A DNA stretch of 64,000 nt from Gracilaria domingensis (lineage: Eukaryota > Rhodophyta > Florideophyceae > Gracilariales > Gracilariaceae): NCBI GenBank assembly GCA_022539475.1, contig VCMS01000029.1, forward strand, positions 62,001 to 126,000, given 5' to 3'. The notes beneath the pieces are model-generated. The model was given only the letters and a program-made list of their open reading frames with translations, was not told the origin of the DNA and made no database searches. Position 1 is the stretch's first letter. Each line of letters starts with the position of its first letter. Of the stretch, positions 1 through 64,000 are shown in pieces. The position numbers and the translations under genes were made by a program.

Positions 1-1061
1 TCCGTGTCAAACTTCAGACACGAACTCGAAATAATAAAAAGAAATAATGGGAGCCAATCCCCAGATGTAGGCGAAGGATAAGAAAAAAAGGAAAAAAAGG
101 AAAGGCCAGAACCACCAAGTGGCCAAGAGGGGGGTGGATAACAATTTAGGGAAGCCCACCACACTAAAGGAGAGAAGAAAGGAAAAGTTGAGGGGAAGGT
201 TGACCAGCAGGTGTTGCTGTTTATGTGGGGGTGTGGTGGGTGGTGGGTGGTTGGAGAGGACCGAAGAAGGGTCAACTCGAATGCCACCATGCTTATATAG
301 ACGATTGCTACCCTCGATTCTAGCTTTTCTTTGAGGGTAGCAAATCGTAGAAACCATTTCTACGCATTTCTAATTTCTACTCTATCGCAAGATTAATTCT
401 CAACATTTTGTCGCCTTACTATTGCCTTACTAGTTCGTCCTCTGGCGTTTCTAGCCAATCAAAGCCTTCCGACGAGCTGTTTAGAAGGTTCCATACAATT
501 TCTTCACGTCGCGAGCCCCGAGATATTTTCCCCAGATCGATCCCAAGAGAATCTGAGAGAAAAATAATTTCTTCGTCCAATAAGGATTCCTTTCGAAGTG
601 TTCTAGACGCATCAGACATTTCTACGCAACACTCCCGTTATTTCTACATATTGCTTGCTTTGCATTGCTCCGTCTTCACCAGTTGCATTGTCCGTTCTGC
701 TTACCGTGCTTACTGTTGCTGAGAGTGCTTACCGTGCTTACCGTTGCTGAGAGTGATTACCGTGCTTACCGTTGCTGAGAGTGTTTACCGTTGCTGAGAG
801 TGCTTAACGTGCTTACCGATGCTGAGAGTGCTTAGTCTCGTGTCTGCACTCGAGGTTGCACGGTGACGTGCGTGACGTTTCGTCACTCTCGGTAGAACTT
901 GGTTGCACTTGTATATTAAAGCGATATCTCAGAACAATCTCGCAGTCACTTCGGCCAGCGCCAACTCTTCTCAACCTTCGTCATGTCTTCGTCGTTGCAT
1001 TCGTGGCCTAGAGGCCCGTCTGCTTGAATAAACGCTTTCACGTTCTTTACACTGCTTCACA
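1..1061 (-). repeat. 3' LTR (partial, runs off the left edge)
   Basis: It matches 7883-8943 base for base except for about 15 substitutions. The inner boundary is sharp: the copies agree up to 1061/8943 and diverge at the next base, and on the minus strand the LTR starts TGTGAA. On the minus strand a TATA-like TATATAAGC lies at 300-291. A ~28-bp unit (core ttaccgttgctgagag) repeats imperfectly from about 696 to 836. The plus strand also carries gtatattaaa (911-920) and AATAAA (1027-1032). The outer end is not visible: even the first four bases of the window match the other copy. Confidence 0.9.
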
Positions 1062-1074
1062 CACTCCCCCACTC
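1062..1074 (-). other. polypurine tract of the first retrotransposon
   Basis: On the minus strand this is gagtgggggagtg, all purine except for two T, and it abuts the TGTGAA start of the 3' LTR. This is the place and composition expected for the plus-strand primer of an LTR retrotransposon. It confirms that the element reads on the minus strand and fixes the LTR edge at 1061. Confidence 0.75.
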
Positions 1075-1435
1075 AGCGGTCGTCTCGCCTGGGCGACCGA
1101 TGAATCTTCTTACATCGTAGTTTCCAAAGCTTCATTCCGAAAAACCTCTTCAGCAGTGTACTGGAATGGGTATGGGGGCTCTGGGTAGTCCGGGTCCGGC
1201 TCAAAGTCGACGATGAACTCCTCGCTGACCAATGAGCCTGATATAGTCCACCCCTTGCTCTTCATTCGTGGCTGCTGGCGGTAGATGACCATACTCCCCA
1301 ACAACGTAGTGATAGAGAAGGAAGATGGTCCTATCGGCGCCAAGCCTCACCATCTGGGGGTGTAGCCTACGTGCCAATCGTCCAAGCATCTCATGAGAAC
1401 GTCGTGTGATATACTGGCCATAAACGTGGTGTACA
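1075..1435 (-). other. region between integrase stop and polypurine tract
   Basis: This 361-bp stretch holds two overlapping minus-strand reading frames (1201-1389 and 1110-1343) in different frames. I recognise no domain in either. The second is rich in acidic residues and proline. They may be remnants of an integrase C-terminal extension separated by a frameshift, or untranslated sequence. No further gene is supported here. Confidence 0.3.
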
Positions 1436-2704
1436 CTAAGGGCACAAGTGGAAACAATTCCAAATAATCCTGTTCACCTCCCAGTCTTCACAGTCCAACG
1501 GAGAGAGCCAGTCACGCAGGGTGATTCCACCAGCTTCCACTTCCAAGTAATTCACTTCGTGATTGTAGACTTCATAGTCCACCACGATCGGCATGGCGAG
1601 AGCACCCTGAGCGTCATTAGCCTCGATCCTCAGGTTATCCGGTCGCTCATGGTAAAGCCTGAGCCTTCTTGCGTGAATACCTCTTCTGGACATGCGGCGG
1701 TGCGGGGAGATCAAATAGTAACGCGGGTGACTAGCGCGTATGATGCAACAAGGGCCATAGAACTTAGAAACAAATGGTCGCCACTTGATCGACGGATTCA
1801 TAGCTTCACCACGCATGACAAGTACCTGATCTCCAAATGCGAACCGGTGTCCATAACGTTCGTCATTGCGTCGAACGGCCTGTCTATCGACCCGAGTGGC
1901 TCTTCCTATGGTAGCTGCTTCCACTTCTGTGAGACGATTCGCGTCTGTGGCATCGGGGATCAGAGGAGGAAAGTCCGTACGGTACATACGAGGACGGGTC
2001 CCGTAGAGAAGCTGAAAGGGTGAGTATCCCTCAGACATCCTACGAGTCCTGTATCCGTACAGCACGTCATGTAGTGCTTCGTCCCAGTTGATTTCTCTTT
2101 CATAGACGATCTTTCCAATGGCTCTCTTAATGGTTCCGACCATTCTTTCTTCCGGTCCATTCGAGACAGGAGCATATGCTAGGACCGGCTTCAGTGAGAT
2201 GCCATGCTTTCTCATATACTGCTGAACGCTGGCTGCAAGGAAAGAGGTTGCGTTATCAGAGACGATGGTCCGAGGGCATCCAAAGGAACCGACAATCTCC
2301 TGCTTGACAAATCTCAGAACTTCTGAAGCAGTCGCGTTCCTTGTAGCTAGGGCTATGGACCATCCAGTCAAGTGTTCCACTCCGATCAGAAGAAACCTGT
2401 TTCCACTGCTAGTAGGCCGAAAAGGTCCAGCAAAGTCAATAGAAAATGTGTCAAACACATTAGTGAGAGGAGCCTGCTGACCGGCGCGGTAGGAGAGAAA
2501 AGGTCCCATGAACTGACAACTATTGCAACTCTTGACATATTTGGTGACCTCAACGCGCATAGTAGGCCACCAAAATCTGTCTCAAAGACGCCTCATGGTG
2601 GCTGCCACGTCCCAGTGTCCAACGTCATCATGGAAGGCCCGGATGATTTGGGTCCTTTCGGCTATATCAGGAAAAAGTCTCAGCCACGTGCCAATACGGC
2701 GGTA
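1436..2704 (-). pseudogene. Ty3/gypsy integrase region of pol, interrupted
   Basis: The integrase joins retrotransposon cDNA to host DNA. The N-terminal zinc-binding HHCC region begins in this frame around 2690-2625 (H-D-D-V-G-H) and ends with CNSC just after 2560. The catalytic core shows the D,D,E pattern: SIDFAGP, IVSDNATSF and a Glu in the SNGPEERMVGTIKRA segment. The frame continues to a stop at 1436. Two lesions separate it from the upstream RT frame. A +1 frame change is needed near 2705, and a TGA at 2584-2582 falls in frame between the His pair and the Cys pair. Integrase cannot be made in one piece from this copy without suppression. Family assignment is secure. Confidence 0.88.
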
Positions 2705-4427
2705 GAGGCGCCGCATTCCAGACAGTGAACTTCTTCGAGTTGCGCCTCACGGCAGCTCTGAGCTTCTTGTTAGGTTCGTCAATTGGAATCTGGCTCAGGT
2801 GTCTTCCGATTTTGGCGTAGTACGGTTCCAGCCCACTAAAGGCGTCAGTAATTGGCGCAGCAACCATCGCCGTATCCTCCTCTTCCGCTGTCCCCTTCGC
2901 AGCGGCATAACGAGAGAGGTAATCATCGGCGTGGTTCTTGTTGCCTGCCTTGTACAGGATCTCGAACTCATATTCTGCCAGGAAGTCTAACCATCTAGCC
3001 AATCTGCCATGCATATCTTTCTTCGAGAAAGCATACTTCAAAGCTTGGTGGTCCGTGACCAACTGGAAAGGCTGAGACCCAAGCAGATACATCCTAAACT
3101 TTTTCAAAGCGAAGATCACAGCCAAGGCTTCTTTCTCACATACTGAGTACTTTCTTTCCACAGCTGTCATGGTCCTGCTTGCGTACTGCACGGGGTGATA
3201 CATTCCATCCGACTTTCTTTGAGTGAGGACAGCTCCGAGCGCAACCGACGAAGCGTCGGTCTCCACACGGAAAGGTGAGTCAAAGTCGGGGAATGCCAAC
3301 ACCGGTGGACTCGTGAGCTTTTGCTTCAGCTCATTGAAGGCCTTGAGGATTTTATCAGTGAATTCGAGTCTTCCCTTACCCGAGGTGTAGGCATGCAAGA
3401 CCGACGAAGTCTCAGCAAAGTGCGTGATGAACCGACGGTAATACCCTGCAAGGCCCAGGAAGCTTCTCAACTCAGTGACGGTAGTCGGGACAGGTGCGTT
3501 TCGAATCGTGTCGATCTTTCTCATGTCTACTGCGACACCAGTTTCGTCCACGACGTGCCCAAGTAACTCGATCCTAGGTTGTGCAAACTCACACTTGGAA
3601 ATCTTCAGCTTCAACCCATGCGACGCTATAGTTCTTAGAACGTCCTCCACATGCTCTATATGCTCTTCAAGACTCTTGGAGTATATGACCACGTCGTCTA
3701 CATAAACGCGAGCGTATTCACAATGGTTCAGAATTGAGTTTATCATGCGCTGGAATGTAGAAGGTGCATTCTTGAGACCAAAAGGCATCACTTCGAACTG
3801 GTACGTGCCCTGCCTGCAGACAAAAGTGGTCATTTCCTTGCATTTAGGCGACATCCGGATCTGCCAATAGCCAGAGAACAGGTCGAGAGTGGTGAAATAG
3901 CTGGCGCCTCGCAAGTCATCAAAGATCTGGTCCATGTGAGGAAGCGGCCAACGATCAGCCTTCATAACCTTATTCAAAGGCCTGTAGTCCACGCAGAACC
4001 TTGGCTTTCCATCTTTTTTGGTCGCTTTGACGACTGGGAAGGACCAAGGGGACGTACAACGCTTGATGATTCCCGCTGACAGCATCTTATCGACTTCTTT
4101 CCTAACCACTTCGTCGTGTTTTGGCGGCAGGCGGCGTACTCGCGAATGTATCGGTGTATCATCGATAAGGGAGAACTCATGCATCACGGGGACATCCGAA
4201 GGGCGGAGATCGTACAATGACCAGGCCACGACATCCAAGTCAAGTAGAGTAGTACGCAGCCTCTGCTGTGTCTGAGGAGGCAAATGAGAGAGCCTTTCTG
4301 AGATGACTTCTTCCTGATCCGTGTCAGGATGGTAGTCTCGCCTGTCGAATGCGCGTCCCGTAGAGTCTTTAGCAATGTGATCCAACAACGAGTACTTGAT
4401 TTCGTGAGTCGAACAAGCTTCTTCCAC
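2667..4427 (-). CDS. Ty3/gypsy reverse transcriptase-RNase H region of pol
   Basis: This open frame copies element RNA into DNA and degrades the RNA template. RT spans about residues 95-270, with YVDD at 242-245 and the upstream LDLFSGYWQI and MPFGLKNAPSTFQ blocks typical of Ty3/gypsy. RNase H follows from about residue 365 (ETDASSVALGAVLTQ, then TDHQALKY). The first codon is GTG, with no ATG in the N-terminal part. The frame overlaps the end of the gag-protease frame by about 244 nt in the -1 register, so it would be reached by -1 frameshifting, or the overlap is itself a lesion. It ends at 2667, where integrase continues in the +1 frame. RT and RNase H look intact. Confidence 0.93.
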   Translation of the reverse strand: MEEACSTHEIKYSLLDHIAKDSTGRAFDRRDYHPDTDQEEVISERLSHLPPQTQQRLRTTLLDLDVVAWSLYDLRPSDVPVMHEFSLIDDTPIHSRVRRLPPKHDEVVRKEVDKMLSAGIIKRCTSPWSFPVVKATKKDGKPRFCVDYRPLNKVMKADRWPLPHMDQIFDDLRGASYFTTLDLFSGYWQIRMSPKCKEMTTFVCRQGTYQFEVMPFGLKNAPSTFQRMINSILNHCEYARVYVDDVVIYSKSLEEHIEHVEDVLRTIASHGLKLKISKCEFAQPRIELLGHVVDETGVAVDMRKIDTIRNAPVPTTVTELRSFLGLAGYYRRFITHFAETSSVLHAYTSGKGRLEFTDKILKAFNELKQKLTSPPVLAFPDFDSPFRVETDASSVALGAVLTQRKSDGMYHPVQYASRTMTAVERKYSVCEKEALAVIFALKKFRMYLLGSQPFQLVTDHQALKYAFSKKDMHGRLARWLDFLAEYEFEILYKAGNKNHADDYLSRYAAAKGTAEEEDTAMVAAPITDAFSGLEPYYAKIGRHLSQIPIDEPNKKLRAAVRRNSKKFTVWNAAPLPPYWHVAETFS

Positions 4428-7400
4428 ATCACCCTGGTAACTTTCGGCCTGTTCTTCGTGGATCGTCTGAACAGTCGCTGAACTTCCACCTGCGGCCGTA
4501 GTAGATTGTCTCTAGGAGTCGCTTGCACCTGGGAAGGACCCGATTGAGGCTCAGAGAATTCCCCTGGCACTTGTGTCTGGAACTCTTCTTGCGGGAGTTC
4601 TTCCTCAAATTCGATCACGTATCGACCGTCATGATCCTCCTCCAGGTGTCCTGTGCGGCCGAAAGGCATATTATGGGCGCCCAGGTGAGGTGGATGAGCA
4701 GGGGAAGGAACTGGATAACGAATCTCCACGCGAACGAATAGAAAGTCGCTAACGAGCTCACCCTCTTCCAACGGTAGCAGTTTCACCTCGTCCTTAATAG
4801 GTATAGTCAGGACAGGGTCACGAGAGAGGGGCGTACCGGATATCTCAACTTCTTCTGGAGAGGAATTATCATCTTCATCATCGTCTTCATCTTCATCTTC
4901 ATTTTCATTAACTTCATCTTCATTAACTTCATCTTCATTAACTTCATCTTCTGCTTCATAAGCTTCATCTTCATAGTCTTCATTCGTAACATCTTCTTCA
5001 GCGCCCCCGCTTTCGTCAATCGGTACAATGCCAACAACGTATTGCTGGACGCTGGTGTCGGTGGAGAAGCTCTGGAATGATGAAGAATTCGGGGGGTGTT
5101 CATCGAACGTATCGTGCATAGGGAGGTTTCCGAAGCTGATCACTCGACCCTCCAGACAATCCTCAGAATCTTCAATTCCCACATAGGTAACGTGCTCTTC
5201 AGTCGCTTCGGCTCCAGCTGGCTGGGCAGCAGTTTCCTCAACACTGGCCTCTGGGATCGGCCATCCCTCACCAAAGCGAACCACCTGCTGCGCTCGACGG
5301 TCGAGTTCTAAGAGACCCATCTCGCCATATGGTAACTCAGTAACGTGAGGATGAATAGGATCTCCTGGAGCCAGCTCAGGGTAGCGGCGGTACACACGGA
5401 AGATTAGATAGTCTGGCCTACGTTCGGGGTCTTCTGGCCGGAGCAAGACAACATCACCCCTTATCGGGAGCACGAGGGTTTCCTCAAGTGGCGGAGAGCC
5501 TTCGTCATCTTCTTCACTTGAACTCTCGTCACTCTCGGTATGTTCGAACGTGCGTCGCTCTTCGTCCATCACTTGAGACTGAAGAACAACCGGCTCTCGT
5601 TGATTTTCAGTGATATTGAGTTCTGCAATAAGTTCCACTGCGCCCTGTTCTGGAAATGCGTCTGAAGCGCCCTGCCCAGAGGCCGGAACTTCCCCAGCAC
5701 CCATTGTAGCCAAGGCGTACGCGGAAGTGTCCGGCTTGCCTCTAGATAAGGAGATGCCATTTTCTTCGTCCTCCTCCCCTTCACTGTCAGAGAAAAAGGA
5801 TTCGGAGGCCGACGTGAAATCTTCGCTGTCGGTCTGAACCGTGTCATCAATTAGCTCCAGATTAGGGCGATGGTGGTCAAGTGGTAAAAAAGCTGAATGT
5901 CCGTCAAACTGCATGGACACTTGTTGTGTACCGAGGTCCAGACAAGCTTGAAGAGATTCCAAAGCCGGGCATCCAATAATCACATGGAAAGGAGGATTCT
6001 CAACGACCAAGAAATCGAGCGGTACTCGGAGGGTTCCGAAGACCACTGGGATGTTCTGCAGGCTTCCTCGAACCAGGGACTTCGTACCGTCTGCAACGAT
6101 TATCCTCCTGTTTGAAGGCTTCAGCTTGAGTGAGAGCCTATGACTAAGGGCCGTCGACATCAGATTAGGGATGGCCCCCGAATCCAACAATGCCTGTGCA
6201 ATCGTTCCATACACGGCCACATTGTCAACCATTAGCGCCGGTGGTAGTGCCGGAGCTTGAGCAAAAGCAACTTTCTTTCCAGTGAAGCTGCCAGATAGTA
6301 TTCTTCGTAGATCTTTCTTTGCTTCGTCGGCATCGCCGCGGGCCAACTGTCCGAAGGTAATACCCGACGGGGCTTTGGCAAGTTCCTCGTAGACGTTGTA
6401 CTTGCCGATGTGCTCCTGGATCTTGATCTTCCCAGGCTTGGCCTTTGATTTCGCGGCCGTCGCCTTACGCGGCTTGGAATTGGACTTTGAGCTTCCCGCC
6501 GGAGGCTTAGGGGCCGGTCCAACGCCTTGGTTCTGTGGAAACATCACTGGTGAGATACCGGGTAACGCATCCATACGCGACTGCTTCGGTAGAGGAGCAC
6601 CATCCGCATCTCTCTTCGTTGCAGTCACAACTTCCTCATCATCGAAGTCATTAACAACAACTGAAACTTGGTTCTCTTCAGCCTTGCTGAGGGCATTCCT
6701 TTCTTTCAAGGCCCTCTCAGCGGCTGACTCTGACCTCACGCCTTCAAATGACACATTGCGTTCTCCTTCGGCCTTAGGCTTCGACCAACAAGTCACGGCG
6801 GAGTGTCCCATCCTTCCGCAGCGACCACAACGGGTGTTGCGGTGTGGGTTCAACTCACAACGATTCGCGAAGTGACCCGGTTGCTGACAGTACGAACACG
6901 TCTGATCCTTGTCTTGCCGAGGTCCACCACTCTGGTTCTTCTTCACAAGGAGATGAAGCTCCGCCATTTGCTCAGCCAGTCGCTCAACTTTGTCTTCTAG
7001 TGGCGCTGCACTCGGGCGTGCGGTCTTCGACTTCCCCGGCCTCTGCAGTACTTGCTTGGGCGGCGCAAGCGCACTCAATGCTCCATAGGAACCCAGGACT
7101 TTCCTTCCAGCAACGAAGGACTTGACGAGACGCTTGAGGGCTTCATAACTGTCAGCCCCTCTAAAGATCACGAACTGAGCCAGATCCGCATACTCCATAG
7201 CAGCATTACGGAGAAGGCCAAAATTCGCTTTCTCATTGAACCCTGCCAACTCGAAGCAGGCATCCATCTTCTTCAGGGAACCGAGAAGGTCCCCGTAGTC
7301 CAGACGAGCAGTGACGGCACAACGGATCTGCTCCTCCGGTTCTTCAGCAGCCCCGAAACGGTCAATGAGGGCTTGCTTCACTCCATTGTAATCATGGGCC

Positions 7401-7627
7401 TCGGTCGTCAGAGACCCATTCGTGGCATAGGTGTCAGAATAGAAGTCGAAGGCTTCTCCTTCCAAGTAACCAGGAAGCCTGAGAGCCCTATCAGCGTCAT
7501 CCATGCCAGAAGTAGCAACATTCTCGAAATAGAACAGGAACTTCCTAATGTCAGTGGAAGACCCGTTGAATGACATAGTAGCTTCACGCGGCGCGGCGCC
7601 CTGCTGGGGGTACCATGTGGACGTCAT
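4184..7627 (-). CDS. Ty3/gypsy gag with zinc knuckles, aspartic protease and acidic tail
   Basis: Gag builds the particle and protease cuts it. I chose the ATG at 7627 (MTSTWYPQQG); the open frame extends upstream to 7879 but that part overlaps LTR-like sequence. A retrotransposon Gag domain fills roughly the first 190 residues. Two CX2CX4HX4C zinc knuckles sit at residues 244-257 (CSYC..) and 267-280 (CGRC..). A retropepsin-type LLDSGAIPN motif is at about 481-489. Downstream is an unusual extension of several hundred residues, very acidic and with a coding gaa/gat microsatellite near 4860-4975. It contains two copies of an unnamed ~75-residue segment (5482-5252 and 4819-4589). The last ~80 residues are the out-of-frame overlap with RT. 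Confidence 0.88.
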   Translation of the reverse strand: MTSTWYPQQGAAPREATMSFNGSSTDIRKFLFYFENVATSGMDDADRALRLPGYLEGEAFDFYSDTYATNGSLTTEAHDYNGVKQALIDRFGAAEEPEEQIRCAVTARLDYGDLLGSLKKMDACFELAGFNEKANFGLLRNAAMEYADLAQFVIFRGADSYEALKRLVKSFVAGRKVLGSYGALSALAPPKQVLQRPGKSKTARPSAAPLEDKVERLAEQMAELHLLVKKNQSGGPRQDKDQTCSYCQQPGHFANRCELNPHRNTRCGRCGRMGHSAVTCWSKPKAEGERNVSFEGVRSESAAERALKERNALSKAEENQVSVVVNDFDDEEVVTATKRDADGAPLPKQSRMDALPGISPVMFPQNQGVGPAPKPPAGSSKSNSKPRKATAAKSKAKPGKIKIQEHIGKYNVYEELAKAPSGITFGQLARGDADEAKKDLRRILSGSFTGKKVAFAQAPALPPALMVDNVAVYGTIAQALLDSGAIPNLMSTALSHRLSLKLKPSNRRIIVADGTKSLVRGSLQNIPVVFGTLRVPLDFLVVENPPFHVIIGCPALESLQACLDLGTQQVSMQFDGHSAFLPLDHHRPNLELIDDTVQTDSEDFTSASESFFSDSEGEEDEENGISLSRGKPDTSAYALATMGAGEVPASGQGASDAFPEQGAVELIAELNITENQREPVVLQSQVMDEERRTFEHTESDESSSEEDDEGSPPLEETLVLPIRGDVVLLRPEDPERRPDYLIFRVYRRYPELAPGDPIHPHVTELPYGEMGLLELDRRAQQVVRFGEGWPIPEASVEETAAQPAGAEATEEHVTYVGIEDSEDCLEGRVISFGNLPMHDTFDEHPPNSSSFQSFSTDTSVQQYVVGIVPIDESGGAEEDVTNEDYEDEAYEAEDEVNEDEVNEDEVNENEDEDEDDDEDDNSSPEEVEISGTPLSRDPVLTIPIKDEVKLLPLEEGELVSDFLFVRVEIRYPVPSPAHPPHLGAHNMPFGRTGHLEEDHDGRYVIEFEEELPQEEFQTQVPGEFSEPQSGPSQVQATPRDNLLRPQVEVQRLFRRSTKNRPKVTRVMWKKLVRLTKSSTRCWITLLKTLRDAHSTGETTILTRIRKKSSQKGSLICLLRHSRGCVLLYLTWMSWPGHCTISALRMSP

Positions 7628-7737
7628 TTTTGTAACGGAATGACGCGGGTGGTGACAAACCCAACGGAAGTGCCAGGGGGTACCAGCCAAATTAATGGCA
7701 ATGTGCAGATGTGCACAATAAAATAAACAACAAATAA

Positions 7738-7915
7738 AAACGGCTAAAGCCCACGCCAACTCCAGACGAGGGCTCGAAATAATTCGGCTAAAATCTGCGT
7801 CAAACTCCAGACACAGATTCGAAACCAAACGGCTAAAGCTCGTGCCAAAATTCAGACACAGCTCGACTTCACTCGGCAAAAGTCCGTGTCAAACTTCAGA
7901 CACGAACTCGAAATA
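7738..7915. repeat. four degenerate ~35-45-bp repeats with short dyads at the LTR/leader border
   Basis: Four related units follow one another. Each has the form ggctaaa, a variable stem, caaactccagac and the complement of the stem: compare aaatctgcg/cacagattc and aagctcgtg/cacagctcg. The fourth unit passes into the segment that also opens the window. The array therefore lies in, or at the edge of, the LTR on the 5' side of gag. A TGGCAATGTG sequence at 7696 is one possible outer LTR boundary, giving an LTR of about 1248 bp, but the left copy needed to prove it is outside the window. Confidence 0.6.
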
Positions 7916-8943
7916 ATAAAAAGAAATAATGGGAGCCAATCCCCAGATGTAGGCGAAGGATAAGAAAAAAAGGAAAAAAAGGAAAGGCCAGAACCACCAA
8001 GTGGCCAAGAGGGGGGTGGATAACAATTTAGGGAAGCCCACCACACTAAAGGAGAGAAGAAAGGAAAAGTTGAGGGGAAGGTTGACCAGCAGGTGTTGCT
8101 GTTTATGTGGGGGTGTGGTGGGTGGTAGGTGGTTGGAGAGGACCGAAGAAGGGTCAACTCGAATGCCACCATGCTTATATAGACGATTGCTACCCTCGAT
8201 CCTAGCTTTTCTTTGAGGGTAGCAAATCGTAGAAACCATTTCTACGCATTTCTAATTTCTACTCTATCGCAAGATTAATTCTCAACATTTTGTCGCCTTA
8301 CTATTGCCTTACTAGTTCGTCCTCTGGCGTTTCTAGCCAATCAAAGCCTTCCGACGAGCTGTTTAGAAGGTTCCATACAATTTCGTCACGTCGCGAGCCC
8401 CGAGATATTTTCCCCAGATCGATCCCAAGAGAATCTGAGAGAAAAATAATTTCTCCGTCCAATAAGGATTCCTTTCGAAGTGTTCTAGACGCATCAGACA
8501 TTTCTACGCAACACTCCCGTTATTTCTACATATTGCTTGCTTTGCATTGCTCCGTCTTCACCAGTTGCATTGTCCGTTCTGCTTACCGTGCTTACTGTTG
8601 CTGAGAGTGCTTACCGTGCTTACCGTTGCTGAGAGTGATTACCGTGCTTACCGTTGCTGAGAGTGTTTACCGTTGCTGAGAGTGTTTAACGTGCTTACCG
8701 ATGCTGAGAGTGCTTAGTCTCGTGTCTGCACTCGAGGTTGCACGGTGACGTGCGTGACGTTTCGTCACTCTTGTTAGAACTTGGTTGCACTTGTATATTT
8801 AAGCGATATCTCAGAACAATCTTGCAGTCACTTCGGCCAGTGCCAACTCTTCTCAACCTTTGTCATGTCTTCGTCGTTGCATTCGTGGCCTAGAGGCCCG
8901 TCGGCTTGAATAAACGCTTTCACGTTTTTTGCACTGATTCACA
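7883..8943 (-). repeat. 5' LTR of the first retrotransposon (segment shared with 1-1061)
   Basis: This is the direct repeat of 1-1061. The same signals recur at +7882: minus-strand TATATAAGC at 8182-8173, the 28-bp repeat series at about 8578-8718, plus-strand gtatattt near 8793 and AATAAA at 8909-8914. The edge at 8943 is exact: on the minus strand it reads TGTGAATC, and host DNA begins at 8944. The LTR probably extends below 7883 towards about 7696. Confidence 0.88.
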
Positions 8944-10449
8944 GTCACTCCAATCATCTTCAAGATCTTCTTTAAACGTGTCTTGCTTGTTTTGCCAGCG
9001 GTGCGTGAAGAATGTTACACGTTTGTTGTAATACTTTTTATCAGCAGCTGTAGCATGTTGTCCCGTAGAGTTTAGATTAGGGTTCGCAGAATGACAAAAC
9101 TGCAGCTGAAACGGCAATGGCGCCGCATTAGGAATTTGATTCTCTTCATGAGAGTAGAGCACAAGATCCCCGTTTCTAACAGCATTCAGGTAATTCATGG
9201 AACAGTTTCGTTGCGTGGCATAATCAGGTCCGTACTAAATAGATAAGATTACTTTCTTGAGGGGAAACGTCTGGTTTCTTCCGTTTGCCGTACTTCAATG
9301 TCACTTAGCTCCAAAAACACACGAATGCGTTTGGACATTTCATAGTACTGACAATGTCGGGATCGACAAGTTACATTGCACCCATATCTTCTCGAATGGC
9401 GTCAAGCAAATTACTTCCCTTCAACGACGAATTATTTTTCATTTAACTAAGGAACGAATTTTTAAAATTCACGCTGAATGTTATTGTGGACAGTAATAGT
9501 GCTTTACGGTTAGCGGGTATCCATAGACATTTCGTGGTAGATAGTTTGTCTTCTATTCGCAAATGTCAACCAACTTTGAAGGGGGGGAAGGTTGGTGTGA
9601 TTCTTTGTTGTGCCGACTGAGGAACACAGGTTCTTTGGGTGTCCACGAAGACTTGCTGAGAGGAAAGTGCGCTAGCGCACTTACTCGGGTCAGCAGCGTT
9701 AATAGTTTACTGTCTGCGTTAAAACAAATCCTACCGAGAAAGAAGGGAGATTGTTGTGTGTTTATCATCCGTAGGTTAAATACAAAGATGCTGCGTAGAC
9801 GTATCGTTATTGGTTCTGCGCAAGCTAATCAATATCACTAAAAGGATTGGCTGGTAGTGTAGCCACTTCTGACGTAATATTCTTGGTTATAATTCATCTT
9901 AAACTGGCAGTGGCCTTTTGCTCTTTACTTGTTGTCTGTTAAAATCTATATTGAAAAGGTGTACTTATTCGTGTTCAATAAAGATGTGTTTGAGATTATG
10001 AAACCACTGTTGAAAGTTTTAGCTCTGAGTTCGAGTAACTTATCAGCAAATCGCCAGAGTGAAAAAGATGTGTATTACGTCGGTGAAGTTTGTTGGGATG
10101 ACACTGTATTTTGGTATGATTTGTGTTTGGATGTGCTGTTGGATTTGGCGCTCTGCCAAAGCGAGAACCAAAATTTGCGTGTTTGTCTATGGTGAGCTGG
10201 CTTTTCTCTGGATATAAGAGCTGTAAACGGTTTGTCGTTTTCTTTATCGGGAGCAATGCTCTGACCGGTTCGATTTGTAGCTGGTGGTGTTCGGAGGCGC
10301 GTAGCGTCAATGGTGCCCATAACCTGAGATGAACACAACCGATTACTCGAACTCCTGGTTCGGTCTCGGAGGCGAACTGCCTTATTGTGGAGTACGTTGA
10401 GTGTTCTCGCTGTACACGTGTGCACACACTTCTCAAGTCCCTGACAATC
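8944..10449. other. non-genic stretch, nothing firm recognised
   Basis: No gene is supported. A minus-strand frame from 9198 runs straight into the LTR at 8943. Its last host-side residues are acidic and look mildly coding (KEDLEDDWSD), so an exon cut by the LTR insertion is possible but unproven. The rest is of mixed composition with short frames on both strands and no recognisable domain. Confidence 0.4.
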
Positions 10450-11418
10450 TCAGGACGGCAACAAGTGGCGGCGCTCACCCATGTGCGCCTCCATCGCGAA
10501 TCGGTGCAAGCTCTTGGCCGCGTCCTGCGGAATCATCAGCGGCCTTCGTTGACGCCTCACCGAGTTATGCCGCCCCACTCCCCCCTTCATGCTCTCTCCA
10601 AACGGCAACCGATCGATGACCGGCTGCAACGCACTCCTGTTCCGCATCTCACTCACATCCACCACAATATGATACGGGATGTGATCAAAGTACAGCTGTT
10701 GCGGACGGATATGCACGTCAATGCTCTGAAGCGCTATGTTGCCATTCTCGCGGATGCGGTCGAGGGCTAGCGCGAATTCGCTGATGTTCATGCACATTCT
10801 CGGCGACTCTGCAAGTCTTGCCAGCTTTCTGGTGTACGGCACAATGGGGCTGTGAATGAGACCGACGTTGTACTGCTTGGTGATGCAGGCGAACTTGTCG
10901 TTGAACGCGGAAATCAGACGATCGAACGGGTCTCTTTGGACGGCCAGGCGTAGCGTGGATGGCGACGTGAGTATCCGACGCTGCTCGCTTGTTGTGAAGT
11001 TGCGCAAATATATGGCTTGCGAATTCCAACAGGAGGCGCCTATGTTGGGTGGGTTTGTGTGACATTTCTTGTACGTGTGACTCTCACCGATGATGCCCTT
11101 GTATAGCCATTGGAATACGGAGGTACTTCCGCCCTTTGCCGTGGACGCCAGCAACAGGTCTGCGGACGGGAAGTAGACAAAGTTCTTGCTGGCACAGATT
11201 TGGTGGAGCAGGGTGTCATTGGTGAGCAGCTCGTGCATCCTAGGCGGGAGCGATGACGCTGCGCGTTGTGCGGTTTGCAGGGGGGCTGTGAGGCGACGGA
11301 GAGAGGTGAGTGATATGAGCAGAAGCAGCACAAGAACCAGAAGAGCGGTGGCGGTGGTTTTGGAGGTGGCTTTGGTGGTGCTTGTGGGTGACGCGGACTT
11401 GGCGATATGTTTGAGCAT
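10450..11418 (-). CDS. carbohydrate sulfotransferase, type II membrane protein
   Basis: This protein transfers sulfate from PAPS to a glycan, presumably in the Golgi lumen. An ATG at 11418 opens a 322-residue frame. Residues 24-38 are a hydrophobic signal anchor (ALLVLVLLLLISL). The 5'-phosphosulfate loop is STAKGGSTS at about 92-100, and the 3'-phosphate motif is QRDPFDRLISAF at about 161-172. These are the two PAPS-binding signatures of the sulfotransferase-2 family. Several Cys residues (75, 119, 130, 178) suit a lumenal fold. Red algae make sulfated galactans and carry many such enzymes, so a role in cell-wall polysaccharide sulfation is likely, but acceptor and position are unknown. The N-terminal Ser/Thr-rich tail would be cytosolic. 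Confidence 0.85.
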   Translation of the reverse strand: MLKHIAKSASPTSTTKATSKTTATALLVLVLLLLISLTSLRRLTAPLQTAQRAASSLPPRMHELLTNDTLLHQICASKNFVYFPSADLLLASTAKGGSTSVFQWLYKGIIGESHTYKKCHTNPPNIGASCWNSQAIYLRNFTTSEQRRILTSPSTLRLAVQRDPFDRLISAFNDKFACITKQYNVGLIHSPIVPYTRKLARLAESPRMCMNISEFALALDRIRENGNIALQSIDVHIRPQQLYFDHIPYHIVVDVSEMRNRSALQPVIDRLPFGESMKGGVGRHNSVRRQRRPLMIPQDAAKSLHRFAMEAHMGERRHLLPS

Positions 11419-12038
11419 GTTTGCAAGTGTGGGAGCTGATGAGGTACGGCGGATGTGCGGGTGAGGACGATGAGAAGCATTGTGCAGGCTGCGCGCCTGA
11501 TTCTAGATACCTTCGGTAAACTGCAAGTGCGGGAAGGCCAACCGCTTTGGATCACGCGAATTTGTGTGCGTGTAGAGCAGCGTCCGCAATGCGGGACGTC
11601 ACTGTAATGACATGGCCGCGTCATCCTTTTGCACAGCATCGAAAATGGTGCTTTCTTCTATACACGGCGTCACCACGTTCGCAGCGCGCCCGCCCTCCGG
11701 GCGCCTCCCGCCCGCCGTCGCGCCTCCCCGCCTCGCCCGAGCGCTCATTCGCGCCCGCATCCGACACGCGATGAACTCGTTCAGCTCCCATCCACACGAA
11801 GCGCCGGGCGCCACGCTGGCCCTCGACGACCGTAGCTGGAACGGAATGTGTGACCGATTCCACAGTTGCCAGTTCCACGCCTTCTCACAGCTCCGTCTTG
11901 TTCGGTGCTCTCGCACTGCTTCGCACCATGCTGCAGCCTCCGCTTCCTTCTTCGTCATCGGACGGATATGCCAACAAGCCTTTTAGACGCGCCGATATTG
12001 GAAGATAGAGATTGAAGTTACCAGAAATGGAGTCTCAA
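11419..12038. other. GC-rich intergenic stretch upstream of the sulfotransferase
   Basis: About 620 bp lie between the sulfotransferase start and the first TAATG boundary. Overlapping frames of similar length occur on both strands at 11600-11990, as expected from high GC. The minus-strand frame has a CX9C spacing but no second matching pair, so I do not call it a twin-CX9C protein. The region presumably holds the sulfotransferase promoter; no specific element stands out. Confidence 0.4.
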
Positions 12039-12043
12039 TAATG
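12039..12043 (+). other. left TAATG boundary site (host/element A)
   Basis: TAATG is shared by all three boundaries (12039, 20003, 27967). Upstream host sequence (gagtctcaa) differs from the right end of the element, so identity with the other junctions starts at this pentamer. It would be the crossover or target sequence. Confidence 0.7.
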
Positions 12044-12061
12044 TAGGATTATTGTCCAAAA

Positions 12062-12092
12062 AGAACCGTGCTGCACGGTGCACTACGGTTCT
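12062..12092. repeat. left-end inverted motif pair AGAACCGT/ACGGTTCT, copy A
   Basis: Two 8-bp arms (12062-12069 and 12085-12092) are exact reverse complements 15 bp apart. Inside the spacer lie further GTGC and GCAC dyads. The motif AAGAACCGT also occurs in reverse at the right end of the element (ACGGTTCTT at 19986-19994). Such paired sites near a terminus fit recombinase or accessory protein binding. The same feature is at 20026-20056 in copy B. Confidence 0.6.
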
Positions 12093-12599
12093 CACAGATA
12101 ACTGCGTGACCAAAGCTTACACCAATAAACTATAGCTACGTAGCTGCCCATATCTGGTAGCCGCCAAAACGACTTTCATACCCTGCAGTAGAAAGTTTCA
12201 AATTTAGAGTTCACTTTTTGAAAGGTTTAATTCAAATCCATCTCAAAGCTTACAATGTAAGCCACTTCTGGAGGAATAACTTAGCAACGTACGACTACGT
12301 CATAACAAATTGTCGATCTTACTAAGAAACAAGAACCAAATTGTTACAAAGACACCAATAAATTCCACGGATCTCAACAAACCATAGACTCATTTGTTTC
12401 GTTATTTCAAACTTTGCAAACCCTGCAGTATACGGCAAATAACTACATGGAAAGTACTCATAACCAAGTTTCTACTGCTTTTAATTCAATATGAGCGTAA
12501 CACACTATCAAACAGTGTGACTAAATACAGCCTGATCATGACTCGTAGAGATTGTAACAGAGGCCCACAAATCCAAACTCTCTCATAATTCGTATCAAT

Positions 12600-13876
12600 G
12601 CCACTCTGGTCATATCACAAGCTGGCTTCTACAGCTTGTGTTCTGGTTATGTTGTGAGCCATCACCAGACTACCTAGCTCTTTTCGAAGTCTGACGATGA
12701 CTGGCAAGATTAGTGGCAAAAATTAAAAAATGCTAGCTTGCCCAGCACTTTTGCACCTCTGCCACTTTGGGCAGAGAACAAGATGGCTTTCCCAAGGAAT
12801 GCTATTGTAGGTGTGTGAGCCATCGCCAGCCTGCCCAGCTCGTCCGGCAGTGTGGCGATGGCTCCCGAGGTTAGAGGCATAAGTGTGAAAGTGGTTGCTT
12901 GTCCAGCACTTTTGCACCTCTTCACCGTTGGGCAGAGCACGGGCTGGCTTGCCCAGCTCGTGCTCGGATATATTTGTGAGCCATCGCCAGACTGCCCGGC
13001 TCGTCCAGCAGCCTGGCGATGGTTCACGGGGTTAGTGGTAAAGGTGCAAAAGTGCTGGCTCGCCCAGCACTTTTGCACCTCTGCCTCTTTGGGCAGAGCA
13101 CGAGCTGGCTTGCCCAGATCGTGCTCTGGTAGGTGTGTGAGCCATCGCCAGACTGCCCGGCTCGTCCGGCAGTGTGGCGATGGCTCTCGGGGTTAGTGGC
13201 AAAGGTGTAAGAGTGCTGGCTCGTCCAGCACTATTGCACCTGAGCCACTTTGGGCAGAGCAAAAGCTGGCTTGCCCAGCTCGTGCTCTGGTAGGTGTGTG
13301 AGCCATCGCCAGACTGCCCGGCTTGTCCAGCAGCCTGGCGATGGTTCACGGGGTTAGTGGTAAAGGTGCAAAATTGCTGGCTCGCCCAGCACTTTTGCAC
13401 CTCTGCCTCTTTGGGCAGAGCACGAGCTGGCTTGCCCAGATCGTGCTCTGGTAGGTGTGTGAGCCATCGCCAGACTGCCCGGCTCGTCCGGCAGTGTGGC
13501 GATGGCTCTCGGGGTTAGTGGCAAAGGTGTAAGAGTGCTGGCTCGTCCAGCACTATTGCACCTGAGCCACTTTGGGCAGAGCAAAAGCTGGCTTGCCCAG
13601 CTCGTGCTCTGGTAGGTGTGTGAGCCATCGCCAGACTGCCCGGCTTGTCCAGCAGCCTGGCGATGGTTCACGGGGTTAGTGGTAAAGGTGCAAAATTGCT
13701 GGCTCGCCCAGCACTTTTGCACCTATGCCACTTTGGGCAGAGCACGAGCTGGCTTGCCCAGCTCGTGCTCTGGTAGGTGTGTGAGCCATCGCCAGACTGC
13801 CCGGCTCGTCCGGCAGTGTGGCGATGGCTCTCGGGGTTATTGGCAAAGGAGCACGAGATGGCTTCCCCACCTCATG
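12600..13876 (+). repeat. array of ~161-bp palindromic repeats, left block, copy A
   Basis: About eight units follow one another. Two alternating variants make a 322-bp higher-order period, seen for example between 13032 and 13354. Each unit holds three strong dyads. One has arms agccatcgcca/tggcgatggct, one agcacgagctgg/cccagctcgtgct, and one aggtgcaaaagtgctgg/ccagcacttttgcacct. All three have a loop close to GGCTYGYCC. Left-most units are more degenerate. Because the DNA is near-palindromic, matching open frames appear on both strands; I do not regard these as genes. Confidence 0.88.
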
Positions 13877-14148
13877 CTCTGATTTGTGTGTGAATCTGAG
13901 CATAGGGTTTGGCCCAATTAAGAATGTCTTCATGGTGGTTGGCAGTGTGCATTAATGGATTTGAACATTTCGAACGATTGGGTTTCTCATTTCCATATGT
14001 GTGAGTCAATGATTGCTCCTAGAAGTAGATGATGCTGAAGGATGTGGACGAAAATGAACTCTCTGCAAACAAACGTGTTACTCAGAGGTCCTAATCTTTT
14101 ACACCTTAGAATAATGTTCATATGTAATGTCTAAAGAAACTATGAAGA

Positions 14149-15396
14149 TTATGACGAAGGTTGAGACTTACTATGGTGAGCCTCGTTTTCTACGGTCAAT
14201 GTTTTTGCATGCTGCAGAAAATCTTCAACAGATGCGAATCTGGGCAGATCAGGCGGGGCACAATCGTTGTAGGCTGCGCAATAGTTGTGATAAGCGTTCG
14301 GACCAGACATTTGTATAAGCTGCATAACCATCTCATCGCGTAAACCCAAGGAGCGATATAATTGAACACAGCCGCGTTTCATGGAGTGTCCCGAGTACGA
14401 CGGAATGTCGCAATCTCCAACACCGATTTGACGCAATCTTTGACGAAGAACATTCGTAAAGCTTTTGACATGCCAGGGCTTTGCTTGATTCAGCATAAAA
14501 AGGTCGGTATTGGCACGAATATCACAGAACAAATACCCCTTAGAGGCCCCACGCAAAGCGAGCCAAGAAAAAAGAGCAAGAAACGGATCCAAAAGTACGG
14601 AGAGCCTAATAGCGCTATGACCATCCCACTCACGTAGTACATAGTCTCTTTCAACTGTTGAGTTTTTGATAGATTCACGCATTGCCAATCGAACACCACC
14701 CGATCCCACACTTACGTTTTCTACCTTCAATTTGGTAACTTCATCGTACCGCAGTCCGAGATGAATTCCAAGAACTAACACAGCATGTAATGCCACATCT
14801 TGTGGACTGGGAATGCGATCGCTTCCGTACCAGAATTGTTCTGCAATATCACATATATTCTCGACAGTGAGTGGTCGAGCTCTATGGCTAAAGGTACCGT
14901 TTCGTGCTAAGTGCACACGATGAGCTTTACGCAGCCGTTCGATATCTGGATTATTGATTAGCGGGTTTCCTTGTGCTTCACCGTTCTTATCAACATACCA
15001 CGACTGATAATGACCATGCTTCGAGTAAACGAGTCTTAACCCTTGAACAAGTGCTCCCATCGTATTGTTCTTTAGGGCTTCTTTCGTACCAAATCCACAA
15101 TAGTCGGCCAAAAGATTCAGTACCAGCTCAGAACTGTTGCGTGTCACCTTTTGTGGGTCGGGAGCATTCTTCATAATTACGTACTTCTCTAGCACCTTTT
15201 CAGCTAGAGCAATGTTTGCTTTCGTAGCATCGCTATGGGCAGATGTAATCAAGTCGTGTCTGCTTCTCAAAGCAGACCCAGAGGCTTGCACCATGGGAAC
15301 GCGTCGCCCTCTACCTTTGCGGATCACAGGTTGGATACCTTCATTTGAATCTTTCCCAGTAGCTTGATCATCTTTGTTTTCCTTCCTGCTGCCCAT
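14149..15396 (-). CDS. tyrosine recombinase (Crypton-like), copy A
   Basis: This is predicted to cut and rejoin element ends through a 3'-phosphotyrosine link. The ATG at 15396 (MGSRKENKDD) gives 415 residues. The frame is open to a TAG a little upstream, so an N-terminal extension or spliced leader is possible. The catalytic constellation is visible: Arg216 in LGIHLGLRYDEVTKL, a His337/Arg341 block in SYSGHSMKRGC, and a C-terminal Tyr, probably Tyr372, in GPNAYHNYC. The HSMKRG form, with Lys before Arg, is like eukaryotic YR elements rather than bacterial HxLRH. A helical N-terminal region (about 70-185) would bind the core site. It is transcribed away from the GCR1_C-like gene, with about 297 bp between the two starts. 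Family is confident; subtype is inferred. Confidence 0.88.
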   Translation of the reverse strand: MGSRKENKDDQATGKDSNEGIQPVIRKGRGRRVPMVQASGSALRSRHDLITSAHSDATKANIALAEKVLEKYVIMKNAPDPQKVTRNSSELVLNLLADYCGFGTKEALKNNTMGALVQGLRLVYSKHGHYQSWYVDKNGEAQGNPLINNPDIERLRKAHRVHLARNGTFSHRARPLTVENICDIAEQFWYGSDRIPSPQDVALHAVLVLGIHLGLRYDEVTKLKVENVSVGSGGVRLAMRESIKNSTVERDYVLREWDGHSAIRLSVLLDPFLALFSWLALRGASKGYLFCDIRANTDLFMLNQAKPWHVKSFTNVLRQRLRQIGVGDCDIPSYSGHSMKRGCVQLYRSLGLRDEMVMQLIQMSGPNAYHNYCAAYNDCAPPDLPRFASVEDFLQHAKTLTVENEAHHSKSQPSS

Positions 15397-15693
15397 TTGA
15401 GACGAATGAAAATGAGTGAGATATTGCTTGACTTCATCCACAATAGGGAGAGAGCCTGCGATTTCCCCATACTAATGCGAAGGAAAGCAACATCAAAACG
15501 ATATTCGAAAGTCAAAACCTACATATTTGTCTGTTTATTTAGTATCTTTATCGCAACTGTCGTCTTGTTTCCCTCCAAAACTAAAATCAAGCTCCGGGTC
15601 TTTCTCTGACAGGAAGTGCACTGAACGTTTGCCCTTCCAGCAGATCCAGATTCATGGGATTTTGCTTCTATTGTCTCGACTTTCAGATCTACA
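15397..15693. promoter_or_regulatory. divergent promoter region between YR and GCR1_C-like gene, copy A
   Basis: The two start codons face away from each other across 297 bp, so both genes must be driven from here. The sequence is AT-richer than its surroundings, with several T-runs, and I see no repeated operator. The same region is at 23361-23657 in copy B. Confidence 0.5.
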
Positions 15694-16563
15694 ATGGAAC
15701 GTCATGGCTACGTTCCAGCTATTCAGGGTGGTGGAACTGGAATAGGATTCAAGCCGCCACGCCAGATCTGGGATTACGAGCATGCTGTGTTTTCCAAACT
15801 AAGGTCCCAGATTATGGCGTCGTTTAACAAAGACGCGAACTGCGGTACTGATCAGATCGATAAAGACAGATTCTTTGTGTGGAGAAGAGAGACGGAGCAT
15901 CGCTTCAAGACGTTGGAAAGGCGAAGACAGATCGTGAGTGAGCAGTGTTATCATCCAGAGAGATTGAATCGTAGCACGCCAAAAAAATGTATTCCAGAAT
16001 CAGACGTGAGGCGTGATTACCATGTAGGTAACCAATACGCAGATCGTCATATGCCGATTCAAACCTCTCAAACTGTTTTCGATATGGGCCAGGATTTTGT
16101 TCGTGAAACACACGTTTCTTCACCAGATACAGAGTGCGTCGGCGCCTCTGTTGCAACTATCAAATTCATTCCAAATCTACCGCCTACATTGGAAGAAGTG
16201 GTAGGATTATGGCGATATGGAGATAAAACGATGAACTTTAAGCCCGTTAGATTGTTTTTAAGGGCTTCTACGCGACGAACAATCGTCAGAAACTACACGG
16301 ATAAACATTGGAATCGAAGCGGTCAGAAATCAGCGTTCTACAGGTTCAAGGATATAGTACAGTTCGTTTCAGAACATGGACCACTTTTCCTAAAGATTGA
16401 GACGGAGGGACGGGATGTAGACTGGGATTATGGAATTTCAAATGTTAAGAAACTCACATTGTTCTCGAAACCGAGAGTTTCCATGAGCGCCTTACTACGA
16501 CTTGTCCGGGAGGAAGACAAGTCGCAAAGTATTCGACAGTTGTGTAACTCTCGCTCCAAGTAA
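15694..16563 (+). CDS. 289-residue protein with GCR1_C-like DNA-binding region, copy A
   Basis: The ATG at 15694 opens an intact frame. The N-terminal half is basic (RRETEHRFKTLERRRQ at about 64-79) and has no domain I recognise. Residues about 162-228 begin PPTLEEVVGLWRYGD and continue to YTDKHWNRSG and SAFYRFKDIVQFVSEHG. This order (LW core, central Pro-Val, Trp-Arg, then Tyr-Arg-x-x-x-Ile) resembles the GCR1_C DNA-binding domain found at the C-terminus of fungal Crypton recombinases. In those elements the domain is fused to the YR; here it is a separate divergent gene. It may bind the element ends or regulate the pair. The resemblance is from memory of the family pattern and has not been searched. 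Confidence 0.5.
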   Translation: MERHGYVPAIQGGGTGIGFKPPRQIWDYEHAVFSKLRSQIMASFNKDANCGTDQIDKDRFFVWRRETEHRFKTLERRRQIVSEQCYHPERLNRSTPKKCIPESDVRRDYHVGNQYADRHMPIQTSQTVFDMGQDFVRETHVSSPDTECVGASVATIKFIPNLPPTLEEVVGLWRYGDKTMNFKPVRLFLRASTRRTIVRNYTDKHWNRSGQKSAFYRFKDIVQFVSEHGPLFLKIETEGRDVDWDYGISNVKKLTLFSKPRVSMSALLRLVREEDKSQSIRQLCNSRSK

Positions 16564-16724
16564 AATGTTCGAACGTAAGGTCCATTTCAAGAGTCGTTGG
16601 CCAATTGCTCTCCCGTTCATATGATAAGATGAACGTAAACCGGCAGCGGCACCCTGATCCTGATGAGGCAGCCAGAATTAGTTCTTCTCTGCATTCATTG
16701 AAGCAACTGTCAGACTGCCAACCA

Positions 16725-17440
16725 GTGCAGTCTGGTGATGGCTCACAAGCTAGACAAGCCAGCCCGTGCTCTGCCCAAAGTGGCAGAGGGGCAAAAGTGC
16801 CGGGCGAGCCAGCACTTTTGCACCTTTGCCACTAACCCCGCGCGCCATCGCCAGACTGCTGGACGAGCCGGGCAGTCTGGCGATGGCTCACACACCTACC
16901 AGAGCACGAGCTGGGCAAGCCAGCCCGTGCTCTGCCCAAAGAGGCAGAGGTGCAAAAGTGCTGGGCGAGCCAGCACTCTTACACCTTTACCACTAACCCC
17001 GAGAGCCATCGCCACACTGCCGGACGAGCCGGGCAGTCTGGCGATGGCTCACACACCTACCAGAGCACGAGCTGGGCAAGCCAGCCCGTGCTCTGCCCAA
17101 AGAGGCAGAGGTGCAAAAGTGCTGGGCGAGCCAGCACTTTTGCACCTTTACCACTAACCCCGTGAAGCATCGCCAGGCTGCTGGACGAGCCGGGCAGTCT
17201 GGCGATGGCTCACAAATATATCCGAGCACGAGCTGGGCAAGCCAGCCCGTGCTCTGCCCAAAGAGGCAGAGGTGCAAAAGTGCTGGGCGAGCCAGCACTT
17301 TTGCACCTTTACCACGAACTCCGTAAACCATCGCCAGGCTGCCGGACGAGCCGGGCAGTCTGACGATGGCTCACACTCATTTCGGAGGACAAGCTGGTCG
17401 AGCCAGCTTGTGCTCTGAACCGAGTGGCGATGACACTTAA
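16725..17440 (-). repeat. palindromic ~161-bp repeat array, right block (inverted), copy A
   Basis: The same three dyads as in 12600-13876 appear here in the reverse order and orientation, about four and a half units. Together the two blocks form a long imperfect inverted repeat around the YR and its divergent partner. Terminal units towards 17440 are degenerate. Open frames in this block are artefacts of the repeats. Confidence 0.85.
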
Positions 17441-17702
17441 ATGCTGGGTGACCTTGTAGTTTAGCACCTAGGTCATGACCTAACGTCTCATGCCATTTAT
17501 GAACTGCTGATATATGGACATGCGGGGCCATCATTTTGAACAGTTTGTCAAACACACATCTGTAGCAGATTAAATAAATTTGTGACCCACGCATGGTTCG
17601 ACATCTGAAAGCTTAAGAGTTCAAGATAGTGCCCAGATCAGAAGCATATTCTTTCAAGGGGCATTGCGCGCATCCGCGTTCGGTAAGCGACCATTTGCCG
17701 CA

Positions 17703-18227
17703 ATGAACGCTAGCGCAGGTTCTAGTACGCCGCGTTTGAGTCATCCAAGATGTTGTGCGATATGCCTTGAAGATTTGGAAGGCTTCGTGGAGGTAACGAA
17801 CTGTTCTCACGTGTTTCACAGCTCTTGCATCTCCAATTGGATCAGCGTTAACGAACGAAACGTAACCAGCCTTCCAGATGTTTCTAATCTTTCAGAAGAA
17901 GACCAAATTCTTGAAATCGCTGAGCATCAGCGTTTGAACGCAAAAAAGCAAAGTGATAAATGTCCGAGCTGCAGAAAGGCTTTAAAGAAGAAAGAGTTCA
18001 CGTTTTACGTTGATTACGAAAACAACTACAAGAAAATGGATACCGATGGGAAATCGGAGGTGGAGAAAAAGAGAATTGCGAAGAGGTTGAAGAAAAATAA
18101 GAAGCGTTTAGAAGCAAGGCAACGACAGAGAGCCAAACAGATTTGCCTGGGGCAAGCTCCTACAGCTGAAGAATTGGCTAGGGAATTGCGAGGCGACGGT
18201 GGCCTACAAAACAACCACACGCTTTAG
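17703..18227 (+). CDS. RING-H2 finger protein, copy A
   Basis: The ATG at 17703 gives 174 residues. The RING opens CCAICLEDLEGF, then NCSHVFHSSCISNW (C-x-H-x2-H-x2-C), and after an insertion of about 48 residues closes CPSCRKAL. This is a C3H2C3-like set of zinc ligands with an unusually long second loop. The C-terminal third is very basic (KKRIAKRLKKNKKRLEARQR), so nuclear localisation or nucleic-acid contact is plausible. RING proteins usually act as ubiquitin ligases. It lies inside the YR element and is carried in both copies, so it is cargo or an accessory gene. An upstream TTG extension is possible, but the ATG is preferred. Confidence 0.78.
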   Translation: MNASAGSSTPRLSHPRCCAICLEDLEGFVEVTNCSHVFHSSCISNWISVNERNVTSLPDVSNLSEEDQILEIAEHQRLNAKKQSDKCPSCRKALKKKEFTFYVDYENNYKKMDTDGKSEVEKKRIAKRLKKNKKRLEARQRQRAKQICLGQAPTAEELARELRGDGGLQNNHTL

Positions 18228-18366
18228 GCAGCAGCGATGCCATGCACTCCAGGTTTTGTAGGCGGCAACGACGGCCAAAGAGGTTTTGGAGTTGCTAAGC
18301 AATAACGAGTTCGGTAGCGTGATCATAACGTTACTGAGCCATGGCAGATATTTGTTGCTCCACCAG

Positions 18367-18950
18367 TTAACTCCAGTAAAGAACCAAACGCTTTCCACTT
18401 ATCTTGGCGGCGGCAGAGGCGACCGGCGCGACAGCGGGAACGGTGGGGCGCTGAGGGGTGATCGGAGAGTCGGGTGTGAGAGCGGTTGGGCCCGCTTCTT
18501 TGCCAATCAACGTAACAGTGTCGACTGTGCCACAGCGGTAGTAGCCCTGACCGGACGCGATTCGGTACAGCGGGCGGCGAATGCGAAAGATGACGTTCTG
18601 CTCGCCCTCAAACACGGTGGTCTTGAACGGGCGGCGCGTGCGCAGCACGTCTCTGGTGACGATGCTCTCCTACGAGCCCTCCTGTTTGCGCGCGAACGCA
18701 CACACACACGGTTAGCACGACGGACAGACACTGCTGAGAACAAGCAACTGCAACATACCTTCGCGATGTAGCCCACGACGTGGCCGCGCGGCGCGGCGCG
18801 GAAAGAGTACTTGTCGGCCTGCTCAAAGCCGAGCAGAATGTTGCCCCACTCGTACTAGCCCGTGACGACGAGCGCCAGCGGCGACAGCACGAGCTGCGCG
18901 CCAGGCGACGCGCAGCGCGCGCGCGGCTTGGACAGCGGCGGCGCGTCAGC
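18367..18950 (-). pseudogene. phospholipid scramblase-like gene fragment with intron, copy A
   Basis: Minus-strand translation in two exons gives scramblase-family blocks. The first exon reads QLVLSPLALVVTG, then after a TAG at 18857-18855, YEWGNILLGFEQADKYSF and VVGYIAK. An intron from 18758 to 18682 (77 nt, GTATGT..CAG, with CTAAC) follows. The second exon holds another TAG (18672-18670), then VLRTRRPFKTTVFEGE and VIFRIRRPLY. The E-W-G-N..FEQ and LRTRRPF..IRRP order is that of scramblases. The C-terminal half of the usual domain is missing and replaced by Pro/Ala-rich sequence. Two stops and the truncation make it non-functional. It looks like a host gene piece captured as DNA, since the intron is retained. 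Confidence 0.62.
18682..18758 (-). other. spliceosomal intron inside the scramblase fragment, copy A
   Basis: The minus-strand donor is AAG|GTATGT at 18758 and the acceptor is AACAG|GAGGG at 18682. A CTAAC branch-like sequence lies about 30 nt before the acceptor. Removing it joins the YIAK and EGS codons of a continuous scramblase-like reading (apart from the stops). The copy-B equivalent is 26646-26722. Confidence 0.6.
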
Positions 18951-19420
18951 GGCGTCGCACAGCGCGCACGCTCGGCGCAGCGCGGCGACGCGCGGGGCTG
19001 CGCGCGCGGTGAGGCAAGCGGCGGCGCTCAGTCGGCGCGATGCGGCGCGCGAGAGCGAGGCGATTCAGCGCCATGACGCGTACAGGTGGCGGCTGCGGCG
19101 GGAAAGCGCGGCGGACATGCGGGCGGGGCGGACGTGGCGCGGTCCGGGCGCTCGGCGGGTGACGATAGCAGCGGTGGCGCGTCAGGGGCGTCGCACAGCG
19201 TGCGCGCTTGTCGCGGCGCGGCGACGCGCAAGGCTGCGCGTGCGGTGGGGCGAGCGGCGGCTCCCAGTCTGCGCGATGCGGCGCGCAAGAGCGAGATGAG
19301 ACAGCGCCCTGACACGTACAGGTGGCCACTGCGGCGGGGAAGCCCGGCGAACATGCGGGTGGGGTGAACGGGGCGCGGTCCGGGCGCTCGGCCGGTGAAG
19401 ATAGTGAGCTTGGCGCGTGG
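18930..19420. repeat. GC-rich ~236-bp tandem repeats, copy A
   Basis: About two copies occur: tacaggtggc starts at 19081 and 19317, 236 bp apart, with flanking blocks such as cgcggtccgggcgctcgg also repeated. The whole stretch is very rich in CpG. It creates long overlapping frames on both strands, including a 271-residue minus-strand frame (19028-19843); I do not call these genes. The repeats may derive from sequence upstream of the captured scramblase fragment. Confidence 0.65.
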
Positions 19421-19869
19421 CGCCGCTGTTGTTGAACGGCGATTCGCGATGGTCGCCGGCGCTTGCGTCGAAGCTGCGCTGGTTATCATCGCGAAGATTA
19501 CAGTCCGTCGTCGTCGGGGGAGCGGCTCAGCATTGGAACCGAGCATGCGCTTGAGGGCGCTCTTGATGCCAGAGACTGGTGGGGTAGTGAGCGCGGGCGC
19601 CACAAGGGGCGCAGTAGAAAGGCTTTGACGTGATGCAGTCGACGCGCGAACGCGATCGGCAGCGCGCGCTGCGGAGAGGCGTTGGGGTGCTGAATGAAAA
19701 AACGGCGGCGCCGTCGCGAATGTGCCGACTGTAGTAGCGAAAAGCATTTGCTGCGGCACTGAGAGCCCTTTGCTGGCCTTCGAGATTTTCACGAATTCTC
19801 GCAAAATCTCGCTGTCCAGGGGTGATTGAAATCGTTTTTGCACGGACTACTTTAGAAGTCTGCGTCCGA

Positions 19870-20002
19870 CTTCTTACAGTGTGACCCGTCAAGTAGTGGG
19901 TTCTCAATAGCTGTTGCTCGCATACTGTAGCGGGTACAGTGTAGCGTATAGGTGTTTGTTGTGTAGTGACACTGTGGGAAATATGACGGTTCTTATGGCA
20001 GG
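19870..20002. repeat. right-end motifs of the YR element, copy A
   Basis: Near the right end lie three copies of an ACAGTGT/ACACTGT motif (ttacagtgtg near 19878, tacagtgtag near 19934, gacactgtgg near 19967). The last 20 bp contain ACGGTTCTT (19986-19994), the reverse complement of AAGAACCGT at the left end. Repeated short sites at an element terminus are typical of recombinase or accessory-factor binding, but the role is inferred. Confidence 0.5.
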
Positions 20003-20007
20003 TAATG
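20003..20007 (+). other. central TAATG junction between copies A and B
   Basis: One pentamer joins the right end of copy A to the left end of copy B. It sits within a 30-bp interval bounded by ACGGTTCTT (19986-19994) and AAGAACCGT (20025-20033). The same junction would exist in a circularised single element, so this is the predicted circle (donor) attachment site captured in the chromosome. Confidence 0.7.
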
Positions 20008-20563
20008 TAGGATTATTGTCCAAAAAGAACCGTGCTGCACGGTGCACTACGGTTCTCACAGATAACTGCGTGACCAAAGCTTACACCAATAAACTATAGC
20101 TACGTAGCTGCCCATATCTGGTAGCCGCCAAAACGACTTTCATACCCTGCAGTAGAAAGTTTCAAATTTAGAGTTCACTTTTTGAAAGGTTTAATTCAAA
20201 TCCATCTCAAAGCTTACAATGTAAGCCACTTCTGGAGGAATAACTTAGCAACGTACGACTACGTCATAACAAATTGTCGATCTTACTAAGAAACAAGAAC
20301 CAAATTGTTACAAAGACACCAATAAATTCCACGGATCTCAACAAACCATAGACTCATTTGTTTCGTTATTTCAAACTTTGCAAACCCTGCAGTATACGGC
20401 AAATAACTACATGGAAAGTACTCATAACCAAGTTTCTACTGCTTTTAATTCAATATGAGCGTAACACACTATCAAACAGTGTGACTAAATACAGCCTGAT
20501 CATGACTCGTAGAGATTGTAACAGAGGCCCACAAATCCAAACTCTCTCATAATTCGTATCAAT

Positions 20564-21840
20564 GCCACTCTGGTCATATCACAAGCTGGCTTCTACAGCT
20601 TGTGTTCTGGTTATGTTGTGAGCCATCACCAGACTACCTAGCTCTTTTCGAAGTCTGACGATGACTGGCAAGATTAGTGGCAAAAATTAAAAAATGCTAG
20701 CTTGCCCAGCACTTTTGCACCTCTGCCACTTTGGGCAGAGAACAAGATGGCTTTCCCAAGGAATGCTATTGTAGGTGTGTGAGCCATCGCCAGCCTGCCC
20801 AGCTCGTCCGGCAGTGTGGCGATGGCTCCCGAGGTTAGAGGCATAAGTGTGAAAGTGGTTGCTTGTCCAGCACTTTTGCACCTCTTCACCGTTGGGCAGA
20901 GCACGGGCTGGCTTGCCCAGCTCGTGCTCGGATATATTTGTGAGCCATCGCCAGACTGCCCGGCTCGTCCAGCAGCCTGGCGATGGTTCACGGGGTTAGT
21001 GGTAAAGGTGCAAAAGTGCTGGCTCGCCCAGCACTTTTGCACCTCTGCCTCTTTGGGCAGAGCACGAGCTGGCTTGCCCAGATCGTGCTCTGGTAGGTGT
21101 GTGAGCCATCGCCAGACTGCCCGGCTCGTCCGGCAGTGTGGCGATGGCTCTCGGGGTTAGTGGCAAAGGTGTAAGAGTGCTGGCTCGTCCAGCACTATTG
21201 CACCTGAGCCACTTTGGGCAGAGCAAAAGCTGGCTTGCCCAGCTCGTGCTCTGGTAGGTGTGTGAGCCATCGCCAGACTGCCCGGCTTGTCCAGCAGCCT
21301 GGCGATGGTTCACGGGGTTAGTGGTAAAGGTGCAAAATTGCTGGCTCGCCCAGCACTTTTGCACCTCTGCCTCTTTGGGCAGAGCACGAGCTGGCTTGCC
21401 CAGATCGTGCTCTGGTAGGTGTGTGAGCCATCGCCAGACTGCCCGGCTCGTCCGGCAGTGTGGCGATGGCTCTCGGGGTTAGTGGCAAAGGTGTAAGAGT
21501 GCTGGCTCGTCCAGCACTATTGCACCTGAGCCACTTTGGGCAGAGCAAAAGCTGGCTTGCCCAGCTCGTGCTCTGGTAGGTGTGTGAGCCATCGCCAGAC
21601 TGCCCGGCTTGTCCAGCAGCCTGGCGATGGTTCACGGGGTTAGTGGTAAAGGTGCAAAATTGCTGGCTCGCCCAGCACTTTTGCACCTATGCCACTTTGG
21701 GCAGAGCACGAGCTGGCTTGCCCAGCTCGTGCTCTGGTAGGTGTGTGAGCCATCGCCAGACTGCCCGGCTCGTCCGGCAGTGTGGCGATGGCTCTCGGGG
21801 TTATTGGCAAAGGAGCACGAGATGGCTTCCCCACCTCATG
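20564..21840 (+). repeat. palindromic repeat array, left block, copy B
   Basis: Same as 12600-13876 shifted by 7964: about eight ~161-bp units with three dyads each. Confidence 0.88.
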
Positions 21841-22112
21841 CTCTGATTTGTGTGTGAATCTGAGCATAGGGTTTGGCCCAATTAAGAATGTCTTCATGGT
21901 GGTTGGCAGTGTGCATTAATGGATTTGAACATTTCGAACGATTGGGTTTCTCATTTCCATATGTGTGAGTCAATGATTGCTCCTAGAAGTAGATGATGCT
22001 GAAGGATGTGGACGAAAATGAACTCTCTGCAAACAAACGTGTTACTCAGAGGTCCTAATCTTTTACACCTTAGAATAATGTTCATATGTAATGTCTAAAG
22101 AAACTATGAAGA

Positions 22113-23360
22113 TTATGACGAAGGTTGAGACTTACTATGGTGAGCCTCGTTTTCTACGGTCAATGTTTTTGCATGCTGCAGAAAATCTTCAACAGATGCG
22201 AATCTGGGCAGATCAGGCGGGGCACAATCGTTGTAGGCTGCGCAATAGTTGTGATAAGCGTTCGGACCAGACATTTGTATAAGCTGCATAACCATCTCAT
22301 CGCGTAAACCCAAGGAGCGATATAATTGAACACAGCCGCGTTTCATGGAGTGTCCCGAGTACGACGGAATGTCGCAATCTCCAACACCGATTTGACGCAA
22401 TCTTTGACGAAGAACATTCGTAAAGCTTTTGACATGCCAGGGCTTTGCTTGATTCAGCATAAAAAGGTCGGTATTGGCACGAATATCACAGAACAAATAC
22501 CCCTTAGAGGCCCCACGCAAAGCGAGCCAAGAAAAAAGAGCAAGAAACGGATCCAAAAGTACGGAGAGCCTAATAGCGCTATGACCATCCCACTCACGTA
22601 GTACATAGTCTCTTTCAACTGTTGAGTTTTTGATAGATTCACGCATTGCCAATCGAACACCACCCGATCCCACACTTACGTTTTCTACCTTCAATTTGGT
22701 AACTTCATCGTACCGCAGTCCGAGATGAATTCCAAGAACTAACACAGCATGTAATGCCACATCTTGTGGACTGGGAATGCGATCGCTTCCGTACCAGAAT
22801 TGTTCTGCAATATCACATATATTCTCGACAGTGAGTGGTCGAGCTCTATGGCTAAAGGTACCGTTTCGTGCTAAGTGCACACGATGAGCTTTACGCAGCC
22901 GTTCGATATCTGGATTATTGATTAGCGGGTTTCCTTGTGCTTCACCGTTCTTATCAACATACCACGACTGATAATGACCATGCTTCGAGTAAACGAGTCT
23001 TAACCCTTGAACAAGTGCTCCCATCGTATTGTTCTTTAGGGCTTCTTTCGTACCAAATCCACAATAGTCGGCCAAAAGATTCAGTACCAGCTCAGAACTG
23101 TTGCGTGTCACCTTTTGTGGGTCGGGAGCATTCTTCATAATTACGTACTTCTCTAGCACCTTTTCAGCTAGAGCAATGTTTGCTTTCGTAGCATCGCTAT
23201 GGGCAGATGTAATCAAGTCGTGTCTGCTTCTCAAAGCAGACCCAGAGGCTTGCACCATGGGAACGCGTCGCCCTCTACCTTTGCGGATCACAGGTTGGAT
23301 ACCTTCATTTGAATCTTTCCCAGTAGCTTGATCATCTTTGTTTTCCTTCCTGCTGCCCAT
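22113..23360 (-). CDS. tyrosine recombinase (Crypton-like), copy B
   Basis: Its translation is the same as the copy-A gene (ATG at 23360, 415 residues), with the same Arg216, His337/Arg341 and Tyr372 signature residues. Both copies are therefore potentially active. Two intact recombinases in one tandem array could resolve it by recombination between TAATG sites, leaving one copy and releasing a circle. Confidence 0.88.
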   Translation of the reverse strand: MGSRKENKDDQATGKDSNEGIQPVIRKGRGRRVPMVQASGSALRSRHDLITSAHSDATKANIALAEKVLEKYVIMKNAPDPQKVTRNSSELVLNLLADYCGFGTKEALKNNTMGALVQGLRLVYSKHGHYQSWYVDKNGEAQGNPLINNPDIERLRKAHRVHLARNGTFSHRARPLTVENICDIAEQFWYGSDRIPSPQDVALHAVLVLGIHLGLRYDEVTKLKVENVSVGSGGVRLAMRESIKNSTVERDYVLREWDGHSAIRLSVLLDPFLALFSWLALRGASKGYLFCDIRANTDLFMLNQAKPWHVKSFTNVLRQRLRQIGVGDCDIPSYSGHSMKRGCVQLYRSLGLRDEMVMQLIQMSGPNAYHNYCAAYNDCAPPDLPRFASVEDFLQHAKTLTVENEAHHSKSQPSS

Positions 23361-23657
23361 TTGAGACGAATGAAAATGAGTGAGATATTGCTTGACTTCA
23401 TCCACAATAGGGAGAGAGCCTGCGATTTCCCCATACTAATGCGAAGGAAAGCAACATCAAAACGATATTCGAAAGTCAAAACCTACATATTTGTCTGTTT
23501 ATTTAGTATCTTTATCGCAACTGTCGTCTTGTTTCCCTCCAAAACTAAAATCAAGCTCCGGGTCTTTCTCTGACAGGAAGTGCACTGAACGTTTGCCCTT
23601 CCAGCAGATCCAGATTCATGGGATTTTGCTTCTATTGTCTCGACTTTCAGATCTACA

Positions 23658-24527
23658 ATGGAACGTCATGGCTACGTTCCAGCTATTCAGGGTGGTGGAA
23701 CTGGAATAGGATTCAAGCCGCCACGCCAGATCTGGGATTACGAGCATGCTGTGTTTTCCAAACTAAGGTCCCAGATTATGGCGTCGTTTAACAAAGACGC
23801 GAACTGCGGTACTGATCAGATCGATAAAGACAGATTCTTTGTGTGGAGAAGAGAGACGGAGCATCGCTTCAAGACGTTGGAAAGGCGAAGACAGATCGTG
23901 AGTGAGCAGTGTTATCATCCAGAGAGATTGAATCGTAGCACGCCAAAAAAATGTATTCCAGAATCAGACGTGAGGCGTGATTACCATGTAGGTAACCAAT
24001 ACGCAGATCGTCATATGCCGATTCAAACCTCTCAAACTGTTTTCGATATGGGCCAGGATTTTGTTCGTGAAACACACGTTTCTTCACCAGATACAGAGTG
24101 CGTCGGCGCCTCTGTTGCAACTATCAAATTCATTCCAAATCTACCGCCTACATTGGAAGAAGTGGTAGGATTATGGCGATATGGAGATAAAACGATGAAC
24201 TTTAAGCCCGTTAGATTGTTTTTAAGGGCTTCTACGCGACGAACAATCGTCAGAAACTACACGGATAAACATTGGAATCGAAGCGGTCAGAAATCAGCGT
24301 TCTACAGGTTCAAGGATATAGTACAGTTCGTTTCAGAACATGGACCACTTTTCCTAAAGATTGAGACGGAGGGACGGGATGTAGACTGGGATTATGGAAT
24401 TTCAAATGTTAAGAAACTCACATTGTTCTCGAAACCGAGAGTTTCCATGAGCGCCTTACTACGACTTGTCCGGGAGGAAGACAAGTCGCAAAGTATTCGA
24501 CAGTTGTGTAACTCTCGCTCCAAGTAA
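23658..24527 (+). CDS. 289-residue GCR1_C-like protein, copy B
   Basis: Same as the copy-A gene, including the LWRYGD..YTDKHWNRSG region. It is divergent from the copy-B recombinase with the same 297-bp interval. Function is inferred from context: element-end binding or regulation. Confidence 0.5.
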   Translation: MERHGYVPAIQGGGTGIGFKPPRQIWDYEHAVFSKLRSQIMASFNKDANCGTDQIDKDRFFVWRRETEHRFKTLERRRQIVSEQCYHPERLNRSTPKKCIPESDVRRDYHVGNQYADRHMPIQTSQTVFDMGQDFVRETHVSSPDTECVGASVATIKFIPNLPPTLEEVVGLWRYGDKTMNFKPVRLFLRASTRRTIVRNYTDKHWNRSGQKSAFYRFKDIVQFVSEHGPLFLKIETEGRDVDWDYGISNVKKLTLFSKPRVSMSALLRLVREEDKSQSIRQLCNSRSK

Positions 24528-24688
24528 AATGTTCGAACGTAAGGTCCATTTCAAGAGTCGTTGGCCAATTGCTCTCCCGTTCATATGATAAGATGAACGT
24601 AAACCGGCAGCGGCACCCTGATCCTGATGAGGCAGCCAGAATTAGTTCTTCTCTGCATTCATTGAAGCAACTGTCAGACTGCCAACCA

Positions 24689-25404
24689 GTGCAGTCTGGT
24701 GATGGCTCACAAGCTAGACAAGCCAGCCCGTGCTCTGCCCAAAGTGGCAGAGGGGCAAAAGTGCCGGGCGAGCCAGCACTTTTGCACCTTTGCCACTAAC
24801 CCCGCGCGCCATCGCCAGACTGCTGGACGAGCCGGGCAGTCTGGCGATGGCTCACACACCTACCAGAGCACGAGCTGGGCAAGCCAGCCCGTGCTCTGCC
24901 CAAAGAGGCAGAGGTGCAAAAGTGCTGGGCGAGCCAGCACTCTTACACCTTTACCACTAACCCCGAGAGCCATCGCCACACTGCCGGACGAGCCGGGCAG
25001 TCTGGCGATGGCTCACACACCTACCAGAGCACGAGCTGGGCAAGCCAGCCCGTGCTCTGCCCAAAGAGGCAGAGGTGCAAAAGTGCTGGGCGAGCCAGCA
25101 CTTTTGCACCTTTACCACTAACCCCGTGAAGCATCGCCAGGCTGCTGGACGAGCCGGGCAGTCTGGCGATGGCTCACAAATATATCCGAGCACGAGCTGG
25201 GCAAGCCAGCCCGTGCTCTGCCCAAAGAGGCAGAGGTGCAAAAGTGCTGGGCGAGCCAGCACTTTTGCACCTTTACCACGAACTCCGTAAACCATCGCCA
25301 GGCTGCCGGACGAGCCGGGCAGTCTGACGATGGCTCACACTCATTTCGGAGGACAAGCTGGTCGAGCCAGCTTGTGCTCTGAACCGAGTGGCGATGACAC
25401 TTAA
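24689..25404 (-). repeat. palindromic repeat array, right block (inverted), copy B
   Basis: Same as 16725-17440 shifted by 7964. Confidence 0.85.
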
Positions 25405-25666
25405 ATGCTGGGTGACCTTGTAGTTTAGCACCTAGGTCATGACCTAACGTCTCATGCCATTTATGAACTGCTGATATATGGACATGCGGGGCCATCATTT
25501 TGAACAGTTTGTCAAACACACATCTGTAGCAGATTAAATAAATTTGTGACCCACGCATGGTTCGACATCTGAAAGCTTAAGAGTTCAAGATAGTGCCCAG
25601 ATCAGAAGCATATTCTTTCAAGGGGCATTGCGCGCATCCGCGTTCGGTAAGCGACCATTTGCCGCA

Positions 25667-26191
25667 ATGAACGCTAGCGCAGGTTCTAGTACGCCGCGTT
25701 TGAGTCATCCAAGATGTTGTGCGATATGCCTTGAAGATTTGGAAGGCTTCGTGGAGGTAACGAACTGTTCTCACGTGTTTCACAGCTCTTGCATCTCCAA
25801 TTGGATCAGCGTTAACGAACGAAACGTAACCAGCCTTCCAGATGTTTCTAATCTTTCAGAAGAAGACCAAATTCTTGAAATCGCTGAGCATCAGCGTTTG
25901 AACGCAAAAAAGCAAAGTGATAAATGTCCGAGCTGCAGAAAGGCTTTAAAGAAGAAAGAGTTCACGTTTTACGTTGATTACGAAAACAACTACAAGAAAA
26001 TGGATACCGATGGGAAATCGGAGGTGGAGAAAAAGAGAATTGCGAAGAGGTTGAAGAAAAATAAGAAGCGTTTAGAAGCAAGGCAACGACAGAGAGCCAA
26101 ACAGATTTGCCTGGGGCAAGCTCCTACAGCTGAAGAATTGGCTAGGGAATTGCGAGGCGACGGTGGCCTACAAAACAACCACACGCTTTAG
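25667..26191 (+). CDS. RING-H2 finger protein, copy B
   Basis: Same translation as the copy-A gene: 174 residues, CAIC, NCSHVFHSSC and CPSC zinc ligands with a long insertion between the second and third, and a lysine/arginine-rich tail. The intact frame in both copies shows no sign of decay, unlike the scramblase fragment next to it. Confidence 0.78.
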   Translation: MNASAGSSTPRLSHPRCCAICLEDLEGFVEVTNCSHVFHSSCISNWISVNERNVTSLPDVSNLSEEDQILEIAEHQRLNAKKQSDKCPSCRKALKKKEFTFYVDYENNYKKMDTDGKSEVEKKRIAKRLKKNKKRLEARQRQRAKQICLGQAPTAEELARELRGDGGLQNNHTL

Positions 26192-26330
26192 GCAGCAGCG
26201 ATGCCATGCACTCCAGGTTTTGTAGGCGGCAACGACGGCCAAAGAGGTTTTGGAGTTGCTAAGCAATAACGAGTTCGGTAGCGTGATCATAACGTTACTG
26301 AGCCATGGCAGATATTTGTTGCTCCACCAG

Positions 26331-26914
26331 TTAACTCCAGTAAAGAACCAAACGCTTTCCACTTATCTTGGCGGCGGCAGAGGCGACCGGCGCGACAGCG
26401 GGAACGGTGGGGCGCTGAGGGGTGATCGGAGAGTCGGGTGTGAGAGCGGTTGGGCCCGCTTCTTTGCCAATCAACGTAACAGTGTCGACTGTGCCACAGC
26501 GGTAGTAGCCCTGACCGGACGCGATTCGGTACAGCGGGCGGCGAATGCGAAAGATGACGTTCTGCTCGCCCTCAAACACGGTGGTCTTGAACGGGCGGCG
26601 CGTGCGCAGCACGTCTCTGGTGACGATGCTCTCCTACGAGCCCTCCTGTTTGCGCGCGAACGCACACACACACGGTTAGCACGACGGACAGACACTGCTG
26701 AGAACAAGCAACTGCAACATACCTTCGCGATGTAGCCCACGACGTGGCCGCGCGGCGCGGCGCGGAAAGAGTACTTGTCGGCCTGCTCAAAGCCGAGCAG
26801 AATGTTGCCCCACTCGTACTAGCCCGTGACGACGAGCGCCAGCGGCGACAGCACGAGCTGCGCGCCAGGCGACGCGCAGCGCGCGCGCGGCTTGGACAGC
26901 GGCGGCGCGTCAGC
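26331..26914 (-). pseudogene. phospholipid scramblase-like fragment with intron, copy B
   Basis: Same as 18367-18950 shifted by 7964, with the same two in-frame TAG codons and the same 77-nt intron (26646-26722). The shared lesions show that decay came before the duplication of the element. Confidence 0.62.
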
Positions 26915-27384
26915 GGCGTCGCACAGCGCGCACGCTCGGCGCAGCGCGGCGACGCGCGGGGCTGCGCGCGCGGTGAGGCAAGCGGCGGCGCTCAGTCGGC
27001 GCGATGCGGCGCGCGAGAGCGAGGCGATTCAGCGCCATGACGCGTACAGGTGGCGGCTGCGGCGGGAAAGCGCGGCGGACATGCGGGCGGGGCGGACGTG
27101 GCGCGGTCCGGGCGCTCGGCGGGTGACGATAGCAGCGGTGGCGCGTCAGGGGCGTCGCACAGCGTGCGCGCTTGTCGCGGCGCGGCGACGCGCAAGGCTG
27201 CGCGTGCGGTGGGGCGAGCGGCGGCTCCCAGTCTGCGCGATGCGGCGCGCAAGAGCGAGATGAGACAGCGCCCTGACACGTACAGGTGGCCACTGCGGCG
27301 GGGAAGCCCGGCGAACATGCGGGTGGGGTGAACGGGGCGCGGTCCGGGCGCTCGGCCGGTGAAGATAGTGAGCTTGGCGCGTGG
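26894..27384. repeat. GC-rich ~236-bp tandem repeats, copy B
   Basis: Same as 18930-19420 shifted by 7964. Long frames on both strands here are composition artefacts. Confidence 0.65.
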
Positions 27385-27966
27385 CGCCGCTGTTGTTGAA
27401 CGGCGATTCGCGATGGTCGCCGGCGCTTGCGTCGAAGCTGCGCTGGTTATCATCGCGAAGATTACAGTCCGTCGTCGTCGGGGGAGCGGCTCAGCATTGG
27501 AACCGAGCATGCGCTTGAGGGCGCTCTTGATGCCAGAGACTGGTGGGGTAGTGAGCGCGGGCGCCACAAGGGGCGCAGTAGAAAGGCTTTGACGTGATGC
27601 AGTCGACGCGCGAACGCGATCGGCAGCGCGCGCTGCGGAGAGGCGTTGGGGTGCTGAATGAAAAAACGGCGGCGCCGTCGCGAATGTGCCGACTGTAGTA
27701 GCGAAAAGCATTTGCTGCGGCACTGAGAGCCCTTTGCTGGCCTTCGAGATTTTCACGAATTCTCGCAAAATCTCGCTGTCCAGGGGTGATTGAAATCGTT
27801 TTTGCACGGACTACTTTAGAAGTCTGCGTCCGACTTCTTACAGTGTGACCCGTCAAGTAGTGGGTTCTCAATAGCTGTTGCTCGCATACTGTAGCGGGTA
27901 CAGTGTAGCGTATAGGTGTTTGTTGTGTAGTGACACTGTGGGAAATATGACGGTTCTTATGGCAGG

Positions 27967-27971
27967 TAATG
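27967..27971 (+). other. right TAATG boundary site (element B/host)
   Basis: This is the third TAATG. Sequence to the left is the element's right end (ttatggcagg); sequence to the right (attattatttgatgg) is host. Joining the left host flank to this site would give the predicted empty site gagtctcaa-TAATG-attattattt. Confidence 0.7.
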
Positions 27972-28590
27972 ATTATTATTTGATGGGTTGGCGGTGATAA
28001 TTTCTGGCTGCACGCTGTGTGCAGATAGTACTGTGCCCACTGATTGAGGAGCTAAAAGGGCTATCTACGGAAGGTAAAGGGTTACAGTAAGTTAGCCTGC
28101 CAGTCTGCCAGCACATTGCACAAAAAGGCTACATTCAGACAAAATTGCTCAATAGTGATGCCAGCGTCACCGACGCGCTCATCAGCGTGCCGTTGCTCTT
28201 ACTGCACCCTTTTTTTTGTGTAACGGCTCTTTTGGTTGAGCGCACATGTTGTTTTCGCGGCAAGGTATGGGTGGCGCGGTGTGTGGGCCGCAGGCGACGG
28301 TGCGGAAGCAATTAGCGCGGCGCAAACGTACGCCTCAAGTAGTGACTTGGAACGAAAGGGTGCGAATCGGGCAAAGGTCATCAGTGGGCGTGTCAACGAC
28401 AGACGGCGCATCCGTTGCCGCTTCTTGGGGGAGGTGACAGTGCCTTGTAACTTGTAATCTACTTCTCATCTGCCGAACGCGAAACGCGGAACGCGGAACG
28501 CGGAACGTGGAACGCGGAATACGGAATACGGAAGACGGAATACGGACTGTGAAACACATTGATACAGAGTACAGGGATAATAATCAAGCA
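27972..28590. other. intergenic stretch with a ~7-8-bp gcggaac-type minisatellite
   Basis: No gene is seen. From about 28476 to 28552 a short unit (cgcggaa or tacggaa plus one or two bases) repeats about ten times just upstream of the first Cys-motif paralogue. The remainder is unremarkable host DNA next to the element. Confidence 0.6.
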
Positions 28591-29064
28591 ATGGTCAACA
28601 TGCACTCACACGCAGCGCGTGGCAATGGCTCATCGGAGTCACAGGTGGACGTCATCAATCTGGTGTCCGACGATGATCGCACTCCGGTTCGTCGGCCACG
28701 GCCGGTAAGGGCGAGCGATGAGCTGGAGATTGTGCGCGAGAATCTGCTGTACACGGAAAGCGCAACGAATGCAAGTGGAAGACGCGCGCGGCGGAACCGG
28801 ACGCCGCTGGGCGACCTGGACGGCAATCATGAGGTGGTGGTGGCCAACTTCGAAGACGGAACGACGGAGAAGGATGTGTGCTTGACGCAGCACGTGGAAC
28901 GGTTCAACCCGGTGAAGCATTACGTCCACCCTCGCCCGGCATGCGGCACGTTTGCGTTCAAAGCGGACCCGCGCAAGTTTTGTTCAAAGTGCTACTGCGT
29001 AATCTGCGAGATCCCGGCGTCGGAGTGCAGAAGCTGGCGCACGCATCGCTCGGTGCGATCGTAG
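28591..29064 (+). pseudogene. SIM-like/Cys-motif protein, paralogue 1, frameshifted at the motif end
   Basis: This is one of three tandem relatives. I took the ATG at 28591 (MVNMHSHAAR); an ATG at 28507 lies in the minisatellite. Near the N-terminus VDVINLVSDDD looks like a SUMO-interaction motif, followed by PVRRPRPVR. Towards the C-terminus HYVHPRPACGTFAFK leads to FCSKCYCVICEIPASECRSW. In the relatives this continues W-x2-HC; here a two-base surplus just after the His codon (around 29045) removes the last Cys and brings a stop at 29064. The lost frame continues only to 29102 (GAIVGDAHELA). Truncated protein or pseudogene; function unknown. Confidence 0.65.
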
Positions 29065-29161
29065 GCGATGCGCACGAGTTGGCAGTAAAACGAACCATGT
29101 AAGTCATGCTTAGACAGCGACGGCACCGGAACGAAAGCGCGGCGCAGCCGCTAAGGCTTAG

Positions 29162-29248
29162 CACGGTTTCCAGCACAACGGAAACCTTCACCGCGTGGCT
29201 TAGCGGCTAAGCCACGCGGTGAAGGTTTCCGTTGTGCTGGAAACCGTG
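29162..29248. repeat. perfect 42-bp inverted repeat with 3-base loop
   Basis: The arms 29162-29203 and 29207-29248 are exact reverse complements; the loop is cgg. The arms start cacggtttcc and end gtggcttag. As single-stranded DNA or RNA this is an 87-nt hairpin. It lies between the frameshifted paralogue 1 and paralogue 2, some 285 bp before the start of the latter. No transposon-like flanking repeat was found. It may be a foldback relic, a recent template-switch inversion or a transcribed hairpin. Confidence 0.95.
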
Positions 29249-29532
29249 ACACGCAAGCGAAAATTCGTCACTTTGGACGCCACTTTCCCCCGCACAAATC
29301 AAATTGCAGCGAGAGGCAATCCCCCCCCCCCCAACTTGCCCCCCCCCCACCCCGCGCACGCGCCGCGCTCCGCACTCACGGAAAGCGCACGCGCGCAGCT
29401 GTGCGCCACAGCCGACAGCCCCTTCCGCCGCGCCTCGTCACTTGCGCGCAGCTCGAGACCAATCTTCCCGCGCGACTGTGAGTCGCAGCCGCAGCCGCAG
29501 CCGCCGCCAAACTCCCGCGCGGTGCGTCCGCC

Positions 29533-30957
29533 ATGGTGGAAATCATCGACCTGGTGTCCGACACCGAGGTCACGCCTCGCCTCCGCCGCTCGCGCCCAAG
29601 ACCCGTTGCGAATGACGCCGAGCTCAGCATTGTTGCGGAGAACATTCAGCCCGTGCATGCTGCTTCCCCGCCGCCGCGCCCGCCGCCTTCGTCTGCGCCC
29701 CCGGGCGCGGACGCTGCCGCGCAGGCCGCGCCCCCCACCGCGTCCAAGAGGAATAGACGCGCGGCTGATGAGTCTGCGCCGCAGGTTGTTGCGCTCAAGA
29801 GGGGCATCAACCCGCTCCAGGATTACGTGCATCCCAGGTTTTCGTGCACTCGCGTCCCGTTCAAGCCCGAGTCCGCCGCCAATTTCTGTCCCAAGTGCTT
29901 CTGCTTCGTGTGTGATATCAACGCCGCACAGTGCCAGAAGTGGGCTGATCACTGTGGCGCCATCGACAACGAAGAGTGGAAAAGAAAGAGAAGAGATGTC
30001 AGAAAGGCCACCCGACGCTACGACAGAGGCGTCGACCGTCTGGCCAAGGAGATTCGTCGCCGGGAGAAGCGAGCCCGCCATGAGCACGAGAGAAGATCGC
30101 TGCTGCAAGCGCTCGGCGAGGACAGAGATTTCGCCGCGGTCATGGCAGAACAGGCAGAGATTGTCTCTCAGTACCGGGGTGTCAGCGCAAATTCTCCCCA
30201 CTTGTCGCTTCCTTCTCCTCCAAACTGCTCCCCGCGCTCACCCCTTGCTGCCAACCCCACTCTCACACCTTTTCAACGCGCTATGAATGCGGGTGATAAC
30301 CTCGCGTCCACTCTTCCTGTACTCCCACCCGGAAGAGCGGGCACAATTCACGTGTCAACAGGCCTGCTTTTCCCCGATGCGGCACTGTTGCATGGCGCGC
30401 CTCCTTTGAATACACCCGTCGGCCGTGCACCCAGCACCACTGCTCTTCCGTCGGCGCCAGTTTTGGAATCACCTGACCGCACGGACTCTAACTCTTCGGA
30501 AAACGGTGACCAAACTGAAGAATGTGAAGACTCGGGAGACGGTATAGGTCTTTCTCAAGACAACGAGCGTCAGGCGAATCTACATCGCCATCGGGTGGAG
30601 GTGCAACGTCTGCTGGACATGCAAAGACGATTTCTAAGGGCTCGAGTTTTGCGCCAGGAAAATGAGCAGTCAGCTGCCAATGCGGATGCAGCGAAGGTGG
30701 GCGATAGGACGAGTCCTAAACGACACGCTTTGGCAAACAGCGCGCGTGGAAGGACTTCCCGACCTTCTCTTCATCTCACCCCCTTTGCGGAGCCTAAGGC
30801 TCCGTTTGTGGAGGAGGCCGTTATTGATCGGTCCAGGCAGAAGAAACGTCGAAGAGCACGAACAGAGGATAGGAGTAGTCGTAAGGACCGTGCGCCCTCC
30901 GATTCACATTCTCGACCGAGGAAGCATGCCAGGCCCAGGCGCTCGAATCAAGCCTAG
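29533..30957 (+). CDS. SIM-like/Cys-motif protein, paralogue 2 (474 residues)
   Basis: The ATG at 29533 starts MVEIIDLVSDTE, a hydrophobic-acidic run like a SUMO-interaction motif, then an Arg/Pro stretch. Residues about 94-137 hold the family motif: DYVHPRFSC, then FCPKCFCFVCDINAAQC, QKWADHCGAI. The pattern C-x2-C-F-C-x2-C-D-x5-C-x2-W-x2-H-C resembles the C-terminal motif of plant RPM1-interacting protein 13 relatives; this is by eye. Downstream is a basic predicted helix (about 150-195, KRKRRDVRKATRR), a Ser/Pro-rich region and a second charged helix (about 355-380). The C-terminus is Lys/Arg-rich, so a nuclear location is likely. The leader is C-rich (29322-29350). Molecular role unknown. 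Confidence 0.7.
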   Translation: MVEIIDLVSDTEVTPRLRRSRPRPVANDAELSIVAENIQPVHAASPPPRPPPSSAPPGADAAAQAAPPTASKRNRRAADESAPQVVALKRGINPLQDYVHPRFSCTRVPFKPESAANFCPKCFCFVCDINAAQCQKWADHCGAIDNEEWKRKRRDVRKATRRYDRGVDRLAKEIRRREKRARHEHERRSLLQALGEDRDFAAVMAEQAEIVSQYRGVSANSPHLSLPSPPNCSPRSPLAANPTLTPFQRAMNAGDNLASTLPVLPPGRAGTIHVSTGLLFPDAALLHGAPPLNTPVGRAPSTTALPSAPVLESPDRTDSNSSENGDQTEECEDSGDGIGLSQDNERQANLHRHRVEVQRLLDMQRRFLRARVLRQENEQSAANADAAKVGDRTSPKRHALANSARGRTSRPSLHLTPFAEPKAPFVEEAVIDRSRQKKRRRARTEDRSSRKDRAPSDSHSRPRKHARPRRSNQA

Positions 30958-32036
30958 GACCAGTGGAGGAGTGTGTGTGTGAGTACGTGTACTCGACTCG
31001 AGTAGGTAGCTCAAGAGTTTGGAAGCGTCCACAGGAACATGGAAGTGAGCGTCTCCATACGCCCCATGGGCCCCACAAACGGAAAACATCCCTTGGCAAA
31101 GGCTTTGTATGTTGTCCCCAATGGAGCGTCATGGAAGTGCCCGTCAGGTATTAATCCTGGTCTGCGACATAATGTCGGCGGCCTTTATCGATAACCCCCG
31201 CTCCTCATATCTTACCCCCACAAAAAACCGCCTGTAACTTTATGCCTGACGTACCCTCGTGGATAGTTTCACGTACGAGTTCTCACAGACACAGCTGGTA
31301 TACCGTCGTACCGCAAGTATTTTTCTGCCTCCACATGCCACTGTTTTTGAGTACATTGATAGCGTGGAACATAAACGCGCTACGAAGTTTACTTTTAGAG
31401 TACGTGCAGCGATTAGGTATGATCATCGTCACCATAATCACTGAGTAGTAGTATACGTGGAGTTGATAGGTGCCGTACTATTGATGTTTGCTTCTCAGAC
31501 TGCTCAAGATTTCTGCCATCTGTGGTCGTTAATTTAGCAGCGACCGATTGACGGGAAAGAAGACTCGCAAGTTTTGTAGAGCTGCATCGCTCCGTACTGC
31601 AGATGATCATCCGTGAGAAATAAATTTTGATCATGTGGATCCACGCATGTTTCTGAGGAATATCTGCCAGTCCCGTCCCGCTTTGCCGATGATCATTGCT
31701 GTGGCTCATCGTAGCGTCCGATGCATCTCTGTGGCCCATCAGGAATTATCGTTATTGTTGATGCCTTAAAATTATACCTGTACCACGTGTTTGTAACATA
31801 CCTTCGGAACTTCCGAATCGGAAGATACCTGTACCTTTGGTACACATTCAGTCGTACATCCAAGGTCAAATCCGGCTCCGCGCCTCTCCGTTCTTATATT
31901 TGTCGAACTCCGCGAGATACAAATGCAGTGAAAGGCTCATCGTTATGTCCGTCGGCATCGAAGAAGGCTTCAATATCTGTCACACAGCACGTGATATAGG
32001 GTATACGGTGCGCTTGCACCTCTCTGCTAGCCATAC
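30958..32036. other. intergenic stretch between paralogues 2 and 3
   Basis: About 1.1 kb without a supported gene. Short frames on both strands lack domains. It should contain the 3' end of paralogue 2 and the promoter of paralogue 3; no repeat or RNA gene was recognised. Confidence 0.4.
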
Positions 32037-32915
32037 ATGAGCAACGAAGTCATTATTCTGTCTGACAATTCAGACGATGAAGTAACAGCAGTGATAAACC
32101 CCATTCCAACCGATGCACCAAATCCACGACCTGTGAGGGATGGCCAAGGCGGTCAAAATCTTTCCGCACTCCCGGGAAGACTCGTTGCAAAAACACAACC
32201 TGTCGAGATTCCTCTGAGCATACCAACAGCGACAGATGATCTTGTCGATGATGAAATAGAAATCACAAGTGTGACTAACATCAAATCAAGAGAAGGACAG
32301 AACGTTTCCAAACCAGCTTCTGAAACGCGCACAGAGCTGGAGTGTGTTGGTGAGCGACAGGGAATACGCGCGCTGCGTGATTACCCACACTTTCGATTTG
32401 ATTGCGACACCTATCAGTTCAAGAAAGTTCGTTCTCGCCAGAAAGAGTCGTATTGTGAACGCTGCTATTGTTATATCTGTGACGTTTTGGCGTCGCAATG
32501 TACTAAGTGGAGCATGCATTGCAAAGTTACAAGTACAGGAAAGTATCACAGAGAACGAGAGGCCGTTTTGAACGAGCGAAGAAGGAGGGAGTTAAATACG
32601 GACGAAGGACGATGTACCATGCTGAAACGAATTGTGAGACCACAATTTGTGAATGACACAGAATATGAACAAGTTGTTGAACTACCAAATGAGGAGGAAG
32701 AATTTGAAGACGATGGATGCCCACATAGTGGTAGTGAGGACGATCAAGCTTCTTTGCCGATTACGTTTGATCACGGTCATGTCATCCAGTCGATTCAACG
32801 TATTCAGATCGGTGGCAAGGGATCAAAGTTGGAGCGTGTGATCGACGTTAATCCGGAGACAAAGAGTTATAGCACCTTTCGCCGGGGTGCTTCTGCTTAC
32901 GAAGATCTGCTTTGA
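32037..32915 (+). CDS. SIM-like/Cys-motif protein, paralogue 3 (292 residues)
   Basis: The ATG at 32037 opens MSNEVIILSDNSDDE, again a hydrophobic core followed by Ser and acidic residues. A second similar run (DDEIEITSVTN) follows at about 70-80. The family motif appears at about 118-163: DYPHFRFDC, YCERCYCYICDVLASQC, TKWSMHC. Then comes a basic segment (REREAVLNERRRREL) and an acidic one (PNEEEEFEDDG). It is shorter than paralogue 2 and lower in GC. Spacing of Cys, Trp and His matches paralogue 2 exactly, so the motif is under constraint and probably binds zinc. Same strand and order as its relatives, hence tandem duplication. Confidence 0.7.
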   Translation: MSNEVIILSDNSDDEVTAVINPIPTDAPNPRPVRDGQGGQNLSALPGRLVAKTQPVEIPLSIPTATDDLVDDEIEITSVTNIKSREGQNVSKPASETRTELECVGERQGIRALRDYPHFRFDCDTYQFKKVRSRQKESYCERCYCYICDVLASQCTKWSMHCKVTSTGKYHREREAVLNERRRRELNTDEGRCTMLKRIVRPQFVNDTEYEQVVELPNEEEEFEDDGCPHSGSEDDQASLPITFDHGHVIQSIQRIQIGGKGSKLERVIDVNPETKSYSTFRRGASAYEDLL

Positions 32916-33631
32916 GAACACATGGTAGTCTTTCGGAATATCCTTGGAAGGAGGAAATGAAGATATATTTGAATGAATTGTGCGAGCAATCTTGAGTCGG
33001 ATGTGTGTGATCATCATAAAACAAGACCAAGTCTCAACTTTTGAGAAAAGTTTAAAAAGCCCCAGCTTATGAACACAAACACCAATTGTCGTTTGCCGCT
33101 GCCAACTATACATAAAAGACTTACCCCATTTTCTGCAGAGATATCAAGCTTGGTACATCAATCATCATGCGTTTGAGCTTTGTAATACAATGGTTCCAAC
33201 TGGCAAAATCGTGCTTCGTGTACATATAATTATGGCCATGTTGAGAGACCTGAAACCATTTCTTCTTTTGAGCCTCCCAAAAATCTTCATAGACGTACGA
33301 CGTAGTACGTTGGAGAAGATGATGTTGCAAGTTAGTTACTGGTTTCCGTGGGTGAGCAACTTATTCTTGTACGACTTGAGGCTGGTTGAACAGCACTTTT
33401 GTCAGGTCGTTTAAAGCCGCTTTCGAAAGGTGCTTTTTTTTTTTTTGCCGCAAAATGGCATGCGCCAAGGGCGGGTGTCCTCGTACTGCCCTTGTCCCAC
33501 TTCGCCACGCAGAGGGCCGCTGCTCTCTTTGCTCGCTCAACCAAGCATTAGCTTCACACTTTTTCTCATTGGCTGCTATTCATCACACTCCTTCTTCGCG
33601 GAAGCTTCACAGCCTTCAGGGCGCCCCCGCA
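32916..33631. other. intergenic stretch before SNF5 gene
   Basis: Contains no recognised domain. A T-run (about 33431-33446) precedes a short upstream extension of the SNF5 frame. An in-frame ATG at 33455 (MACAKGGCPR) could start a longer SNF5 protein with a Cys-containing leader. Confidence 0.4.
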
Positions 33632-34336
33632 ATGCCAGTGCCCACCATAAACCCAAGAAAACGAGAACGTGCCTCTGCCCGCGGGCCGTCCGACGCGCTA
33701 ATTCCAATCCGTCTCGACCTAACCTTTGACAACCACCGCATTCAGGAAACCTTAACTTGGAATCTGCTTGAATCACAAATCACGCCACTGACGTTTGCAA
33801 CCATCTTAGCCGACGATTTGAACCTTCCAGAGTCAGCGAGAGACGCCATTTCCGAGGCGATAAAAGAACAAATCGCGTCGTACGTACCTCCAAAACAACC
33901 ACAAGACGAATGTAGACATGTGGTACGTCTTGATATTCGCATCGGAAGAATTGTCATTAGAGATCAGTTTGAATGGGACCTTTCGGCGCATCAAAACAGC
34001 CCAGAAGCTTTTGCAGAGGGCTTGTGTGCCGATCTTGGCTTGAACAGTGAACATGTTCCTCCTGTTGCGCATGCGATTCGCGAACAATTGCTGGAACTGG
34101 CCGAATTTCAGGACAAACGGCAGAAGTGTGCAGTGCTTCGCGAAAAGGATGTGGTTCGAAGCGGGGGCGTTGAAAGATGGGAACCTGAAGTTGAATGCCT
34201 TTCCGTGGAAGAACAAGAACGACTTGAGAGAAAGGAACGACGGGAAGCTCGTTTGATGAGGCGAAATCGTGGAAAAGCTGAAGTTTATAGTAGACCTAAG
34301 AGTCGGAGAAGATCTACTTCCTCCCGACGAAGATAG
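33632..34336 (+). CDS. SNF5/SMARCB1-like SWI/SNF remodeller subunit
   Basis: A core subunit of SWI/SNF chromatin remodellers, which contact the nucleosome acidic patch. From the ATG at 33632 (MPVPTINPRKRERAS) the protein has 234 residues. It contains the two SNF5 repeats: first IPIRLDLTFDNHRIQETLTW with LADDLNLPESARDAI, then VVRLDIRIGRIVIRDQFEWD with LCADLGLNSEHVPPVAHAIR. A charged C-terminal tail with basic runs (RKERREARLMRRNRGK) follows. Upstream in-frame ATGs at 33455 and 33386 would add up to 82 residues. Intronless. It is shorter than the animal protein, lacking the N-terminal winged-helix region, as in plant-type BSH. Its partner genes are not in the window, but a Polycomb-type gene lies 2.2 kb downstream. 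Confidence 0.87.
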   Translation: MPVPTINPRKRERASARGPSDALIPIRLDLTFDNHRIQETLTWNLLESQITPLTFATILADDLNLPESARDAISEAIKEQIASYVPPKQPQDECRHVVRLDIRIGRIVIRDQFEWDLSAHQNSPEAFAEGLCADLGLNSEHVPPVAHAIREQLLELAEFQDKRQKCAVLREKDVVRSGGVERWEPEVECLSVEEQERLERKERREARLMRRNRGKAEVYSRPKSRRRSTSSRRR

Positions 34337-34354
34337 AAACTATGCTAGTTGATG

Positions 34355-35074
34355 TTAAGAAGCGTCTTGAACTGATGAATAGTTGGGATGCGAAGTTTGA
34401 GCTGCTGATAACGGAACGGCGGATGGAGGTAAACGCGAAAATGGCGGTAAAGTTGAATACAAAGCAGAGGGGGAGTATAGATCAGGTGATTGATAGCGCG
34501 GAGTGAGTTGATGTTGCAAACGAGCGGCGGAAGAAGTTACGGAAGTGGTATGCATTACGTTGGTAGCAGGTAGAATGGGTTGATACGCTTTTGACTGGTG
34601 ATCGGAAAGTAAAGCAGCACGATTCTCATACCGATGAATGTATCTGCGCGCAAGATATGCCAAGAGGAACAAAGTACAGACTGCAAAGATAAAAGGGCCC
34701 CATTCACTAATGAACGACTTATGTGTGACGCAAGTATGTCGAAAGAAGGCGGGTGACTCACAAAACTGAGAGAAATGCTGCCTGCACATTGAGACGCCGC
34801 ACACAGAAGCGTCGTTCAACGTGGACAACCTCGTGTCACATGCGGTCTGTGGAGGTAAGGGAATGATAAGCGTCTCGGCTGGGCAGCTTGTACGAAAGTG
34901 AGCGCGCGTGCAACATCGGCATTCACAGTGCGCGGGGTATTCGGAGAGCTGTTGGGGGAAGGGGTTTGTCGGTGTAGGCGGTGGTGCGGGTTTCGTGACG
35001 GGCGCTTCTTCAGATCGAAGAGTGGCGGGGAGAATGAAGGCGATTAGGAGAATGGATGTGAGGTATGAAGACAT
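34355..35074 (-). CDS. single-pass membrane protein with Cys-rich ectodomain
   Basis: Not recognised. The ATG at 35074 (MSSYLTSILLIAFILPATLRS) gives a clear signal peptide; an upstream frame to 35128 adds 18 basic residues and is less likely. The ectodomain of about 100 residues is Pro-rich, then Cys-rich (CECRCCTRAH, then about six more Cys). One membrane span (FIFAVCTLFLLAYLA) is followed by a basic stop-transfer and a Ser/Tyr/Pro-rich cytosolic tail with several YSP/YQS motifs. Its stop lies 18 bp from the stop of the convergent SNF5 gene. A receptor-like or trafficking protein is possible, but nothing proves it. Confidence 0.6.
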   Translation of the reverse strand: MSSYLTSILLIAFILPATLRSEEAPVTKPAPPPTPTNPFPQQLSEYPAHCECRCCTRAHFRTSCPAETLIIPLPPQTACDTRLSTLNDASVCGVSMCRQHFSQFCESPAFFRHTCVTHKSFISEWGPFIFAVCTLFLLAYLARRYIHRYENRAALLSDHQSKAYQPILPATNVMHTTSVTSSAARLQHQLTPRYQSPDLYSPSALYSTLPPFSRLPPSAVPLSAAQTSHPNYSSVQDAS

Positions 35075-35339
35075 CTCGGCGGCGCTTTGGATAGCGCGAT
35101 CGAGATGGCACAGACGACGCTTCTTCACAAGGCTCAGCTAAAGCTGCAACCACTTCCGAAGAAAAGGGCGCGGCAGAACGAATGCAAAAATATCTACAGC
35201 TATCCGCCACCGAGGTGTGATCTGCCGCCCTGCGTCCGCGCTGCCCACCACAGCCGCACGCGACGTGTCCAACCTCGATAAGGCTTCGCGTCTCTTCGCC
35301 ACGGCTTCCTCTCGTTTGCTACGAAGTATTAGCGCCAAC

Positions 35340-36503
35340 ATGACCGCCTTCATCCCAAGCCCGTTGGCTGCGAGAAGGCCACAGACGCGCGCGCGCGCGA
35401 AACATCGTTTCGCCTGCAGCGTGCAGCCACCAAACCATCCGTCAAACAACCCATCTGAAGAGGGCTCCTTCTCAGAAGAGCCTGCATGGAATCTTCTTCA
35501 ATCTCGTATATCTCAACTTCGGGAGCAGGAAGTCGCGCGCGACCGCTTCATTGCACGAAACTGGCGAACGGGTAACTACAGGGCGAGTATCGTCGCGTCG
35601 GTGCACAATGATTTCGTGAGAAAACTTGCCTTCCATGGCGAGTTTATGGCATTTGGAACCGCTTCTGGAAGTGTGGTGTTCTCAGATCTTGTCAGCGGTT
35701 ACAGAATACGTTGTGACAATGTTCACGATGGGCAGGTTACAGCTATTGATTATCGTGATGGGTATATTGTCTCAGTTGCTTCATTGGATAAAAAGATCTG
35801 TGTGTGGTCGTGTGCACAGTTTGAAAAGCGAGCGTTTTGGTCGAAACGTGTTTGTCAGCGACAGGACGTTGAAGGAGAACTTCCAGAACCTGGGTTGACA
35901 ATATCTGGCCATGACGACGTTGTTACTTGTCTTCATATTAATGCTGAGAAACGCATATTGTATTCTGCCAGCGTCGACGGTACAGTCAGATTAACTCAAC
36001 TGGAAACCGGGGAAACCATGCGAACCATTCGTGTCGGTGATCCAATATTTTCAATGGCTGTCACTGATAAAGGATACATACTTGTTGGCTGTGCCAGTGG
36101 AAAGGTACAAGCTTATCAGGCTGACAATGGATTGTATTTGCTTTCAATCCATTGTCACAGAGCGAATACAACGGCTGTCGACTACTTTGAAGAACGTGAA
36201 TTATTAGCAACTGGTGACTCTGCAGGCCATTTAAGCATGTGGTCCTTGAAAGACGGATCTCAAGTGTCATCATTACACCGACATCAAGCAGCAGTAATGT
36301 CTTTGCAACTAGACGGTTCGAAGTTAATTTCTGCTGCTAGAGATGGTTGCGTTTCCGTTCAATCCGTAGACAGTTCCGGGGACCACTACGCCATATGCGG
36401 TTTCACACGTTATATCGGTACAGTTGCATTCGATGAATCAAGACTGATCGCAGACGGCACTAATGATGTCATTGTATGTCACCGTTTTGACTTTGAAGAA
36501 TGA
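35340..36503 (+). CDS. WD40-repeat protein, possibly plastid-targeted
   Basis: The ATG at 35340 (MTAFIPSPLAARRPQTRARA) gives 387 residues; a GTG further upstream is ignored. The first ~30 residues are basic, hydroxylated and free of acidic residues, ending near FACSVQ, much like a plastid transit peptide. A charged helix follows (SRISQLREQEVARDRF). From about residue 90 there are six to seven WD-type blades (DKKICVWS, SVDGTVRL, SAGHLSMWSL are the clearest). It is a scaffold by family; partner and pathway cannot be told. The divergent promoter with the membrane-protein gene is about 265 bp. Its stop is 34 bp from the stop of the convergent VEFS gene. Confidence 0.75.
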   Translation: MTAFIPSPLAARRPQTRARAKHRFACSVQPPNHPSNNPSEEGSFSEEPAWNLLQSRISQLREQEVARDRFIARNWRTGNYRASIVASVHNDFVRKLAFHGEFMAFGTASGSVVFSDLVSGYRIRCDNVHDGQVTAIDYRDGYIVSVASLDKKICVWSCAQFEKRAFWSKRVCQRQDVEGELPEPGLTISGHDDVVTCLHINAEKRILYSASVDGTVRLTQLETGETMRTIRVGDPIFSMAVTDKGYILVGCASGKVQAYQADNGLYLLSIHCHRANTTAVDYFEERELLATGDSAGHLSMWSLKDGSQVSSLHRHQAAVMSLQLDGSKLISAARDGCVSVQSVDSSGDHYAICGFTRYIGTVAFDESRLIADGTNDVIVCHRFDFEE

Positions 36504-36536
36504 AAACTTCGTGTACACAACCACCACATGTAGTAG

Positions 36537-38663
36537 TTATATTCGAGCTCCAACTCTTCGACTTCGACCTCCTTTCCCGTTGCTGCCGGGCACACTTCGT
36601 TCTGGTCGACTACTCAAAGCAATGTCACGTCTCTTTTTCTTCCCATCAAGGCATTGGAAGATGGACAACACAGCCACTGAATCGATCAGACCGTGCATAT
36701 GTAAAACGCGAAGAAATGCCAGAAACTTGAGTCGAAGTCTGAGTCGAATGATATGGGCTCGGTTCTCAATTGCAAATAGTTCCAATGTATACCTCGTAAA
36801 CCTGTCACCATAAAGCGATGGCAGTGGGAAATTGTCATGCGCAAACTTGTTCCACATCACCATAAACAGAGTTTCCGTCGTAGTTGTTTTCTCCAAGTAC
36901 ATAGCTCGTTCAATCGCCAAACGACCTCGCCAAGACTGGTCTACCTCATCTTCCGAATCAGGGTCGTCTTCGTCATAGTGCTCCTCCTTCACAGGCGTCA
37001 TGCTGACTACGTGGAAAAGCTTCCGATGTCCAAGACGACTTCGGAAGTCAAAGCGTTTTCTGGCATTGTAGCTTGAATACGAAGAAAGAGGGAAATATCT
37101 TCGATTTCCGCGAAGACTTAATCCATCCTCATCGCGATTGACGGTATAAATTGCCTCACACCACTCGGAACAAAAGTTGGTATTCCCTTTGTATGCAAAG
37201 TCATGCGGTCTTTGGCAGTGTTTGCAGCACGTGCGGAGCTCCTCTTGAACCGTAGATAGAAGGTCGCGACGTGCATTGTCGTACAATTCCGTAGAAGCCA
37301 GCGACTGAACGTCAGAGGACAAGGCATTGTCTCGCAGTGAAACACGTTCCATTGCTTCCCGGAACTGCTCATCGGCGCCGGTGTTGTTGTTCGCATTGGC
37401 GACGTAAGACCCATAACGCTGCGGATTGGCGTAAATAACTTGCTCTGGTAATTGTACAGTGCCCCCACAAGACCGCATCCTCTTCGGTACCGATGATGGG
37501 AGTAGGCTATCGGTTCTTACAGAAGCAGAATCCATACGCTCTACGCTGAACCGCACCAAAAAAGGAACCGTCTCATTGCGAGAAACGGTGGCAGAATTAA
37601 CATCATCGGTATCAGAAGGCTTGCCAGATTTGAGACTGGTCAACTGAAACTTCATATGCTCATGCTCCATTTGAAAGTGACCCAGAAGCGTTCGATATCT
37701 ATAACAGTTCCTGTGACACCATGGGCAAACAAAATCGTGTCGCGTGATACCATTCCAATGCGGAACCTGTTGTGAAGTGTACGTAAGGGTGATCATAAGT
37801 TTCGGTTTATGTCGCCGAACCGCTTTCGAAATGGAATTTTGCGGCGCACCTTCTAGTTGCAACACAACGCTCGCAGCACCTGCACCAACAAACGGAATAT
37901 CACCCGTACCCGAAGCAAAACTGGTACTTGACTGTCGTATCGAGCGTTCCAAAACGACGTGCTTTGGCTGTATGGCATTGTCATTAACAAGATACAAAGG
38001 CAGCGTAACAAAACCGTTCGGCACAACAGTTCCATTGGCAGATCCCTTCTCCCAAAGCACTAGCTCTCCACGCAACTTGTCACGGGTTCTACTGGCATCT
38101 GAAGCGCCATTCAAGACGGGTGCAAGTTCCACCACAAGACTAAGTGCCTCCGCATCGGATGACAACACCGGCAGGACGGCGGAGATGTCAAAAGTCTCTC
38201 TCACCGCCACGTCACATGGATCAACCAATCCCGCGGCAAGATCCTCCGCTGGCCAAACTCGAACGGACAAATCTCTCAACGAAAAAGACACATAATGACC
38301 GCCATCCTGTCGAACGCACAAACAAAGCCTTATAGAAGCCATCAGAGGCACGTACTCGCCTTGCTCATACGTGGGGGCCTGGAACATTCTTCCACGAATG
38401 CCTGTTCGCAGAACGCAGCGACTGGGACGAACGGTTAGAAGGAGATGTCTAGCGCCGGGCGCAGAGCGGTATGAGGGCCGAGTCCAGGAGATGTCCCACA
38501 GTCGCCGCCGCGCTCGTTGACGATCGTCGTGTACATAGCGCAGATTGCGGACGAGAAAGGGTGGCTTTCCACGACGATGGACCTCGAGTAAGGCCGGGAG
38601 AATGGGCGGCGACGGTCGCCGATTGCCGTCGCGCTGCGGCGTAGACATGTTCCCCCGCACCAT
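36537..38663 (-). CDS. SU(Z)12-type Polycomb protein (VEFS box)
   Basis: A subunit of Polycomb repressive complex 2, which methylates histone H3 Lys27. The 708-residue frame starts at ATG 38663 (MVRGNMSTPQ); a second ATG lies five codons on. A C2H2 finger is visible near the middle: FVCPWCHRNCYRYRTLLGHF with the second His at MEHEH, the finger that SU(Z)12, EMF2, VRN2 and FIS2 share. The C-terminal VEFS box includes EEHYDEDDPDSEDEVD, MYLEKTTTTETLFMVMWNKF and FLAFLRVLHMHGLIDSVAVL. The tail is basic. It is a single exon, unlike the multi-exon homologues of plants and animals. SNF5 lies 2.2 kb away; the two act antagonistically in other organisms. Confidence 0.87.
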   Translation of the reverse strand: MVRGNMSTPQRDGNRRPSPPILPALLEVHRRGKPPFLVRNLRYVHDDRQRARRRLWDISWTRPSYRSAPGARHLLLTVRPSRCVLRTGIRGRMFQAPTYEQGEYVPLMASIRLCLCVRQDGGHYVSFSLRDLSVRVWPAEDLAAGLVDPCDVAVRETFDISAVLPVLSSDAEALSLVVELAPVLNGASDASRTRDKLRGELVLWEKGSANGTVVPNGFVTLPLYLVNDNAIQPKHVVLERSIRQSSTSFASGTGDIPFVGAGAASVVLQLEGAPQNSISKAVRRHKPKLMITLTYTSQQVPHWNGITRHDFVCPWCHRNCYRYRTLLGHFQMEHEHMKFQLTSLKSGKPSDTDDVNSATVSRNETVPFLVRFSVERMDSASVRTDSLLPSSVPKRMRSCGGTVQLPEQVIYANPQRYGSYVANANNNTGADEQFREAMERVSLRDNALSSDVQSLASTELYDNARRDLLSTVQEELRTCCKHCQRPHDFAYKGNTNFCSEWCEAIYTVNRDEDGLSLRGNRRYFPLSSYSSYNARKRFDFRSRLGHRKLFHVVSMTPVKEEHYDEDDPDSEDEVDQSWRGRLAIERAMYLEKTTTTETLFMVMWNKFAHDNFPLPSLYGDRFTRYTLELFAIENRAHIIRLRLRLKFLAFLRVLHMHGLIDSVAVLSIFQCLDGKKKRRDIALSSRPERSVPGSNGKGGRSRRVGARI

Positions 38664-38945
38664 GAGAGGGCAGTGGTGACAAGGGTATGCTAGGTGCGAA
38701 GCCTCGGGCTTGATCTACACTATCTACCCGCGTAAATTACGGTGCGTGAAGATTCTGCGGGGAAGACGTTATCTACGAGGGGCGTTTGGCGGGAAATAGA
38801 AACGCAAAAAAACGTCTGTCTGCGGTATCGGGATAGAGGGCTACCTTCGTACCCAACTTAGTTATCATACCGCGCAGTGCGCACATTTGCGAGTACAGCC
38901 GTGCTCGGTGCACACGTCACGCACAGCAGCAAGCTTTGGTTTAGT

Positions 38946-39978
38946 TCAGCGGCGCGAGTTGCGCGGTGTGGGGTCGTCGATGCCGTGGATGTTGCGCTCG
39001 TGTTTGCGGCGGTTCCACAGGTTGCCGAAACTTCGCGTGCACCCCGGCGAACGGCACACGTACGGTCTAAGCTTCTCGTGCACATTTTGCTGCGGGAGAT
39101 GCACATCGTGTTAGTCCAAAGCCTCACCTCTGGGCGACCAGTTGAGTACTGAAAAAAGCGCAACGTCCAACTTACGGTGTGAACTTTAAGACTCCACGCA
39201 GAACTGAACCGCTTACCGCAGAACGGCTCCTTGCATTCGTGGTCGCGCCGCTTTTCGTGTACCGTGCGTAAATGACGCGTTAGTGTTCCGCTCTGTCCGA
39301 ATCGCGCCGGACAGATCTGGCACTGGTGATTCTTAATCCCGCGATGAACCTACATCAAGCCGGTACAAAACGTCAGTCAATCAAAGCAAATGGATGAAAT
39401 CGAAAACAGTGGGAAGCGAATCATGTCACAAAACGTACGGTGTTCTCATGGATTTCGACGTGCGTACTCGAGTAGAACGATTTGCCACAGATGGAACACT
39501 TCTTCCGTTTCGAATCGGAACGAGAGCGTGCGATTGACTGATTCCCCGACCGAGAGTCGTTCCGAAGCAGGGCAGATATTGGTGCCCCCCCACCGCCGCC
39601 AAGCCCGCTGCCACTGGCACCGCCAACCGCGCTGGCGCTGACGCCGTCAAGCTGAACGTCTGTGTTCGCATCTGCTGGTGCAGGTGGAACAGTATGTGCC
39701 GCTCTTAACGAAGGAGTCTATGCAAAACAACGCAATAATGCCCACGGTCAGAGTCTTCAGTCATACACAATATTTCGTATATTTCTCATTGAGACGGTGC
39801 GTAACGTGAAGAACGTTACCTCAAAGTTGTGTGTACCATTTCCACCGGTGCTTACGGCTCGTGAGGTACGTGAGGATGTTGGAAAGTTCCGACTGCTATT
39901 CTGACGTTCGTGGCGTGCTCGACGGTGGGAATTATCCGCCTTTGGAAGTGGTCCGTTAACGATTTGAGACAGATCCAT
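38946..39978 (-). CDS. four-finger C2H2 zinc-finger protein, paralogue 1 (multi-exon)
   Basis: Assembled from minus-strand exons. The last exon is 39089-38946 (ends NSRR, TGA), before it 39349-39176 (174 nt), before it an exon ending 39440; introns are 39439-39350 and 39175-39090 (GTACGT and GTAAGT donors). Further upstream another intron probably splits the leader (start MDLSQIVNGP at 39978), exact borders unsure. Fingers: CSICGKSFYSSTHVEIHENT-VH, CQICPARFGQSGTLTRH..VH, CKEPFCGKRFSSAW..HT-QNVH, and CRSPGCTRSFGNLWNRRKH..IH. Two introns cut fingers 1 and 3 between the paired His residues. A DNA-binding regulator by family; targets unknown. Its relative lies 3 kb away with the same structure. 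Confidence 0.75.
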
Positions 39979-42267
39979 GTTCCTTGATGTTAGGAGTTTG
40001 TCATGAAATTTCGCGTACAGCTCTCACGACCCAGGCGTGCGTATAAATGCGCGAACGTCGGGTAGCACGCACAGCGAGGCTGAACCTAGCAAGTCTAAAC
40101 CCAGCAAGTCTCGCTTCTCCCTGAATGTGAGCTTTGTTTGTACATTTTGACGTTCGTGTCTGGCTTCCATCTAGCGACAATTCTTTTTGTTCTGACGTAA
40201 GCTTGGAAAACGCTTGATGGAAAGGCTTCCTTTAAAGCTTGCGGCAAAGGCTTTTGGTTTGATTACTAATCACTCTCTCAAACGCTCTGTGCTTTGGGGG
40301 ACGATGGTTTACGACACAGCCACGCACTGCTGCCAAAATACAACGAAGATAAGACGTGCTGATTTGCTCTGAGAACGCTGCTGAGACGCTGTTTTGCTGT
40401 GCATATGTCGGTTGAAACTGCGAGTGGGTGGTGAGTAGGCTGAACTTCTCAATTGGGAACGTGTTTATCGGCGACGGTGTGATGTCCTCTCCTGGTAATA
40501 ACCGTTATCCACACAGAGGAAGCCACAAAACACGTCATGAAACTGATTCTTCCAGAAAGTGGGGCACTCCTCAAACAAGACGGTGTGCATTGGGTCTCTT
40601 GTGACTGTCACCGGTATTGACAGCACTTGACCTCGCCCTTACAGGAGGTGGGACCAACTCTTTCGTACGGCGCCACCCATTGTCCGCAGTCTTGTATGAA
40701 GACCATATTGAATGAGATAGTGGGCATAAATAGAGTATGGTGAGGTTTGCGGCGGCACCGCGTGGCATGATCGAGCCTTAATGATGCAACATCGAGGCTT
40801 CGTACCAAATAAAGACACGCGCTTGACAGCGATAAGGTACGCGCCAGCGTTGTCCAAAATAGCTTGTGCAAGTCAAAGTTCCTGAGAGGTACTACCAGTA
40901 CAATTACCTTGATGAGCTTAGGGGGACGTTGCTGTCGGACGACTGAATTGTTCTGCGAAGAGGGTAAGAAAAGCCGTTTCACCTAGAGATGGCGCGTGTT
41001 TTCGTGTGGCACCGCGGCCGATGTTTCAAATGCATGACTGGTTTCCAAAGCGTATCGTACGGGTAAACAGTTTGACCGAGGCACGTACGATGGCGCATGA
41101 GAAATTCACGTCTTCCACTACGCCTTGTCAATCGCACGCGACGGGAGCTCGGAGAGACGAAGTTGGTTCGTGGGGCGACCTGTGAGCGAGAGTGAGTGGG
41201 CGAGACGCTCAGAGACGACACGTCTGTGGTGTCAGTGAGCTGTGGTATCTCTTTGACGTTACATCGAGAAATGTGTGTACCAGTTAAGGGCCCTAACCGG
41301 TACCGCCGTGCTGCAGGTGTAATGTGAGCAACTGCCTTGCCACTGCCTTGCCAATGGAGAGATCTAGTCATCAAGATTTCAAAGGGAGACGTGTGCTTTC
41401 AAGGACCAGATGTGTCGTTGAGGCTCGACGGGCAGTTGGACGAGAAAGCGACAGAGCATTGTCGTGTAGACAATTGTCAAGTCGTTAACAAGGACCAACC
41501 CGGCTGCAGAACTACATAGAAAACAGCGGCCGTCATTGTATCATTATTATTGGCGGCGGTCGGATATGAATCACAATACCATGAAGGATGACGATATGGT
41601 TGGAGAAGTATCTGCGACCATAACAGTTGGGAAGAGGTAACCTCAACATGGATGCCCTGGTGTCGAGAGATTCGAAGGCCGTACAAGAGATGAGCAGGAG
41701 CGCGCGTAAGCACGTTGACAGCTCTCAAAAGTGGTGCTTTTGTGACTTGATCTTGAAGATCTGAGGGACATGGAACAGGACAGGTACGAACTTTGATGTG
41801 CCTCCCAAACGGAGAGGGTGCATCGTAGGCCACTGCTGGCGTGCATTATTTTTCCGCCTGGTGTGAAAAAGCTGATGAGGCCCGCCATTGAGGCAGGTGA
41901 ATGGCGTCTAATTTCTACGGCGCGGAAAACACCTCTCGTACCAACTTCCCAAGGTGAACAGAATACGGAAACAAGGTTCTTGACACGAATTCGGTACAGG
42001 TTATCTTCCAGTTAGGGGAAATGCAATATGTGCGAGCTACACGTACTGTACGGTATCGGAAGCTTTTTTTATCTACAGGTAATCTAGTCGACGATTAGCA
42101 TTCTTGTCTTTTTAACTTCAGACCGTCCATTGTCGGTGCGCTTACCTTGATATCTGCTCGGCGCCAAAAAGCGCTGACAACTTTCATGTTAACGTTTCAT
42201 CCTTGTGCGCAGATGCGCGCGAAAAGCCTCCGGACCTGGGGATCTTCATCTCACAATTAGCCTTCAC
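39979..42267. other. intergenic stretch of 2.3 kb, no gene recognised
   Basis: Several minus-strand frames of about 120-130 residues (40608-40982, 40979-41374, 41477-41833) have no domain I know and ordinary composition. Sequence from 41650 to 42010 reads without stops for short stretches in more than one frame, which could be remnants of an intron-containing gene or a decayed element. I see no RNA gene or repeat. Confidence 0.35.
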
Positions 42268-43209
42268 TTAATCTAGCTTAACCTCATTCATCGAACTGTG
42301 TCGGTTAGCTGATACGTTGTTGATGGTAACAGACGAGCCGTCTCGCTGTATCCCGTGCACATTTCGTTCATGCTTTCGTCGATTCCAAAGGTTTCCGAAC
42401 GCACGGCTGCAGCTAGGTACCCTACAGGCGTACGGCCTGAGCTTAAAATGCACGTTTTGCTGTTTCACATCAACATTTTTAGTGGTTAGATTCTTCCTAT
42501 CTCCCGTGTTGCGCTTGTTTACAACTTACCACATGGACCTTTAGACTCCAAGCTGAACTGAATCGTTTTCGGCAATTGGTGAGCTTGCATTCATGGTCTC
42601 GTCGCTTCTGGTGTACTGTCAGAATGTGGCGTGTTAATGTTCCGCTCTGTCCGAATGAAGAGCTACAATGGGGGCATTTATGTCTTTTTATGCCTTTATG
42701 CACCTATCGGAAGCACTCAACAAACCCTTAGGTTAGTTCCATCAAATTGGATGCAAGGAAAGGAGAGAAAAGATACGTACTGTTTCTTCATGTATATCCA
42801 AATGCGTACTCGAGTAAAACGTCTTCATGCATGATTCACATGTCCTTCGTTTCGGAGAACATTCAGATCTAGGTACATTTTTGGACGAAACGTCTAATCC
42901 TCTTCTCATTGATCGGCGGATGCCCAGTTTCGGTTGCGTCTCAGCACACAAGAGGTTCCCCAAAGAAGAAGAAGAGAGGCAAGCCTGCATTGGCGAAAAA
43001 CTTTCTTCAGCATTTGCTTCTATTGTTCCTAAGTCCACGAGGGAAAGAGTTGTACGATTAGGTTCGTGACTGTTATGATTCCATCCGGAAACGTTCGAAA
43101 ACGGAGACAGAGGCGTCTGGCGTCGTGAGTTGTATTGTGGCCTGTCCAGTGTTAAACTCTCACCATTGTTGATAAGTTTAGCATTATTCAGAATGCTAGA
43201 GATATCCAT
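42268..43209 (-). CDS. four-finger C2H2 zinc-finger protein, paralogue 2 (three exons)
   Basis: Exons 43209-42781, 42703-42530 and 42459-42268 join in phase 0 (429, 174 and 192 nt) to give 264 residues. Introns of 77 and 70 nt have donors GTACGT and GTAAGT and acceptors TAG and CAG. The N-terminal ~120 residues are Ser/Asn-rich (MDISSILNNAK) without a domain. Four fingers follow: CESCMKTFYSSTHLDIHEET-VH, CPHCSSSFGQSGTLTRH..VH, CKLTNCRKRFSSAW..HV-QNVH, CRVPSCSRAFGNLWNRRKH..VH. Both introns fall between the two His of a finger, at exactly the positions used in paralogue 1; the middle exon is 174 nt in both. A probable sequence-specific transcription factor; target unknown. Confidence 0.8.
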
Positions 43210-46200
43210 GCTCCGCTGTTGTCAACGGCTTTGATTAGCAACGGGCCGACCAAATTTCTTGTGCTGATCCTTTGTGGAAGCCCACAACGGCTGTCGCAGA
43301 ATAATTGGGTGTTGAGCACATGAAGAGCAAAAGGCAACATGGTTTACAGTGCCTCGAAAGCTGACGGTCTTATCACTACTAACGTGGAATAACTTTCATA
43401 ACTTGCACCGTAACGCTGCTATTATATGAAGCACGGGAAAGGGGAGCTGAGAAGAATTCTACTTTGAATCACATCAATTCGCAGTTGTGAGAGAAAAAGC
43501 CTCATTTTAAGTGGAAATGTAGGTCGGGAGCTAAATATATTCCAAGGAGCGTGCGGAAGATAAAGAACTGAAGCCCTCAAAAAATTCCGCACTTGAGACT
43601 GCAATTGCTTGAGAGGAGTGGAACTGATCCATGCGTCAAAACGTCAATTCCAATTGGGGGTATGTATCGACAGAGCAAGATTATACATGGAACAACCAGG
43701 ACTATTCCATTTCTTCCGGTTTCAATGGAACATGGAACTATTTTCACCAGGACGGACACATCAGCCACATATTATACGATAGGAGTGAGCATTTCTCCCG
43801 AAAAGTTCTATGGGCCATTGGCACGAGGCCTTGAGATTTAGTTTTAACGTCCCGTTTGAAAAGAAACAGCAAAAGTGTTCAGATCAGCTAGAAGCGTTCG
43901 CAGCACATTTGGAGTAAGTAAAGACAAATGAAACACTCCTGAGAAGATATGTTTTGCGTGGACAGGGAGTGCTCTCGTGTCACTTTCCAGAGCAATTCGT
44001 TAAAGAGATCCAAGTTGTCAAGAAGTATCGCCGCTATCTTGGTACCACGTGACCTACAAGTGAGATCGATTTAGGGGCTGAAGCAAAAAATCCACCTGTT
44101 TCTTGCCTAATGAGTTGGCGACCATGTCACCATCTCAGCATAAAACGCAGCGTATGTGTGATTTTCCCTAGTGCACGACTTCTCCAGCAAACCTTCCCGG
44201 CTCTTTCTTTCAATCGAACTGAATTGACACTAATATGACCCACCCGAAACTTCTCTCGAACCTAGAGTGCTAAACCCCATAGTGTTGATTTGTGTCATTG
44301 CGAATCAGATACTTTTCTCCAGGACGCTTTAATAGAGCCTTGATCCAAGACAGGCTCTGGTGCACATTGCTTCGATTTACTCGGTAAAATATATCTTCAT
44401 AGTTTACCATTGGAAATCATTAGTTCGTCAAAACACCAGCCGTGCGTTGCTAGCAGGGTGAACTTAGTTTATGAAATCAGGTCAGATGTGTGAGCTTTCA
44501 GTTTCCGTATGTCAAATACTTCCCCCCTGTCGCTGTCGTTCATCCGCGTTCACATATCGAGAAGAGATGGAATCAAACGCACCTGACCGTTACGGAAACA
44601 CGGAACATGCATACCTACAGTGATTCCAAGTACCCGAGTTTCGAATATGTAAAGAGGAAAAGATGTTTCGCATTCGAGAGGTCTATATGCCACTACTACT
44701 ATATTCGTTTAAAGCCTTGTTGGTGAATTCCGTCGTTCTCGTTATACGTTTTAAAAGACGTCATTTCAGTTCTTATCATACGTTTTATGGTGTTTGTAAC
44801 CTTTTGGGTCCTCTTTTTCTGGGTTTATACACACACTACTACAGACACTGGATTGTGGTCAGACATTTCCCATGATCTCGAAACTCACAAACCGAAGTTT
44901 CTAGTCAGCAATAGAAAATGTGAAAGTGGTTCTGTTGTTTCGTCTTCAACTGCCACAATGAGGCTCAGTCTATTGTGCTTGTGGGACAAGAGCAGAGAAG
45001 CCGGATCTTTCGAGCTTGTTTTGTCCCAATCTGATGATCATCACGCTCCAGTCGTAGCTTCACTATGGAACGTATTCCATTATGAGCCGATAATAGAACA
45101 CTTTAAGCCTTTCGGAGAGTAACAAGCATATCAGGAACTGAACATATCCCAGAAACTAGTTTAGCCATCAACGCCTATTGTGTACAGAACAGAAGGAGAC
45201 ATTCGATATTTGCAGGCTTGACTGTTTCTCTCAGCAGGAGGTCGGTTCCACTGTTCGTTACCCCGAAGAAGAGATGATTTTATCAAACTCACGTGTATAT
45301 GGTGTGATTGCTCGTGACGTTCTAAAAATGACTGCTGGAAACGTGACCGATTCGCAGTACTGAAAGTCGAGGCACAGCCGCTGATTCTTTGAAAAGAAGC
45401 ACAGAAGGATTATATACAACCGTTGAAATTAGTGAGAGGTGTAGGATGACGCAACTGGAGCTCCTGGGAGCAGTTGCTTTCTGACAAAACATCAGTGGTG
45501 ATCGTGGGCTGGTAGGAAAACGGTCACCAAAGCAAGTTGTATGGCCCAAAGTGGTGGAAATTTGCAAGGTGTATTACGCCGTAGACACGTATGAAGTATG
45601 TTGAGAGGGTTAGTGAGGATTATAGGATCTGGGCTCAAAGCATTCGAGCTTGGAATGAAAAGTTGTCACAGTAGGGAAGGATGTGACAAGAATACGAATG
45701 ATATGTAGTACTCATACGAATTTCTCTAACCAAGAACGGGGAGCTCTCCCATTTTTATGGAAGATAACGCGTGCTTCTCACGCTTTAAGTGTGACAAGTG
45801 CCCAACCATGGAGCGCAAGTCACGCAAACTTGCTTGCGCAATGAAAAGGGCTTCGCTTCATGTGCTGGGAAAGTTGCCCGTACTTACCACAGCGTAGAGG
45901 GCGACCACCTCTCGGAAACGGCGATAAGTGCGGGACGACTCCGCGCAGACAGAGTAAAGATGGAAGCGAAGCATGGTCGCAAATTGGACCGGCAGCGTGG
46001 CATATATCGTTAATATGACCCAGTGGGCACGGTCAGCGCAACGCGTCGGAAGACAGCGCATCGAGTGCATATGCACCAGTCACGAGGCTTGCACCACCTT
46101 GGTTCATTTACAGCTCGGACTGGGCGCCAGGCGCGCCAAAGTTCTTGTTTCATGATCAAAAGAGGCGATAAACTTTTGTGTTTCACACGCGTCTGACACG

Positions 46201-46318
46201 GCCGACAGTCAGCGCGACGCGCCAGCTTTCACGAAGCGTAAGACAAGGCGCGGTAGAACTGGCCACGACTGCCTTACCACAGCAGCCGCTTTGCGGCGTC
46301 CCCAACGCGCCGCGCGAG
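43210..46318. other. 3.1-kb stretch, no gene recognised
   Basis: Frames are short on both strands and none shows a domain. Composition is AT-richer than the coding islands. The last ~140 bp, from 46178, is an upstream open extension of the next gene that begins with GTG and is Arg-rich; I treat it as leader. No tRNA, LTR or tandem array was identified. Confidence 0.4.
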
Positions 46319-48478
46319 ATGCGCCACGCGTGGAATGAGGCGCTCAGTCGCAAGTTACCGTCCGTCGCAAAGCGTCTGCGCACGCTCACCGTCGCGCCTG
46401 ACGGCCGCATCTTCGTGGCTACCGATGCCGTCGTCACTGCTCTTCACTGCGCAGCCGCCCTGAGTGTTTCCGCGTCGCCCATCGACCGCACACACTCTTC
46501 TTTTCATCCGCATTACCGCCCGCTGTATTCGGAGCGAAGCGTCAGGGCGCCTGCGATTGCGCATCAGTTTGTTTGCGTCAATCATCAGGAGCAACTGCGC
46601 AAGGATACGCTGCTTAGCTTTACTGACGTCGTGTCGGTCGCTGTTTTGCACTGTGGCTTCGTGGCGGTTGTTTTTGCGGATGGCACTTTGCATGTGTTTG
46701 CCGCTCGTTTGTTTGACGAGTGTGAGGGGGGTTGGGGGGGCGCATGGCCTGCGTGGCATCATTTTCCGGTTCTGCTTGCGCCGGCGTTTGATCTGAAGTG
46801 CATTTGCACTGCGGCGGTGCTTGTTCCTTCCACGCGTGATGGGCGGCGTACACCTTCTGTTCGCCACACGTTGGTGGTCGCTCGAGAGTCGGGCGTGTAT
46901 GTTTATGATGAAGATGATGTAAAAGTCGCGCGTGATGAAGCAATTCCTCATCTGGTATGCCTGTCGAACGAGTGGAGTAACGTGCTTCACAGTTGTGATA
47001 CCGTGCCAGTTGCGTATGATGAGTCGATCACACTCATCGCTGTGGCTCATCAACACGGTAAGCTCGCACTGCATTCGCTCAGTGCCGGTGAGACGGCCGA
47101 GCAACGTTTGCAGCACAGCTTGTTATGGCGGACGGAGTTGTCGGCGCCCATAACATCGATATCGTTCTGCGCGATCGGCGCGCGGAAAGCAACTTTGGTT
47201 CTCGCCGTCGCGGTTGGAAACGACTTTTTGCTTGTCGAGTGGGGCGATAGTCGTGCCATTCACAAAGAGCAATGGCATCAGCCTGTCGTTTCACGCGTGG
47301 AGCAGGCCCATGAATCGCTGCTCTCCGCTGCGCAGATCATAGCGGATGGCTCCGTTTTGAGTGCCGGAACGGATGGCAAGTTGCTTCGGTGGAGCATTCA
47401 AGATATGGAGAAGCATGGATCGGAACAGTCCATGTCCAACAGTGTCATTTTGGAGCCCCAAGAAGACGTGGTTGAACCTATTATGGGTGCCATGCCGACG
47501 TTGAACGGATTCGGTGTCCTTGTGCTGGCGACTAATTTTCGGTCCCGAACGGAGGTGGGTGAGCCCTCGAAAGGAAACATTCGAAAGTACTTGGGATCGG
47601 GAAGAAGATCTTCCATATCGCTACTGACGTTGCCCATGCCGGACGATGTGAGTGCGCTTGATGAGGCGATTGGAAAGTGTATACAACGGTTTCTATCCGC
47701 GACATGGATGTGTCGTGGAATTAGCATGTGGGATATTGAATTGTTTGTTGGTGGTCACGATAACGAGAAGAACGGTCTCACTGAGAAGCTGCGAATCCGT
47801 TACGAATGGTTGCTTGAGATTCACAATCATGTGGAGAAAGGACGACCAAGCGATAAGGAAGAACATCCAGTTTGGCTCCGATCTCAACGGGCAATGGTTT
47901 TACTTTGGTTGGGAAGAGTTATTGCGCGTAGTGGAACAGTGAATATCGATGAAATAGATAGGTTGAATCGGATAGCTTCGTCACTTCGAAGGTTTTTGTT
48001 TTGTATGCACTTTGACATGTGCATACGTCATGTGCTTGCGCAGGGCGACTGCGTGAAGCAGTTCACGGAAATGGACTTGAGGTCGTTGGAAAGCATGTGT
48101 GAGTTTGTTTCGGTATGCTCATCTGTTACGTGTGATTCAGCAGCGATGCAACAACGAGTGATGGAAGCTAGAGGGCTGATGCAGGATCGGATTGATGCGG
48201 AAGGGTGCAGCGCCACGTTTTGTCCGATTTGTGAATGCGAGGATGAACAGAACGTTCTGGTTGGCGAGCGTGAGCATATGATTGATTTCAAGTGTAGCAA
48301 CGAGGATACGTTTGTACGATGCGTGAAGAGTGGGCTTCCTGTGACGGACGTGGTGCCATTGCAATGCATGGGGTGTGAAGCACGAGCAATTCGACACGAC
48401 TTTAACTGGATTAAGTTGGGAAACAAGTGCTCTCTATGTCACTGCGATATGCTGACAGCCAAGGTAGAATGCATATAA
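46319..48478 (+). CDS. TFIIIC90-like protein (WD-type N-terminus, C-terminal zinc ribbon)
   Basis: From ATG 46319 (MRHAWNEALSRKLPSVAKRL) the protein has 719 residues. The N-terminal half carries beta-propeller-like segments (LTVAPDGRIFVATDAVVTAL, ADGSVLSAGTDGKLLRWSI). The C-terminus has a Cys pattern CPICECED..FKC..FVRCVKSGLPV..LQCMGCEARA..CSLCHCDM. The C-x2-C, F-x-C, F-x-R-C-x3-G-L-P and C-x2-C order is like the zinc domain of TFIIIC 90-kDa subunits (GTF3C4), which help assemble RNA polymerase III at tRNA promoters in the nucleus. The ribbon match is by eye. An alternative is another propeller protein with a treble-clef end. Intronless; its stop lies 92 bp from the stop of the convergent CURT1 gene. 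Confidence 0.55.
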   Translation: MRHAWNEALSRKLPSVAKRLRTLTVAPDGRIFVATDAVVTALHCAAALSVSASPIDRTHSSFHPHYRPLYSERSVRAPAIAHQFVCVNHQEQLRKDTLLSFTDVVSVAVLHCGFVAVVFADGTLHVFAARLFDECEGGWGGAWPAWHHFPVLLAPAFDLKCICTAAVLVPSTRDGRRTPSVRHTLVVARESGVYVYDEDDVKVARDEAIPHLVCLSNEWSNVLHSCDTVPVAYDESITLIAVAHQHGKLALHSLSAGETAEQRLQHSLLWRTELSAPITSISFCAIGARKATLVLAVAVGNDFLLVEWGDSRAIHKEQWHQPVVSRVEQAHESLLSAAQIIADGSVLSAGTDGKLLRWSIQDMEKHGSEQSMSNSVILEPQEDVVEPIMGAMPTLNGFGVLVLATNFRSRTEVGEPSKGNIRKYLGSGRRSSISLLTLPMPDDVSALDEAIGKCIQRFLSATWMCRGISMWDIELFVGGHDNEKNGLTEKLRIRYEWLLEIHNHVEKGRPSDKEEHPVWLRSQRAMVLLWLGRVIARSGTVNIDEIDRLNRIASSLRRFLFCMHFDMCIRHVLAQGDCVKQFTEMDLRSLESMCEFVSVCSSVTCDSAAMQQRVMEARGLMQDRIDAEGCSATFCPICECEDEQNVLVGEREHMIDFKCSNEDTFVRCVKSGLPVTDVVPLQCMGCEARAIRHDFNWIKLGNKCSLCHCDMLTAKVECI

Positions 48479-48569
48479 CGAAGGATGACAAAAAGGGTAT
48501 CGGGGGTGGCTTTACCGTCGGTACCTCTAGCGAAAGACTGTTACAAAGAGTGTGCGTTGGTTGGTGTTT

Positions 48570-49097
48570 TTACTGCGGACGTGCTCTGCCTAGAAACTCC
48601 TCTACCTCATCCAACAGCTCCTGACGACTTTCTTTGAACAAGACATACCTCCAAAAGAACCACACAGTGTAAGAAAGACCGATAAGTTCCAAAACGCCCG
48701 GCAAAATGGGGATTGAATCGACGGCGGAAATGACGGCACGCAACACAGTCAAGGCAATGATAGCTGCAGCGGAGTACGCAAAGATCTGAGTGTAAAACAA
48801 GGGACGTTCCGAAACATCGGACACGACTTGCATGGCCTTTTCTTTGAGCGCCTCTGTATCGAGGGAGTATTCTGCGGCAGAGGTATCGGTAATGGACACG
48901 GGCGGCGTTGTCTTGACGGTTTCCTCCGTGTTACCGGCGGTCATTGTCATCGGCGGTAGTGGTCGAATTGAGAGGCTGGGAAGCGCAAGACGATGAGAGG
49001 TGACGAAGGAAGAGGAGGGTGAGGAGATACATGATGGACGCGGCAGTGATGATACGAAGGCCAGCTGATTGAAACGAGGATTGACAGGCAGGAGCAT
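48570..49097 (-). CDS. CURT1/CAAD-domain thylakoid curvature protein
   Basis: Shapes thylakoid membrane edges in plastids. The ATG at 49097 (MLLPVNPRFNQLAFVSSL) gives 175 residues; the frame extends upstream only with a GTG. The first ~55 residues are Ser/Pro/Arg-rich without acidic residues, a plastid transit peptide. Then an acidic linker, an amphipathic helix (DTEALKEKAMQVVSDVSE), two membrane helices (IFAYSAAAIIALTVLRAVI and LPGVLELIGLSYTVWFFWRY) and a final amphipathic helix (RQELLDEVEEFLGRAR). This helix-TM-TM-helix order is the CAAD domain of CURT1 proteins, found only in cyanobacteria and plastid-bearing eukaryotes, so it shows that the host is photosynthetic or recently was. Confidence 0.85.
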   Translation of the reverse strand: MLLPVNPRFNQLAFVSSLPRPSCISSPSSSFVTSHRLALPSLSIRPLPPMTMTAGNTEETVKTTPPVSITDTSAAEYSLDTEALKEKAMQVVSDVSERPLFYTQIFAYSAAAIIALTVLRAVISAVDSIPILPGVLELIGLSYTVWFFWRYVLFKESRQELLDEVEEFLGRARPQ

Positions 49098-49580
49098 CGT
49101 GAAGACGGGGCGGATGCAGAAGGATGCGGAGAAAAGGGAAGGGGAAGAGCGATGAGGACGACGGGAAGGGGGGAAGGGGGTCGACACGAAGGGCAATTGG
49201 GGAACTACCAAGGGTACAGCGCTCACAACGGACGGCTGTGCGGAGGCGTTGCGCGGTCACCGCGAGCTGAAGCGACGCAGCCGCGGAGGGTTGCAGATTT
49301 TTATGGCGAGTGCGAGGAGCAGATCAATGGCGTTTAGGGTACAAGTGCACGCCGCTGATTGGCTGTATCACGAGGCACCTGCGCGCGTCTCGGCTCGATG
49401 TGCTTTTGGTCGACTGCCGCGGAAGACAGACAAGACTCTTGTCAGAAGAGTCGAAAGGTGCACGAGATGAACGATAACACGCCAAGTGATGGCCGTTTTA
49501 TTGCTAGAACAAGATCGAGCAAGACGCGAGCAAAACTGAAAGATGCGAGGATCGTAGCCGCGCGCGCACACGCTTCGCAT

Positions 49581-49871
49581 CTACGACGAAGCCGGAGCAG
49601 CGGCGTCAACGCTCTCTTTTCCCTTCTTCTTCTTCTTTCCAGGACGCAAGTTCCACGCAGCAAGCGATACGTAGAACGCGAACATGCCGCCAGCAACGAT
49701 GTGACGGTTGGCCTCAACCCACTCCGCAAGCGTCTTCTCGCCGGAGCGGTACTGCGACCACGACACGGGCGGACCCTCGGTGGCGAACGTGCGTCGCGAC
49801 GCGGCGCGGGAGAAGGGCGATGGCGCGGGGGAGAAGGTTCGGCGCGCTACGGCGCGGGAGAGCGCCTGCAT
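49581..49871 (-). CDS. small membrane protein with mitochondrial-type presequence
   Basis: Not recognised. The ATG at 49871 (MQALSRAVARRTFSPAPSPF) opens 96 residues. The start is Arg/Ser/Ala-rich without acidic residues and ends near RRTFAT, a typical mitochondrial presequence with a likely cleavage before TEGPPV. Then WSQYRSGEKTLAEWVEANRH precedes one membrane helix (IVAGGMFAFYVSLAAW) and a Lys-rich tail (GKKKKKGKE). Size and layout are like small supernumerary subunits of respiratory complexes. Plastid targeting cannot be excluded. The frame continues upstream to 50063 but that part is low-complexity. Confidence 0.6.
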   Translation of the reverse strand: MQALSRAVARRTFSPAPSPFSRAASRRTFATEGPPVSWSQYRSGEKTLAEWVEANRHIVAGGMFAFYVSLAAWNLRPGKKKKKGKESVDAAAPASS

Positions 49872-50298
49872 GGTGGAGGGACGGTGGGAGGAGGGGGGGG
49901 CGCCGGAGCGGGCGCGTGTGGCAGTGAGGTTGGCGGACGGTGCGCGCCTCGGCTGAAGGCGGTGGCGGTGGGGGCACGCAGCGATCGGCGATCGGCGATG
50001 CGGCGGGAGAGAGGCCACGGCCCATGAGGCGATGAGACGTGCACCACGTGGGGCGTTGTACATGTGGGGCGCTGTACATGGTGGACAGCACGCGCGGTAT
50101 TCAAGATGTAATGGTGGACGCGGTCATTCGCGCGACGCGCGCGGAACCGCCTCCATGTATTATATCTACGGTGGTGTGTGTTGCTTTGATGAAGCGCGGC
50201 GCGGCGCGCGAACAACAACGACGAGCACACAAATGGGCGACTGGCAGATGCACGCCAAGCAGCTTGACCGTTCTGTTTATTACTACTCTCGCACTCTC

Positions 50299-51063
50299 TC
50301 AGTGATTGCGGCACACGACGTCGCTCACGCGCACCGCTTCTCGCTTTCTCGAAGGCGGCGTCTTGCCCGCGTGCGGGTCGACGAACACGGCGTCGAGCGG
50401 CACGGAGTTGTCCACTTGCCTGTATCGCGCGCCGTTCACGTCGCACTCGCTGGTCGGATCGTAGTCCAGAATGGACGCCAGACTGTCCGAGTAATTGCCC
50501 AGCGTGTGCAAGCGACCGCCAAACGAGCCGTAGCCCTCTTGCTTCATGTTGTCTAGGTACAGCGCAGACACATGCTTGACCAGTCTGGCCTTTCTCAACA
50601 AGCGTTGTCTCTCCACTTGGTGCATGCATTGTACGAATTTCTGCACCGCAAAGTACATGGGCAGCGCTAGCAGCAAGGTGACCAACGAAATGACCACGCA
50701 CGTGAGCGCGAACAGCGCCAGCGGCGTGTAGTCCATGTAGTAGTGTAGAGTGCAGTTTTGTTGGGAGCTTGTACAGTCAATGTTCACGTCGCGGATGAGA
50801 ATGAGCGGGGAGAGCACGCCCGCCGAGCACTTGAGCGACGGCGTGGAGGACGTTTGCATACATACAATGCGCGCGTGCTGACGAAGGAACGAATTCTTGG
50901 CGGAACCGCCCTCGCAAACGTGGCGGTCTGGCGGGAAGATGCGCCGCTGCAAAGAAGCGTCTGCTTGGCGCGCGGAGCGCGCAAGCGGCGACGCCACGGC
51001 CGTCACCACGAGGAGCAGCGAAAGCACGAGCGGCGCGGAAAAAGCGGTTGTTGTTGACGACAT
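50299..51063 (-). CDS. single-pass membrane protein with signal peptide
   Basis: Not recognised. From ATG 51063 (MSSTTTAFSAPLVLSLLLVV) there are 254 residues. A signal peptide ends near VASPLA. The ectodomain of about 90 residues has six or so Cys (HVCEGG, IVCMQT, LKCSAG, DCTSSQQNC). A long hydrophobic segment (PLALFALTCVVISLVTLLLAL) spans the membrane. The cytosolic tail is basic near the membrane, then holds DYDPTSECD and other acidic patches. It has the same general layout as the protein at 34355-35074, but I see no sequence match. The upstream frame to 51216 is Arg/Ala-rich and probably leader. Confidence 0.6.
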   Translation of the reverse strand: MSSTTTAFSAPLVLSLLLVVTAVASPLARSARQADASLQRRIFPPDRHVCEGGSAKNSFLRQHARIVCMQTSSTPSLKCSAGVLSPLILIRDVNIDCTSSQQNCTLHYYMDYTPLALFALTCVVISLVTLLLALPMYFAVQKFVQCMHQVERQRLLRKARLVKHVSALYLDNMKQEGYGSFGGRLHTLGNYSDSLASILDYDPTSECDVNGARYRQVDNSVPLDAVFVDPHAGKTPPSRKREAVRVSDVVCRNH

Positions 51064-51922
51064 GGCGACGAAGAAGCACGGCTCTGCGCGCAGCGCAGTG
51101 TCATCCGAAGCCGCCGCGCCGACGCCGCCTGCAGCACAGTCGCGCGCGCGCCGACTTTTGACTCGTCGTGCCGTGGCGACGCGCCGCTCCGCACCGCCTC
51201 GTCTCGCCGCAGCCAACGGAAACGCGCGTAGGCGCGCACAACGCGCCGCGCGCGCGCGCGCGCGCGGCGCACGCGCGCCCGCGTGACGCGCAAGTGGAAG
51301 CTCCGCGCCAGCGCCGCGCCGCCATCGCGGCGCGCGGCCGCGCTTTGCTGACTGCGCTGCGCCGCTGCGTGCTGCGTCCGGTCCGCCGCGTCACGCCGCG
51401 CGCACGTCGCGGCAGCGCGCAGCGGACGGCGCGCCGCGCCACGAGTGCGCGCGTGGGCGCGTGGGCGCGTGGACAGCGCGGCCGCGTGGCGGTGCGCCGT
51501 TGGCGGCGCGCCGCGGCTGTGGTGGCGCGCTGGTGGGCGCGCTGCGGCCGGCTGCTGTCGCTGCGGCCGGCTGCCCTTCAAGATGGCGGCGCTCGACCGT
51601 GGCCGCGCGGCGCCGGTCGCCGTTGGCGTGTCGTCCGTTCCTCCCGCTCTTCGCCGCGCCGCTTGAAGCGCCTCTTCGCCTTCTGCCGCTCCGCGTCTTC
51701 CCCGCTCAGCCGCCTTCCGCGACCCTTCTCCTCTATCGTTGCGCGCTGCGCGCGCCCCGCTTGCTGCGCGCCTTGCCGCGCTTGTTGCTTGCTTGAGCTC
51801 GTTTTCACTCCCACGCGCGCTCACTATCTCCGCTCTTTGTTCCCATCTTCCTTCGCCTTCCTCGCTTCCCCTCCCCCCCCCCTCTCTTCCCCCTCACTCC
51901 CACCCCCCCTCCTCCCCGCGAC
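51064..51922. promoter_or_regulatory. very GC-rich divergent promoter region, membrane-protein and helicase genes
   Basis: About 860 bp separate the two divergent starts. 51100-51560 is extremely rich in CpG, with an alternating cg run near 51249-51271. The last ~60 bp before the helicase ATG is a pyrimidine tract (about 51869-51919, runs of C and CT), a common feature of highly expressed leaders. Long frames on both strands here come from composition and are not called. Confidence 0.55.
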
Positions 51923-53155
51923 ATGGCTACCGCCCCCGTGCCCGATGACTGGCGCACCCTCGTCAAGGCGCCTCCAAAAGACACTCGCTTCCGAACCACC
52001 GACGTCACAGCCACCAAGGGCAACGAGTTTGAAGATTATTATCTCAAACGTGAATTACTTATGGGCATTTACGAGATGGGATTTGAACAACCTTCTCCCA
52101 TTCAAGAGGCTGCCATTCCCGTTTCTCTCGCCGGTCGTGACATTCTCGCGCGCGCGAAGAACGGAACAGGAAAGACTGGCGCCTATCTCATTCCCATCCT
52201 TGAGCGCGTCGATCTCAAACAAACCGTCGCCTCCGCGCTGGTTCTCGTCCCCACCAGAGAGCTTGCGCTTCAAACCGCCCAGGTGTGCAAGCGTTTGGCG
52301 CGTCATATTGACGGCTTGCAAGTCATGGTTTCCACGGGCGGAACAAGTTTGAAGGATGATATTATGAGATTTTATCAACCCGTTCATGTGCTTGTTGCTA
52401 CTCCTGGCCGCGTCCTGGACATGGCCAGAAAAAACGTTTGCAAACTCAATCGCTGTTCCATGTTGGTCATGGATGAAGCCGACAAGCTTCTTTCCCCAGA
52501 GTTTTCGCATGTAATCGAGCAGATCATCTCAAACTTTATGCCCCCCGATCGCCAGATCTCCTTGTTTTCTGCCACTTTTCCTGTCACTGTCAAGGGCTTT
52601 CGTGATCGCTATCTGCGGAAGCCTTATGAGATTAACCTTATGGACGAATTAACTTTGCAGGGCATTACTCAATACTATGCCTTTGTCGAGGAGAGCAAAA
52701 AAGTTCATTGTTTGAATACGCTCTTCTCAAAACTTCAAATCAACCAGAGTATCATCTTTTGTAACTCTGTCAATAGGGTTGAACTGCTCGCTCGGAAGAT
52801 CACCGAGCTTGGCTACTCTTGTTTCTACATCCATGCCCGAATGCCGCAGGAACAACGCAACCGCGTCTTCCATGACTTCAGATCGGGCGCTTGTCGAAAC
52901 CTTGTCTCCTCAGATCTGTTCACAAGGGGAATTGACATACAAGCTGTCAACGTTGTCATCAACTTTGACCTTCCCAAATCTTCGGAGACCTATCTTCATC
53001 GCGTTGGTCGCTCTGGTCGCTTTGGCCATCGTGGTTTGGCCATCAGTCTCATCACGTATGAAGACCGCTTCAATCTATACCGCATTGAACAAGAGCTGGA
53101 TACTGAGATCTCTCCTATCCCTCCGCTCGTGGACAAGGCGCTGTACTGTGCGTGA
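51923..53155 (+). CDS. DHH1: DEAD-box RNA helicase, DDX6/Dhh1 type
   Basis: An ATP-dependent RNA helicase of cytoplasmic mRNA decapping and P-bodies. 410 residues from ATG 51923 ([10 protein letters not shown]). The subfamily signature is strong: the Q-motif block [20 protein letters not shown] then [15 protein letters not shown], motif [10 protein letters not shown] (78-86), PTREL (110-114), TPGR (160-163), DEAD (184-187), SAT (216-218), and a motif [13 protein letters not shown] at about 352-362. Length equals the conserved core of Dhh1, so the extra C-terminal tails of yeast and some animals are absent. Single exon, with a pyrimidine-rich leader. Of all the genes here this is the most certain identification. 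Confidence 0.95.
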
Positions 53156-55611
53156 ACACCTTTCTTTATTGGATTATGTGTCACCCACATTGTTGGCACT
53201 CTGTCTTGAGCGCCGATTTGTGCGTCACCTTGGTGCATACGCAGTTGTTTTCCACTTCGTTTCCCTCCATTGTTCCCTTTTCTCCTTCACCTTCCCCATC
53301 TCCCATTTCTACCTCTTCTTTCATTGTCATCCTCTCTCTTCGTCTTCATCCCAACCCCCTTGCATGATCCCGTTTAATCGTTTGTCTTTCCATTTTCTTC
53401 CCTTCTTCAACAAAATTCTGTTTGGGTTTCGTTCCTTGGAGCCCTACTAGGGATAATCATACGCCAAGGAACTTCTGCACGTGTGCCGCAATCCAATCGG
53501 AAGCTTTTTGCGGTCTTGCTGCTGCTAACGTATATCGTCAAGGCTCTGGTTATGCTCACGGATATGCATCTGGACATCTCGTGGGAACTCAATTCCATCA
53601 CTCATCTCTCTTGCCCGAGCCCACTTTCCCTTCACTTCACTCCGATCCATATCCGCACTCCTTTTCGTTCTGCTGGGGATTCGCAGAGTGCCCCTCTTCC
53701 TCTTTCTTAGCTGGGTTGCCTTCGTTGTGCGTTTTCGTCTCGTCGGTTGCAGACGCTTCTTGGCCACTATTCCATATTGTGGTCCCGTCTGTGTCCTTTC
53801 ACGCACATTGATTTTCTCGATCACTGAACCTGTGTATGTAGGTTATTTATGATCCCTGAAACAAAGGCGACCACGGTCTATATGCCCGGAAAGCTGGAAA
53901 AGGAAGCGTGAGCTGTATGAGTCTGTCACGTAACGTGTGGTATTGACTGTTGTAACATGACTTTGATTCTCCACACTTGCTGTTTGGGGCTTCACTCTGG
54001 ATTGTTGTCGTGCAAGTCATTCTTCCATCAAACTCAGTGCTTGACTACCCAACAGTCTATAACCAAATCCTGCATGCATCCTTTTATCATCCTTATCCTC
54101 GTCCTCATCCTTTCTCCCCCTGTCACAGAGAGGCGTGCACATACGATATCTGTCATCAACCAATACCGTTACATTTCTGCAATCGTCTCCGTTGTCAAAC
54201 TGTATCTACAACGGCTTTCTACTGACTTGATGCCCGTCAAAACTTTACTCATTCGCATCTCAAGCCTGCAGATCGGCAGTGGCACCAAGTAATCGCTTGG
54301 AAGTGATGACAACTCTCTCTCATTAGAAACCGTGAACAAGGAAAAAAAAAAAAAACGTCGTCGACCAGTCGGCCAGAAGCTCGAGATTATCCTGAGTTAT
54401 GAATATGCTTTCCGCAGAAACCTCGCACGGGTACTGAAGCTCAGTGCTTTTAAGTTCGTCATTCATAACTTATTTTTCGACTATAGCTGCTACACTAATG
54501 TGCGACAGAAAAGACAAAAAAAATATATCTTCCCCATGTCAGGGGCGGGCTCAAGTCTGGTTTCCAATCTTGGGCCCGGCATGTTTGAGTTGTTTTTGCT
54601 TTCATTTCGAACATAGTTAAGTTTGCGAGGCGGCATGCTCATGTCGGTGCGAAAGCAATGTGACATTGCCAATGCCGTACTTATCTTCGACGATTCTTTG
54701 TTTCGCTCAAAGATATGTACTTTCAAAACAGAGTTCTACATTATGTGTGCATTGGCATCTCTACACCTCATCATGATTACTATGATCATGATGCTGAGGG
54801 TCTGAAACCACATGTCTCTTCAGTAGATGAAACTATTTGGAAGGCGTCAGGTATGACATGAAAACTAGTGTGACTCACATTTATTTTTGCGAGTCAATGC
54901 TGGTTATGGATATGATATCTTGATGACGAAAGCGGCTCAGGTCCGCTATTTAACAGTTTGAGGGTTTGCTATGGATGAGAGGAGAGGAAATTCAACAGAT
55001 GAGGACACCATGTTCTATCGATACTTCTCTGACTTCCTTGCTACTCTATTGTCGCGGATCAGCTCGATCGATGAGCTGGCAATAGACATATCTTCATGCT
55101 TCTAATTGAAGCTCAAACACTCAACACTTTTGTTAGGGATACTATTCGGTGGCACTCGGACGGGTTGATACACTCTACCAAGGCATTAAGTAGCGTTATG
55201 CTCGCCGACTTGTTCTCTTCGAGTCGTCACCGTGTTCACATGATCTACCCGTGGAACGATAATTTGAACGGTGACCACTCTTGAAGTCTGTCGCTGGAAA
55301 TCAATGCAGGAGGATCTATGTGAAGCAGATCAATAAATTTCATGCGCAAAACCTCGGAACAGACTGGGTCTTGTGAGAGCGCCCATGTCACAATGTCACA
55401 TGACTTTCCACAATGTCATATTGACGAAGCCCAACAGGGTATTCGTGACGTACATGAGGAGTGAGTCCCGAGGACGTCTTTCGTGACCACGCAGCTCTTG
55501 ATGACATAGATGACTAATAGGGACGATTTGTTATGGTCGTGGAACCTCTCACAACTCGTTTGGATTTTGTTGCTGAATTTCGAATGAAGGCTTTTCAGTA
55601 GACGAGCACGG
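53156..55611. other. 2.5-kb intergenic stretch up to the second retrotransposon
   Basis: The part just after the helicase is T/C-rich and probably 3' untranslated. Further on are an A-run (about 54339-54354) and low-content frames with no domain. The stretch ends at the CTCTT target duplication of the inserted element. No RNA gene recognised. Confidence 0.4.
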
Positions 55612-55616
55612 CTCTT
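55612..55616 (+). repeat. target-site duplication CTCTT, left
   Basis: CTCTT directly precedes the left LTR and recurs directly after the right LTR at 60779-60783, the 5-bp duplication expected of an LTR-retrotransposon integrase. Confidence 0.85.
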
Positions 55617-55834
55617 TATGCGGATCTACGCCTCTATGCGCAACGCGAAGAAGAAAGCAATGGCCACACTGATCGGTAAGGATCCTCGTCCTCCTCCGAT
55701 CGCGTTTTTTGGCTTTATTAGCATAAGTAAAGTTCTTCAAGTTCTTCTAATTCGAAGCTGCTGACACTGTCGCCACGGCGCAGCAACACTTCTTTTAACA
55801 ATCTCAAACTCATATAGTGCTCTGGGGTGTTATA
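55617..55834 (-). repeat. 3' LTR of the second retrotransposon (218 bp)
   Basis: Matches 60561-60778 without a difference I can see. It starts (plus strand) tatgcggatc and ends gggtgttata; the boundary bases outside differ between copies, so the length is exact. The short length is unusual for chromodomain elements. Confidence 0.92.
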
Positions 55835-55853
55835 GTGGTCTCAAGAACAAGAC

Positions 55854-58800
55854 TCAGCTTGTTTTTTCATAAGAACACATTCCAAGTGCACGATTCTTGA
55901 GCTCTCGCTTCTTGCTCGAATAGAGAAAATCCTGCAGAAGTCCAGGAAGATCTTCATAAATGTTCCCCAGTGGCTCCCAGGTTCTGTCTTCGTCGTCGGG
56001 CAAGCCTTCCCACTCAATCAGAATTTCAATACCACTCGGTCCATCTCTGATATCATGGAGTGACCTGGCGGTCTGTATCTCTGTTTCGTTTGTTCGAGCA
56101 TATTCCAGCAAGGCTGGATCCACTTCGGCGCCATCCATATCTGCGCGATACAGAATGAGACGTGATACGTGCACTAGTTGCCTCTTATGGTCAATGAGGT
56201 CTTCGACTTCGAAAACCCATCCATTCTTGGTGGCAACCACTCGACGAGGGCCTCTCCATTGAAATTGGAGTTTGTGCTTTCGCTTTGAGCGTGCTTCGCG
56301 AACTAAAACAAAACTTCCTACATCAATGTCGTTTCGTACCACATTGGTCTTGCGATTATGACGCTCAATTTGCCTCTTACGACTTTTGCTGACATTGGTG
56401 ACAACCTTTTTGTGCATGTCTACAAGGGCGTTTTGTAGCTCATCAATGCTCAGAATTTGTCGCATGCGTAGTTCATCTTGAGTTGTTGCATGTAGGAATT
56501 GCGGAACAGGCCATGCTCGCATGAGTGGTCTCACGGGAACGTGTCCTGTAAAAACCTCCAAAGGTGTGCGGTAAATACCTGGACTGTCCGAAGAACGTAA
56601 GCCAAGTCGCTTAAGCGGTGCGTGATTAAGAACACTCTGTACACTCTCGGCAACTCGGGGCCAATCCTTTGGGTTCATCTGCCATTCAGACAGAAGAGCC
56701 TTACAGACTCGTAACACCTCTCGGCAGACTCGCTCCACTGAGCCATTACTCCAAGGGCAATAAGCTGTTGTGAAGTAGTGTGAGTAGTGGAACTCTTCAG
56801 ATAGAAGATGAAGTAACTGATTCTTAAAATGAGCACCTTGATCAGTTACAAGCCATTCCCAGCCGCCGAATGAAGCGATCCACATGCTCAAGGCTTCCGC
56901 AACTGCTGCGCTATCTGCTTTTGTGCATGGCCAGAGCCACACATAAGATGACAGATCGTCACGAATTATCAATATGTACTCCTGTGTTGTGTTGCTTTGT
57001 CCCATGTACAGGAAATCACAGTGAAGTACTTCATTAGGCCTTGATGCGTGCAATGCACTTCCGAACGGTCGTGGAATACGCAAACCACTTCTAGAAATTA
57101 AGCAGTGTATACATCCTTTCACAAAATGTTGGACGTCTACCCTCTGTGTCTTCCAGAAAACGTGCTCTTTTAGAACACTAAGGGTTGCATCCACTCCGCG
57201 GTGGCCGCCCATGTCACAATGGGCGATGACTATAAACTTCAACTTTAGCTCTGGGGCGTTGTTTGGCAGCAGGAGAGCCCCTCCTACTGTCCAAATCTTG
57301 GTTTCATCGTCCCAGACTTGATTCTCACAGTAGTTTGCGCATAGGCGTGCCTCAACTTGGGCTTGTCGCACGCAATCAATCGTAGGCCACAAAAATTCGT
57401 TTGGTGTTGGAACGATATGTTTCGCTCTCACGATTAGACTGTGTACTGAACCTAAAACTTGATGGCGTGTTCTATACGACTTCGTCCATCGTGTGAGCAT
57501 GTCAGCAAAAAAGTTGTCATCTCCATTGATATGTCCAATGTGATAATCGAATCGCGCCAGAAACAAAGCCCAGCGTTGAACCTTTGTGATCACATGGCGT
57601 CCAAGATTAGGCTCAAAGGCCTGAGGATTGAAAATGAATAATAGATTTCGATGGTCTGTGAACACGTACACGGGATTCTCTCCCAGAAACATGTAGTCCA
57701 ACTTTCGGAAAACCTGGTAGATAGCGTATGCTTCTTTTTCAGGTGTACTCCAACGCTGTTGCGCACTCGAAAATGCTTGTCCAACGAATGCCAAAGGCTC
57801 ATGATTTTGTTCATGTAGTGGCTTATGAAACTCGGCAGTTGGAACTTGGGTTACTACTCCTGACCAATATTTCTCAGAAGCATCTGTCAGAACACAGATC
57901 GTGTGGTCTGCTTTAGGATAAGATAAACATACTGCATCGCGTATTCGTTCTTGCAGTGCGCTGAAAGCTTCTTCGTGCTTTGAATCCCATCCAAGATCCT
58001 TCAAAGCAATGCGTTGCACAGACCTTTTCGTGCGCTTCCCTGAAACACTGTATGCTTTCTCTAGTACCTCAGTCAGTGGCGTCAGGAGCCTAATTGAATC
58101 AGGTATGCACTGTGACATCCACCGTATGCAATGGATGAATTCACATAGTTCTGCTGCGCTTCGGGGAGAGTCAATATCTTTCCAGGCTTCTACTCGAATT
58201 GGATCCAGACGATATCCAGACTCATTAATTACCCGCCCGCACCATTTCACCTCTTTCTCAAAGAAAGAGCTTTTCTTGATAGAAATAAACAAACCCTTCT
58301 CTACACAGATCTGAAAGAAACTCTCCAGCACGTCCAGCAGCGTTTCTTCGTCCGTCGCGTAGAGAATGAAGTCGTCAATCCACAGTTTGAAGTTTTCTTG
58401 TAGAGAGGCAAACGCTGTCTGAACACATCTCTGAAAATGTGGCACTGCATTAGTAAGCCCCATAAGCACTCTTCGTGAGGAAAATATTCCTGTTGGACTG
58501 ATTACGCCGCATTTGTCGTAAGAATCGGGATCCAGAGGCACTTGCCAGTATCCCGAAACAAAATCGATCACTGCGAACACTTTGCTTCCTGCGAAGTCAT
58601 GAATCTCCGATTCTACATGCGGCATTGGCCACACAATCTTCTCTGTAGCTGAGTTAATTGGCCGTAAATCAACGGTCATTCTGAACTTCGCTTTAGAGCT
58701 AGGCTTTGCGACTACCAAAGGAGCTGCTAGCCACTTTGCCTCAGGATACGGCATCATGAAGTTCATTTCCACGAGCCTGTTGATAAATGCATCTAGAAAT

Positions 58801-58943
58801 ACCCGTTGGGCAGGAGGGTATCTGCGCGCTTTCACCTTAATTGGCTTCCGTTCTTTATAGGTTTCTATTCGTAACGGAGGAAAGCTGGCTGGGGGCGACT
58901 TACCCAGCCTTAGTCGAAAATTTGCTTGTACTTGTGAAAGCAA
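55854..58943 (-). CDS. Ty3/gypsy pol: RT, RNase H, integrase, chromodomain
   Basis: 1029 residues in one open frame. RT at about 40-240 with LDLRP-like VDLRPINSA, FVSGYWQVPL and the catalytic box LWIDDFILY (188-191), Trp where most have Tyr or Phe. RNase H from about 345 (VLTDASEKYWSG, then TDHRNLLFIF). Integrase from about 570: HCDMGGHRG with CIHC (HHCC), then core D in LHCDFLYMG, D in WLVTDQGAHF, E in NGSVERVCRE. A chromodomain-like end (IEILIEWEGLPDDEDRTWEP) would target insertion through chromatin marks. The frame starts TTG and overlaps the gag frame by 34 nt in the -1 register, so expression as a gag-pol fusion by frameshift is expected. Confidence 0.93.
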   Translation of the reverse strand: MLSQVQANFRLRLGKSPPASFPPLRIETYKERKPIKVKARRYPPAQRVFLDAFINRLVEMNFMMPYPEAKWLAAPLVVAKPSSKAKFRMTVDLRPINSATEKIVWPMPHVESEIHDFAGSKVFAVIDFVSGYWQVPLDPDSYDKCGVISPTGIFSSRRVLMGLTNAVPHFQRCVQTAFASLQENFKLWIDDFILYATDEETLLDVLESFFQICVEKGLFISIKKSSFFEKEVKWCGRVINESGYRLDPIRVEAWKDIDSPRSAAELCEFIHCIRWMSQCIPDSIRLLTPLTEVLEKAYSVSGKRTKRSVQRIALKDLGWDSKHEEAFSALQERIRDAVCLSYPKADHTICVLTDASEKYWSGVVTQVPTAEFHKPLHEQNHEPLAFVGQAFSSAQQRWSTPEKEAYAIYQVFRKLDYMFLGENPVYVFTDHRNLLFIFNPQAFEPNLGRHVITKVQRWALFLARFDYHIGHINGDDNFFADMLTRWTKSYRTRHQVLGSVHSLIVRAKHIVPTPNEFLWPTIDCVRQAQVEARLCANYCENQVWDDETKIWTVGGALLLPNNAPELKLKFIVIAHCDMGGHRGVDATLSVLKEHVFWKTQRVDVQHFVKGCIHCLISRSGLRIPRPFGSALHASRPNEVLHCDFLYMGQSNTTQEYILIIRDDLSSYVWLWPCTKADSAAVAEALSMWIASFGGWEWLVTDQGAHFKNQLLHLLSEEFHYSHYFTTAYCPWSNGSVERVCREVLRVCKALLSEWQMNPKDWPRVAESVQSVLNHAPLKRLGLRSSDSPGIYRTPLEVFTGHVPVRPLMRAWPVPQFLHATTQDELRMRQILSIDELQNALVDMHKKVVTNVSKSRKRQIERHNRKTNVVRNDIDVGSFVLVREARSKRKHKLQFQWRGPRRVVATKNGWVFEVEDLIDHKRQLVHVSRLILYRADMDGAEVDPALLEYARTNETEIQTARSLHDIRDGPSGIEILIEWEGLPDDEDRTWEPLGNIYEDLPGLLQDFLYSSKKRELKNRALGMCSYEKTS

Positions 58944-60514
58944 TCTTCTAGGCGAGCCTGTCCGGCTTCCGAAAGTCCATTAGACTTTGCAACAGAATGA
59001 GCTTTCTCCATTGCGCGGCAGACATCCTCTTCAGAGTCCTCACCTACATCTAAGTAGATTTCATCCTCATCATTGTCATCATCCTGATCAGGCATGCCGT
59101 GCATGACAGCTTGAGTCGACACGAGAGACACTTTGTTAATATCTTGATCTCGTTCTAAGTCGAGTTTGGTAGATGCATATAAGATCGGTATGTCGACGTC
59201 TGCGCCCACACGAGACATTGCAGCTGTCAGAAGTACACGGTTGTTCAATCCAAGTGCATTCAACAGCTGCCTGCCGATCACAATACCAGATGTGCACTCG
59301 TTGGCAACAAGCCAATCAACGTTGCGTAGCATCATAGTTTTGCCGTGACGAATCTCTAAGGAGACATCTGCGGTAACGCGCCAGTCGCATGTAATTGGCG
59401 GAGCATTCTTGTTGTAAACATCAAATGTGGCTTGTCGAGCCAATTTATGAACCGCCTTTACACCATCACCTTTCTTAAGCTCTTCATAGAACTGTTTCGG
59501 CATGATGTTAGCAGACGCGCCTTGATCCGCAGTTACTTCCGACTCCAATTTTCCATGACAGAAGTATGCATCAAAAACCGTTGAGGAACGCTGTTCATCG
59601 CCGCCTACTTTCTTGACAGACTGATTTTCAGAGCGTTTCTCCTTAGAGTCCTTATACTTCTTGAGGAAGGCTTTCTTTTCTTCTGCCGTAGACTTTGGAC
59701 ACTTGTTAATGTAATGCCTCTCTCCACTGCATTTGGCCTTATTCCAGCATAAAGGAACTTCCTTGCGAGGACGAGTAGATCTTTGATCTTCATTTCCGTC
59801 TCGTTTACGTTTGCCTGTTGCATGCGTATTTATCGGCATTATAGATTCATTGATGACGTCTTTGCTATTGCGCTGAACATACTCAAATTTGTCAGCCTCT
59901 TCAGCTAGACGGCGCACATATGCACCAAACTCTTTTTTGTGAAGACCAGCATGTGATTCAATCCGGAGTATTCCTTCCATATGCTCCTGGAAGCGTCTGG
60001 GCTTTACTCTCTCTCGAATATGCTTTATGGCTACTTCGGGGTTCTTCGTTATTGCTTCAGAATAACCATGATCTCGTAAGGCGTTTCTGTAGTTCACGAC
60101 TAAATTGTACACGCGACCTTCGGCGTCATCAATTGTCATGTCCATCTTGACGTCTTTTACGATTTTGTCCCAGTGATCCAAACGGATTCTGTTCTGAGCA
60201 ATCTTGGATTTCTCCGTAAGACAGGCCTTGATCATATCATCAGTGACATCATCTATCGAATCTGCGTCAATGAACCTGCCTTCGAGCATGGTTTCCATTA
60301 CAGTTTCGGTGATGCTCATCTTCCATGATGCGGGAATAACATTGAGGCCCTCTTTGTTTTTCTCTGCAATCTGCTCTTCATATCGTTTACGCTTACGCAT
60401 AAATTGGGCGATAGATGAAACATCGATCTGCTTCAACTGAGGAGCCTCAATTCCAACGACTGTTGTTTGTTGGACATGAGCGTCAGTGTCCGTAGTTTCT
60501 TCCGTTTGCGTCAT
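58910..60514 (-). CDS. gag-protease of the second retrotransposon
   Basis: The ATG at 60514 (MTQTEETTDTDAHVQQ) gives about 534 residues. A helical gag region occupies about 25-250 (MRKRKRYEEQIAEKNKEG onward). A single knuckle of odd spacing follows near 280, CWNKAKCSGERHYINKC (CX5CX4HX4C). The protease-like segment has TADQGASANIMP where retropepsins have D-[ST]-G, so the active-site triplet reads D-Q-G. The later IVIGRQLLNALGL matches the second conserved protease block. The tail is acidic (DQDDDNDEDEIYLD). Intact throughout and ending 34 nt inside the pol frame. Confidence 0.87.
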   Translation of the reverse strand: MTQTEETTDTDAHVQQTTVVGIEAPQLKQIDVSSIAQFMRKRKRYEEQIAEKNKEGLNVIPASWKMSITETVMETMLEGRFIDADSIDDVTDDMIKACLTEKSKIAQNRIRLDHWDKIVKDVKMDMTIDDAEGRVYNLVVNYRNALRDHGYSEAITKNPEVAIKHIRERVKPRRFQEHMEGILRIESHAGLHKKEFGAYVRRLAEEADKFEYVQRNSKDVINESIMPINTHATGKRKRDGNEDQRSTRPRKEVPLCWNKAKCSGERHYINKCPKSTAEEKKAFLKKYKDSKEKRSENQSVKKVGGDEQRSSTVFDAYFCHGKLESEVTADQGASANIMPKQFYEELKKGDGVKAVHKLARQATFDVYNKNAPPITCDWRVTADVSLEIRHGKTMMLRNVDWLVANECTSGIVIGRQLLNALGLNNRVLLTAAMSRVGADVDIPILYASTKLDLERDQDINKVSLVSTQAVMHGMPDQDDDNDEDEIYLDVGEDSEEDVCRAMEKAHSVAKSNGLSEAGQARLEDCFHKYKQIFD

Positions 60515-60560
60515 GTTGCTACACAAAGATTCGTATATCCTTTTCCAGAAAAGTTATAAC

Positions 60561-60778
60561 TATGCGGATCTACGCCTCTATGCGCAACGCGAAGAAGAAA
60601 GCAATGGCCACACTGATCGGTAAGGATCCTCGTCCTCCTCCGATCGCGTTTTTTGGCTTTATTAGCATAAGTAAAGTTCTTCAAGTTCTTCTAATTCGAA
60701 GCTGCTGACACTGTCGCCACGGCGCAGCAACACTTCTTTTAACAATCTCAAACTCATATAGTGCTCTGGGGTGTTATA
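60561..60778 (-). repeat. 5' LTR of the second retrotransposon (218 bp)
   Basis: Partner of 55617-55834. On the coding strand the next bases after the LTR are gttataac, then 38 nt to the gag ATG. I cannot assign a tRNA to the primer site: no clear TGG-initial match is present at the boundary. Confidence 0.92.
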
Positions 60779-60783
60779 CTCTT
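60779..60783 (+). repeat. target-site duplication CTCTT, right
   Basis: Second copy of the pentamer at 55612-55616, directly after the right LTR. Confidence 0.85.
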
Positions 60784-62395
60784 CTTGCTCAATGTGGAGA
60801 CATGTGATCCAGATTTTTATTGGAACGGTACAAGAGACCTGTGGTGTGCGGTGGCCGCTAAGAATCGTTTAGCCACTGATAATGAGGTCAAAAACTCTTG
60901 CAACCCGTGTGCTCATGATTGCACGTCGATCATTCGCCCGTGCTTATCGCATGTCACTCAAGACCAGTATTGTTAGATGTTAAGGTTAGGCGGGCTATCC
61001 TTCTACCCTGCAGCGATACAGCAAACTATTGTACTGCCTTGGTAGGTGGCAAGAGGCTCCTCACGAACCAACGCGTCGCGTAGAGAATCAGTGCCCTCCA
61101 CATATACTTGTCGCTCAGAAAGAACGGGGACAGAAATCCATGTTGGAGATAATTTGGCACAGGGCCGGAAAGATTTTGGCCTTCTTGAGAAGAAACGTCA
61201 ACAAAACATACGAGGAAGAGAACAGCTGTTGTTTTCCTGAGTTTCGGAATTCCGATAGGAAACTGTGGACGGCAGATGACGAAAGACGGGTCTCAAGAAA
61301 GGCAGGGTGTTATCCGCAGGGCACAACTGAGTGGTTTTCCAGCTTACCCTCAGGGTATTGAAAGAAGCTGTTGCTGCCGGAACAATACAAGTACAACACA
61401 AGATCATGCGGCACTCTGCCACACATGAATCGAAGTCAATGGCTTCTGTTAAAACGCAGTGTTATGCATAGCTTTTTATCTCGACACCCCATCTTTGCTA
61501 CTTGTAAGATAGAGAATGGCGTAACGTAGATATTTCGTGTCCTTCAACGTCTCATCAGTTCTTGGCCTCCGCCAGAGATCCATGTCCCAACTCGCTTCGC
61601 TCTGATCGCAAGAATGCGAATCAGACCCAGTGGGAGCAGTCACAACGCCTGGAGGCGAGTACCGCTGTAGCATGTGTGTGTGTCGGTGTACTTGACAGTG
61701 ACAATGAAAAGGGCAACACTCTGAGGAGTTCAAATATGTACGTTCTTATGGAAACTGAAATCGTGGATGAGCAATACCAGCTGGATCTGCCCATGTATGA
61801 TATCCTTCGAAGGTATCTGTATCAATAGCAAGGAACCAAGAACCCACCAATGCGTGACTCACGTTTATATCTCTGGTCGAGTTTATATCTCAATTAATAT
61901 CATCGAGATAGGTGGAAACGATAACCAATGGTCGAATGGAAGAGTTTGTCCAACGTTAATTCGAACTTCTTAGCGGCGGACTCATGGAATCTGTCGAATC
62001 AGACATCGATTCGTCTAGGTTTATCAATCTCATGATATAGGAACTAATAAAATATCTTTGGCACTACCTGACGTGCTTGAGACTTTCAGCCTGAAAGCTG
62101 AGAGCATACTGTCCCCGAGCCGCATCTAAATGCTCCAAACCTCATGAGATACACCCCGCAATATGGGATTATTGTGGATCAACAAGGAACAACACTTCCA
62201 GGATTTACCTCATAGTTATCGTATGATAAATGTATGCACGTGGATGCTTCTGTCTTCGCTCCTTAAGCAAAAGGATCTGCGTTCAGAATCGGCATCCAAC
62301 GGATGCCAGCAAATTTCAAAATGGTATTGACTTGTCTAGTGTGAGAGAGAGAATGTTCGTGAGCGAGTGGGAGCATATCAATACACAAGATGTTC

Positions 62396-62416
62396 TTCTC
62401 TCTCTCTCTCTCTCTC
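62396..62416 (+). repeat. (TC)n microsatellite
   Basis: An uninterrupted run of about ten TC dinucleotides in non-coding DNA. A second, shorter tctctctctg run occurs near 62728. Confidence 0.9.
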
Positions 62417-63202
62417 GCTAGTACGGGCACTGCAGTCTAATTCTTAGTCTCTCCTGAAAGAAATGTTCTTTCACTAGAAAACCCAACACTTCTTCTGGCC
62501 ATTTTCTGACGAAGTCTGCTACGTTTATTCTTCGACGATCCTGACGGGGTAGCAAGCTTGCTATTCCTGATGCAGTCCTCAACGGGCACCATAAACCCTA
62601 GTGTTCAGTATCATTAAGCATCCCCGGACGACATTTCCCAACTGCTTTCTTTCCTGTTAAGTACGTCGCAAGTGGATGTAAGCAAGGCGTATGTCCTACG
62701 TACACACATGACACACACATACACAGTCTCTCTCTGTTTATGGGCATTCTAGCCTAATTCCCGCTTCTCGCGAAGAAACGCTCTCTCACTAGAAAGGCAC
62801 GACACAGATAATGTTCTACACACGTGAAATTCTACACCATTCCCCCAGTTTAGCTCGCATTTTTCTAAAGCAGTCAAGAGCGGTTGGTATGCTTTCAAAA
62901 CAGATGAAATGTCTTCGACACCTGCTACTGGCAGTAACTGAGCTACGGCCAAATGCCTTTTCTCATTGCAGCTATATGAGTTGCTGAAGAGACTAAGTCT
63001 ATGTAGAACAAGAGGGGCTTTTGATACCACCTATTAATGGCTTTCTGTACAACATCAGGACTATAGTTTCGACCTTTCGTCCCGTCTCAATCCAGCTTGA
63101 AATCTTCTTTTACTTATCATGGCAGACCAATAAAAAAACACAAACTCTCACGCGCAAAGTGCCTTCAACCGAGGGCACAACAGTCAGAATGTTGCGCAAT
63201 CA

Positions 63203-63241
63203 ATAGTCCACCAAGTTGCGATTCCCAACTTGGTGGACTAT
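63203..63241. repeat. perfect 16-bp inverted repeat, 7-base loop
   Basis: The arms atagtccaccaagttg (63203-63218) and caacttggtggactat (63226-63241) are exact complements around cgattcc. There is no T-run after it on either strand that would mark a polymerase III terminator. Its role is unknown. Confidence 0.9.
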
Positions 63242-63806
63242 ACTCAAATTCTTTTACAATGGATATTCATTTTGCGCGGTAGTTTCATATCAAGGGATGT
63301 ATGTATCGCTTTGCAAGCGGGGGAGGTGGACTTGTCTCAATGGACAAGTCACAATTTATCGCAAGCCACTTGAGATTCCAAATATCTGCAGAGCCCAGCG
63401 GCACTCGCCGACCAGAATAAGCTACAAAACGCGCACGGTGCGTCATGTACGCTAGACTTCTTCTGGGGCCTTTGAGACCTCCGTCGTCAGCGTAATCTCC
63501 GCTCTCGACGACGCATTGTGAATTGTAATATCTGTTGCTCACTTCTTGCTCTGCATCTTTCAACAAGTCTCGAATGAGAATAACGCTATTAATACACTGC
63601 GTGTACCGTTGGTACACATTGTTATTATAAACTAAGCGCAGAGTTCGTGTCCCTAACCAACACCACTCCACGGAATTCGGAGGTGTCGCACCCATCTCAG
63701 TACATACAAACCACACCCCTAAAAGCCGATGCGACAACCAAGTTACAGAGTCCGTAAGCTTGCTAAAATGCACATAGCAAATGTGCTCTGACCGCAAGCC
63801 TGTATT

Positions 63807-64000
63807 TCACGCAACATGTTTTCCATCCAAAGCGGCAATCGTCCTTGCAGCCGACTCGCGAACATCCGCGTTCCGATGCTGTCTCATCAACCTCTCCACC
63901 AAAAGCGGCATATCCCAGGCTTCCAGCATGGTTTTCCAAGCGTCCAAGTTCTTGGTAAGTAACAATTCGGCAAGATTCAACGCTCTTCTGGTGGCTCGAA
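63807..64000 (-). CDS. C-terminus of a HEAT/ARM-repeat-like protein (partial)
   Basis: Reading the minus strand in from the window edge, 64 codons are open up to a TGA at 63809-63807. They include LNLAELLLTKNLDAWKTMLE, MPLLVERLMRQHRNADVRES and AARTIAALDGKHVA. The alternation of Leu-rich helices with the N-A-D-V-R-E-S-A-A-R-T-I-A-A-L ending is like the second helix of HEAT or armadillo repeats. There is no start because the gene continues past the right edge. The identity of the whole protein cannot be told; Fes1/HspBP1-type nucleotide-exchange factors are one possibility. Confidence 0.5.
   Translation of the reverse strand, partial: RATRRALNLAELLLTKNLDAWKTMLEAWDMPLLVERLMRQHRNADVRESAARTIAALDGKHVA

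Follow-up and report, generated by a model that had tools for sequence, protein, structure and literature searches.

The window, a 64,000-nucleotide stretch of the Gracilaria domingensis genome, carries two identical copies of an 8-kb DNA element in direct head-to-tail arrangement. In our assessment, it is probable that this element is mobilized by a tyrosine recombinase (YR) crossing over within a 5-bp sequence, TAATG, common to the target, and that the tandem arose through YR recombination at an element end.

Tandem layout, element ends and empty sites

A window self-comparison at an offset of 7,964 yielded a single unbroken identical run of 7,969 bp, in which 12039..20007 equals 20003..27971. 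By this run, the head-to-tail tandem with a single TAATG at each boundary, as proposed in an earlier sequence-only reading, is present in the assembly. Unit A (12039..20002, + strand; 7,964 bp including the left TAATG) is followed by unit B (20003..27966, + strand) with zero differences between them. Reading of the junctions placed TAATG (+ strand) at 12039..12043 between host and A (...GTCTCAA-TAATG-TAGGATTATT), at 20003..20007 between A and B (...TTATGGCAGG-TAATG-TAGGATTATT; GCAGG-TAATG-TAGGATT across the join) and at 27967..27971 between B and host (...TTATGGCAGG-TAATG-ATTATTATTT). All three boundaries thus hold one TAATG, with zero host DNA separating the units. What is confirmed is a tandem at the level of the assembly. 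For an insertion at random, the odds of hitting an element-end TAATG would be about 2 in 10,000.

Four further close copies (C1, C7, C315 and C70) lie in unrelated flanks with the same TAATG orientation, and the left and right ends of unit A are the same as those on C1, C7 and C70. As the sequence-only reading had anticipated for other genomic copies, TAATG forms the left end in all four and the right end in the three that retain it, the C315 copy having lost its right end. Across the 10 loci with a recognized end, the non-palindromic TAATG has one orientation relative to the element. The empty-site search suggested by the same reading returned one paralogous empty site of a close copy, with exactly one TAATG; for the insertions in the window, C1 and C7, none was found in the genome. 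Because it is constant at both ends of independent insertions and single in the one empty site found, TAATG is, by sequence comparison, well supported as the putative recombination core.

The left-end pattern of the element occurs at seven places in the genome and is preceded by a right end only at C29:82003; the join GCAGG-TAATG-TAGGATT occurs once in the assembled genome. The GCAGG preceding the core is kept in C43, C23, C312, C60 and the distant group C (CCAGG in C41). Near the left end lies the motif pair GAACCGT...ACGGTTC (12063..12091), of which the divergent C60 element retains the AAAAAGAACCGTG portion, and near the right end lies ACGGTTCTTATGGCAGG (19986..20002); the inverted motif near the ends is short and subterminal only. 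For the C60 element, no empty site was readable, its left flank being itself a repeat that stops near the junction. C61 carries a right-end relic without TAATG, and relatives on C128 and C37 had no recognizable TAATG end within the stretches read. Right-end pattern matches with GAATG (C109, C159, C509 and C612) were excluded from the end count for want of the upstream GTAGTGACACTGT; they look like copies of one other repeat.

A distant lineage, group C (13 kb; YRs 46–51% identical), has an AATG core with the same end logic as the TAATG elements, and uninterrupted sites were found for both insertions tested. AATG alone is shared there, and at one end the element and the empty target agree in the two neighboring bases, as expected of recombination. 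The common right end is CATTGA; a right boundary after ACAGA was rejected, as C49 and C23 have ~220 extra bases there that C241 lacks. Neither group C boundary was found in the C26 stretch. In group B (C88, C51 and kin), similarity spans 12.6 kb, up to the end of the DNA read. Of four further copies compared for its left boundary, one (C577) aligned, and, because this sole aligned copy shares its flank with C51, no core was readable from the copies compared and the element ends could not be fixed.

The recombinase and its companion genes

The YR gene lies on the − strand at 14149..15396 in unit A (415 aa from ATG; frame open from 15471) and, identically, at 22113..23360 in unit B, with its stop codon 2.1 kb inside the element. 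An intact YR had been claimed for each unit, and this holds: the frame is open over 440 codons in both, as it is intact in four of six close copies (units A and B both counted). The protein is hard to recognize from sequence alone. Pfam gave only a sub-threshold Phage_integrase match (E = 0.14), a single-sequence PDB search found no recombinase and a profile PDB search reached Cre at E = 1.5 only. Nevertheless, P1 Cre is the best solved structural match, spanning the core-binding and catalytic domains at ~16% identity, and a Cre fold of the element YR is well supported.

By analogy with Cre, the catalytic positions are R231, K259, H352, K355 (with R356 next) and Y387, numbered on the 430-aa open reading frame 14149-15441. 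The active site, therefore, reads R-H-K-Y, with R, H and Y kept and the second R replaced by K. Where Cre has R292 and W315, this family has Lys (32 of 33 homologues, followed by Arg in 32 of 33) and a consensus Met, respectively. The Lys-for-Arg swap likewise occurs in the group B and C YRs inspected, and in the C51 copy of group B Gln replaces the first catalytic Arg. Because of the Lys and Met substitutions, catalytic activity cannot be assumed from the motifs alone. The Cre spacer sits between symmetric arms, whereas such arms, looked for around TAATG, were not found. The one named homologue comes from Gracilariopsis chorda, which makes a red-algal host likely.

Divergent from the YR gene is its partner ORF2 (289 aa; + strand, 15694..16563 in unit A and, identically, 23658..24527 in unit B), homologues of which lie within 12 kb of a YR at 25 of the 38 YR places in the genome. 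Outside it, a single-sequence query found no homologues at E ≤ 0.001 and an alignment as query found two. No domain was identified by hmmscan of 10 ORF2 homologues; a PDB profile search gave one weak match, to leucyl-tRNA synthetase (E = 0.01), and a three-sequence AlphaFold model (pLDDT 37.9) was set aside. ORF2 may be a DNA-binding accessory factor. Its C-terminal domain may resemble GCR1_C, the DNA-binding domain of CryptonF; by hmmscan, neither the YRs (37 scanned, E ≤ 1) nor the ORF2 proteins (10 scanned, E ≤ 10) gave a GCR1_C match. A third gene encodes a RING-finger protein of 174 aa (+ strand, 17703..18227; Pfam zf-C3HC4, E = 5e-09), identical in unit B (+ strand, 25667..26191), with homologues concentrated near YR places. 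The YR has, in ORF2 and the RING protein, two conserved companions.

Two minisatellite arrays of a 161-bp repeat, inverted relative to each other, bracket YR and ORF2. The left array (12599..13853; 20563-21817 in unit B) holds 7.8 copies and the second (16744..17417; 24708-25381 in unit B) 4.2 copies. A single repeat folds into a hairpin-rich structure.

Origin of the tandem

In the mechanism that we favor, the element would be autonomous and moved by its own YR, acting at the 5-bp crossover core TAATG. An integrated element would carry this core at either end, an excised form would carry it at its junction and a target would hold a single one. Recombination between an excised form with one TAATG and a target TAATG would generate host-TAATG-element-TAATG-host. 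A resident copy would then itself be a target, its terminal TAATG adjoining the putative binding sites of the YR, and a second recombination at its end would produce a head-to-tail tandem with one TAATG per junction. The second unit probably derives from the first after replication: the element may have left one sister and re-entered at the copy on the other, or the two ends may have undergone direct YR exchange. YR activity, the YR binding sites and the order of events are what we infer from these patterns. The A/B junction has the sequence that a circle junction would have; a circular intermediate, and an origin of the second unit from a circle rather than from unequal sister exchange, may be postulated.

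A possible if less likely course is a YR exchange between sister chromatids, in which the right end on one recombines with the left end on the other and no circle is set free. This course overlaps with our favored mechanism, which admits both routes. It would use the same enzyme and core, give the same product and account for the perfect identity of the units, for which gene conversion could be another source. The sequence offers nothing that separates it from circle integration, but dispersed copies in unrelated flanks do require an excised form at some stage. We consider it improbable that the assembler added a second copy to a single one at the locus. Two perfectly identical 8-kb units are also expected from such an error, but the A/B join is unique in the assembled genome and, because dispersed copies offer no end-to-start overlap, the artefact would presumably still need reads across the join, be they from a real tandem, a circle or chimeric reads.

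The sequence-only reading had argued that a transposase would not normally leave such a structure. This was too strong, as an enzyme with a fixed 5-bp target could insert beside its own copy; by itself, the single shared site of the tandem does not disprove a target-specific transposase. A 5-bp target duplication would equally leave a constant TAATG at both ends, with one in the empty and two in the filled site, and a copy that happened to land in a TAATG flanking another would have one site in common with it. The argument against a transposase needs three further observations: the non-palindromic TAATG keeps a fixed orientation, a YR gene is present, and no DDE domain was detected in the unit frames scanned (14 distinct frames out of the 31 with at least 90 codons). 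The recombination-like flanking bases of group C add to these. Together, these make a transposase very unlikely. Just as remote is a duplication by host repair, through unequal crossing-over or microhomology between two TAATG copies. The direct repeats at the element ends do place 5 bp of microhomology at the right positions, but this is far below the length for ordinary homologous recombination, and repair would have little reason to hit both element ends exactly among thousands of breakpoints. YR recombination at an element end is the reading that we favor.

Relation to known elements and implications

The description as Crypton-like stands in part. The element appears to work like a Crypton, in that a YR mobilizes eukaryotic DNA, no second recombinase, transposase or reverse transcriptase was recognized in the frames scanned, and the ends carry short direct repeats and no long inverted ones. 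We do not file it as a Crypton, given an active site of R-H-K-Y where Cryptons have R-H-R-Y; on these sequences, membership is not established. The 37 YR homologues matched 10 Pfam families at E ≤ 1, none of them known as Crypton-derived. Terminal direct repeats of 4–6 bp, the presumed substrate of recombination, occur in fungal and oomycete/diatom Cryptons, and animal Cryptons have no terminal repeats (Kojima and Jurka 2011, PMC3212892); the TAATG/AATG ends and empty sites here are comparable to the former. For Cryptons, that paper postulates circles from the example of bacterial elements. Most CryptonS have the fixed 5-mer TATGG at their ends, a counterpart of TAATG, and some encode, besides the YR, a C48 peptidase of the Ulp1 family (PMC3212892), which may parallel the RING protein through ubiquitin/SUMO pathways. 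Differences from Cryptons are the separate, divergently transcribed ORF2, the RING protein, the bracketing inverted arrays and the size of 8–13 kb.

Other systems fit less well. DIRS and Ngaro retroelements differ by their reverse transcriptase, unmatched here in the unit frames scanned; the same frames hold no DDE match as in a transposon with 5-bp target duplication, although an enzyme could act in trans. Compared with the bacterial Tn916/Tn1549, element and target cores match here, the host is eukaryotic and no conjugation gene was recognized in those frames. Starships are far larger and have a DUF3435 captain as their first gene, whereas the YR here is internal, with no DUF3435 match. Likenesses to Starships are YR-driven movement, carried genes, short direct repeats and a postulated circle, which no work to date has shown, according to a 2025 paper (PMC12506042). 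Pattern scans from the YR alignment confirmed none of 37 candidate stretches in IMG/VR and none of 39 in GTDB genomes, which, with one peptide pattern per scan, is weak evidence on a viral or bacterial origin.

Titles and abstract openings of the literature on Cryptons or tyrosine recombinases in red algae (Chondrus crispus, Gracilaria, Gracilariopsis and Rhodophyta) describe no such elements, nor do the available portions of PMC3627910, PMC4814812 and PMC4455052; the 1,181 Repbase entries for C. crispus mentioned in the last could include relatives. Tentatively, we suggest a lineage of eukaryotic YR DNA elements, absent from the searched papers, that may have radiated in the genomes of, probably, red algae. 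Its core would be three genes (YR, ORF2 and RING protein) and its active site a natural R-H-K-Y; it would move as a circle recombining at AATG/TAATG and multiply by integration into its own ends, the tandem junction being a fossil circle junction. An element this young and compact (8 kb), whose genes are open, whose ends and 5-bp core are defined and for which an empty site and a junction of the predicted circle sequence exist, would make the circle question directly testable. In a family with clearly moved copies, a conserved Lys where the second catalytic Arg would be expected constitutes a natural experiment on YR chemistry, and the linked RING protein may point to a connection of such elements with the ubiquitin/SUMO system.

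Structure and gene content of the tandem

Positions 12039..20007 and 20003..27971 form a perfect direct repeat of 7,969 bases at an offset of 7,964. As the sequence-only reading had described exactly, two units, A (12039..20002) and B (20003..27966), lie head to tail and abut without intervening host DNA, with TAATG present once at every boundary (host/A, A/B and B/host). Each unit carries a tyrosine recombinase (YR) gene on the minus strand, encoding 415 aa from its ATG; its 440-codon frame is open in both identical units, as had been claimed. ORF2 (289 aa) lies divergently on the plus strand, and a third gene encodes a 174-aa RING-finger protein (Pfam zf-C3HC4, E = 5e-09). YR and ORF2 are flanked on either side by an array of a 161-bp repeat, the two arrays being inverted relative to each other, and a GC-rich part of each unit contains a 236-bp repeat. 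No DDE or reverse transcriptase (RT) domain was detected in the 14 distinct unit A frames scanned, out of 31 stop-to-stop frames of at least 90 codons; the remainder lie mostly inside repeat arrays or overlap scanned frames.

Just left of the tandem is a sulfotransferase-family ORF (10450-11418; Sulfotransfer_2, E 5.1e-09). Other features of the window are an LTR-type retroelement (1-8951), with 98.4% identical direct repeats (1-1067 and 7883-8951) and intervening ORFs for an integrase core and aspartyl protease; a Polycomb SUZ12-like gene (36537-38663; VEFS-Box, Zn_SUZ12) beside a WD40 gene (35217-36503); and a minus-strand Gypsy-like polyprotein (55854-58943; RT, RNase H, integrase, chromodomain).

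Element ends and insertion sites

With the YR gene as query, eight matches were found in the 77.9-Mb genome: the two units, close copies on contigs C1, C7, C315 and C70, and matches of 72-74% on C128 and C37. With the tandem counted once, the left end reads TAATG/TAGGATTATTG in 5/5 close loci (slash, edge of the core), preceded by TCAA, TCGG, TTGG, GTAG and ATAA, and the right end reads GGCAGG/TAATG in all four loci that retain it, followed by ATTATT, ACTTTT, GGTGCT and TTGGAT. Further copies flanked by TAATG, as anticipated from the tandem, are thus present, with the pentamer at four of four left ends and three of three surviving right ends when the tandem itself is set aside. The four joined flanks share no mutual match longer than 28 bases. 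Relative to unit A, C1 and C7 carry six and three substitutions, and C315 and C70 differ by ~1.2% and 0.95% over an aligned part with many gap columns. In C315 the right end is missing and YR is interrupted by a stop; in C70 an interval of 12-13 kb splits the copy (right end at C70:8192); and in C7 YR is frameshifted. Near its left end, the C7 copy also contains a second insertion of ~4.7 kb (C7:507440-512174), which follows element base 57 and is accompanied by a 9-bp duplication of bases 49-57, as expected of a Mutator-like insertion.

Genome searches with end patterns, both of which contain TAATG and are biased towards it, found seven left-end places, all starting with TAATG, and 13 right-end places, nine ending in TAATG and four in GAATG; the latter were set aside as another repeat. 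Plain DNA searches also recovered nine of the ten loci, and in all ten TAATG points the same way relative to the element. Right ends with TAATG also occur on C43, C41, C23 and C312, C61 holds a right-end relic without it, and a divergent 3,451-bp element on C60 has TAATG at both ends. By its translations, the C60 interior resembles hAT transposase remnants; a ~200-bp repeat ending near GGTAGAT (C151, C29:328127, C216, C248, C82) abuts this element.

Joined flanks of the four insertions were searched against the genome for empty sites. The site sought was found for the C70 insertion: a paralogous stretch (C70:92866-93302), uninterrupted at the core, reads AAAATAATAATGTTGGATTT with a single TAATG, indicating that one TAATG derives from the target and the second was brought by the element. 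For the other three insertions, this search gave no match spanning the site.

A distant lineage (C49, C241, C18, C23) has YRs 46-51% identical and measures 13,287 and 13,681 bp in two copies. One end closes with GCAGGGAATG in 3/3 copies read (C49, C241, C18; reverse complement), and the other opens with TCAATGGTATATTG in C49, C241 and C23; in a C26 stretch, the TCAATGGTATATTG-type end was not within the DNA read. The 31-base C49 pre-insertion site predicted by assuming a shared AATG core has exact matches on C15 and C144; C20, C21 and C175 match it with 1-3 mismatches. The joined C49 flanks align to C15 over 291 bases, and those of C241 to C337 over 404 bases (alignment only), in neither case with a change in length. 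The TC before the core is therefore target-derived, and the GG of the opposite end moves with the element.

Origin of the tandem

Crossing-over of an excised element's core with a matching core in the target accounts for the constant pentamer, its fixed orientation, the lone TAATG of the empty site and the tandem. Outside the element, 59 TAATG occur in 48 kb when both strands are counted, which extrapolates to ~95,000 genome-wide. Assuming five successive insertions and equal site use, the chance of hitting the end of a resident element at random is ~2e-4. With so low a value, the tandem points either to a preference for element ends or to an exchange between the element's own ends.

Units A and B show no differences, whereas the nearest other copies differ at four (C7) and eight (C1) aligned positions; the second unit therefore most likely descends from the first, unless gene conversion homogenised the two. 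Such descent could follow integration of a putative circle after replication or unequal YR exchange between sisters, routes that would yield the same product and look alike in sequence. An assembly error possibly produced the second unit, but it would require reads across a junction absent everywhere else in the assembly.

The recombinase family and its gene module

As described in PMC3212892, Cryptons have a YR, short terminal direct repeats and no RT. The element shares the YR and such repeats, with no RT detected, but its YR lacks the Crypton catalytic tetrad (R-H-K-Y versus R-H-R-Y). 'Crypton-like', as first proposed, hence fits how the element works, and membership would at most be tentative; given the tetrad, we do not file it as a Crypton. 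Outside this genome, relatives comprise 36 proteins at 42-62% identity, of which one belongs to Gracilariopsis chorda and another to a eukaryotic transcriptome; pattern scans confirmed no relative in viral and prokaryotic collections. On this evidence, the host is likely to be a red alga.

Within the genome, 58 matches, including some short relics, merged into 38 YR places. An ORF2 homologue lies within 12 kb of 25, divergently in 21 and upstream in the same direction in four; once the six close copies, A and B among them, are left out, the figures are 19/32, 15 of them divergent. On C31, C221, C249 and C9, the ORF2 match sits just upstream of YR in the same direction, as opposed to the divergent order elsewhere. 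RING homologues occupy 27 merged places. Of the 21 that are not in close copies, 10 have a YR place within 10 kb, versus ~1% expected (binomial ~4e-15, a crude value treating related elements as independent). From this clustering, YR, ORF2 and RING look like a module. Large relatives on C88 and C51, ~98% similar over at least 12.6 kb, contain additional ORFs and short inverted arrays besides YR and ORF2; C577 and C51 look like segmental duplicates because they share a flank.

Six within-group codon comparisons gave dN/dS values of 0.23-0.86, one being undefined, and the small number of changes makes them barely informative. In comparisons across groups, saturation of synonymous sites contrasts with a pN of ~0.4, a pattern that fits long purifying selection on YR. 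The end motif GCAGG-NAATG is common to both lineages even though roughly half of the residues of their YRs differ, and from its retention across such divergent enzymes we infer that the motif is tied to the YR.
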